Assembly (NCBI GenBank): GCA_902534325.1
Contig: CACAPQ010000021.1
Span: forward strand, 1 to 35,166
DNA from: Paracoccaceae bacterium
GTDB taxonomy: Bacteria > Pseudomonadota > Alphaproteobacteria > Rhodobacterales > Rhodobacteraceae
DNA length: 35,166 nucleotides
Reading direction: 5' to 3'
The stretch's first letter is position 1. Each line of letters begins with the position of its first letter. Both the position numbers and the translations under genes were made by a program. This document shows positions 1 through 35,166 of this stretch, piece by piece. Below the pieces are notes generated by a model. That model was not told the DNA's origin, made no database searches, and worked only from the letters and a program-made list of their open reading frames with translations.

Positions 1-1
1 G

Positions 2-136
2 ACATTAGCTTCCTATTTTGTTTTTGGGTCCAGACCAGATTTTTTAGTTTTTGCTGGCGCTTTCTTGATTGTTTTTTCAGGTATTTCAATTTGGTGGAGA
101 GAAAGCTTGAGTACTTCGAAGGTAGTTTCTAGATGA
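2..136 (+). CDS. EamA/DMT-family transporter, C-terminal end (partial)
   Basis: This reading frame enters from the left edge and stops at TGA 134-136, giving about 44 residues. They form one hydrophobic helix (LVFAGAFLIVFSGISIWW) followed by a short polar tail with WWRE. A last helix ending in Ile-x-x-Trp or Arg right after a loop such as FGSRPD is typical of the final transmembrane segment of EamA/DMT (RhaT-like) carriers, which move small metabolites across the inner membrane. The stop overlaps the next gene's start (ATGA), so it is the upstream member of the same operon and may transport the operon's substrate or a by-product. The family call rests on one helix only. Two other frames are also partly open here, but they give no membrane-like pattern. 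Confidence 0.6.
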   Translation, partial: TLASYFVFGSRPDFLVFAGAFLIVFSGISIWWRESLSTSKVVSR

Positions 137-1152
137 CCTGTCGTGTTGCTATCGTTGGCCTTGGAATGGTGGCTGGTTTACACGTTCAAGCTGTTAATTC
201 TCTGAATGGCTTTGAGGTCTATGGAGTTTTCTCACGAGATCATTTAAGGACCAAAGATTTTGCAAAAAGTTTTACTGCAAAGGCAATAGCTTTTAGAAAT
301 TTTTCAGATCTATGCAATGACAAAAATGTTGACTTAGTATTACTTTTAACTCCTCCAAATGCTCGGTTGGATTATGTTGAAGCTCTTACGAAAGCAGGAA
401 AGCCACTCATTGTTGAAAAACCCCTAGAAAGAGATTTTGAAAGGTCTCGGAATATAGTCGAACAAGGCAAGATCCATAACACACCTATCGGTGTTTTTTT
501 ACAGCATAGGAAAAGGCCATCAATAGAAGTTTTGAAGAAGTTAATTGATGAAAAACGATTGGGTAATGTAGCAACTGTGGAAGTGCGTATACCTTGGTGG
601 AGAGAACAGCATTACTATGATCAAGATGGAAGGGGTACATTGTCCAGGGATGGAGGAGGGGTATTGATAACCCAAGCGATACACACTCTGGATATTATGC
701 TATTGCTGTGTGGACCTGTAAAAGAGGTCCTAGGCATGATCCACACATCCTCCCTGCACAAATTAGAGGCAGAGGATTTTTCAGGGGCTTTATTGAACTT
801 CGAGTCTGGTGCGAGAGGGACATTAATGGCTTCAACTACTCATTTCCCTGGGTCTAAAGAAGAAATTATTCTTAATTGCTCTGAAGCAACAGTAAATATA
901 TGCGGTGCTGATTTAAAAATTTTTTATCATGATGGCAAAATAGAGCATCTTGAGTCAGTTTCTAAAACAGGAAGTGGGAGCGACCCAATGGACTTTAGCT
1001 ACGCCTGGCATGCAAGCGTCTTAGATGGTTTTTGGAGTGAATTTACCAACGGACAAAAAATTCAAATTTCTGCTGAAAGTGCTCTACCTGTCCATAAGTT
1101 AATTGATACCATTATAAATTCTTCAAAATTAGGTAAGAAAGTGATTATTTGA
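133..1152 (+). CDS. Gfo/Idh/MocA-family NAD(P)-dependent dehydrogenase (first copy)
   Basis: The protein has 339 residues, the usual size for this family of sugar, inositol and sugar-acid dehydrogenases. An N-terminal Rossmann fold opens with VAIVGLGMVAGLH (residues 5-17, GxGxxG-type). The signature EKP follows in IVEKPLERD near residue 95; its Lys is the conserved catalytic or binding residue. The C-terminal alpha/beta domain carries GGGVLITQAIHTLDIMLLLCG (about 174-194), where the His-x-x-Asp of the family's active site is seen. The ATG overlaps the stop of the upstream transporter by four bases, implying translational coupling. The next gene begins one base after this stop. The substrate cannot be read from sequence; a cyclitol, hexose or uronate derivative is likely from the neighbours. 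The family is secure and the specific function unknown. Confidence 0.9.
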   Translation: MTCRVAIVGLGMVAGLHVQAVNSLNGFEVYGVFSRDHLRTKDFAKSFTAKAIAFRNFSDLCNDKNVDLVLLLTPPNARLDYVEALTKAGKPLIVEKPLERDFERSRNIVEQGKIHNTPIGVFLQHRKRPSIEVLKKLIDEKRLGNVATVEVRIPWWREQHYYDQDGRGTLSRDGGGVLITQAIHTLDIMLLLCGPVKEVLGMIHTSSLHKLEAEDFSGALLNFESGARGTLMASTTHFPGSKEEIILNCSEATVNICGADLKIFYHDGKIEHLESVSKTGSGSDPMDFSYAWHASVLDGFWSEFTNGQKIQISAESALPVHKLIDTIINSSKLGKKVII

Positions 1153-1153
1153 A

Positions 1154-2185
1154 TTGAACGATTTTAATGTAAAATTTGGAATTATTGGTATCGATCATAG
1201 GCATGTCTACACCCAAGCTCAGTTTCTGATAGAACTAGGCGCTGAGCTGGTTGGTTGGTATACAGAAGGTTCACCTACCACACTGGGAGGTTTTACAAAA
1301 CGCTTTCCTAAAGCTAAGCGATTTGCGGACCCTCGTAGTTTGCTGGAAGATCCTGATATAAGGGTAATTTTAACCTCAGCGGTCCCTAATGATAGAGCAA
1401 AAATATCTATCTCCATAATGAAACATGGTAAGGATGTCATGTCAGATAAACCTGGGTGCCTATCCTTCGGCGATTTAGAGGAATTAAGGCAGACAGTTCA
1501 GCAAACCGGTCGCATCTGGTCTGTAGATTTTTCTGAGCGATTTGAAGTTCCCGCAGTAACTCTTGCTTCTCAATTGGTTTCAGATGGAGCAATAGGAGAC
1601 GTAATTCATACGTTGGGTATCGGGCCTCATAGATTGAATCCAGAATCACGACCAAACTGGTTTTTTGATCCCAATCAAAATGGTGGAATACTGGCTGATA
1701 TAGGGTCACATCAGATTGATCAATTTTTATTTTTTACTAAGTCAGAAAGTGCTGAGATAACTTTGGCATCAATTAGGAATATGGGGCACCAAGAGTTTAC
1801 AAATTTTTCAGATTTTGGAGAAATTGCTCTCCGCTCTGAAACTGCAAATGGCTATATTAGACTTGATTGGTTTACGCCAGATGCATTGCCAACATGGGGA
1901 GACGGCCGGTTATTTTTATTGGGAACAGAAGGTACTATAGAAGTACGTAAATATTGTGATATCGGTAGTGAGGCCGATGATAATTATGTCTATCTGACTA
2001 ATGGTGAAAGGCATGAAAAAATATACGGGGGAAATGCTGGTTGCCCATACTTTTATAATTTTTTGGTTGATGTTTTAGAAAGAAGTGAAACAGCGATGCC
2101 TCAAGAGCATGTTTTCAAGGTAATGGAACTGGCTATTAAAGCGCAAGAAATAGCAGATGGAGAGAAAGAAAATGAACTCATATGA
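1154..2185 (+). CDS. Gfo/Idh/MocA-family oxidoreductase (second, divergent copy)
   Basis: This 343-residue protein starts with TTG one base after the preceding stop. No in-frame ATG or GTG lies before the Rossmann motif FGIIGIDHRHV (about 8-18), so TTG is the only reasonable start. Its nucleotide-binding motif is unusual (GIIGIDH rather than GxGxxG), and the EKP signature appears as DKPG in MSDKPGCLSF. The C-terminal domain has GGILADIGSHQIDQFLFF, with the His and Asp typical of the active site. It probably oxidises or reduces a sugar-like intermediate together with its neighbours. Pairs of Gfo/Idh/MocA proteins occur in inositol and rare-sugar operons, where they act on successive intermediates or one is a partner subunit. 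Because the GxGxxG and EKP motifs are altered, catalytic competence is less certain than for the first copy. Confidence 0.87.
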   Translation: MNDFNVKFGIIGIDHRHVYTQAQFLIELGAELVGWYTEGSPTTLGGFTKRFPKAKRFADPRSLLEDPDIRVILTSAVPNDRAKISISIMKHGKDVMSDKPGCLSFGDLEELRQTVQQTGRIWSVDFSERFEVPAVTLASQLVSDGAIGDVIHTLGIGPHRLNPESRPNWFFDPNQNGGILADIGSHQIDQFLFFTKSESAEITLASIRNMGHQEFTNFSDFGEIALRSETANGYIRLDWFTPDALPTWGDGRLFLLGTEGTIEVRKYCDIGSEADDNYVYLTNGERHEKIYGGNAGCPYFYNFLVDVLERSETAMPQEHVFKVMELAIKAQEIADGEKENELI

Positions 2186-2912
2186 TTTCAAAAATCAAGT
2201 AGCTGTTGTTACTGGTGGGGCAAACGGTATTGGTTATTCTGTGGCTGAACGTCTATCAAAATCTGGCGCTATAGTTAAAATTTGGGATTTAGATATTGAA
2301 GTAGCTCGGAAGGCAGCTGAAACCATAAATGCTGAGGCAATTGAGTGCAATATCACTGACTGGCTATCTGTGAAAAGTGCAACTGAAACTTCAATCAATA
2401 GTAGTGAACGAATTGATATACTGGTTAACTCCGCAGGTATAGCAGGGCCAAATGAAACAGTAGTTAATTATGATAATGAAGCTTGGGATCAGATTATCTC
2501 TGTAAATCTTACGGGCACATATTATGTCAACAAGTCTGTTGTCCCGTATATGAAAACAAATGGATATGGTCGAATTGTAAATATAGCTTCAGTTGCTGGC
2601 AAAGATGGAAATCCTAATGCAAGTGCATACTCTGCCTCAAAGGCAGGGGTGATAGCATTGACAAAGTCGCTAGGAAAAGAGCTTGCTGAGAGCAACATAG
2701 CTGTGAATTGCGTTACTCCAGCTGCTGCCAGAACGGCTATTTTTGATCAAATGTCTCAAGAACATATAGATTATATGCTGTCAAAAATTCCAAGAGGTCG
2801 TTTTGTAGAAGTGCAGGAAATTTCCAGTATGATAGCTTGGATGGTGAGTTCAGAAAACTCGTTCACCACTGGTGCAGTTTTTGACTTATCAGGTGGAAGA
2901 TCAACTTATTAA
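2172..2912 (+). CDS. Short-chain dehydrogenase/reductase (SDR)
   Basis: A classical SDR of 246 residues. The ATG at 2172 is preferred because GGAGAGAAAG sits just upstream; an in-frame ATG at 2157 would overlap that ribosome site and add five atypical residues. Visible motifs are the cofactor loop TGGANGIG, the NSAG motif (usually NNAG) in VNSAGIAG, the catalytic Ser in VNIASVAG, and YSASK with catalytic Tyr and Lys. The C-terminal FDLSGG matches the usual VDGG end. It overlaps the previous gene by 14 bases and lies nine bases before the next, so it is part of the operon. An Asp follows the second beta strand (IWDLD), which suggests NAD+ rather than NADP+. It likely oxidises a hydroxyl of a sugar-acid intermediate; the exact substrate is unknown. 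Confidence 0.92.
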   Translation: MNSYDFKNQVAVVTGGANGIGYSVAERLSKSGAIVKIWDLDIEVARKAAETINAEAIECNITDWLSVKSATETSINSSERIDILVNSAGIAGPNETVVNYDNEAWDQIISVNLTGTYYVNKSVVPYMKTNGYGRIVNIASVAGKDGNPNASAYSASKAGVIALTKSLGKELAESNIAVNCVTPAAARTAIFDQMSQEHIDYMLSKIPRGRFVEVQEISSMIAWMVSSENSFTTGAVFDLSGGRSTY

Positions 2913-2921
2913 AGGTGAAAA

Positions 2922-3812
2922 ATGAAAAACATCGGTGTAATTGGATTAGGCGATATGGGCAGTGGCATTGCCCTGAATTTGATAAAAAATGGATTTAAAG
3001 TTTTTGGATCTGATCTTCTACCTGCACGGCAAGAAGCATTCAAAAAAATGGGCGGCTCGTTAGAGATATCAATTTCTGATATTGGAAAAAAATGTGATGC
3101 TGTTTTCGTGATGGTAATGAATGGCAATCAGGCAAAATCAATCATTTTTGATGATGATGGTCTTGCAAAAAATATGGCAAAAGGCAGCACAGTAATTCTG
3201 TCCGCTACTATCAAGCCCTCAGAAGCTGAAGAGATTGGTCAATTAATTAAAGATACCGGTATTCAATTTATAGATACGCCTGTGTCTGGTGGGTTTCCCG
3301 GCGCGCAGTCGGGCAAACTTACACTTATGGCCTCTGCATCAGAAGATGTGATGAGTAAAAACAGAGACGTTTTACAGGCTATTTCTTCAAACATTCATCA
3401 TGTGGGGACTGAACCAGGTCAAGGTCAAACTGTAAAGGCCTGTTTGCAATCTTTGATAGGCGCACAATTTTCTGCGACTTTTGAAGCGGCTGCGTTGGCA
3501 GCAAAAGCTGGGATTAGCGGTGAAGTTTTACATACCGTTTTTTCAACATCTTCTGCTGGGTGTGGCATAGTAAATAATGCTTTGCAAAAAATTATTGACC
3601 GACAGTTTGAAGGTACAGGAAGTCATATAAATACCATGCATAAAGATTTAACAATTTCTTTAAATCTTGCGGAAAATCTTGGAGTTCCAATGCATACGGC
3701 CTCAGCAGCAATGCAAATATTTCACGCCGGACGCACAAAATATCCGGATGGTGATAATTGGGTTTGTACGCGTGTTATCGAAGAAATTGTTGGTGCCGAA
3801 CTGCATCGCTAG
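2922..3812 (+). CDS. Beta-hydroxyacid dehydrogenase, HIBADH/GlxR family (first copy)
   Basis: The protein has 296 residues and the layout of 3-hydroxyisobutyrate / tartronate-semialdehyde reductases. The Rossmann loop is IGVIGLGDMGSGIA at the N-terminus. The substrate-binding segment is FIDTPVSGGFPGAQ with Ser122, and the catalytic Lys is Lys172 in GQGQTVKACLQ. After this Lys the family normally has N-N or N-Q; here it is Leu175-Gln176, so the first Asn is lost. The start is an ATG preceded by AAAGGTGAAAA. Family members reduce or oxidise small 3-hydroxy acids with NAD(P)H, often at the end of sugar-acid degradation. It lies ten bases after the SDR and ten before the isomerase gene. The precise substrate is open. 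Confidence 0.9.
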   Translation: MKNIGVIGLGDMGSGIALNLIKNGFKVFGSDLLPARQEAFKKMGGSLEISISDIGKKCDAVFVMVMNGNQAKSIIFDDDGLAKNMAKGSTVILSATIKPSEAEEIGQLIKDTGIQFIDTPVSGGFPGAQSGKLTLMASASEDVMSKNRDVLQAISSNIHHVGTEPGQGQTVKACLQSLIGAQFSATFEAAALAAKAGISGEVLHTVFSTSSAGCGIVNNALQKIIDRQFEGTGSHINTMHKDLTISLNLAENLGVPMHTASAAMQIFHAGRTKYPDGDNWVCTRVIEEIVGAELHR

Positions 3813-3821
3813 GAGATCAAT

Positions 3822-4691
3822 ATGAAATTAGGCGTAATTTGTGATGGAATAAGTCGTGATCTGGCTCACTCTGTAGATGTTATGGATGAGTTTGATCTAG
3901 AATATGCAGAGTTACAGTTTGTTGGCGAAAAAGAGGTTGGTGATCATTCTAAAGCAGAAGTAAAAGATATTGATAACCTACTGAGAGACCGTGGTAAGCC
4001 AGTTAGTTGTCTTTCGCGTCATATATTTGCTGGAATGACTGCTCAAAACAAACCGGGTGACACGTTACATATTAAGCATATGGATGCTCTCAAAAGAGTA
4101 GTTGAGATGGCTCATATTGTTGAATCGCCTTTTGTTCGAATAATGACGCAAAAAAAAGAGCAAATATTATGGGGATTTAATGGCGCAGAAAAGTGGAATG
4201 TGGCTCATGGTGCCTGGAATACTATGGGGCCTATGATAGAACCTGCCGTGGAATTTGCTCGAAGCGCTGGAGTAAAGTTAGCAGTTGAGACGGGTAACGG
4301 TACGATGGTCAATTCGAACTATACTGCTCGGAAATTGATAGATGAACTGAATGCAAAAGATACCCTGAAAGTCCTATGGGACCCAGGAAACAATTGCTGG
4401 TGTCATGAGTTAGCATTTCCAGATGGGTATGAAGAAGTAAGAGGTGGGTATCTAGGGCATATTCATATAAAAGATGTCCTTGTCGATACTCCGAAAGCAA
4501 CACTCACCGTAAAAGAAATGGGAGAGGGACAGTTGGGTCCCCTTTTTAACCCTATGGCAGCGGCTCTTAGAAAAGACCAATATGGGGGGGTGATTTCATT
4601 TGAAAGTGTTTACCATCCAGGCAATGGAAATTTTGAAGATGGTTTTCGCAAATGTATTGATAAATTTAAAAAAATATTTGGAGAAGTCTAA
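3822..4691 (+). CDS. Sugar phosphate isomerase/epimerase-like TIM-barrel protein
   Basis: A 289-residue protein of the xylose-isomerase-like / AP-endonuclease-2 TIM-barrel family, which includes IolE, IolI, OtnI and related sugar isomerases, epimerases and dehydratases. Recognisable strand ends carry the metal ligands: VETGNG (Glu), WDPGNNCW (Asp), GHIHIKD (His-x-His, then Asp) and ISFESVY (Glu). The start ATG has AGGAGATCA just upstream. The stop overlaps the next ATG (TAATG), so translation is probably coupled. In inositol operons such proteins dehydrate or isomerise cyclic or keto intermediates; here the partner enzymes of that pathway are mostly absent, so only the fold-level call is firm. 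Confidence 0.85.
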   Translation: MKLGVICDGISRDLAHSVDVMDEFDLEYAELQFVGEKEVGDHSKAEVKDIDNLLRDRGKPVSCLSRHIFAGMTAQNKPGDTLHIKHMDALKRVVEMAHIVESPFVRIMTQKKEQILWGFNGAEKWNVAHGAWNTMGPMIEPAVEFARSAGVKLAVETGNGTMVNSNYTARKLIDELNAKDTLKVLWDPGNNCWCHELAFPDGYEEVRGGYLGHIHIKDVLVDTPKATLTVKEMGEGQLGPLFNPMAAALRKDQYGGVISFESVYHPGNGNFEDGFRKCIDKFKKIFGEV

Positions 4692-5629
4692 TGAGTGAAA
4701 AACCAACAATAGGTTTTATTGGTGTGGGTTTCATGGGTCATGGCATGGCTTCAAACCTAATTAAAAATGGCTACCCGCTTATGATAAAAGGAAACCGAAA
4801 TCGTACGCCTATTGATGATTTGGTTAAAAAAGGTGCGGTGGAAGCTGGCTCAATAGCTACTCTAGTGAAATCTTCTGAAATAATTCATTTATGCCTCTCA
4901 AACTCTAGTCAGGTCGAGAATGTTTTAGAAGGTCCTGGCGGTATTATAGAGCATGCTAGGGCTGGGGTGATTGTTATCGACACATCTACTTCTGATCCAG
5001 AGTCATCGCTTCGTATGTCTGAAGCCTTGAAAGAAGTGGGTATGGAATTTGTTGATGCTCCTCTTGGCCGAACACCAAAAGAGGCCGCCCTAGGAACTTT
5101 AGATGCTTTGGTCGGGGCCGATGACCATATTTTTGAGACTGTGAAACCAATAATTGCCTCTTGGTCGGCAACTGCAACTCATTTAGGACCTATTGGTTCA
5201 GGTCATAAAATGAAATTAATAATGAATTTCCTCGCTATGAGTTATGGAGCGCTTTATTCTGAAGCAACTGTTTTAGCTGCTAAATCAGGAATTTCCCCTC
5301 AAAAGGTAAATGATGTTATTGGTAATAGTCGGCTTAATACGGGTTTCTTTGAGACATTCATGCGGTATTTAGTCGGACGGGATCCTGATGCCCATCAATT
5401 CACACTTACAAATGCTGCAAAAGATATCAGTTATGTCAATCAGATGGCACATAATGCTGGAATGGCTAACTTGATGAGTGCTGCTGCTAAGCATTATTAT
5501 ATGCATGCTACAGCAATTGGTGCTGGAGATGATTATGTTCCTATGCTTGTGGATCATATTGGAAAAATGAATGGCATCAACATTCAGGACGAAGTTACAA
5601 AAGGTGAAAATGACACCAAAACCACTTAA
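4691..5629 (+). CDS. Beta-hydroxyacid dehydrogenase-like protein with altered active site (second copy)
   Basis: This 312-residue protein shares the fold of the first beta-hydroxyacid dehydrogenase. The Rossmann loop is IGFIGVGFMGHGMA and the catalytic Lys is Lys175 in GSGHKMKLIMN. The normally near-invariant DAPVSGG substrate loop is replaced by VDAPLGRTPKEA (about 121-132), removing the Ser-Gly-Gly that grips the substrate carboxylate. The first of the two Asn after the Lys is Met, while the second is kept (Asn179). This indicates a subfamily with a different substrate rather than a degraded gene, since the rest is intact. It starts inside the previous stop and overlaps the next gene by 20 bases. 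It may reduce a semialdehyde or oxidise a sugar-acid hydroxyl. Confidence 0.88.
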   Translation: MSEKPTIGFIGVGFMGHGMASNLIKNGYPLMIKGNRNRTPIDDLVKKGAVEAGSIATLVKSSEIIHLCLSNSSQVENVLEGPGGIIEHARAGVIVIDTSTSDPESSLRMSEALKEVGMEFVDAPLGRTPKEAALGTLDALVGADDHIFETVKPIIASWSATATHLGPIGSGHKMKLIMNFLAMSYGALYSEATVLAAKSGISPQKVNDVIGNSRLNTGFFETFMRYLVGRDPDAHQFTLTNAAKDISYVNQMAHNAGMANLMSAAAKHYYMHATAIGAGDDYVPMLVDHIGKMNGINIQDEVTKGENDTKTT

Positions 5630-6677
5630 TAAAATTGAGGACTTTTGTCTTAAGCTTTTTGATTTGATAGGTGCGGACGAAAACATGGCAAATGCTTGCG
5701 TTTCTAGCGTTATGCATGGCACTCGCTTTGGCGTGGATAGTCATGGGGTTCGTTTGATACCTCACTATATTAAAGTTTTGGAGACTGGTAGACTGAATAA
5801 AAACCCTTCTATTAATTTTAAAAATTTAAAATTGGGTAGCGGGTTGCTAGATGGAGATCACTCTCAAGGAGCCTTGCCAACCTACAAGGCAATGGATCAT
5901 GCAATTGAAATGGCGAAAAAAACTGGTATTGCGGCCGTTGGTATTACGAATTCGTCTCACTTTGGTCCAGCAGGAGCTTATACGCTATACGCTGCCAAAA
6001 AAAATATGATTGCATTAGCTTTCTGCAATTCGGACAGTTTTGTTAGACTTTATGACGGAGCAGAAAGATTTCACGGTACTAACCCAATTTCAATGGCCGT
6101 TCCTTCTGGTGAGCAAGACCCTTGGCTTTTTGATATGGCAACAAGTTCGGTTCCTTTTAATAGGGTTGAACTGTTTCGTTCACTAGATCAAAATTTACCT
6201 CAGGACGTTGCTTCTGATGAAAGTGGAAATTCTACGCAGGACCCGCACATTGCTGAAATGCTTGATCCACTTGGAGCAAGGTTTGGATTTAAAGGAGCGG
6301 GACTTGGGGGAATTTCTGAAATTTTCTCCGCCGTTTTAACAGGTATGAAATTATCACCTGAGTTGTTGCCAATGTCTGGTCCAGATATGACAACGCCAAG
6401 AGAATTAGGTGCATTTGTAATTGCTATAGATCCAGAGGGTTTTATAGGTTCTTATTTATTCAAAGAAGGAATGCAGAGGTATCTAAGTTTACTTCGAAAT
6501 AGTACTGCTAAAGAAAAGTCATTTGTCATGGCACCAGGAGATAGAGAGTGGCAAGTTGCTCGCCAAAGAGATAAAAACGGCGTTGTTCTTGACCCGGTCA
6601 CTAGCGAACAATTTAAACTATTAGCGGAACGGTTTGGGATCTTGTCAAAATTTGATTTGTGGAGCGATCATGATTGA
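5610..6677 (+). CDS. Ldh2 (malate/L-lactate/ureidoglycolate dehydrogenase-like) oxidoreductase
   Basis: A 355-residue member of the NAD(P)-dependent Ldh2 (malate / L-lactate / ureidoglycolate dehydrogenase) family, which has a non-Rossmann fold and acts on 2-hydroxy and 2-keto acids. Seen motifs: FGVDSHGVRLIPHY with the conserved Ser-His-Gly, TNSSHFGPAGAY with the His-Phe-Gly, GTNPISMAVP, LFDMATSSV and FGFKGAGLGG. The ATG at 5610 is chosen because AAAGGTG lies seven bases before it; an earlier in-frame ATG at 5571 would give a 13-residue unrelated leader deep inside the previous gene. The overlaps with both neighbours (20 bases before, 8 after) mark it as an operon member. In sugar-acid pathways this family often reduces a 2-keto-3-deoxy acid or oxidises a 2-hydroxy acid. 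The substrate is not determinable here. Confidence 0.9.
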   Translation: MTPKPLNKIEDFCLKLFDLIGADENMANACVSSVMHGTRFGVDSHGVRLIPHYIKVLETGRLNKNPSINFKNLKLGSGLLDGDHSQGALPTYKAMDHAIEMAKKTGIAAVGITNSSHFGPAGAYTLYAAKKNMIALAFCNSDSFVRLYDGAERFHGTNPISMAVPSGEQDPWLFDMATSSVPFNRVELFRSLDQNLPQDVASDESGNSTQDPHIAEMLDPLGARFGFKGAGLGGISEIFSAVLTGMKLSPELLPMSGPDMTTPRELGAFVIAIDPEGFIGSYLFKEGMQRYLSLLRNSTAKEKSFVMAPGDREWQVARQRDKNGVVLDPVTSEQFKLLAERFGILSKFDLWSDHD

Positions 6678-7869
6678 AACTTGGCGATGGTTTGGACCAG
6701 AAGATAAGGTCACTTTAAGCGATATTAAGCAAACTGGTGCCTCTGGTATAGTTACCTCACTTTATCATTTGGAACCGGGAATGGTTTGGAAGAAAGAAGA
6801 AATTTCTTCGAGGTTGGCTGAAATCTCTGGATCAAAGAGTCACCCTACCAATTTATCATGGCAAGTAGTTGAAAGCTTACCGGTCAGTGAAACTATAAAA
6901 ACTGGCGCTCACCCTCGAGACGAGCACATAAAAGCATGGATTGAGTCGATGGAAAACTTATCAGAACTCGGCATAAAAGTGATTTGTTATAACTTCATGC
7001 CAATTCTTGATTGGACTCGTACCGAGTTGGCTGCTCCAATGTCTAGTGGAGCTACTGCTATGTATTTCGACTTGTTAGATTTCATTGCTTTTGATTGTTT
7101 CATTTTGGAGCGGATGAACGCTCAAAATGACTACGAAAAAAAATTAGTGGACGAGGCAAAACATCGTTTTGAAAGGTTTTCAAAAGAAAAAAAATTAACT
7201 CTTAATAAAAACATAACAGCTGGTTTGCCTGGTGCTAGCGAGAAATTAACTTTTCAAGAAGTAAAAAGAAGGCTTGAAAGTTATTCTGGAATTGATGCCC
7301 ATAAGCTAAGAGAAAATTTTAAATATTTTTTGGATGCTGTCGTACCAACTGCTGAAAAAATGGGAGTGCGTCTATGTTGTCACCCTGACGATCCTCCGTG
7401 GCCTCTGCTTGGGTTACCCCGTATTATGTCTACAGAAGAAGACTACAATTGGTTAGTAAATATTTATCCAAGTAAGGCTAATGGCATAACTCTTTGTACT
7501 GGCTCGTTGGGAGCCAGTTTTGAGAATGATCTACCTGGAATGGTTTCCCGACTGGGAAAGCATATTCATTTCCTTCATCTGAGGAATGTAACTAGAGAAC
7601 AAGAAAGTATACCAACTAGTTTCTTCGAAGACGAGCATTTATCAGGAAATACAGATATGATTGAGACTATCTCTGAAATTATTCGAGAAGAAAATCGTCG
7701 CAAGGCTGAAGGACGGGAAGATTGGTCTATTCCCATGCGACCTGATCACGGTCAGAATATCCTTGATGATCATGGACGCAATGCAATGCCAGGATATCCT
7801 GCTATTGGTCGATTAAAGGGCCTGGCTGAGTTGCGGGGAGTTTTCAAAGCTCTTGAACGCAAAATTTAA
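6670..7869 (+). CDS. uxuA: Mannonate dehydratase
   Basis: This protein matches UxuA, which dehydrates D-mannonate to 2-keto-3-deoxy-gluconate using a metal ion (EC 4.2.1.8). It has 399 residues, close to the ~394 of the E. coli enzyme. Family hallmarks are ETWRWFGPEDKV at the N-terminus, the TGASGIVTSLYH stretch, YNFMPILDWTRT, and the metal site around LCCHPDDPPWPLLGLPRI, then CTGSLGA and the C-terminal IPMRPDHGQ. The ATG at 6670 lies within the previous stop region (ATGATTGA). An earlier in-frame ATG at 6634 would add 12 residues unlike the family. No uxuB (fructuronate reductase) or KDG kinase is next to it, although the SDR could serve as the reductase. UxuA paralogs also act on other aldonates, so mannonate as the true substrate is likely but not proven. 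Confidence 0.93.
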   Translation: MIETWRWFGPEDKVTLSDIKQTGASGIVTSLYHLEPGMVWKKEEISSRLAEISGSKSHPTNLSWQVVESLPVSETIKTGAHPRDEHIKAWIESMENLSELGIKVICYNFMPILDWTRTELAAPMSSGATAMYFDLLDFIAFDCFILERMNAQNDYEKKLVDEAKHRFERFSKEKKLTLNKNITAGLPGASEKLTFQEVKRRLESYSGIDAHKLRENFKYFLDAVVPTAEKMGVRLCCHPDDPPWPLLGLPRIMSTEEDYNWLVNIYPSKANGITLCTGSLGASFENDLPGMVSRLGKHIHFLHLRNVTREQESIPTSFFEDEHLSGNTDMIETISEIIREENRRKAEGREDWSIPMRPDHGQNILDDHGRNAMPGYPAIGRLKGLAELRGVFKALERKI

Positions 7870-7883
7870 ACTGAGGAATAAGA

Positions 7884-8693
7884 ATGTCCAGATTATTGAT
7901 AAAGCCTGACAGTAAACTAGGAAAAATTCATGATATTTCTCCCGAAAAGGCTGGATGGGATTATGTAGGTTTCGATTTGTATTTATTGGAAGAAGGCCAG
8001 TCGATAAGACAAGAAACTTTTGATAGAGAGGTCATCTTGGTTTTGGTGGAAGGGCACGCAGAAATCATAGCAGACGGTAAAAAGTTTGGAGTGCTTGGCG
8101 ATCGTTTGGATGTGTTTGAAAAGTCTCCACCGCATTGCGTTTATGTTTCCAGTGAAACTAATTGGTATGTCGATCCCACTACTAAGTGTACTCTTGCGAT
8201 TTGTTCAGCACCTTGTTCGAAAAAATACGAAGCTACGCAGATCGGCCCTACAGGAATTGAGCTAACAGCTCGCGGAAAGGGAACTAACACCAGGTACATA
8301 AACAATATTGCGATGGAGGACCGAGATGTTGCAAGCAGCTTGCTAGTGACTGAGGTGTTTACGCCGTCGGGTCATTGGTCATCTTATCCTCCACATCGAC
8401 ATGATGAGGATGATTTCCCAAATATGACTTATCTTGAAGAGACATATTATCACCGTTTAAATCCATCAAAAGGCTATGGGCATCAGAGGGTTTTCACTGA
8501 AGATGGCTCTCTTGATGAGACAATGACCGTAGAAAATCACGATGTTGTATTGGTTCCAAAGGGGCATCATCCATGTGCTGTGCCTTATGGGTATGAGATG
8601 TACTACTTAAATGTGATGGCTGGCCCATTAAGGAAATGGCGATTTAAAAATCATCCAGATCATAATTGGATCGCTGAAAAAGATACTTCTTAG
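7884..8693 (+). CDS. iolB: 5-deoxy-glucuronate isomerase-like cupin
   Basis: The 269-residue protein resembles IolB, the bicupin isomerase that turns 5-deoxy-D-glucuronate into 5-dehydro-2-deoxy-D-gluconate in myo-inositol breakdown (B. subtilis IolB has 271 residues). The second cupin has the metal-binding HRHDEDD (after SYPP) and a Glu-Glu-Thr-Tyr-Tyr segment. The C-terminus has VLVPKGHHPCAVPYGYEMYYLNVMAGP, followed by the characteristic RKWRFKNHPDHNWI. It starts with an ATG after GAGGAATAAGA, 14 bases downstream of uxuA. IolC, IolD, IolE, IolJ and IolA are not in the window. It may therefore act on another deoxy-uronate made by the upstream enzymes, or supply the missing step for a distant iol locus. 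The family call is secure. Confidence 0.9.
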   Translation: MSRLLIKPDSKLGKIHDISPEKAGWDYVGFDLYLLEEGQSIRQETFDREVILVLVEGHAEIIADGKKFGVLGDRLDVFEKSPPHCVYVSSETNWYVDPTTKCTLAICSAPCSKKYEATQIGPTGIELTARGKGTNTRYINNIAMEDRDVASSLLVTEVFTPSGHWSSYPPHRHDEDDFPNMTYLEETYYHRLNPSKGYGHQRVFTEDGSLDETMTVENHDVVLVPKGHHPCAVPYGYEMYYLNVMAGPLRKWRFKNHPDHNWIAEKDTS

Positions 8694-8757
8694 CTCTCTA
8701 GTGTCGCCACGAGCAAATTTTATTTATGATGAAAAAAGTTAAATTTAAGGATCCCTA

Positions 8758-9552
8758 TTGAAACCACTATATCAAATTCCAGATACTTTGCGTCAATCTC
8801 TAAGGGGTATTTTTAGTGATATTGATGATACCATAACAACAAATGGTATGCTTAGCGCAGAAGCTTACTCAGCTATAGAAAATATATCGGAGCAAGGCAT
8901 AGATTTCGTTCCTATAACTGGGCGGCCCGCAGGTTGGTGTGATATGATCGCTCGATTTTGGCCTGTGAGAGGTGTAATTGGCGAAAATGGTGCCTTTTTC
9001 TTTTCTTATGATCACAAAAAAAAGAAAATGATAAGAAGATATATTCAAAGTGAAAAAGAGAGATCGGAAGGCCGTAAAAAACTCGAAAAAATTAAACAAA
9101 AAGTTCTCAATGAGGTCGCAGGCTGTGCCGTCTCCAGTGACCAATTCTCTCGCATATCCGATCTTGCCATAGATTTTTGTGAAGATGTCCCTGATTTGCC
9201 GATTGAAGCAGTAAAAAAAATTAAAGAAATTTTTGATGAGTCTGGAGCTACTGCTAAAATATCTTCAATTCATGTAAATGCTTGGTTTGGTGAATACTCC
9301 AAACTGGAGATGACTCGAGTTTTTACAAAAGAAATTTTTGATATTGACCTTGATCGTTATAAAGATGAGTTCGTTTTCTGTGGTGATAGCCCAAATGATG
9401 AACCATTATTCCAATATTTTCCAAATTCTTGTGGGGTTGCAAATGTGAAGGATTTTGAATCTGAAATGACATATCTGCCTACATATGTTTCCCGCTCAAA
9501 AGGAGGAAAAGGCTTTGTTGAGATTTGCAAAAAATTTCTAGACTTTGATTAA
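8758..9552 (+). CDS. HAD-IIB family hydrolase (sugar phosphatase-like)
   Basis: A 264-residue HAD-superfamily phosphatase. Motif I is GIFSDIDDTIT with nucleophile Asp21 and Asp23, motif II Thr is in VPITGRPAGW, and motif IV is FCGDSPNDEPLF. A long middle cap region (about 85-190, Lys-rich) is typical of type IIB, which includes sucrose-phosphate, mannosyl-3-phosphoglycerate and trehalose-phosphate phosphatases and Cof-like enzymes. The GRPAGWCDMIARFWPVRGVI segment, followed by GENGAF, is conserved in a group of alphaproteobacterial HAD-IIB proteins. The start is TTG, with AAGGAT placed about six bases upstream and no ATG before motif I. It follows iolB by 64 bases, so it may share the operon transcript or have its own promoter. 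The phosphorylated substrate is unknown. Confidence 0.85.
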   Translation: MKPLYQIPDTLRQSLRGIFSDIDDTITTNGMLSAEAYSAIENISEQGIDFVPITGRPAGWCDMIARFWPVRGVIGENGAFFFSYDHKKKKMIRRYIQSEKERSEGRKKLEKIKQKVLNEVAGCAVSSDQFSRISDLAIDFCEDVPDLPIEAVKKIKEIFDESGATAKISSIHVNAWFGEYSKLEMTRVFTKEIFDIDLDRYKDEFVFCGDSPNDEPLFQYFPNSCGVANVKDFESEMTYLPTYVSRSKGGKGFVEICKKFLDFD

Positions 9553-9600
9553 ATTTTATAACGCGTGCCTTCGCCTTAAAATTTATTCTGTTGTTTTTTT
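9550..9600 (+). terminator. Possible AT-rich terminator after the HAD gene
   Basis: A perfect 9-bp inverted repeat, TAAATTTTA (9550-9558) and TAAAATTTA (9577-9585), spans the HAD stop codon. Its loop has a small internal GCG/CGC pairing. A run of seven T follows at 9594-9600. The stem is weak because it is almost all A-T, so this could be a leaky end for the catabolic operon. Confidence 0.35.
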
Positions 9601-9656
9601 GGATTTTCAATTGCTTGGATCTGTTTTAATTTTTTAAAAAGCCAATTCAAAGAAAG

Positions 9657-9740
9657 TGGTGGGCGACCCTGGAATCGAACCAGGCGTGCGTCTCCGCGAG
9701 GGAGTTACAGTCCCCTGCCACACCTTGCGGCCTGTCGCCC
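9657..9740 (-). tRNA. tRNA-Tyr (GTA)
   Basis: The minus strand folds into a class II tRNA. The acceptor stem GGGCGAC (from 9740) pairs with GTCGCCC, the discriminator is A, and CCA is encoded at 9657-9659. The anticodon loop in GGGGACTGTAACTCCC carries GTA. A long variable arm (CTCGCGGAGACGC region) and a GGTTCGATTCC T-arm are present. The long variable arm with GTA fits bacterial tRNA-Tyr. It is transcribed away from the rRNA methyltransferase gene. Confidence 0.95.
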
Positions 9741-9767
9741 ACTTTTGATTTTCTCAATCTAAACGGT

Positions 9768-9796
9768 TGCTTACAAGTGACTCGAAAAGAGGTCAA
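9768..9796 (-). promoter_or_regulatory. Putative sigma70-type promoter of tRNA-Tyr
   Basis: On the minus strand TTGACC (9796-9791) is followed after 17 bases by TAAGCA (9773-9768), a reasonable -35/-10 pair. The predicted start lies about 20 bases before the mature tRNA 5' end at 9740. Confidence 0.45.
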
Positions 9797-9908
9797 TGAT
9801 AAAATGCTGCGCTTCTAAAAACCCGTTCCCTCGCTTCAAAATATAAACTGTATGTGTTAATTGGTGCGAAGGTTTATCGAAATAAAATTTATCAAAGGGC
9901 ATTTTTTT

Positions 9909-10700
9909 ATGAAAAAACCAAAATGGGTTATAAAAAAAGAAAAAGATGAAAAAACTGCTCAGAAACAGACCTATTGGATTTTTGGTCTGCATGCTGTCCG
10001 CGATGCTCTGGTGAACCAGAACAGAAAAAAATTTAGGTTGATGATGACAAAAAATGCTGCAGCGAAACTTAGTGAGAGTATTTCTGTTTCTGGGTTGACT
10101 CCTGAAATATTTGATGCCCGTCAATTTAAACCGCCTATTGACAAAAATTCCGTTCATCAAGGTGCGGTATTAGAAGTGGAGAGCTTACAGTGGGGTTCTT
10201 TAGAAGATGTAATTATGAATTCTAGAAGTAATCCCCCCCGATTGATTTTGTTAGATCAAGTTACAGATCCGCATAATGTTGGTGCTATTTTGAGGTCTGC
10301 AGAGGTATTCGGTGCGAGCGCTGTTGTAGGGACAAAAATCCATAGCCCTTCGGAAACTGGCGCATTGGCAAAGAGTGCTAGCGGTGCATTAGAACGACAA
10401 CCTTTCATTCGCATCCGTAATTTGGCAGATACGATACAACATCTAGAAAAAATGGGATTTATCTCTATTGGGCTTGATAGTGAAGCAAAAGATACGTTGG
10501 CAGATATCCAAGAAATTTCAGACCGCCCAACAGCACTAGTTTTGGGTTCTGAGGGATCTGGATTAAGATTTCGTACCAAGGAAACAGTTAAGTTTATGGT
10601 TAAAATCCCATTTTCAACAGATTTCGGTTCTTTAAATGTATCTAATGCTGCTGCTGTTGCACTTTACCAATTACAAGAATTGTCTCGGAATTCAAACTGA
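9909..10700 (+). CDS. rlmB: SPOUT-class 23S rRNA 2'-O-ribose methyltransferase (RlmB/TrmH family)
   Basis: The protein has 263 residues. An N-terminal substrate-binding domain opens with WIFGLHAVRDAL and is followed by the SPOUT methyltransferase domain. The three family motifs are LILLDQVTDPHNVGAILRSA (motif 1, with the catalytic Arg), VLGSEGSGLR (motif 2) and IPFSTDFGSLNVSNAAAVAL (motif 3); motifs 2 and 3 build the trefoil knot that binds S-adenosylmethionine. RlmB methylates the ribose of G2251 in the 23S rRNA P-loop. The ATG at 9909 is chosen because AAAGGGC lies upstream and the Lys-rich leader is common in this family. An in-frame TTG at 9861 would add 16 residues with no ribosome site. 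It sits next to tRNA-Tyr. Another TrmH-family target cannot be excluded. Confidence 0.88.
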   Translation: MKKPKWVIKKEKDEKTAQKQTYWIFGLHAVRDALVNQNRKKFRLMMTKNAAAKLSESISVSGLTPEIFDARQFKPPIDKNSVHQGAVLEVESLQWGSLEDVIMNSRSNPPRLILLDQVTDPHNVGAILRSAEVFGASAVVGTKIHSPSETGALAKSASGALERQPFIRIRNLADTIQHLEKMGFISIGLDSEAKDTLADIQEISDRPTALVLGSEGSGLRFRTKETVKFMVKIPFSTDFGSLNVSNAAAVALYQLQELSRNSN

Positions 10701-10800
10701 GATGCGATAGAAAAGACTAACGCTCAATTAATAATAACGGTTTTTCATTTTAATTTTCAAAGAAACGCTTTGTTTCAATAATGGATTTAAGACCTAGATT

Positions 10801-10876
10801 AAAAAGGTGTTATCTATATTTGAACTTTTAAGAAAAACTGGTATCTCAACAACGTTGTTGGTATCACACCTTTTTT
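10801..10876 (+). promoter_or_regulatory. Structured leader upstream of ribBX
   Basis: AAAAAGGTGT (10801-10810) is perfectly complementary to ACACCTTTTT (10866-10875), ending in a T run 12 bases before the ribBX start. Between them lies the 14-bp palindrome CAACAACGTTGTTG (10847-10860), flanked by two direct copies of GGTATC (10840-10845, 10860-10865). The shape suits an attenuator or a dimeric repressor site. No conserved FMN riboswitch core is visible. Function is inferred from structure only. Confidence 0.4.
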
Positions 10877-10888
10877 AGAGGATGTCTG

Positions 10889-12013
10889 ATGAATTTTGAT
10901 AAGCCTGGGATTGTAGAAGATAATTATCGAGAGGTGATATCTTCTGTAGAGGAGATAATAGAGGACGCTCGAAACGGCCGGATGTTCGTTTTGATTGATC
11001 ATGAAGACCGCGAAAATGAGGGTGATCTTGTAATTCCGGCTCAAATGGCAACCCCAGATGCGATAAATTTTATGGCGACTAATGGTCGAGGATTAATTTG
11101 CTTGGCCTTAACATCTGAAAGAGTTGACCAATTAGGTTTAGAATTAATGAGTACGAACAATTCTTCTAGGCACGAAACAGCTTTTACGATCTCTATAGAA
11201 GCGCGCGAAGGTGTTACAACCGGGATATCTGCTCACGACAGAGCGCGAACAGTAGCAGTAGCTATTGATGCTTCTAAAGGAATGACCGATATAGCAACGC
11301 CAGGGCATGTTTTCCCTTTGCGTGCCAGAAGTGGAGGCGTTCTAGTTAGAGCAGGTCATACAGAGGCAGCAGTAGATATATCTCGTTTAGCAGGATTAAA
11401 CTCATCAGGTGTTATTTGTGAGATTATGAATGAAGACGGAACCATGGCACGTCTTCCAGAACTTATTGGTTTTGCTCAGAAACACGGATTAAAAATTGGC
11501 ACAATAAGTGATCTGATTGCCTACCGTAGGCGAAACGACAATCTTGTTCGGGCTAGTGATCAGACAAAAATTTTTTCAGAGTTTGGTGGTGAGTGGGATA
11601 TGAAGGTTTATGAAGATGAAACCCATGGTGATCAGCACATTGTTTTAATCAAGGGTGACCTTACAGGTGATAACCCTGTGTTGGTAAGAATGCATGCAAT
11701 GGACCCTATGTTAGATATAGTGGGGATAGGACCGAGGGGCAGGGCAGATGAATTTGGAGCAGCTATGAAGATGGTAGCAAAAGAGGGACGGGGTGTGGTT
11801 GTTTTATTGCGCGACACGGCCATGAAAATAGAAAACAACGACAACACTTCACCCAGTACACTCAGACAATATGGATTAGGTGCGCAAATTTTATCGTCCC
11901 TAGGGCTGTCTAAATTAGAGTTGCTGACAAACTCACCTACTCCTAAAGTCGTAGGCCTTGAGGCTTATGGTTTGGAGATAACATCGACCCGTAAAATCTC
12001 GGAGCTTGGCTGA
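10889..12013 (+). CDS. ribB: RibBX: 3,4-dihydroxy-2-butanone-4-phosphate synthase with degenerate GTP cyclohydrolase II-like domain
   Basis: The 374-residue protein is a fusion. Residues 1-215 are an intact RibB domain, which makes 3,4-dihydroxy-2-butanone 4-phosphate from ribulose 5-phosphate for riboflavin. It has LIDHEDRENEGDLV (35-48) with the acidic metal ligands, the SSRHETAFT and ISAHDRART stretches, TPGHVFPL with His140 and RAGHTEA with His157. Residues about 230-374 keep the outline of GTP cyclohydrolase II (VLVRMHAMDP, RQYGLGAQIL, LLTNSPTP). However, the three zinc-binding Cys and the RQEGRGI catalytic stretch are replaced (DIVGIGPRGRAD, VVLLRDTAMK), so this half should not open GTP. 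Such RibBX proteins are known in proteobacteria that have a separate RibA. It starts at ATG after AGAGGATG and overlaps ribH by one base. Confidence 0.92.
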   Translation: MNFDKPGIVEDNYREVISSVEEIIEDARNGRMFVLIDHEDRENEGDLVIPAQMATPDAINFMATNGRGLICLALTSERVDQLGLELMSTNNSSRHETAFTISIEAREGVTTGISAHDRARTVAVAIDASKGMTDIATPGHVFPLRARSGGVLVRAGHTEAAVDISRLAGLNSSGVICEIMNEDGTMARLPELIGFAQKHGLKIGTISDLIAYRRRNDNLVRASDQTKIFSEFGGEWDMKVYEDETHGDQHIVLIKGDLTGDNPVLVRMHAMDPMLDIVGIGPRGRADEFGAAMKMVAKEGRGVVVLLRDTAMKIENNDNTSPSTLRQYGLGAQILSSLGLSKLELLTNSPTPKVVGLEAYGLEITSTRKISELG

Positions 12014-12516
12014 TGGCTGGAAAAATAGAACACCATGCTTTGCCCAGGGCTTCTTTTCAAAATGAGCCCAAAGTTCTTATTGTCGTAGCTCCATATTATC
12101 AGCCCATTTCCGAAAATTTGCTAAAAGGTGCGAAAACAGAAATATTAGCATCACATGGGACTTTCGATATCGTTGAGGTTCCAGGAGCATTGGAGATAGC
12201 AACTGCTATCGGTATTGCTGAAAGGTTGGAAAATTTTGACGCCTACGTTGCCTTGGGATGTGTGATAAGAGGTGAAACTACCCACTATGAAACGGTTTGT
12301 AACGATAGTAGTAGAGGGCTTACCCTGCTAGGCCTTCAAGGTTTATGTATTGGTAATGGGATTTTGACTGTAGAAAATGTTGAGCAAGCTGAGTTGCGTG
12401 CTGACCCTGAAAAGCAAAACAAAGGGGGTGGAGCAGCCGCAGCAGCATTGCATCTTTTGTCTTTAAGTCATAAGTGGGCTGATAACAAAAAAGGTATAGG
12501 GTTTAAGGCTGACTGA
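12013..12516 (+). CDS. ribH: 6,7-dimethyl-8-ribityllumazine synthase
   Basis: This is RibH, which joins the RibB product with 5-amino-6-ribitylaminouracil to form lumazine, the penultimate step of riboflavin synthesis. It has 167 residues; E. coli has 156. Signatures are VVAPYYQPISENLLKGA, VEVPGALEIATAIG and YVALGCVIRGETTHYETVC, with the catalytic His91 and the GET phosphate-binding loop. The Gly/Ala-rich end NKGGGAAAAALHLL matches the family. Its ATG overlaps the ribBX stop (TGATG), so the two are translationally coupled. nusB follows after 43 bases, an order common in alphaproteobacteria. Confidence 0.96.
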   Translation: MAGKIEHHALPRASFQNEPKVLIVVAPYYQPISENLLKGAKTEILASHGTFDIVEVPGALEIATAIGIAERLENFDAYVALGCVIRGETTHYETVCNDSSRGLTLLGLQGLCIGNGILTVENVEQAELRADPEKQNKGGGAAAAALHLLSLSHKWADNKKGIGFKAD

Positions 12517-12559
12517 ATAATTGGTTGTTGGCGATAGGCACTTATGGAAGAAGCTAGTA

Positions 12560-13042
12560 ATGTCACAAAGCGATAAAATTTCTGGTAATCAAAAAAGAAA
12601 AATTCGTTCCGCAACTCGCCTTTACATAATTCAGGCGCTGTTTCAAATGGAACAGCTGGGCCAATCCGTTGATCAAGTAGCAGAAGAATTTATAAAACAT
12701 AGATTTGGCGCAAATTATGATGAAGGTCAGATGTCTGATGGAGATGAATCTCTTTTTAAGTCAATCTTAGAAGCAGCAGTAAATTATCAAGCGTCTATAG
12801 ATCAGCTAACAGATCGAGCATTAGTTGAAAAATGGCCAATAGCAAGAATAGATCCAACTTTACGATCACTTTTTAGATCTGCAGCTGCTGAAATTGTCCA
12901 GATAAAAACCCCACCTAAAATTGTGATCGCCGAGTATGTAGCGCTTGCTCATGCCTTTTTTACTGATGGAAAAGAACCAAATTTTGTAAATGCTGTTTTG
13001 GACCATATGGCTAAAGAGGCTTGTCCTAACGAATTTAGCTAA
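12560..13042 (+). CDS. nusB: Transcription antitermination factor NusB
   Basis: NusB binds boxA RNA together with NusE (S10) and promotes antitermination of rRNA operons. The 160-residue protein has the all-helical NusB pattern: RSATRLYIIQALFQMEQ at the N-terminus (usual RxxARxxAVQALYxxE), the acidic middle helix, and the C-terminal PPKIVIAEYVALAHAFFTDGKEPNFVNAVLDHMA. That last stretch matches the family's VxInEaVelAkxfgxxxsxxFVNgVLdxia. The ATG at 12560 follows GGAAGAAGC. A TTG at 12521 in the same frame would add 13 unlikely residues. It completes the ribBX-ribH-nusB run. Confidence 0.95.
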   Translation: MSQSDKISGNQKRKIRSATRLYIIQALFQMEQLGQSVDQVAEEFIKHRFGANYDEGQMSDGDESLFKSILEAAVNYQASIDQLTDRALVEKWPIARIDPTLRSLFRSAAAEIVQIKTPPKIVIAEYVALAHAFFTDGKEPNFVNAVLDHMAKEACPNEFS

Positions 13043-13052
13043 TGTTTATTTT

Positions 13053-13212
13053 GGAGCGGGACCGCAACTGCCGTTAGGTTTTCTCATTCCCGAGGACCTG
13101 TATATACAGGTGGGCACCAGGTAACCAGGCCAGGGCCAGGACAGAGCCAGTTCCCTCGGAATTGCTTAAGGCCACCGGAATGCAACCATTACGAACAGAG
13201 CAGAACCCGCAC
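13053..13212 (-). ncRNA. ssrS: 6S-like structured small RNA
   Basis: The stretch between nusB and mmcB is much richer in G and C than its surroundings and folds into one long rod. Pairings I can trace: GCGGG 13056-13060 with CCCGC 13206-13210; CGT 13072-13074 with ACG 13191-13193; GGTT 13077-13080 with AACC 13184-13187; CATTCC 13085-13090 with GGAATG 13177-13182; CGAGG 13091-13095 with CCTCG 13154-13158; and an apical hairpin from the palindrome ACCTGTATATACAGGT 13096-13111. A large one-sided bubble (13159-13176, containing CTTAAGG) lies mid-rod. A ~160-nt near-continuous hairpin with a big central bubble is the architecture of 6S RNA, which mimics an open promoter and sequesters sigma70 RNA polymerase. 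The minus strand is chosen because a good promoter lies just beyond the right end. 6S identity is inferred from shape, not homology. Confidence 0.58.
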
Positions 13213-13218
13213 CGAGAG

Positions 13219-13247
13219 CATATAGCCACCTGCTGAAAGAGTTTCAA
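13219..13247 (-). promoter_or_regulatory. Sigma70-type promoter for the 6S-like RNA
   Basis: On the minus strand TTGAAA (13247-13242) is separated by exactly 17 bases from TATATG (13224-13219). The expected start, around 13212, coincides with the outer edge of the structured region. This is the strongest reason to place the RNA on the minus strand. Confidence 0.6.
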
Positions 13248-13315
13248 CTAATCTTAATTTAATATATATTGAGCTTCTTCTTGTTTTACTAAATTAGTAA
13301 GGTCATTTTATCCTC

Positions 13316-13750
13316 ATGAAACCAGAAACATCAAAAAACTTAAGTAGAATCGCTAGAGGTGTAATGAGGCATTTTGCTCAAATAGGTATGCATAGTTTAA
13401 GTGAATTTTCGCCTGCTAGAGGTTTGCGAGTTGATATCATAACATTAGGAATGTCGGATGAGATTTGGATAGTAGAGTGCAAGTCAGGTCAAAGTGACTT
13501 TAAATCTGACAAAAAGTGGCAAAATTATTTAGCTTGGTGCGATAGATATTTTTGGGCGGTGGATGGTAAATTTCCAATTGACATTCTACCTTCTGACACT
13601 GGTGTAATTATAGCCGATGCTTACGATGCTTCTATTCTTAGAGAGGCCCCACTAAATAAATTGCCAGTAGCAAGGCGAAAAAAAATAACAAAATCAATAG
13701 CTATATCAGCCTGTAACAGATTGCTTACACATACAGACCCAAAAATGTGA
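13316..13750 (+). CDS. mmcB: MmcB-family putative DNA repair endonuclease
   Basis: The 144-residue protein matches the MmcB family (formerly DUF1052), first noted in Caulobacter as a mitomycin-C-induced gene. Visible PD-(D/E)XK-type nuclease features are LRVDIITLG (acidic residue at the end of a strand) and EIWIVECKSGQSDF, with the Glu-x-Lys pair, followed by the family-specific KKWQNYLAWCDRYFWAVD. Further conserved stretches are IIADAYDASILREAP and ARRKKITKSIA. It is expected to be a small cytosolic nuclease in DNA repair, often under LexA control. No clear LexA box is seen upstream. The start is the only ATG before the conserved N-terminus and lies close to the promoter of the divergent 6S-like RNA. 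Confidence 0.88.
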   Translation: MKPETSKNLSRIARGVMRHFAQIGMHSLSEFSPARGLRVDIITLGMSDEIWIVECKSGQSDFKSDKKWQNYLAWCDRYFWAVDGKFPIDILPSDTGVIIADAYDASILREAPLNKLPVARRKKITKSIAISACNRLLTHTDPKM

Positions 13751-13759
13751 GTATTAGGA

Positions 13760-13948
13760 TTATTTTGTAAGTTTGCGGGCTGCTTGAGCGGCTAGTCTTA
13801 TTTCTTCTGAAATTTCATCAGCTTCTTCAGGATCGAAATCCATTGGTATTTCTGTGCCTCCTGCGGAAACATAAATTCTTACCATTCCAATATCTGTTGG
13901 GCCAATTTGCAGGTTTGCTTCTATATTTGATTGTTTATTTATTCCCAT
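13760..13948 (-). CDS. Short conserved alphaproteobacterial protein (DUF6324-like)
   Basis: A 62-residue acidic soluble protein containing NIEANLQIGPTDIGMVRIYV and then IPMDFDPEEADEISEEI, ending in an Ala-rich helix. From memory it resembles the short DUF6324 proteins found next to mmcB in Rhodobacterales. The function is unknown. The strand-strand-helix pattern suggests a small alpha/beta domain. It is convergent with mmcB, with only nine bases between the two stops, and its start is ATG. Conserved length, sensible composition and position support a real gene despite its size. Confidence 0.75.
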   Translation of the reverse strand: MGINKQSNIEANLQIGPTDIGMVRIYVSAGGTEIPMDFDPEEADEISEEIRLAAQAARKLTK

Positions 13949-14091
13949 GAAGCATCCTAACGCGTTTAAAAGGGCTTAATATTCAAATATAAATTTTGCA
14001 AGTAATTGGGTTCTGAAAATAATTTACAACCTCTCAAATTATAGAATTTAACTTGCATTTGATCAATCGCAGATATACATCGCGGTGGTGG

Positions 14092-14168
14092 GCCGCCTTA
14101 GCTCAGTTGGTTAGAGCGCTGGATTGTGGATCCAGAGGTCCCCCGTTCAAACCGGGGAGGCGGTACCA
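14092..14168 (+). tRNA. tRNA-His (GTG), G-1-less alphaproteobacterial type
   Basis: A complete cloverleaf. The acceptor GCCGCCT (14092-14098) pairs with AGGCGGT (14158-14164). The D-arm GCTC/GAGC, the anticodon stem CTGGA/TCCAG with loop TTGTGGA (anticodon GTG at 14126-14128), the T-arm CCCCG/CGGGG, and encoded CCA at 14166-14168 are all present. The first pair is G1-U72 and the discriminator is A73, not the usual C73 facing G-1. This is the signature of the alphaproteobacterial group whose tRNA-His lacks G-1 and is charged by a divergent HisRS. A weak promoter (TTGCAT at 14053, TATACA at 14074) lies upstream. Confidence 0.95.
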
Positions 14169-14193
14169 TTATCAAAGATTTTAAGACAAGTTT

Positions 14194-15999
14194 TTAATTA
14201 TCCATTTTTAGCGCCGAAATAAACGCCTCTTGCGGAATATCTACTTTACCAAACTGTCGCATTCGTTTCTTACCTGCTTTTTGCTTATCTAAAAGCTTTC
14301 GTTTTCTGGTTGCATCACCGCCATAGCATTTAGCTGTTACGTCTTTTCGCAGTGCTGCTAGAGTTTCACGTGCGATTACTTTACCTCCAATTGCGGCTTG
14401 AATTGGTATCTTAAACATGTGCCGTGGGATTAAATCTTTTAGTTTTTCACACATAGCACGACCGCGCATCTCAGCCCTGTCTCGATGGACCATAACTGAT
14501 AAGGCATCAACTGGTTCTTCATTTACCAGGATCGACATTTTAACTAAATTATCTTCTCTATAGCCAGTCATTTGATAATCGAAGGATGCGTAGCCTTTGG
14601 TAACTGACTTTAATCGGTCGTAAAAATCAAAAACAACCTCGTTTAGAGGTAAATCGTATACAACCATTGCACGAGAGCCCGCATAAGTTAGATCCTCTTG
14701 AATGCCTCTTCGGTCCTGACAAAGTTTTAATACATCACCAAGATAATCGTCTGGAACTAATATAGTTGCTTTGATCCTCGGTTCTTCTAGATGGTCCACC
14801 TTGCTTAAATCAGGCATATCAGCTGGGTTGTGTAGTTGTATACTACTCCCATCCTTCATATAAATGTGATAAATTACAGACGGCGCTGTAGTAATCAATT
14901 CAATGTCATACTCACGCTCAACGCGATCACGTATAACCTCAAGATGTAATAGTCCTAAAAACCCGCAACGGAACCCAAAGCCAAGTGCTGCGGAGGTTTC
15001 CATTTCAAAACTGAAAGATGCATCATTCAGAGCTAACTTCTCAATTGCTTCTCTTAAGTCTTCAAATTCAGAGCTATCGACAGGAAATAGGCCACAAAAA
15101 ACGACTGGTTGGCTTGGATTAAACCCTGGTAAAGGTTCCTCTGCGCCTTTTCTCTCGTGGGTAATTGTATCACCTACTCTTGTGTCTCGGACTTGCTTAA
15201 TAGATGCGGTAATAAATCCTATTTCTCCGGGCCCTAGTTGTTCAGTTGACTGCATTTCAGGGCGAAAAACACCTATACGGTCCACTGTATGAACGGACCC
15301 ATTTGAAAACATTTTTACCTTATCGCCTTTACCTAGAACACCGTCCATTATTCGAACTAATACAACAACACCGAGATAAGCATCGTACCAGCTATCAACT
15401 AACATCGCTTTTAAAGGAGAATTCCTGTCACCTTTTGGAGGGGGGAGTTTTTCAACTATTGCTTCTAATGTTTCTTGTATTCCAAGCCCTGACTTTGCAG
15501 AGACTTCCAGTGCTTCAGACGCATCAATCCCGATAACATCTTCGATTTGTTCAGAAACACGCTCACAATCTGATGCCGGTAAGTCAATTTTGTTTAAAAC
15601 TGGTACAATCTCGTGATCTGCATCTATAGCTTGATAAACATTTGCGAGTGTTTGAGCCTCAACGCCTTGAGTGCTGTCGACTACCAACAAGGACCCCTCA
15701 ACCGCTCTCATTGACCTAGAAACTTCATATGCAAAATCCACATGACCGGGCGTATCGATTAGATTTAAGACGAACTCTTCGCCACTTGCGGCTGTATAGT
15801 CTATTCTCACAGTATTAGCTTTGATCGTTATTCCACGTTCTCGTTCAATATCCATACTATCTAAAAGCTGCTCCCTCATGTCCCGATCAGCCACTGTATT
15901 CGTTGACTGAATTAATCGATCCGCCAATGTTGATTTGCCGTGGTCAATGTGAGCAACAATTGAAAAATTTCTTATTTTATCGATATCTACCATAGCCAT
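14194..15999 (-). CDS. lepA: Elongation factor 4 (LepA), back-translocating GTPase
   Basis: LepA/EF4 is a ribosome-bound translational GTPase related to EF-G. The protein from the chosen start has 601 residues; E. coli has 599. GTPase motifs are [14 protein letters not shown] (P-loop), RGITIKANT (switch I), DTPGHVDF and LNKIDLP. Domain-specific parts are [15 protein letters not shown], the PSVIYHIY segment, and the LepA-only C-terminus with [18 protein letters not shown] and [18 protein letters not shown]. The start is uncertain. An ATG at 15999 ([13 protein letters not shown]) or 15993 fits family N-termini best. A TTG at 16029 would add ten residues, and no clear ribosome site favours any of them. 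The gene is convergent with tRNA-His. Confidence 0.97.
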
Positions 16000-16089
16000 G
16001 GATATGTGGCTATTTTGGGGTTTGGTCAAGGTGTTAATGTATCATCACTCAAGCATAATTGATCTATGAGTTAAACTTTAAAAATTACT

Positions 16090-16857
16090 TTAAAAGCTAT
16101 CCTTTACCTTAAAAAATAATCTTGCCGCATTTTCAAATTCCCGCGGTTTTTCGGCATGAAGCCAATGACCGGCATCTTTTAGCGTCGCAAATCTAGCCTT
16201 GATAAATAATGAATTGATAATTTCTCGGTGCTCGGCGCGGATATATTCACTCTTTTCGCCTCTAAAAAATAATGTGTGCCCTGAAAATTCTCCATCTATA
16301 TTGGGAAAACTCAAAATCTCGTGCATTTCTGAACTTAAAATATCAAGGTTCAATTTCCAACTTTTTGTTTTCAAATCTAACGACTGCGTAAAAAAGCTTT
16401 GCAACGATTTGTCCTCTACAAAATTTGATAGAGCCATTATAGCTTCTGATCTTTTCTCTACTTTTGACAGATCAACTTTCTGCATTGCCTCTATAAACTT
16501 TGACTGGTCATGTTCGTATTTTACGGGAGCGATATCTGCTATAAGCAATCTATTGACGAGATTGGGATTTTTTAATGCTAGTACCATTGCAGCTTTCCCC
16601 CCCATGGAATGACCAATTATATCGGGTCGTATTTTTAAATAAGTAATAACTTCGGCCAGGTCTTCAGCCATATCGTGATAATTATGTGAGTCGAACCAAG
16701 GGCTTTCGCCATGGTTCCTTAAATCAACGGCAATGACATAAAATTTATCTGATAACCGTTTGGCGATTACACCCCAATTTCTTCCAGACCCATAAAGCCC
16801 GTGGATAATCATTAATGGAGAAAAATTTTCATCACCGTAGGTTAAATAATTGAGCAT
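16090..16857 (-). CDS. Alpha/beta hydrolase, YbfF-like esterase
   Basis: A 255-residue alpha/beta hydrolase. Residues MIIHGLYGSGRNW form the oxyanion region, VDLRNHGESP follows, the nucleophile elbow is IIGHSMGGKAAM with catalytic Ser, and DAGHWLHAEKP carries the catalytic His. The Asp/Glu member is likely in the helix region before LFFRGEKSEYI. The DLRNHGxSP motif and length match the YbfF-type acyl-CoA/short-chain esterases. There is no signal peptide, so it is cytosolic. It is divergent from the SRAP gene. A GGAGAT ribosome site lies 12 bases before the ATG. The natural substrate is unknown. Confidence 0.87.
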   Translation of the reverse strand: MLNYLTYGDENFSPLMIIHGLYGSGRNWGVIAKRLSDKFYVIAVDLRNHGESPWFDSHNYHDMAEDLAEVITYLKIRPDIIGHSMGGKAAMVLALKNPNLVNRLLIADIAPVKYEHDQSKFIEAMQKVDLSKVEKRSEAIMALSNFVEDKSLQSFFTQSLDLKTKSWKLNLDILSSEMHEILSFPNIDGEFSGHTLFFRGEKSEYIRAEHREIINSLFIKARFATLKDAGHWLHAEKPREFENAARLFFKVKDSF

Positions 16858-16912
16858 TTAAACTTCATAATCTCCTGATGACAAGTTTTCAAACTACAAA
16901 TATAGATGGGGA

Positions 16913-17572
16913 ATGTGTGGGCGATTTGCAATTACAATACCATCAGATGCGATGTCTCAGCTTTTTGACGCGCAGCCTGTTAATGATTTACCTGCTGTAC
17001 CTAATTTTAATGTCTGTCCAACAAATTTCATTCATGTGGTTACTTATAATGGTTTAGGGAGAAAACTCGAAAGTTTGAGGTGGGGTTTTGTTCCTGATTG
17101 GTATCGGGAAGTAAATGCAGGTCCACTGTTAATAAATGCCCGAAGTGAAACTATTGCCAAAAAGCCTGCTTTTTCAAATGCGAGCCGAGCACGCAGGTGT
17201 TTAATTCCCTGTTCTGGATTTTATGAATGGAGCAAGGATTTAGAGGGAAATAAAATACCTTGGTTTATAAAGAGAAATGATAACGCTCCCATGGTTTTTG
17301 GAGGAGTTTGGCAAGAGTGGAGTGATGAAAGTGGCATAATTAAAACATGTGCAATTGTAACCACTGCTAGCAACAGTAAACTATCTAGGATCCATCATCG
17401 TTTACCATTTGTTTTGGAGAGAAGTGATTGGGGCTTTTGGTTAGGTGAAGAAGGTCATGGCGCATCTGCTTTAATGAAGCCAACAGCCGATGACACACTC
17501 AAAGCTTATAGAGTATCAAAAAATATAAATTCGAATAGGTCCTGTGGCCCTGATCTTATGTCTCCACTCTAA
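16913..17572 (+). CDS. SRAP-domain protein (HMCES/YedK family), abasic-site DNA crosslinker
   Basis: This 219-residue protein is a SOS-response-associated peptidase (SRAP) domain protein. The start is fixed by the family's invariant MCGRF: Met is removed and Cys2 forms a thiazolidine crosslink with abasic sites in single-stranded DNA, shielding them from breakage. Other signatures are PNFNVCPT (PxxNxxPT), LRWGFVPDW, NARSETIAKKPAF, RRCLIPCSGFYEW with the catalytic Glu, and ATTAS-like IVTTASN followed by HHRLPFVL with the conserved His. E. coli YedK has 222 residues. It is divergent from the esterase gene, with 55 bases between them, and the ribosome site is poor. It lies upstream of tRNA-Gly. 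Confidence 0.94.
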   Translation: MCGRFAITIPSDAMSQLFDAQPVNDLPAVPNFNVCPTNFIHVVTYNGLGRKLESLRWGFVPDWYREVNAGPLLINARSETIAKKPAFSNASRARRCLIPCSGFYEWSKDLEGNKIPWFIKRNDNAPMVFGGVWQEWSDESGIIKTCAIVTTASNSKLSRIHHRLPFVLERSDWGFWLGEEGHGASALMKPTADDTLKAYRVSKNINSNRSCGPDLMSPL

Positions 17573-17619
17573 CTCTATATACAGCTTTATGAATTTTAAA
17601 GTATAACTCCGCTATCGAC

Positions 17620-17648
17620 TTGACGGTTAAAGCTCATTCTACTATCAC
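17620..17648 (+). promoter_or_regulatory. Putative promoter of tRNA-Gly
   Basis: TTGACG (17620-17625) is followed after 17 bases by TATCAC (17643-17648). The start would fall about seven bases before the mature tRNA 5' end at 17662, a normal arrangement for a tRNA gene. Confidence 0.5.
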
Positions 17649-17661
17649 CAGAATTTGTTGA

Positions 17662-17735
17662 GCGGGTATGGTGAAATGGTATCATAAGAGCCTTCCAAGC
17701 TTAAGGTGCGGGTTCGATTCCCGCTACCCGCTCCA
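17662..17735 (+). tRNA. tRNA-Gly (TCC)
   Basis: The acceptor GCGGGTA (17662-17668) pairs with TACCCGC (17725-17731), the discriminator is T, and CCA is encoded at 17733-17735. The D-stem is GTGA/TCAT. The anticodon loop CTTCCAA gives TCC, and the T-arm GCGGG..CCCGC has loop TTCGATT. The 27-43 position of the anticodon stem is A-A, a minor mismatch. The T run after CCA (17737-17742) could end transcription. tRNA-Gly genes are common integration targets. Confidence 0.94.
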
Positions 17736-17779
17736 CTTTTTTCCAATATAAAACAGTAAGTTAGCCTTTTTTAAAGGCG

Positions 17780-17803
17780 CTGGGTGCCTAACTGGGTGCC
17801 TAA
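17780..17803. repeat. Perfect 12-bp tandem duplication next to tRNA-Gly
   Basis: CTGGGTGCCTAA occurs twice head to tail (17780-17791, 17792-17803), 45 bases after tRNA-Gly. A small hairpin GCCTTT-TTT-AAAGGC (17764-17778) precedes it. It could be a scar or att-like remnant of an integration event at the tRNA. The 3' end of tRNA-Gly itself is not duplicated in the window. Confidence 0.7.
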
Positions 17804-17975
17804 AAATTTTATCGGGTATCGGGAAGAGTGGCGAAAAAGTACTTCAAATAGTGTCAAAAAATGATATCGGAAATTATATTGCTCAAATTTTATACTTTGT
17901 GACCGAACGTAATCGCCAAAAATCATGCAAAGCTGACAAAAGACTTTTAAATACCAAAACGATACGTGATGATGG

Positions 17976-18000
17976 AGGTGATTTAATAAAAGGATCACCT
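17976..18000 (+). promoter_or_regulatory. Hairpin at the LemA ribosome-binding region
   Basis: AGGTGAT (17976-17982) is perfectly complementary to ATCACCT (17994-18000) across an 11-base loop. The AAAGGAT ribosome site of the LemA gene sits at the loop/stem edge and the start ATG is three bases downstream. The fold could hide the ribosome site. It is visible in sequence; its function is inferred. Confidence 0.35.
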
Positions 18001-18002
18001 GA

Positions 18003-18587
18003 ATGAGCGCTGGCATATTCATATTGACTGTCTTCGGTATTATTTTTACGATTTTGCTTCCGTTAATAATTTGGGCGATTGCGATATACAACGGTTTGGT
18101 TGGTAAACGAGAATTGGTGAATGAAGGTTGGAGCGCAATTGATGTACAGCTTAAACGCAGATTTAACCTCATAAAGAATTTGGTAACCGTTGTTAAACAA
18201 TATGTATCACACGAAGCAGAAACTCTAGACAACCTTACAAATGCACGCTCAGCAGCTTACACAGACGATATTGGCGAGCGCGCATCTGCGGAAGCTCAAA
18301 TTGGTTCCGCACTGGTTAATATGTTATCTGTAACTGAGGCCTATCCGGATCTAAAAGCGGATGGGAACTTCAGAGATCTACAGCAAGAGCTTTCCCAACT
18401 TGAGGATGTGATCCAAAGATCCCGTAGATACTACAACGGAACTGTGCGAATTTATAATACTTCGGTTGGATCTTTTCCACATTTGATAATTGCAAATATG
18501 TATCTGTTTCGAGAAGCAGCCTTTTTCGAGATAGAGAATGAAGACGAGCGTAAGCTTCCAGAAGTAGATTTTGGGGCGAAGGAATGA
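18003..18587 (+). CDS. LemA family protein
   Basis: The 194-residue protein has one N-terminal membrane helix (about 5-28: FILTVFGIIFTILLPLIIWA), then the LemA helical domain. Family features are YNGLVGKRELVNEGWSAIDVQLKRRFNLIKNLVTVVK and the later FRDLQQELSQLEDVIQRSRRYYNGTVRIYNT. LemA proteins are widespread membrane-anchored helical bundles of unclear role. They are often next to DUF2207 or TPM-domain (YgcG) proteins, as here: the next gene starts inside this stop codon (ATGA). A hairpin covers the ribosome-binding region. Position beside tRNA-Gly suggests an accessory module. Confidence 0.92.
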   Translation: MSAGIFILTVFGIIFTILLPLIIWAIAIYNGLVGKRELVNEGWSAIDVQLKRRFNLIKNLVTVVKQYVSHEAETLDNLTNARSAAYTDDIGERASAEAQIGSALVNMLSVTEAYPDLKADGNFRDLQQELSQLEDVIQRSRRYYNGTVRIYNTSVGSFPHLIIANMYLFREAAFFEIENEDERKLPEVDFGAKE

Positions 18588-20329
18588 GGAAACTTTTCAC
18601 TGCTCTTATTTTTTTGTTTTCATTCTGCTCAATAGTTAATGCCAAAGAATATATTGATACATATCATGTTGATATCACGATTTTAAACAATGGAAATCTT
18701 TCTGTTACTGAAAACATAAAGGTCCGGGTAGAATGGGATAAAATAAGACGCGGAATATACCGATGGTTTTCTCTGAAAAATGTCGAGAAATACCAGCGAC
18801 CTGTGCCGTATATGAACCTGCGCGTCACTCGGAACGGACGGCCGGAAAAAATTGGAAAAACGGAAAAAACTAGAGACTCAATAGCATATTACATTGGTGA
18901 TAAAAAAGACTGGATTGAAGCTGGAGCGACTTTCCAACTGATATGGCAAGAGGGGAGGGCCTATACAACTTTAGTAAAATTTGGTGCTTTCCACGAGTAT
19001 GCAATTTCTTACGAGGTCGATAAGGCTATTCTTCAATTTGACGAAAGCGATCAACTCTACTGGAATATAATACCTTTCTTTTGGGAATTTCCGATCCACA
19101 ACATTTCAGCAACGGTTAAGTTTCCAGAAAACGCCGACTACCTGGGAGTAGACGTGTTTAGTGGTTCATTTGGAAGTGAGAAGAACGAATTAAACGTCTC
19201 TTATTCGGAAACTTCTGATGGAATAAGCTTCCAAGCAACAGAATTCGAAAGCAAGCAAGGGCTAACCGCAATAATTAAGTTTGATCCAAGTCTTGTGCCA
19301 AAAGCATACTACAACAGCAATTTTATAAAGAGACTTATTTTAGCACTTTTAAGCATCGCTGTCATTTACGTGACGGTATTTATGTGGTATCGGGTAGGTA
19401 GAGAAAAAACAGTCATTCCAACCGTTTTTCCTCAGTTTTATCCTCCTGAAAACATTTCTGTGTTAGCAGCGCGGTACATTTTAAGGCAAGGTAATGTGGA
19501 CAGCACGCGTATGTTAACAATTGCCTTGGTAAGTTTGGCTGCGAAAGGCATAGTGAAACTTGATCCAGAAAAGATAACACTGCTAGAGGGAGAAAAAACG
19601 TGGGTAGAGCGAACCCAAAATAAACCCTCAAAAGGCGAAAGATTAGTTCTCAAAGACCTAGATTTAATAGATACTGGAGACATATTCGTCATTTCAGAAA
19701 AAGATGAATATTGGGGTCGAAGAGTTAGGGAGATAGGTCAAAAAAACGTGCGTTTTGCCAAAAAAGAGTTTAGCCTGAATATCGAACCTAATAATAACGC
19801 TCGAAAACTTCTATCGCTAGCAACAGTCACAATTTTGGCGTATGGAGGTTTTCTTGTTTACACCTACGTCGTTGCTGTAGGAATTTTTCTTCTTTACTTT
19901 GTTCTTTTAGCAGCAAACTTACTTTTCTTTTTACCGAAACTGAAAAACTACTCGAAATCAGGTGGCCAAATTGTGAGCCAGTTGGAAGGGCTAAAGATGT
20001 ACATTCTGGCAGCCGAGCACCAAAGTTTATCTCAAGAACCTGAACCAACTCCAGAACAGTTTTCAAAAATTTATCCTTACGCTTTTGCAATGGGACTGAA
20101 TACAGTTTGGGCAGATAAATTCAGTAAAAAACTGGCAGAGTGGGCGAGCGTCTCAAGCGCTAGCACGGATTGGTATAACTCATACGGGAACACCCGTACT
20201 GATAACTTTGAAAATTCACTTGCAGCTTTCGATACCAATTTTAGCGAAGCAACAAATTATTCACCGCCATCGTCTAGTGATACTGGGAGCGGCGGCGGCG
20301 GCGGCGGCGGTGGCGGTGGCGGTTGGTAA
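18584..20329 (+). CDS. DUF2207 predicted membrane protein with poly-glycine tail
   Basis: The 581-residue protein has a signal peptide (MRKLFTALIFLFSFCSIVNA, cut before KEY). A beta-rich extracytoplasmic DUF2207 domain follows (about 21-245), opening with YIDTYHVDITILNNGNLSVT. A membrane helix lies at about 249-269, a cytoplasmic winged-helix-like region at 285-400, and a hydrophobic pair of helices at about 408-452. The C-terminal region ends in 11 consecutive Gly and a final Trp. DUF2207 proteins commonly pair with LemA, and a Gly-rich end with a terminal Trp is typical of them. Their biochemical role is not established; envelope stress or cell-surface functions have been proposed. The ATG overlaps the LemA stop by four bases, so the pair is translationally coupled. 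Confidence 0.9.
   Translation: MRKLFTALIFLFSFCSIVNAKEYIDTYHVDITILNNGNLSVTENIKVRVEWDKIRRGIYRWFSLKNVEKYQRPVPYMNLRVTRNGRPEKIGKTEKTRDSIAYYIGDKKDWIEAGATFQLIWQEGRAYTTLVKFGAFHEYAISYEVDKAILQFDESDQLYWNIIPFFWEFPIHNISATVKFPENADYLGVDVFSGSFGSEKNELNVSYSETSDGISFQATEFESKQGLTAIIKFDPSLVPKAYYNSNFIKRLILALLSIAVIYVTVFMWYRVGREKTVIPTVFPQFYPPENISVLAARYILRQGNVDSTRMLTIALVSLAAKGIVKLDPEKITLLEGEKTWVERTQNKPSKGERLVLKDLDLIDTGDIFVISEKDEYWGRRVREIGQKNVRFAKKEFSLNIEPNNNARKLLSLATVTILAYGGFLVYTYVVAVGIFLLYFVLLAANLLFFLPKLKNYSKSGGQIVSQLEGLKMYILAAEHQSLSQEPEPTPEQFSKIYPYAFAMGLNTVWADKFSKKLAEWASVSSASTDWYNSYGNTRTDNFENSLAAFDTNFSEATNYSPPSSSDTGSGGGGGGGGGGGW
20291..20323 (+). repeat. GGC/GGT trinucleotide repeat encoding 11 glycines
   Basis: Six GGC codons followed by alternating GGT and GGC codons encode the poly-Gly tail, just before a Trp codon and TAA. 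Such a run can gain or lose codons by slippage without breaking the frame. It is far more GC-rich than its surroundings. Confidence 0.9.
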
Positions 20330-20448
20330 CTGGGAACACGGAATTCACGTACACCCCTCCGTCTTCGGCTCTTTTATTTCATTAAATGGCAGTTGTTAAG
20401 GTTCCAATTTCTGTTCAATCCACATTTCTATTATGCAAACTCAAAAGC

Positions 20449-20479
20449 TTGACAGCCAGAACAGTAACCTGTTTAGAAT
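20449..20479 (+). promoter_or_regulatory. Possible promoter in the 281-base gap before the Rieske gene
   Basis: TTGACA (20449-20454) is a perfect -35. The -10 candidates are TTTAGA after 17 bases (20472) or TAGAAT after 19 bases (20474). It lies about 130 bases before the oxygenase start. The rest of the gap (20330-20610) shows no gene, repeat or strong hairpin. Confidence 0.4.
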
Positions 20480-20610
20480 TGCTTCTTAGGTCAGTGTAGA
20501 GTGCTCGATCGTCAAAGATATATGAGACATTTTGGGAAAAGAATTCTATATTTGAGAAATGATGTCGTTCGTATAATTGTTGCTAGTCCTTAAAGTTTGG
20601 AGATTGCAAA

Positions 20611-21825
20611 ATGGAAGAGAGATTAAAGGAACTAATTTCTAATTACCAAGTGTCCCATAGTCTCCCTCGCCAATTTTATACGTCTGAGACTTTATATCAG
20701 ATGGATATCGAGCACTATTGGAACCACAGTTGGATTTGGGTCGGACATATAAACCAAATTCCCAATGTTGGAGATTTTTTCTTATTCGATTACGGTTACG
20801 AGTCCGTAATAGTGGCTCGTGATAAAAATAAAGATGTAAATGCTTTATTGAATGTATGTCGGCATAGAGGTTCAAGAGTTTGTTTAGAAAAGAGTGGTAA
20901 TACTCGTGTATTTGCATGCCCCTATCATGCATGGACTTATGAACTAAATGGAAATCTTCGTGGTGCGCGTGAAATGGGAGACAGCTTTGATAAAGCTGAA
21001 CATTCACTAAAAAAAGTTAATCTTCGAATTTTCCACGGCCTAATTTTTGTCTGTATATCAGACGATCCACCCAATATTGATGCAGGTTTACTTCAACTAG
21101 GAACATTGGTTGAACCTTTTGAATTTGAGAATTTAAAAGTTGTGCATAGCGAAAATTATCCAGTAGCTGCTAATTGGAAATTGGCTTTGGAGAATTATAT
21201 GGAGTGCTATCATTGTGCGCCCGCACATTTAGAGTATTCTAGGTCGCACAGCTTAAAAGATCCATCAAGCGCCAATATCGAATTGAAAAGTTGTATGCTT
21301 AAGAAAAGTATAGAAGTAGGGCTATCGGGCGATGAGCTTCAAATAAATAGTCTTGGGTCAAAAGATGTAGAAATGGATTTTTATTTCTCCCGTTATCCCC
21401 TTTTTCAAGGCTATCAAACTGGCAGTAAGTCTGGAAAAAAATTAGCGCCACTATTAGGTAAACTTAAAGATTTTGATGGTGGTACGACTGATCTACAAAT
21501 TGGTATTTTGAATAACTTTTTATCTTATTCAGATCATTTAATAGGCTATCGCTTTATACCAAGATCTCTTCAGCTTACGGATATTGAGGTAATCTGGATG
21601 GTGAGAGAGGATGCCCAAGAGGGCCTAGATTATAATTTAGAAGATCTCACATGGTTATGGCATTGTACATCACAAGATGATGAACGCATTATTGGACTCA
21701 ATCAAAAAGGGGTCAATTCCGATCACTACGTTCCAGGGCCTTTATCTAACATGGAGTGGGGCATTAAAGCGTTTCATGCTGGTTACCTGAAACAATTGGG
21801 AAAAAATATTAATATTAAATCTTAG
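20611..21825 (+). CDS. Rieske non-heme iron oxygenase, alpha subunit (CntA/GbcA-like type), copy 1
   Basis: A 404-residue ring-hydroxylating-type oxygenase subunit. The Rieske [2Fe-2S] centre is Cys83-x-His85, then Cys103-x2-His106 (VCRHRGSRV, ACPYHAWTY). The mononuclear iron site is ENYMECYHCAPAH with His201 and His206. The residue that bridges the two centres is Glu198 where aromatic dioxygenases have Asp. Glu here, and the ECYHC-x3-H pattern, are typical of the carnitine monooxygenase CntA, glycine-betaine GbcA and related quaternary-amine oxygenases, which demethylate or split C-N bonds. The acidic third ligand is probably in QDDERIIGLNQKG. No reductase partner (FAD/ferredoxin) is adjacent. 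It is convergent with an amine oxidase gene, which supports an amine substrate. Confidence 0.9.
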   Translation: MEERLKELISNYQVSHSLPRQFYTSETLYQMDIEHYWNHSWIWVGHINQIPNVGDFFLFDYGYESVIVARDKNKDVNALLNVCRHRGSRVCLEKSGNTRVFACPYHAWTYELNGNLRGAREMGDSFDKAEHSLKKVNLRIFHGLIFVCISDDPPNIDAGLLQLGTLVEPFEFENLKVVHSENYPVAANWKLALENYMECYHCAPAHLEYSRSHSLKDPSSANIELKSCMLKKSIEVGLSGDELQINSLGSKDVEMDFYFSRYPLFQGYQTGSKSGKKLAPLLGKLKDFDGGTTDLQIGILNNFLSYSDHLIGYRFIPRSLQLTDIEVIWMVREDAQEGLDYNLEDLTWLWHCTSQDDERIIGLNQKGVNSDHYVPGPLSNMEWGIKAFHAGYLKQLGKNINIKS

Positions 21826-21886
21826 AGTTTTTTATTTGGTAAAGATGTGAAGAAAATTTCTAGAATTTAACTTTTAATTAAAGAAA

Positions 21887-23161
21887 CTAATTTTTAAGTT
21901 TGATGATATTGAATAATCTAATAGCCGCCATTTTGCCACTCTCATATGCCCCATTGACCAGACCTGCTAATTCACCTGCTGTTGCCTCACCTGCAAATAT
22001 TAACTTTTCTGCAACAGGTTCACTTAGCAACTCTCGTGCGCCGTAACAGCCTGGTTTAACTGCAGAATAAGACCCTTTAGTAAGTGGGTTATTTGCCCAA
22101 TCGGGCGCAAAGCCTTTTAGAAAATGCTTACGGATATTGCATCCATACAAGTACTCGAGTTTAGAGAGGGCGTATTCAACAATTTCGTCTCCGCCTTGCA
22201 TAGATAAGTTCCAGGCAAACTGCCCACCGATAAACCCAACTATATAATCGTGTCCAGTTGGCCATGCTAAGAAATAGCAGCCACTTCCAATATTTTCTGG
22301 CGCAATGTCATATTGCAAGAAACTATTTTCAGTAAATCCTAATCTACTTCCGTCGAACAGAAGAGGAATTTTTACAAGGAGCCCCATTTGAATACCATCA
22401 AGTGCCTTTTGCGTTTTATTGGGAAGTTTGGGTGTAAACTTTATTTTTTCGGACTTTAAAACACCAATTGAAACAGTGCAAATGCAAGCCTTAGCTAAAA
22501 TTGTTCCATTGGACGTAATAACTTTTACGCCTGAACCTGAATAATCTATATTAAGTACACTTGTGTTGAAAGCGATAGGAAAGTTGTTGTTTAGTGTAGC
22601 TACTAAACTACCTAAACCCTCTTTTACAATAAAACTTGGTTGGGTATCTTTTGTATTCCAATATTCTGCTGTCGATATTTGATTTACATCAACAGCGAAA
22701 TTTAACGCTCCCTCCCAATTCTGGAAACATTCACCATATGGAACTTTGGGAATTATTCTTGATGCTGGGATATCGATCCCTCGGCGGCCGGTGTCTCGAA
22801 GAATTTCTTTTATTTTAAATTCAGATTCTTTGTATTCTTTTGCTGCTTCTTTTGGAGATTTTGTACCGTCTCTCTCGAACATTTCGATTTTTGGGTTAGA
22901 GTGGTCTACGAGTGTAAAGTTATTATTTTTACCCAAGTCTGAGAATATGTTATCGTCCGAGCCTGATATCCAAGAACAACCATGATCAACAGGTTGGCCA
23001 AGAGTATTACTCTCCGTGTAAGCCCGACCACCGATGCGACCTGAAGCCTCTAAGACTACATACGAGGTTCCTAGTTCCTGAAGCTTTTTTGCTGCTGAAA
23101 GACCTGATGAACCAGCACCAATTATAACAATATCCGGGTTAGTTGGAAGAGGTGCACTCAA
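21887..23161 (-). CDS. Flavin-containing amine oxidase (MAO/polyamine oxidase family)
   Basis: The 424-residue protein begins with IVIIGAGSSGLSAAKKL (GxGxxG dinucleotide fold for FAD), followed by VLEASGRIGGRAYTES, the conserved ExxxRxGGR flavin motif of amine oxidases. The C-terminal FAD-binding segment is LIFAGEATAGELAGLVNGAYESGKMAA, matching the family's GE.t....G.v.GA..SG. The middle part has the substrate-domain motif CICTVSIGVLKS. Such enzymes oxidise primary or secondary amines, including polyamines, to aldehydes and release H2O2. There is no signal peptide, so it acts in the cytosol. It lies between a Rieske oxygenase and a Pot-type binding protein. The exact amine is unknown. Confidence 0.91.
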   Translation of the reverse strand: MSAPLPTNPDIVIIGAGSSGLSAAKKLQELGTSYVVLEASGRIGGRAYTESNTLGQPVDHGCSWISGSDDNIFSDLGKNNNFTLVDHSNPKIEMFERDGTKSPKEAAKEYKESEFKIKEILRDTGRRGIDIPASRIIPKVPYGECFQNWEGALNFAVDVNQISTAEYWNTKDTQPSFIVKEGLGSLVATLNNNFPIAFNTSVLNIDYSGSGVKVITSNGTILAKACICTVSIGVLKSEKIKFTPKLPNKTQKALDGIQMGLLVKIPLLFDGSRLGFTENSFLQYDIAPENIGSGCYFLAWPTGHDYIVGFIGGQFAWNLSMQGGDEIVEYALSKLEYLYGCNIRKHFLKGFAPDWANNPLTKGSYSAVKPGCYGARELLSEPVAEKLIFAGEATAGELAGLVNGAYESGKMAAIRLFNIIKLKN

Positions 23162-23369
23162 GGGCTTTATCTACTTCTATCTTTTGAATTTCGAAAGATG
23201 CTACAGTGCAGTTTCGTACTATGCAACCTGCTGAAGTCAGTGAAAATTTTAAAAATTGAACCATAAAGAATGTGTTTCTAAATTTAGGCCTTCCTATTTT
23301 TCTAGACTCAGTACAAATTAAAGTATTGTATGAAGCTTAGACTATGAACTTAAAAAGGAATTGGGAAAA

Positions 23370-24422
23370 ATGAGAAAAACTTTAAGTTACCTGGTGGCTG
23401 CAACTGCATTTTCATTCGGTGCTCCTGCATTCGCAGCAGACAGTGAACTGGTAGTGTTCGACTGGGGTGGATATGAAGACGAAATGTTCTTCCAAGATTA
23501 TATGAAAAAATACGGCGATGCGCCGACTTATTCTTTCTTTTCAGATGAGGAAGAAGCTTTTCAAAAAGTGCGCGCAGGGTTTAGGGCTGACTTGGGACAT
23601 CCCTGTTCTCAATCAGTCGTAAAATGGCGAAACGCAGGAATTATAAAACCAATTGATACTTCTAGACTGTCAAACTTTGACAAGGTTGATCCTGGATTTG
23701 CTGGAATGGAGGGCTTTCAAGTTGACGGTGTTCAATGGGCGCTTCCGATAGATTGGGGCGCAACAGCATTAACATATAATGCTGAAGAAGTATCCGCAGA
23801 AGAAGCCAGCTCTTTGTACGTTTTTGCTGATCCAAAATTTCAAGGGCGCGTATCAATTATTGACAACGTAGACGACGCCTATGCCCTAGGTTATCTGGCA
23901 GTAGGAGTGATGGATTGGACAAAATCTACGGACGAAGATTTTAAAAAGGCTTCAGATTTTTTAAGAAAAGTGCACAAAAACGTTCGACAATATCATGCTG
24001 ACGGTGCTGAAGGTGCCGCGCTTATGAAGAGTGGAGAAATTCTTTTAGAATGGACGTGGAATGAGGTTGCATTTACTCTAAGTTGGGAAGATGACGCACC
24101 AGAGACTGTCTTCAAACGAGACACCAAAGAAGGCTCTTCAACTTGGGTATGTGGCTATACAATGATGAAAGATGCACCTGGCTCGGAACAAAAAGCCTAC
24201 GATTTTCTTGATGCTTGGCTTTCTGACGCGTCTGCAGAATATATCGTTACTGAGTGGGGTTATGGACATACGAATAAAGAAGTTATGGCAACTGTTGGTA
24301 AAGAGAATGGATGGGAGCCATTAGCAAGTTATACTGAGGGTTCTTTATTCCAAAAACCTTCTGATCCTGCACTCAGGGAAAGAATGATTAAAGAATGGGA
24401 GCTCATTAAAAGTGGCTTCTAA
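23370..24422 (+). CDS. ABC transporter periplasmic binding protein, PotD/PotF-like
   Basis: A 350-residue periplasmic solute-binding protein. The ATG at 23370 follows AAAAAGGAA; an in-frame TTG at 23361 would add three residues. The signal peptide MRKTLSYLVAATAFSFGAPAFA is cut before ADSE. The mature start ELVVFDWGGYEDEMFF is the strand and loop of the spermidine/putrescine (PotD) class, with Trp and Asp lining the amine pocket. WALPIDWGATALTYN and STWVCGYTMMKDAP match later ligand loops. It should bind a cationic amine or quaternary compound outside the inner membrane for the convergent PotBCA-like transporter. Unusually, it is transcribed separately and toward its transporter genes, with a terminator between. 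Confidence 0.92.
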   Translation: MRKTLSYLVAATAFSFGAPAFAADSELVVFDWGGYEDEMFFQDYMKKYGDAPTYSFFSDEEEAFQKVRAGFRADLGHPCSQSVVKWRNAGIIKPIDTSRLSNFDKVDPGFAGMEGFQVDGVQWALPIDWGATALTYNAEEVSAEEASSLYVFADPKFQGRVSIIDNVDDAYALGYLAVGVMDWTKSTDEDFKKASDFLRKVHKNVRQYHADGAEGAALMKSGEILLEWTWNEVAFTLSWEDDAPETVFKRDTKEGSSTWVCGYTMMKDAPGSEQKAYDFLDAWLSDASAEYIVTEWGYGHTNKEVMATVGKENGWEPLASYTEGSLFQKPSDPALRERMIKEWELIKSGF

Positions 24423-24434
24423 TCAAGGCTAAAT

Positions 24435-24464
24435 AAAAAACCTCAGAGGCGAATTTCGCCTCTG
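24435..24464 (-). terminator. Intrinsic terminator of the PotBCA-like operon
   Basis: CAGAGGCG (24444-24451) pairs with CGCCTCTG (24457-24464) around a five-base loop. On the minus strand the hairpin is followed by GAGG and a run of six T (24440-24435). It starts four bases after the ATPase stop and separates it from the convergent binding-protein gene. There is no T run in the plus direction. Confidence 0.85.
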
Positions 24465-24467
24465 AAA

Positions 24468-25544
24468 TCAAGTTGAAAAAGCTATTATATTATCCAAATC
24501 AGCCCTTAACTGGATTTCTTCACCAACGGAATAACTAAGCTGTCCAACAGAATTTTGCGATGAGATCGTCAAAGTTTCAATAGTATCGCATGAGACCTTA
24601 TAGTTAGTTGTTTCTCCGAAATATGATACATCAATTATTTTTCCAGAAACTAAATTTTTTGATCGAGAAGTTTTTGGGACTATAGCTATTTTCTCAGGCC
24701 GTATTCCAAGGACTACACTTTTAGATGATTGGCCAAACACTCGAGATTTATCTATAGTTATTTGTCCAAAAATTTCAGACTGAACCTTTAAATTTTTGTT
24801 TTCATCTATAATTTCACCATCAATAAAAGTCATTTCTCCTATGAAAGATGCAACTTTTTGTGAATTTGGAAGTTCGTAAAGATCTCTGGGTGATGCTTCT
24901 TGCGCGACCTTGCCATCGAACATAACGGCTACTCTGTCACTCATTGTAAGCGCTTCGTGTTGATCATGGGTTACAAGTATAAAAGTAATCCCTACGGCTC
25001 TCTGTAGGTGTCTCAGTTCTGATTGCATTTGCTCTCTAAGCTTCTTATCTAAAGCTGAGAGTGGCTCGTCTAATAAAAGAACTTTTGGTTTCAATATTAG
25101 TGCACGCGCTAGAGCGACACGCTGCTTTTGACCTCCAGAAAGGGCATTCGCAGAACGTTTATTGAGACCGGATAATCCTACTAGTTCAAGTGCTTCATCA
25201 ACTAGTTTGTTTTGTTTGGTCCTATTTTCACGTTTGTTTCGCAGTCCGTAGGCCACATTTTCTTCTACATTTAAATGCGGAAAAATAGCGTAATTTTGGA
25301 AAACCATATTTGTCGGTCGTAAATTAGGCTCAATGCCTTCCATCGAGGTATTATCAATAAAGACTTGGCCAGAAGTTGGTTTTTCGAAGCCAGCAATTAG
25401 TCTTAATAGCGTAGTTTTACCGCAGCCAGAAGGACCTAAAAGTGAATAGAACTGGCCTTCCTCGATGTCTAAAGAAACCCCGTTCACAGCATTAATCTCA
25501 CCAAAGCTTTTAAAGACATTTTTCACCTGAACTAACTTACCCAT
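24468..25544 (-). CDS. ABC transporter ATP-binding protein, PotA-like
   Basis: The 358-residue protein is the ATPase of a polyamine-type importer. Walker A is LLGPSGCGKTTLLRL, then the Q-loop MVFQNYAIFPHL, the signature LSGGQKQRVALARAL, Walker B VLLLDEPLSALD, and the H-loop LVTHDQHEAL. A C-terminal TOBE region (about 245-355, with VVLGIRPEKIAI) is typical of PotA, FbpC and MalK types. It energises transport through the two permeases encoded upstream. Its ATG follows AGGGAA, 22 bases after the permease stop. It is the last gene of the operon and is followed by the terminator. Confidence 0.94.
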   Translation of the reverse strand: MGKLVQVKNVFKSFGEINAVNGVSLDIEEGQFYSLLGPSGCGKTTLLRLIAGFEKPTSGQVFIDNTSMEGIEPNLRPTNMVFQNYAIFPHLNVEENVAYGLRNKRENRTKQNKLVDEALELVGLSGLNKRSANALSGGQKQRVALARALILKPKVLLLDEPLSALDKKLREQMQSELRHLQRAVGITFILVTHDQHEALTMSDRVAVMFDGKVAQEASPRDLYELPNSQKVASFIGEMTFIDGEIIDENKNLKVQSEIFGQITIDKSRVFGQSSKSVVLGIRPEKIAIVPKTSRSKNLVSGKIIDVSYFGETTNYKVSCDTIETLTISSQNSVGQLSYSVGEEIQLRADLDNIIAFST

Positions 25545-25566
25545 CGTTTAAAAATTCCCTTAAATT

Positions 25567-26364
25567 TTATAATACAGACGTTTGCGTTTTTGCTGCTCTT
25601 CTTCGAAAATACTCACTAAGAGATAGCAAAATTAATGAAACTAAGATTAGAATTGTACCTAATGCCATAGTTGTCGGTAATTGTTTTGGAAATCTAAACA
25701 ATGACCATATGTAAACTGGTAATGTTGTCTCTGTTCCAGTTAAGAAAAATGCTATTATAAATTCGTCCAAAGACAATGTAAAACCAAGTAATAAACTAGC
25801 CATTATACCAGGATATACCAGCGGTAGGATCACGCGGCGAAAGGTCCCAATTGGCGTCTCGCCAAGATCGAGTGATGCTTCTTCTAAACTTATGTCAAGA
25901 TTATTAAAGGCAGAATTCATGATGAGTATTGAGAACGGCATAATCAGCAGAGTATGGCCTAAAACGACGCTCCATAAATTAAGTGGTAATCCGAGCTGAA
26001 TTAGTACAATCAAAAGTGATACACCAACTATTATCTCAGGCAAAACTAGTGGTGCCAGAATGAAGGTAAGTGAGAATTGTTTGCCACGAAAATTGTACCT
26101 ACTTGACGAGCGGGAAGCTAATGTCCCCAATATCGTAGCAAAAATACTTGAAGACGCAGCCACAATAAGTGAATTTTTTAGGGCTTCATGTAAAGTCTCT
26201 TGATACAGTAAGGCTTTGAACCAACCGGTGGTAAAACCCGATAATGGAAAAGCAATAATTTGGCTTGAATTAAATGAAAATATTGGAAGCAGTAATGCTG
26301 GCGCATACAAAAATATTAAATATGTAACCGCAAAGACTTTAAGGAACTTACCAGGGCGAACCAT
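25567..26364 (-). CDS. ABC transporter permease, PotC-like
   Basis: A 265-residue inner-membrane permease with about six hydrophobic helices, the first being VFAVTYLIFLYAPALLLPIFSF. The EAA loop that contacts the ATPase is visible: EEASLDLGETPIGTFRRVILPLVYPGI. Order and size match PotC of spermidine/putrescine transporters. The start ATG is one base after the stop of the first permease, and an AAGGAGATA site lies inside that gene's end, so the two subunits are made in equal amounts. The substrate is probably the ligand of the nearby binding protein. Confidence 0.92.
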   Translation of the reverse strand: MVRPGKFLKVFAVTYLIFLYAPALLLPIFSFNSSQIIAFPLSGFTTGWFKALLYQETLHEALKNSLIVAASSSIFATILGTLASRSSSRYNFRGKQFSLTFILAPLVLPEIIVGVSLLIVLIQLGLPLNLWSVVLGHTLLIMPFSILIMNSAFNNLDISLEEASLDLGETPIGTFRRVILPLVYPGIMASLLLGFTLSLDEFIIAFFLTGTETTLPVYIWSLFRFPKQLPTTMALGTILILVSLILLSLSEYFRRRAAKTQTSVL

Positions 26365-26365
26365 C

Positions 26366-27172
26366 TTAGTATCTCCTTAGGTATTTTTTGTTGATGAGAA
26401 CAAAAACAATTGAGATAAATGCTACAATTATCAATGAGGAAACAGATAAAGCTGCAGCGAGAGGGGCATTATTTGCTTTTGAGAATTGAACTTGAATCAT
26501 ATTTGCGATCATTAGGCCATCAGTACCTCCAACTAATTTTGGTGTGATGTAATCCCCGACTGTAGGGATAAAAATTATTAGGGCGGCACCAACCACACCT
26601 GGCATTGATAACGGCAGAATTACCCTGAAAAATTGCTTAATTGGACCATCCCCTAGATCTCTACTTGCTTCGAGTAAAGATCTATCAATTTTTTCTAGGG
26701 AAACAAAAATTGGTAAAATAGCAAAAGGTGCCCAACCATGTGTAAGAGCAATGATCACGGCATTAGAATTATATAAGATAAAAGTAAGAGGTTCACTTAT
26801 CATTTCCAACCACATCAGAAATGAATTTAGAACACCGTTATATCCCAGAATGACCTTCCATAAAAACATTCTAAGGAGGTAGCTTGTCCAAAATGGTATC
26901 GTAATCAAAAATAACCAAAGCGCTTTTCTATTACCGCCATAAAAAGAGATAAAATAGGCCATTGGGTAGGCCAGCAAAACAGTAAAAAAAGTTACCGTAA
27001 GGGAAATGTAAAGAGATCTCGAAAACAGTAATTGGTACACAGGCTGTGTAAAGGCTTCAATGTAGTTATTTAAAGTAAATGTTTTGTCTAAAATTAAATA
27101 ATCTTGTGTCCAAAAGCTCAATAGGAACATCATTGTCAGTGGAGCTGCCAATAAAATGATGCTGAACGCCAA
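26366..27172 (-). CDS. ABC transporter permease, PotB-like (N-terminus uncertain)
   Basis: This permease has 268 residues from the TTG at 27172. About six membrane helices are seen, with the EAA loop LEASRDLGDGPIKQFFRVILPLSMPGV. It is the first gene of the PotB-PotC-PotA-like operon. The TTG has no ribosome site and would begin directly in the first helix. The frame stays open for 20 more codons upstream, encoding a Lys-rich tail (KLKDETKKGWK) expected before TM1 on the cytoplasmic side. The only start-like codon there is an ATT at 27232, preceded six bases away by GGGGA. The true protein may therefore have 288 residues and use a rare ATT start. Confidence 0.9.
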   Translation of the reverse strand: MAFSIILLAAPLTMMFLLSFWTQDYLILDKTFTLNNYIEAFTQPVYQLLFSRSLYISLTVTFFTVLLAYPMAYFISFYGGNRKALWLFLITIPFWTSYLLRMFLWKVILGYNGVLNSFLMWLEMISEPLTFILYNSNAVIIALTHGWAPFAILPIFVSLEKIDRSLLEASRDLGDGPIKQFFRVILPLSMPGVVGAALIIFIPTVGDYITPKLVGGTDGLMIANMIQVQFSKANNAPLAAALSVSSLIIVAFISIVFVLINKKYLRRY

Positions 27173-27564
27173 TGGAGTAGATAGAAGTTTCCAGCCTTTT
27201 TTTGTTTCGTCTTTAAGTTTTAAGCTAAAAATTTTTTATCCCCGTTTTAATTATCAAGTAACGTACTCAATTACTGTTCATATTATTTGTCACTAAAAAG
27301 CCATAATGCTTAACGGCTTTGGTTCGTCAAGAAAAATAGCGATAATTTGGTGCCGGAGTGTTTCCTAAAGAAATACAAGCATCATGTTGTTACGAAAAAA
27401 TCTACGTACTTTCTATAAAAAGTTTCAAGAATGGGAACTCAAGTTTGTCCAAAAGTAAATAATTCCAATTATTACAATAAAATAATAATCAATTTTTTGA
27501 CTCACCATTTTGTAATGTTAAGATGTGCTGAGAAATAATTCTTCAAATGTAGGTACCGTAGTAC
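27173..27564. other. Divergent control region between the PotBCA-like operon and the FAD/GcvT trio
   Basis: These 392 bases contain no gene I can support. They are very AT-rich on the right half, with several A/T runs (AATAATAATCAATTTTTT). They separate two operons transcribed outward, so they should hold both promoters and any shared regulator site. The leftmost 60 bases may be the coding start of the permease if the ATT codon is used. Confidence 0.6.
27497..27524 (+). promoter_or_regulatory. Putative promoter of the FAD oxidoreductase/GcvT-like operon
   Basis: TTGACT (27497-27502) is followed after 16 bases by TAAGAT (27519-27524), about 40 bases before the GTG start at 27565. Confidence 0.45.
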
Positions 27565-29187
27565 GTGGAAAAAAACTTTGATGTTATAGTGATCGGTTCT
27601 GGTCATAATGGTTTGGTCAATGCCTGCTATCTTCAAAAAGCAGGGTTAAACGTTCTTGTTCTCGAAAAAAATGACTGGATAGGAGGTGCTGCGGTTAGTC
27701 GCGAACTTCATCCTGGAATTTTATATTCAAACTGTTCATATGTTTGCAGTCTTTTTAGACCTGAAATCATGAGAGATTTGGAGCTGCCAAAACATGGTCT
27801 GCAGATTGTTGCTATAGAGGGCGGTACGGTATTCACCAGAGATGGCGATTATCTTGCATCTTTCAGAAACTACCATGCAAAAAAGCGAGAGTTAGAACGG
27901 TTTAGTGTAAAAGACAGTGAATCTTATTCAAGGTACTCTAGAGATATTCTAAAGCAGTGCAGATTTATTCAGCCACTTCTTATGAGAACCGCACCAGATC
28001 CAGCGAGCTTTAAATTTAGAGATCTCTCAGAAATGCTTTACCTGTTGCGTAAAGTAAATGACTTAACTGCTAGTGAATTGGCTGATACTATTCGTTTCTG
28101 GACTATGTCAATTTCAGACTTTTTAGATGAATATTTTGAAAATGACGTGATAAAGGCTTCTCTTGCAGTGTCCGGTATCATCGGAACAGCTTTGGGGCCA
28201 ATGTCACCAGGTACCGCCTACGTCCTATTGCATCACTACATGGGCGAAGTTGATGGTTCGATCGGGGCGTGGGGCTATGCCCGCGGAGGAATGGGAGCTA
28301 TTTCTAAGGCTCTGACCTCGTCCTTTAGAGCAATGGGTGGAACATTGCTCAACAATTCTGAGGTAGAGAAAGTCGATATTAGAGGTGCTCGAGTTAGAGG
28401 TGTCATATTAAAAAATGGAGACGAGTATTTGGCGAAAAATGTTGTTTCAAATGCTGACGTAAAGCGTACATTTTTAAAATTGACTGATCCCGAACATCTG
28501 CCACCAAACTTTATAAAAAAAGTGAATAATTTTAAGATACGTGGTTCATCAGGAAAGGTTAATATCGCTCTTGATAGTATGCCAAAATTTCCAGGTGTTT
28601 CAGATACTAATCCATGTTTAAAAGGTGATATTCATTTCACAGATAGTATTGAGAGGATGGAGAGAGCTTACGATGATTGGAAAATGGGAACATGGTCTCG
28701 GGATCCATTTTTAGACATGATGATACCTACTTTAACAGATCCTACCATGGCTCCTCCTGGAAAGCATTTCATGAGTTGCTTTGTTCAATATTGCCCTCCA
28801 AAAGTGGGCGGCAAAAATTGGACTAAAGAGAATAAGGACGCATTTGGAGAGACCGTGATCCAACAGATTGCAGATTATTCGCCGGGGTTCAAAGATAAAA
28901 TTTTACATATGGAGGTGAGAACTCCCAAAGAGCTTGAAGAAGAGGTTGGTTTGACGGAGGGGAACATTTTTCAGGGCGAATTAACTTTCGACCAACTTTT
29001 GTTTAACAGACCAATACCCGGTTACGCTCAATATAGAAGTCCCATTAAAGGTCTATATATGTGTGGTTCATCTACGCACCCAGGCGGTGGCGTCATGGGC
29101 GCTCCTGGCCGGAATGCGGCCGTTGAAATACTCAAGGATCTTAATTTGTCTGGCTCCGATATTAGGGACGCTTATGAAGTCTTATGA
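27565..29187 (+). CDS. FAD-dependent oxidoreductase, PYROXD2-like (copy 1)
   Basis: The 540-residue protein belongs to the phytoene-desaturase-like / PYROXD2 group of FAD oxidoreductases. The N-terminal fold is DVIVIGSGHNGLVNACYL with VLEKNDWIGGAAVSRE next (ExxxxxGG). The family-typical FAD and substrate parts are SNCSYVCSLFRPEIMRDL and, at the C-terminus, GLYMCGSSTHPGGGVMGAPGRNAA. The start is GTG at 27565; no better start precedes the dinucleotide motif. It overlaps the next gene, another member of the same family, by 14 bases. With the GcvT-like protein downstream, it probably oxidises a methylated amine, or a C-N or C-C bond, passing electrons to a quinone or oxygen. No ortholog of known substrate is recognised. 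Confidence 0.9.
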   Translation: MEKNFDVIVIGSGHNGLVNACYLQKAGLNVLVLEKNDWIGGAAVSRELHPGILYSNCSYVCSLFRPEIMRDLELPKHGLQIVAIEGGTVFTRDGDYLASFRNYHAKKRELERFSVKDSESYSRYSRDILKQCRFIQPLLMRTAPDPASFKFRDLSEMLYLLRKVNDLTASELADTIRFWTMSISDFLDEYFENDVIKASLAVSGIIGTALGPMSPGTAYVLLHHYMGEVDGSIGAWGYARGGMGAISKALTSSFRAMGGTLLNNSEVEKVDIRGARVRGVILKNGDEYLAKNVVSNADVKRTFLKLTDPEHLPPNFIKKVNNFKIRGSSGKVNIALDSMPKFPGVSDTNPCLKGDIHFTDSIERMERAYDDWKMGTWSRDPFLDMMIPTLTDPTMAPPGKHFMSCFVQYCPPKVGGKNWTKENKDAFGETVIQQIADYSPGFKDKILHMEVRTPKELEEEVGLTEGNIFQGELTFDQLLFNRPIPGYAQYRSPIKGLYMCGSSTHPGGGVMGAPGRNAAVEILKDLNLSGSDIRDAYEVL

Positions 29188-30736
29188 TGTAATTGTAATA
29201 GGGGCTGGACACAATGGTCTCATCGTAGCTTCAAAGTTGGCAGCTTCTGGAAGGAGAGTACTTTTACTCGAAGCCGGCGAAACCTACGGTGGAATGGCCA
29301 GGAGTGAAGTTTTGTTTGAAGGTTTCCAAGCTCCGGAATTGGCTAGTAATGCAATTGGTATTTCAAAAGATGTAGTGCAAGACTTGGGGCTCAGCAAATA
29401 TGAACTTTTGTTTAATGAAGATGGTTTAAAGACCGTAGGCCTGAGCATAGAAAATGAAAACGTTATATTTGGCAGAAACTTTGGAGAAACTATAGAGGGT
29501 TTAAGAGAGGACGAATTCAAACGATGGAAAGAATTAAGAGAGAAATTTTTTAACCAGAGCCAGCTCTTTCAAAGATTGGCATCGCAAATTCCTGTAGGGC
29601 GTAATTACAAGACATTTGGCAGTAAAGCCAATTTATTTTTGACAGCCGCAAAATTGAGACTGCAAGGTAAAGAACAATTTCAAGAACTTTTACGAATGAT
29701 TACTATGTGCATTGCTGATTTAGTAGAAGAAGAACTTGAAACATCTTCTCTAAAAGGGCTAATTTCTTTTGACTCTACATTAGGTATAAAACTAGGACCT
29801 AGATCGCCAACGTCCTATCTAGGTCTATTATATAAACTTTCACAAATGAAAGCTTCCTATCAAGAGAAATCATTGTCTATTCATGGTGGAGTCACCAGTT
29901 TCATTAATGCTTTGTTTAAGTCAGCTGAGGAAAATGGAGTAGATTTCGTCTTTAAAGGGAAAGTCAGTTCACTTATTATAACGGACTCCGTGGTGACTGG
30001 TGTAAAGCTAGAAAATGGCGTGGAATATTCTGCGAAAACCATTGTATCTTCTATCAGTCCAGTAAGCACTTTTCTTGATTTAGTCGGCCCCCAAAACCTA
30101 GAGACTGATCTAACAAGACGGATCCAAGCTCTGAGGTACTCAGGAAATACCACTAAGCTCAACATCATTTTGGAGGAACTTCCAAAGTTACACAGTTCTC
30201 AAAACTTAGACGCAAACTACCGATACGTTTATGCCCCCTCCTTAGAAATGGTAGAGAGTAACTTTAACTCTCTTAAGTATAATGAACTTCCTTCTGATCC
30301 TAATTTTGAAATGTATTTCAGTAAAATTTCTTCTGGTTCCTCCCTTAATGGAGCAGTTATGGCCTCCATTTGCATTCAGAATACGCCATATTCCGTTAAA
30401 GGTGGCTGGAAAAATTCAAAGGAAGTTTTGATGAATAAGGTAATTTCAACAATTCAAAAATATGCTCCTGAAATTAAAAAGGGTATTTTATTCAAAAGCC
30501 TTCTACTTCCTCATGAAACAGAAAAAAAATACTTCGTTGCTGGGGGTCATTGGCATCATAGTGAATTGCAAATAGATAGTCTTTATTCACTGAGGCCGGC
30601 ATTTGATGTTTCAGATTATTCTACTCCAATTGACGGCCTTTTTATTTGTGGAGCAGGCACCCATCCAGGAGGCAATCTTTTTGGCTTGTCAGGTTTAAAC
30701 GCAGCAAAAAAGATTTTGCAAGAGAGTATTAAATGA
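29174..30736 (+). CDS. FAD-dependent oxidoreductase, PYROXD2-like (copy 2)
   Basis: This 520-residue paralog starts at the ATG at 29174, directly before the FAD motif DVIVIGAGHNGLIVASKL and LLEAGETYGGMARSE. An upstream in-frame start at 29063 would read through the previous gene's end. The family core APELASNAIGISKDVVQDLGL and the C-terminal GLFICGAGTHPGGNLFGLSGLNAA are preserved. It is more divergent than copy 1 in the middle domain, so the two probably bind different substrates or form a heteromer. It overlaps copy 1 by 14 bases and the GcvT-like gene by four. The coupled arrangement suggests a fixed stoichiometry. The specific reaction is unknown. Confidence 0.89.
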   Translation: MKSYDVIVIGAGHNGLIVASKLAASGRRVLLLEAGETYGGMARSEVLFEGFQAPELASNAIGISKDVVQDLGLSKYELLFNEDGLKTVGLSIENENVIFGRNFGETIEGLREDEFKRWKELREKFFNQSQLFQRLASQIPVGRNYKTFGSKANLFLTAAKLRLQGKEQFQELLRMITMCIADLVEEELETSSLKGLISFDSTLGIKLGPRSPTSYLGLLYKLSQMKASYQEKSLSIHGGVTSFINALFKSAEENGVDFVFKGKVSSLIITDSVVTGVKLENGVEYSAKTIVSSISPVSTFLDLVGPQNLETDLTRRIQALRYSGNTTKLNIILEELPKLHSSQNLDANYRYVYAPSLEMVESNFNSLKYNELPSDPNFEMYFSKISSGSSLNGAVMASICIQNTPYSVKGGWKNSKEVLMNKVISTIQKYAPEIKKGILFKSLLLPHETEKKYFVAGGHWHHSELQIDSLYSLRPAFDVSDYSTPIDGLFICGAGTHPGGNLFGLSGLNAAKKILQESIK

Positions 30737-31950
30737 TCCAGTCAAAAGATAGAAAAGACCGGGACACAACATTTAGAGAACCACTTTTTCGGTCTCCTTT
30801 TTACGATTTTTTCGCTGCGAAGGAAAGTGAGGGTCATTGGTATAATTGGAACGGATACAAATCACCAACAATTTTATCAGATGAGGAATTGGAATATTTT
30901 TCTATCCGTTCAACTTGTAGTGTCTTCGATATTACTCCTTTAAACAAATATAGAATTGTAGGGCCACAGGCTGAAGAATTTTTAAATAAGCTCACTGTGA
31001 GAAATGTTACTAAACAGAATGTAGCTACAGTTAAGTACACATTGTGGTGTGATCAGGAGGGGTTTGTAATTGATGATGGCACACTTTTTAGGATTTCGGA
31101 TAATGATTTCCGCTTGTGTTCTCAGGAAAAGCATCTTCCTTGGCTGATTGATACATCATATGGATTTGATGTTGAAATTATCGATGAGACTAAGCACATT
31201 TGTGGAATATCTCTACAGGGGCCTACTGCGGCCTCAATCCTCCGCCAGCTCGGGGTTAACGGAATTGATAATTTGAAACCGTTTCATCTTTTTCAAACAA
31301 AAATATCAAATATGCCAATTATGATTTCTAGAACTGGTTTTACTGGAGACTTGGGTTACGAAATATTTATGAAAAATAATGTGGCAAATAAATTTGTTGA
31401 GAGGGTTTGGAAAGCAGGCTCAAATCATGGGCTTACTGCGATTGGATACAACGCTCTAAATATGGCTAGAATAGAAGCAGGTTTTATAGTGGCTAATATT
31501 GATTTTATTTCATCTGATCATGCAATAAGGCAAAATAGATGTAGACGCCCAGACGATCTCGGTCTTGGATGGTTAGTTGACTTGAACAAAGGATTTTTCA
31601 ATGGAAAGAAGGCAATTTTAAATAGTAAGTTAGAAGACAGTTCAGCTTTCAAGATTTATGCTTTAGAAATAGATGGAAAAGAGCCAGTTGAGGGATCAAT
31701 AATTTATTACAACAAAAAAGATGAGGTTGGCACCGTCACATCAGCTATTTGGTCGCCAATGACTAAAAAATCTATAGCTCTTGCTCAGTTGAAATTGGGC
31801 TCATCAAAGTCAAATATGGAAAACTTATGGATCGAAATATACTCTTTGAAAGAGTTACAATATTATAAACTTATGAAAAAAGTTTCTATAGTAAAGCCAC
31901 CATTTATCAATTTGGCAAGGAGATCTGCTTGCCCACCTGCGAACTATTGA
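30733..31950 (+). CDS. GcvT-like aminomethyltransferase family protein
   Basis: A 405-residue protein of the glycine-cleavage T (GcvT) fold. Family parts are CSVFDITPLNKYRIVGPQAEEFL, VKYTLWCDQEGFVIDDGTLFRI, the substrate/folate stretch ISRTGFTGDLGYEIFM, GYNALNMARIEAG (with the usual LRLExG-type Arg-x-Glu), and the C-terminal barrel with GTVTSAIWSPMTKKSIALA. GcvT-fold proteins take one-carbon units from methylated amines or sulfonium compounds onto tetrahydrofolate; dimethylglycine dehydrogenase C-termini and the DMSP demethylase DmdA belong here. Its ATG overlaps the FAD oxidoreductase stop (ATGA), so it likely receives the C1 unit those enzymes release. The substrate is unresolved. Confidence 0.9.
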   Translation: MIQSKDRKDRDTTFREPLFRSPFYDFFAAKESEGHWYNWNGYKSPTILSDEELEYFSIRSTCSVFDITPLNKYRIVGPQAEEFLNKLTVRNVTKQNVATVKYTLWCDQEGFVIDDGTLFRISDNDFRLCSQEKHLPWLIDTSYGFDVEIIDETKHICGISLQGPTAASILRQLGVNGIDNLKPFHLFQTKISNMPIMISRTGFTGDLGYEIFMKNNVANKFVERVWKAGSNHGLTAIGYNALNMARIEAGFIVANIDFISSDHAIRQNRCRRPDDLGLGWLVDLNKGFFNGKKAILNSKLEDSSAFKIYALEIDGKEPVEGSIIYYNKKDEVGTVTSAIWSPMTKKSIALAQLKLGSSKSNMENLWIEIYSLKELQYYKLMKKVSIVKPPFINLARRSACPPANY

Positions 31951-32110
31951 CCCACGATATATGGGATCCGTTTTCACGGTAGATACTCTCTCGTGTGGAA
32001 CGAATTTAGCAGTTTTTACATTTACTATTTTACGCAAATGAGAGTTGTTAGATTTTAAGATTACGTCTTTTCAACTCATATAGAGTTAATAATGATTTTC
32101 TAATTGATAT

Positions 32111-33307
32111 TTATTCTTTTTTAGCAAGAAGTCTTTCGTTTGCTTGCAGTAGTTTACCTTGCTCTGGTTCTGGGCCCGATAGTACAGGAAAATATTTTCT
32201 TAAAGTATCGTGGTATGCTTTCACCCCATACTCTAAATCAGATAAAAAGACACCTTCGTAAGCGCTGGAGAATGCTGCTTCCCAAGACCATTCGATCAGC
32301 TGTTCGTCTTCTTTACTAGTTAATCGATCAATTCTCATGCTTAGATACCTTGAAATTTTCATCTCCCTATCTTCGTTTGCATATTTGTAATTACCACCGC
32401 GTTGTATGGTTTTTCCATTTTCTACTGGATACTCTTGGTAGAAGATTACTGAATCTGGATATAAGCCAAACACAAGATTTGGAAAAACGCCAATGTATAA
32501 CCAACATCTCTGATGAGCCTCGTCCAAAGTATCTTTGGCACGCAATAATTTTTTATAGTTTCTGACGCTCCACAAGTGTCCATTCCCGGAACTAAATGAT
32601 CCGACAGATCGAGATAGCCCTCCCTCTATTGGCTGATCGTAATAATTTTGACCAAATAGATCATGCAGACCTGGATGTGCCATAGGAACATGATATCCTT
32701 CATTATCAACATCGCGCACACACTTCCAATTTGCATCAATTTTCTCTGTCCAGAAACCATCTCCAGTAGGCTCAAGATCAGAGAGTTCATACTGTGAAAT
32801 TTCGTTATCAAATTTTTTTAGAATATTTGAAAGTGTAGGTTGTGGTCCAGGCTGAAATCTAACAAAAATAAAGCCATTCCATATGTCCATTTCTAAGGGG
32901 GGTAGGCCATATTCAAATGGGTCCAGTTTGGGAAGATATGATGGTTGTGAGGCACCCCTTAAAGTGCCATCAAGATTATAAGTCCAGCCATGAAATGGAC
33001 AAGTTATTGTTGATTTACATGTGCCGGCGTCGCCGGCTATTACCCGCGAACCGCGATGTTTGCACAAATTATGAAATGCTCTGATTTTTCGATCTTTACC
33101 TCTTATAACCAGTGCACGTTCGCCGATTAAATTCCAGGTTATGAAATCTCCTACGTTCGGTATATCGTTGCTATGACAGATAAGCTGCCAGTGGCGTCTA
33201 AAAAGCAAATCTTTTTCAGCTTCAAACATTTCGTCGTTAACAAAGCTCCAGGCGGGAAGGCCTGATCGATCCCAATCATTAGGTATCTCTGTATGTTCTT
33301 TTCCCAA
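32111..33307 (-). CDS. Rieske non-heme iron oxygenase, alpha subunit, copy 2
   Basis: The protein has 398 residues from the TTG at 33307, preferred because AAGGTGG lies five bases upstream. A GTG at 33316 would overlap that site. The Rieske centre is LCKHRGSRV (Cys82, His84) and TCPFHGWTY (Cys103, His106). The iron site is RDVDNEGYHVPMAH with His206 and His211, and Glu203 stands at the bridging position normally held by Asp. The long C-terminal domain and ETIE-free sequence show no reductase fusion. It differs considerably from copy 1 (18 rather than 17 residues between the Rieske pairs), so it likely handles another step or substrate of the same amine pathway. It is convergent with the GcvT-like gene. 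Confidence 0.9.
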   Translation of the reverse strand: MGKEHTEIPNDWDRSGLPAWSFVNDEMFEAEKDLLFRRHWQLICHSNDIPNVGDFITWNLIGERALVIRGKDRKIRAFHNLCKHRGSRVIAGDAGTCKSTITCPFHGWTYNLDGTLRGASQPSYLPKLDPFEYGLPPLEMDIWNGFIFVRFQPGPQPTLSNILKKFDNEISQYELSDLEPTGDGFWTEKIDANWKCVRDVDNEGYHVPMAHPGLHDLFGQNYYDQPIEGGLSRSVGSFSSGNGHLWSVRNYKKLLRAKDTLDEAHQRCWLYIGVFPNLVFGLYPDSVIFYQEYPVENGKTIQRGGNYKYANEDREMKISRYLSMRIDRLTSKEDEQLIEWSWEAAFSSAYEGVFLSDLEYGVKAYHDTLRKYFPVLSGPEPEQGKLLQANERLLAKKE

Positions 33308-33419
33308 TGAAACCACCTTTTAAATAAAAGCATAAACTCTTTGTTATTGTTAGCAATTAAAAAAAGAGATAAAAATATTTTGAATAAAAACCAATGGCTA
33401 TCAGTCTATTAAGATATCG

Positions 33420-34178
33420 ATGTTAAGAACTTTTTTTTTATCTCTTTTATTAATGATAGTTGTAAATCCAGCATCGGCTAAAAACGATGTATTAATTTTT
33501 AAAGATCAGAATAAGTTATGTATAGCTTCAAATAGCTTGCCAGATCATGAAATAGGTAAATTTCCAAACCGGGCAAACCCTCATTCGATAAGAGAACATT
33601 TGGTAGAATTTTGTATGCCCATTGATCCAGTAAAAAATAAGGTTCCAAAGTTTGTGAAAGGCACTATTGGCATTGCTATAAATGGAATTCAATTTCGCCC
33701 TAACACAGCAGGTTTTTATGATCCAAGGGCAAAAAGTGGGCACAGTAGGGACGGTGATAAACGCTGGTCACTAGATATTTTTGGGGCAAAGAATAAATTG
33801 GGGCTCGATCAGAGCAATGGACATATTGGACCAAATGGTCTTTATCATTATCATGGTATAGCAAAATCTTTGGTTATAAATTCTGGTAATTCCTTGATAG
33901 GTTATGCAGGCGATGGTTTTGAAATTCATTATCTTGGTAATAAAGTAACCTCCGGATACGAGTTAAAAAGTGGAATTAGACCTTCTGGCCCTGGCGGAAA
34001 ATATGACGGCTTATTCAATGAGGATTATATTCACAATGCCGCAGAAGGAACATTAGATGTGTGTAATGGTGGAGAGTTGGGTGGTAAGTTTGTTTATTTC
34101 GTAACGAATAGTTATCCTTTTGTCGGAAGATGTTTATGGGGTGATATCTCATCAAATTTTGGAGTTAATAGACACTAG
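33420..34178 (+). CDS. Exported YHYH-domain protein
   Basis: The 252-residue protein has a signal peptide (MLRTFFLSLLLMIVVNPASA before KNDV) and carries the GLYHYHGI motif that names the YHYH domain, within GHIGPNGLYHYHGI. Other family-like segments are NGIQFRPNTAGFYDP and GYAGDGFEIHY, followed by the Gly-rich SGIRPSGPGGKYDG and EDYIHNAAEGTLDVCNGG. The His-rich motif suggests metal binding in the periplasm. The biochemical role of YHYH proteins is not known. It is divergent from the Rieske gene and 101 bases upstream of the small exported protein. There are four Cys in the mature protein, which could form disulfides. Confidence 0.85.
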   Translation: MLRTFFLSLLLMIVVNPASAKNDVLIFKDQNKLCIASNSLPDHEIGKFPNRANPHSIREHLVEFCMPIDPVKNKVPKFVKGTIGIAINGIQFRPNTAGFYDPRAKSGHSRDGDKRWSLDIFGAKNKLGLDQSNGHIGPNGLYHYHGIAKSLVINSGNSLIGYAGDGFEIHYLGNKVTSGYELKSGIRPSGPGGKYDGLFNEDYIHNAAEGTLDVCNGGELGGKFVYFVTNSYPFVGRCLWGDISSNFGVNRH

Positions 34179-34247
34179 AAGAGCCAATTTAAGCTCAAAG
34201 AGATTAAATAAGAAATAAAAGACAAATATCCAGTTAAAGTGTATTGT

Positions 34248-34255
34248 TTAACCAT
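34248..34255 (+). promoter_or_regulatory. CtrA-like half site
   Basis: TTAACCAT matches the alphaproteobacterial CtrA half-site and lies 25 bases before the small exported protein. A second TTAA (34234) is ten bases upstream, not the canonical seven. A short motif in AT-rich DNA can occur by chance. Confidence 0.25.
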
Positions 34256-34279
34256 AAGCTTGAGGAGAAAGATTACTAA

Positions 34280-34534
34280 ATGCGAAATTTAATTTTTGTA
34301 GTTCTCGTTGCGTCTTTATTTTTTATACCTGCTGTGGCTCAAGAAAATTTGGTCAGTAGCAGCGGGAGTGCGGCCTCAGCGGGAGCAATTCCGGAAGTAG
34401 GGGTCAGTTTTGGAGGGGTTTCTATGGTCTCAATTACTTTAGCCGCTACTATTATTACTTCTTTGCTTGCCTTTGCTTTGGAAGATAGCAGTGACGCTAC
34501 GCCAGCGACAGACGCGCCAGCTTCAACTAATTAG
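34280..34534 (+). CDS. Small exported or membrane protein, YjbE-like
   Basis: An 84-residue protein with a strong GAGGAG ribosome site. It has a signal peptide (MRNLIFVVLVASLFFIPAVA before QEN), a Ser/Gly/Ala-rich stretch, a hydrophobic helix (about 46-66) and a Thr/Ala/Asp-rich end. The layout resembles E. coli YjbE, a ~80-residue protein of an exopolysaccharide operon, but similarity is in composition more than sequence. No function can be assigned. It is convergent with a YdcF-like gene, and YdcF/DUF218 proteins also serve envelope polysaccharide metabolism. Confidence 0.7.
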   Translation: MRNLIFVVLVASLFFIPAVAQENLVSSSGSAASAGAIPEVGVSFGGVSMVSITLAATIITSLLAFALEDSSDATPATDAPASTN

Positions 34535-34613
34535 TAAAAAGTTCATTAACTGGCCAATCAGCTATGGAATTTAGATTGAAATTAAGTCGAAAAATTAAAA
34601 TAATTGATAAATA

Positions 34614-35166
34614 CTAAAATTTTAAAGCGTAGTATCCTCTGCCGATCAATTCTCTAAAAAACAAGTTACTTTCATAAAAGGATTTTGCTTTAGGTAAAAA
34701 CTCAAGTACATCCATTTTTTTCGCTGACTTGCGAAAATCTACGGCATATGGGATCACGTTTAAGCTTTGATTGCGGAATACTGTCTCAGCTCTAGGCATG
34801 TGAAAAGCAGAAGTTACTAAAATGATTGTACTGTTTTTGGGCAGCATTTTGGAAACAGCAACAGCTTCGTCATTTGTATTTTGGACTATCTCAGTTAGAA
34901 GGATTTTCCTAGGGTCTATTCCTTGTGATTGAATAAAATCAGCCAAGAACTCGCCCTCTGATAAACCTAAGCTCCATGGTAATTTTCCTTGGGTAAGAAT
35001 TATTTTTTTGGCCTTGTTTAAATTCAAAATCTGAATGCCGGCAAAAATCCGATCAACTGCATCTGTGAATTCATATTTAAAGCCGTCAGTTTGCTTAATT
35101 GTTCTTACCATACCGCTTAAAACAACAACGGTATCTGCAGCAGTAATTTCACCGGGTGAAAGAGGT
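34614..35166 (-). CDS. YdcF/DUF218-family protein (N-terminus outside window)
   Basis: The frame runs from the stop at 34614 to the right edge without interruption, about 183 residues, so the start lies beyond 35166. An internal ATG at 35111 is not the real start, because the conserved opening strand ADTVVVLSG precedes it. Family motifs are AADTVVVLSG, DRIFAGIQI, KKIILTQG followed by GLSEGEFLADF, the NTNDEA segment (usual NTxENA), and ILVTSAFHMPRAETVFRNQ. This fold, also in SanA/YdcF/ElyC, acts in the envelope: some members influence peptidoglycan or lipid-linked sugar metabolism. The true substrate is unknown. Confidence 0.88.
   Translation of the reverse strand, partial: PLSPGEITAADTVVVLSGMVRTIKQTDGFKYEFTDAVDRIFAGIQILNLNKAKKIILTQGKLPWSLGLSEGEFLADFIQSQGIDPRKILLTEIVQNTNDEAVAVSKMLPKNSTIILVTSAFHMPRAETVFRNQSLNVIPYAVDFRKSAKKMDVLEFLPKAKSFYESNLFFRELIGRGYYALKF

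Follow-up and report, generated by a model that had tools for sequence, protein, structure and literature searches.

The window, the whole 35,166-nucleotide stretch of DNA that was analysed, holds what is, on balance, probably a two-module locus for the catabolism of an N-methylated aliphatic amine, providing for import, demethylation and deamination. The gene set is common to this marine bacterium and to soil bacteria and, judged by sequence, looks built for methylated-amine import and methyl-by-methyl removal. To our knowledge, the breakdown of many methylated amines has no known genes. According to PMC13390433, methylated amines make up an important fraction of the dissolved organic nitrogen in the sea. 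Two marker genes with clear signatures (RDVDNEGYHV in the oxygenase RO2; Cys83, Asn168 and Cys257 in the binding protein) and natural gene-loss variants within one genus mean that tests on a single binding protein could reveal the substrate; the locus may also contribute another type of folate-linked demethylase.

All ten genes of the locus are open reading frames at the coordinates of Table 1, and the set named in a preliminary description (two Rieske oxygenases, an amine oxidase, a binding protein, an importer, two FAD oxidoreductases and a GcvT-like protein) was confirmed in both family and position. The ATG of FAD2 overlaps the end of FAD1, and the start of GcvT overlaps the end of FAD2 (ATGA). 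Promoter-like sites in the region number 35 versus 35.7 in shuffles and terminator-like sites 9 versus 9.7, with no excess of either, and the hairpin of Table 1 is listed as a candidate; no obvious operator was found among the inverted repeats searched upstream.

Table 1. Genes and candidate terminator of the locus, with positions in the window
Feature	Position	Strand	Basis
RO1, Rieske oxygenase alpha subunit, motif ENYMECYHC	20611..21825	+	PF00355 and PF00848
AO, flavin amine oxidase	21887..23161	-	PF01593, 176.2 bits
SBP, PotD-like binding protein	23361..24422	+	profile match and ligand-position alignment to PotD
Candidate terminator, 14-pair hairpin then T-rich tail, directly 3' of the importer genes	24439..24469	-	
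Importer ATP-binding subunit, PotA subfamily	24468..25544	-	TIGR01187, 359.2 bits
Importer permease, PotC-like	25567..26364	-	family profiles
Importer permease, PotB-like	26366..27172	-	family profiles
FAD1, CrtO/CrtI-like flavoprotein	27565..29187	+	PF01593 and PF01266
FAD2, FAD1 paralogue	29174..30736	+	family profiles, 28% identity to FAD1
GcvT-like folate-binding protein	30733..31950	+	PF01571, 180.6 bits
RO2, Rieske oxygenase, separate motif type RDVDNEGYHV	32111..33316	-	Rieske and Ring_hydroxyl_A

Related loci number 80, mostly from one order, and their counts are not independent; 76 have enough flank to judge FAD2 and GcvT, and 57 are full-flank, with neighbour families in the latter checked on tested members. 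A survey of gene neighbourhoods finds the genes recurring together, FAD1 being followed by FAD2 and GcvT in 76/76 loci. Among the full-flank loci the same SBP family is present in 55/57, PotB/PotC in 54/57, a class III aminotransferase match in 54/57 (none seen in 3/57) and a TetR match in 54/57, the tested members of which are BetI-like; an RO2-type oxygenase is present in 34/57 and none is seen in 23/57, where some RO2 may lie beyond the flank. Because dozens of named genomes, several Rhodobacterales genera among them, share much of the set, the grouping of these genes is not chance. Much of it also recurs in Hyphomicrobiales, where a BetI-like TetR regulator and a class III aminotransferase are added; the set is not confined to marine bacteria. 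Across 65 genomes of other genera, an RO2 match occurs in 4/4 with a FAD1 of at least 55% identity versus 3/61 without (Fisher p 5e-5, relatedness ignored). A Fuscovulum plasmid carries TetR, aminotransferase, FAD1, FAD2, GcvT, two oxygenases, binding protein and ABC genes consecutively; the aminotransferase there belongs to another class III subfamily.

The locus is two separable modules: module A consists of RO2, PotBCA, SBP and the aminotransferase, and module B of FAD1-FAD2-GcvT; the two are also found apart from each other. A single conserved block was considered and rejected, as G011, G010, G015, G029 and G048 show two modules. The trio is missing from one 95%-complete congener; G011 retains RO1, aminotransferase, AO, SBP, importer and RO2 without the trio, and a tblastn search of the G011 gap for trio remnants gave chance-level matches only (best E 0.14). 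G010 and G015 carry module A alone, in G009 and G007 the importer is replaced by another, and in G039 the trio and RO2 share one contig at a distance of about 44 kb. Because the modules separate (G011 without the trio; G010 and G015 with module A alone), the importer and the trio need not serve the same substrate.

RO1 scores 300.2 bits over nearly its full length against the GbcA model NF058607 and RO2 121.9 bits, both below the cut-off of 670. The best PDB relatives of RO1 are 3n0q, 3vca and 4qup; 3vca we take to be the stachydrine demethylase Stc2. A motif check finds the bridging-position Glu in both oxygenases, as had been described. Group V Rieske enzymes are marked by the bridging Glu, a Cys-x-x-Cys pair and an aromatic residue (Va) or Asn (Vb) at CntA position 203, according to PMC7948474 and PMC10952381. 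RO1 shows these features, with ENYMECYHC in the window and in 8/8 RO1 matches (5 distinct); RO2 has no Cys pair and no Tyr, Phe or Asn at position 203, which is a near-invariant Asp. The assignment of both oxygenases to the CntA/GbcA type is thus kept for RO1 and withdrawn for RO2: by motif, the quaternary-amine Rieske class fits RO1 only. The RO2 motif DVDNEGYHV occurs in the window and in 48/49 matches (44 distinct in all); in eight further loci it is exact in 5, DNEAYHV in 2 and of another form in 1, and a distant match in G064 (38% identity) is without it. The locus encodes no Rieske reductase, in line with the first description; in the organism's own genome (78% complete) a single PF00175 reductase domain was found, on another contig, and no CntB/GbcB-type reductase was located.

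The SBP had been called PotD-like, which suits its overall sequence and not its ligand positions, which by alignment are changed; it scores 79.4 bits against the PotD model NF007048, below the cut-off of 582. The residues of the window SBP at PotD positions 34, 35, 37, 83, 85, 168, 171, 229, 255 and 257 are W, G, Y, C, Q, N, D, W, W and C. Asp168 and Asp257 of PotD are presumably its acidic ligand residues; a literature search on the PotD ligand residues yielded no paper. Asp257 is Cys in 102/102 SBP matches (97 distinct), and Asp168 is replaced in all 102, by Asn in 100. The importer ATP-binding subunit falls in the polyamine importer ATPase subfamily, its TIGR01187 score of 359.2 bits exceeding the cut-off of 355.6.

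Within the trio, FAD1 is the best conserved in alignments. FAD1 and FAD2 had been described as PYROXD2-like; the best named models for both are CrtO/CrtI, with 309.9 and 161.8 bits respectively against the CrtO beta-carotene ketolase model NF045689, below its cut-off of 1000. The predicted structure of FAD1, modelled from a wider alignment to a pLDDT of 86.9 (an earlier model at 51.5 was discarded), has carotenoid desaturases, nicotine oxidoreductase and monoamine oxidase as its nearest folds. GcvT scores 136.8 bits against the T-protein model TIGR00528, below the cut-off of 235.85, and 180.6 bits for the folate-binding domain PF01571, above cut-off; its best PDB match is the C-terminal part of TMAO demethylase, and the IDD motif is retained.

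The PDB matches of AO at E <= 1e-20 comprise 31 sequences, all LSD1 or LSD1B. Full-flank loci contain 30 amine oxidases, 28 of another type than the window AO, to which the other-type enzymes have 23-27% identity, bar one partial match at 50%. In the congeners G009 and G007, whose loci are without AO, RO1 and the aminotransferase adjoin an FMN enzyme resembling histamine and trimethylamine dehydrogenase, with 633 and 603 bits to the former and 529 to the latter; an FMN enzyme of this type with 48% identity occurs in G011 alongside AO. The idea that the aminotransferase is missing from the species altogether was rejected: it is not in the locus, but a 58%-identical copy lies elsewhere in the genome. 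In G048, the neighbours of module A are an agmatinase that scores above cut-off and a glutamine-synthetase-like gene. Counted for the methylated-amine reading were the trio linkage, the neighbour counts in full-flank loci, RO2-FAD1 co-occurrence, the Fuscovulum row, the likeness of GcvT to TMAO demethylase, the RO1 group V motif, the FMN enzyme of G009 and G007 and the G048 neighbours; counted against it were the lack of an assigned Rieske reductase, module separation, the distant G064 RO2, the missing RO2 or aminotransferase in some loci, the other-type amine oxidases, the different Fuscovulum aminotransferase and the concentration of the loci in one order.

What is observed is the gene content, the open frames, the motifs, the recurring linkage and that the modules separate; each reaction, the sequence of steps and the substrate are inferred. 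In the proposed pathway, a small cationic amine would be taken up through the PotD-like SBP and the PotBCA-type permease of module A. RO1 most likely would carry out a first demethylation at a quaternary nitrogen, R-N(CH3)3+ to R-N(CH3)2; RO2 would oxidise the imported amine, and its near-invariant Asp, at a site that is aromatic or Asn in quaternary-amine enzymes, suggests a protonated tertiary or secondary amine. Module B may act as an oxidative N-demethylase in which FAD1/FAD2 turn the N-methyl group into an iminium and GcvT hands the methyl-derived carbon to tetrahydrofolate; the freed amine would be deaminated by the class III aminotransferase, or in this species probably by AO. Our guess at the substrate is either a di- or polyamine bearing methyl groups or a trimethylammonio-alkyl amine or acid with about 3-5 carbons. 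As first suggested, the best reading is still that a methylated amine is taken up and N-demethylated in steps, its C1 units passing to folate, with the amendment that the locus is two modules. This reading is strengthened by the neighbours that recur: a class III aminotransferase, a BetI-like TetR and, in G009, G007 and G011, the FMN enzyme.

The importer, AO, aminotransferase and RO2 could instead serve an ordinary non-methylated polyamine or guanidino-amine, with the trio oxidising C-N bonds without demethylation. The PotABCD-type importer, the resemblance of AO to LSD1, the G048 neighbours, the PRK07480-family aminotransferase beside module A in G015 and G010, and a G015 gene that by eye is histone-deacetylase/acetylpolyamine-amidohydrolase-like (without an NCBIfam match) would all suit a polyamine; however, the loss of Asp257 and Asp168 across the SBP matches, the recurrence of group V type Rieske enzymes and of regulators resembling BetI, and a GcvT that makes little sense if no C1 unit is released make this unlikely. 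Less probable again is that the genes are a rearranged version of a known pathway for a quaternary amine (carnitine, gamma-butyrobetaine, glycine betaine, choline or proline betaine). RO1 does resemble the GbcA model and 3vca over nearly full length and has the CntA-like Tyr, and in Shinella sumterensis a related flavoprotein-GcvT pair lies among genes read as carnitine-breakdown-like; against this stand the distance of RO1 from the GbcA cut-off, the lack of a located CntB/GbcB-type reductase, and the consideration that full glycine betaine demethylation should need no aminotransferase. In addition, PMC12478193 reports that aerobic marine bacteria demethylate betaine by a cobalamin-dependent system, MtgBCD.

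Two mobile catabolic modules lying side by side by happenstance, with no shared pathway, would account for each module being found without the other and for the importer exchange in G009 and G007, but the combination recurs in Hyphomicrobiales and several Rhodobacterales genera, and G039 keeps the trio and RO2 on the same contig despite the distance; this is improbable, slightly more so than a known pathway. Homarine, trigonelline or another N-methyl heteroaromatic acid is the least probable substrate: homarine is a ubiquitous marine N-methyl compound with a conserved bacterial pathway in which Mgd takes part, according to PMC13390433, whereas a class III aminotransferase and a PotD-like protein would not suggest an aromatic acid.

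Full-text literature yielded no description of this gene set, homarine pathway genes not being among those compared, and none was found in the literature on homarine, trigonelline, carnitine, gamma-butyrobetaine, trimethyllysine and stachydrine or by searching for the gene combination itself; these searches favour, and do not prove, the earlier statement that the set matches no described pathway. A wider claim is put forward as possible rather than probable: that FAD1-FAD2-GcvT is a new folate-coupled N-demethylase design (a carotenoid-desaturase/MAO-fold pair with a free GcvT) independent of dimethylglycine dehydrogenase and sarcosine oxidase, that RO2 is a new Rieske subfamily demethylating protonated tertiary or secondary amines via Asp and not an aromatic cage, and that together they form an undescribed methylated-amine pathway common to marine and soil alphaproteobacteria.

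Compared with known systems, RO1 shares with group V enzymes (CntA, GbcA, Stc2) the bridging Glu, the C-x-x-C pair and a CntA-like Tyr at 203, but is under the GbcA cut-off, and RO2 differs in its Asp203 and absent Cys pair. The likeness to PotABCD lies in a PotA that passes its subfamily cut-off and an SBP that retains PotD Trp34, Tyr37, Trp229 and Trp255, whereas Asp257 and Ser83 are changed to Cys and Tyr85 to Gln, Asp168 is lost and the score is below the PotD equivalog cut-off. An FMN enzyme of the histamine/trimethylamine dehydrogenase family lies within the G009 and G007 loci; however, there is no such gene inside the window. The oxidative units of dimethylglycine oxidase/dehydrogenase, sarcosine oxidase and TMAO demethylase are of the DAO type. 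The trio resembles these enzymes in combining an oxidative unit with a folate-binding GcvT domain that retains IDD; however, it consists of three separate genes, and its flavoproteins are predicted to have a carotenoid-desaturase/monoamine-oxidase fold rather than that of the DAO type.

The ten open frames of the locus carry the gene families named in the preliminary description, as confirmed by family searches: two Rieske oxygenase alpha subunits (RO1 and RO2), a flavin amine oxidase, a PotD-like binding protein with importer genes that resemble PotA, PotC, and PotB, two flavoproteins nearest to CrtO/CrtI models (FAD1 and FAD2), and a GcvT-like protein. The last three genes form a trio; FAD2 begins within the 3' end of FAD1, and the start of GcvT overlaps the stop of FAD2. 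Downstream of the importer genes lies a hairpin of 14 pairs with a T-rich tail, such sites in the region being no commoner than in shuffles. The window is the entire contig C21 of a 2.09 Mb genome (74 contigs, 78% complete), and among the matches listed in a scan of species genomes its closest named relatives are Rhodobacteraceae MAGs.

Coordinates of the locus and of other features observed in the window and in a compared locus
Feature	Position	Strand	Remarks
Amine locus	20611-33316		filled by ten open frames
Sugar-acid gene row	133-8693	+	upstream; GFO/IDH/MocA oxidoreductases, UxuA mannonate dehydratase, KduI/IolB isomerase, dehydrogenases
tRNA-Tyr	9657-9740	-	ARAGORN; below the Rfam gathering threshold, unreported there
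6S RNA gene	13055-13209	-	Rfam RF00013, 51 bits
Methyltransferase-fold gene	L030:9044-9853		adjoins TetR gene

FAD1 is matched at E<=1e-60 in 18 of 81 genomes, and is at least 55% identical in 13 of those, including nine of the 16 from its own genus (one partial); a strong match is found in 12 of 398 genomes drawn from the phylum (its own included), all within its own class. The species-genome scan returned at least 462 FAD1 relatives, of which the best 80 were taken as loci; these are mostly from Hyphomicrobiales (Mesorhizobium, Rhizobium, Shinella, Ensifer, Phyllobacterium; ~71-74% identical), the rest being from the window's genus, one SAR116-labelled contig, and a few others. A survey of marine Rhodobacterales had been proposed; the set does recur, but its range among these best 80 extends beyond that group, mostly into Hyphomicrobiales. 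One contig labelled Gammaproteobacteria Ww503 (L031) has a FAD1 74% identical to that of the window, reflecting either gene transfer or wrong binning.

Within the best 80 of at least 462 relatives, FAD1 is followed by a FAD2-type gene and GcvT in each of the 76 loci where the sequence continues for over 3.5 kb past it. The 57 full-flank loci, a subset of the same 80, feature the same binding-protein family (55/57), PotB/PotC (54/57), a class III aminotransferase match (54/57), a TetR match (54/57), an RO2-type oxygenase (34/57), and an amine oxidase (30/57); the compared loci are closely related, and these counts are non-independent. A methyltransferase-fold gene adjoins the TetR gene in 37 of the 57, the locus being otherwise catabolic. 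Five of six aminotransferases tested from such loci pass the NCBIfam PRK07036 cut-off, the sixth, from Fuscovulum, belonging to another subfamily; three of three TetR proteins tested are BetI-like, below the BetI cut-offs. GcvT passes the folate-domain cut-off and fails that for glycine cleavage; it retains the IDD motif, and its nearest PDB match is TMAO demethylase (C-terminal part). The predicted FAD1 model (pLDDT 86.9) has carotenoid desaturases, nicotine oxidoreductase, and monoamine oxidase as its nearest folds. Outside the main set, FAD1 relatives are paired with GcvT in five of nine loci examined (L014, L021, L107, L115, L116) and lack this partner in L020, L022, L108, and L117. L107, a Shinella sumterensis plasmid locus, has a single FAD1-like protein (42% identical) with GcvT; its surroundings (acyl-CoA and 3-hydroxyacyl-CoA dehydrogenase and 3-keto-5-aminohexanoate cleavage genes) resemble carnitine breakdown by eye.

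The trio (module B) is separable from a second module, A, comprised of RO2, PotBCA, the binding protein, and a class III aminotransferase. RO2 is matched in 19 of the same 81 genomes; among the 65 from other genera it occurs in 4/4 with FAD1 and 3/61 without, the stricter count being 3/4 because the G064 match is distant and has no motif. In the window's genus RO2 is present in 12 of 16 genomes and FAD1 in nine; RO2 without a FAD1 match is seen in G006, G010, G011, and G015, and FAD1 without an RO2 match in G004 (58% complete). G011 (95% complete) has an FMN enzyme, RO1, aminotransferase, amine oxidase, binding protein, importer, and RO2; the expected trio position is a 656-bp gap in which no trio remnants above chance were found. 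Module A is also seen in G029 and G048, where FAD1-like matches are only distant and elsewhere in the genome (35% and 31%); in G048 the next genes encode an agmatinase (above cut-off), a glutamine-synthetase-like protein, and a flavin oxidase. G019 has RO2 and importer genes, with no binding-protein-family or aminotransferase match within the stretch examined. Conversely, L014, L115, and L116 have TetR, FAD1 together with another gene like it, and GcvT, with an aminotransferase in L014 and L116 and no RO2-type gene within the stretch examined.

In G010 and G015 RO2-PotBCA-SBP-aminotransferase lies at a different site (L140, L141), where RO2-PotBCA-SBP adjoins a conserved aminotransferase cluster and, by eye, msrA/msrB-like genes lie on the opposite side; the window's own genome has the same flanks (L110, on C11) with the aminotransferase cluster only. 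In G048, a genome of another genus (locus L142, contig C6), the permeases are 93% and 85% identical to those of the window and RO2 only 50%, which suggests that copies of module A have exchanged parts.

The two oxygenases were described as CntA/GbcA-type, which by motif holds only for RO1. According to two studies of CntA, Rieske oxygenases acting on quaternary amines are marked by a bridging Glu205, by either an aromatic residue (clade Va) or Asn (Vb) at 203, and by a C206-x-x-C209 pair (PMC7948474, PMC10952381), the pair being common, not universal (PMC10952381). RO1 (ENYMECYHC) has all three group V marks; RO2 (RDVDNEGYHV) has the bridging Glu, an Asp at 203, and no Cys pair. The solved structures nearest to RO1 are 3n0q, 3vca (the stachydrine demethylase Stc2), and 4qup. 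The RO2 pattern is seen in 48 of 49 matches (44 distinct in all; the exception is 33% identical). Of eight additional loci, five have the exact motif, two have DNEAYHV, and one differs. Nine Rhodobacterales trio loci or genera were compared (the window's genus, G033, G039, G046, L030, L097, L104, L105, L118); six have both an RO2-type gene and a group V motif oxygenase, the pair in G039 being on the trio contig though distant. L030 and L097 show RO2 alone; in L105 the oxygenases are one of group V type and two others, with no RO2 within the stretch examined. A group V type match occurs in only two of the 57 full-flank loci (best 80 of at least 462), both from the window's genus. One protein with the PF00175 reductase domain (a 275-aa frame) is found in the 78% complete genome, and one in 11 of the 16 genomes of its genus.

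The amine-removing enzyme differs within the genus. The amine oxidase adjoins an aminotransferase in G002 (with no RO1 seen within the stretch examined) and G012; the window, G014, and G001 have the oxidase but no aminotransferase at the locus, and a 58%-identical aminotransferase elsewhere in the genome. G009 and G007 have no amine oxidase; alongside RO1 and an aminotransferase they carry an FMN enzyme, and their PotABCD set is a different one. The FMN enzyme has histamine dehydrogenase as its closest match (633 and 603 bits), followed by trimethylamine dehydrogenase (529 bits). All seven have at least one amine-removing enzyme, suggesting that the oxidase, aminotransferase, and FMN enzyme may be alternatives in these genomes. 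Only two of the 30 amine oxidases in the 57 full-flank loci (best 80 of at least 462) are of the window type, both from its own genus.

The binding protein bears on the ligand. PotD Trp34, Tyr37, Trp229, and Trp255 are kept in 102/102 family matches (97 distinct), all of which have Cys83, Cys257, Gln85, and Asp171 in PotD numbering, with Asn at 168 in 100/102; these are presumably ligand-site positions, and a literature search for their roles returned nothing. Because two acids are lost and the aromatic box is kept, the residue pattern points to a ligand whose amino groups are fewer or blocked. Among the module-A-only loci, the pattern is intact in L137, L139, and L142, and L140 and L141 depart from it by a Pro at 85; L144 has two binding proteins that are more distant and deviate from it. 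The replacement type of binding protein keeps Asp257 in 8/8.

The observation of the locus is sound, and its broad interpretation, import and N-demethylation of a methylated amine, is reasonable with the corrections made here; the locus is a strong lead rather than a solved pathway. In the text returned by full-text searches, which covered the homarine pathway through a citing passage, the gene set is apparently undescribed.
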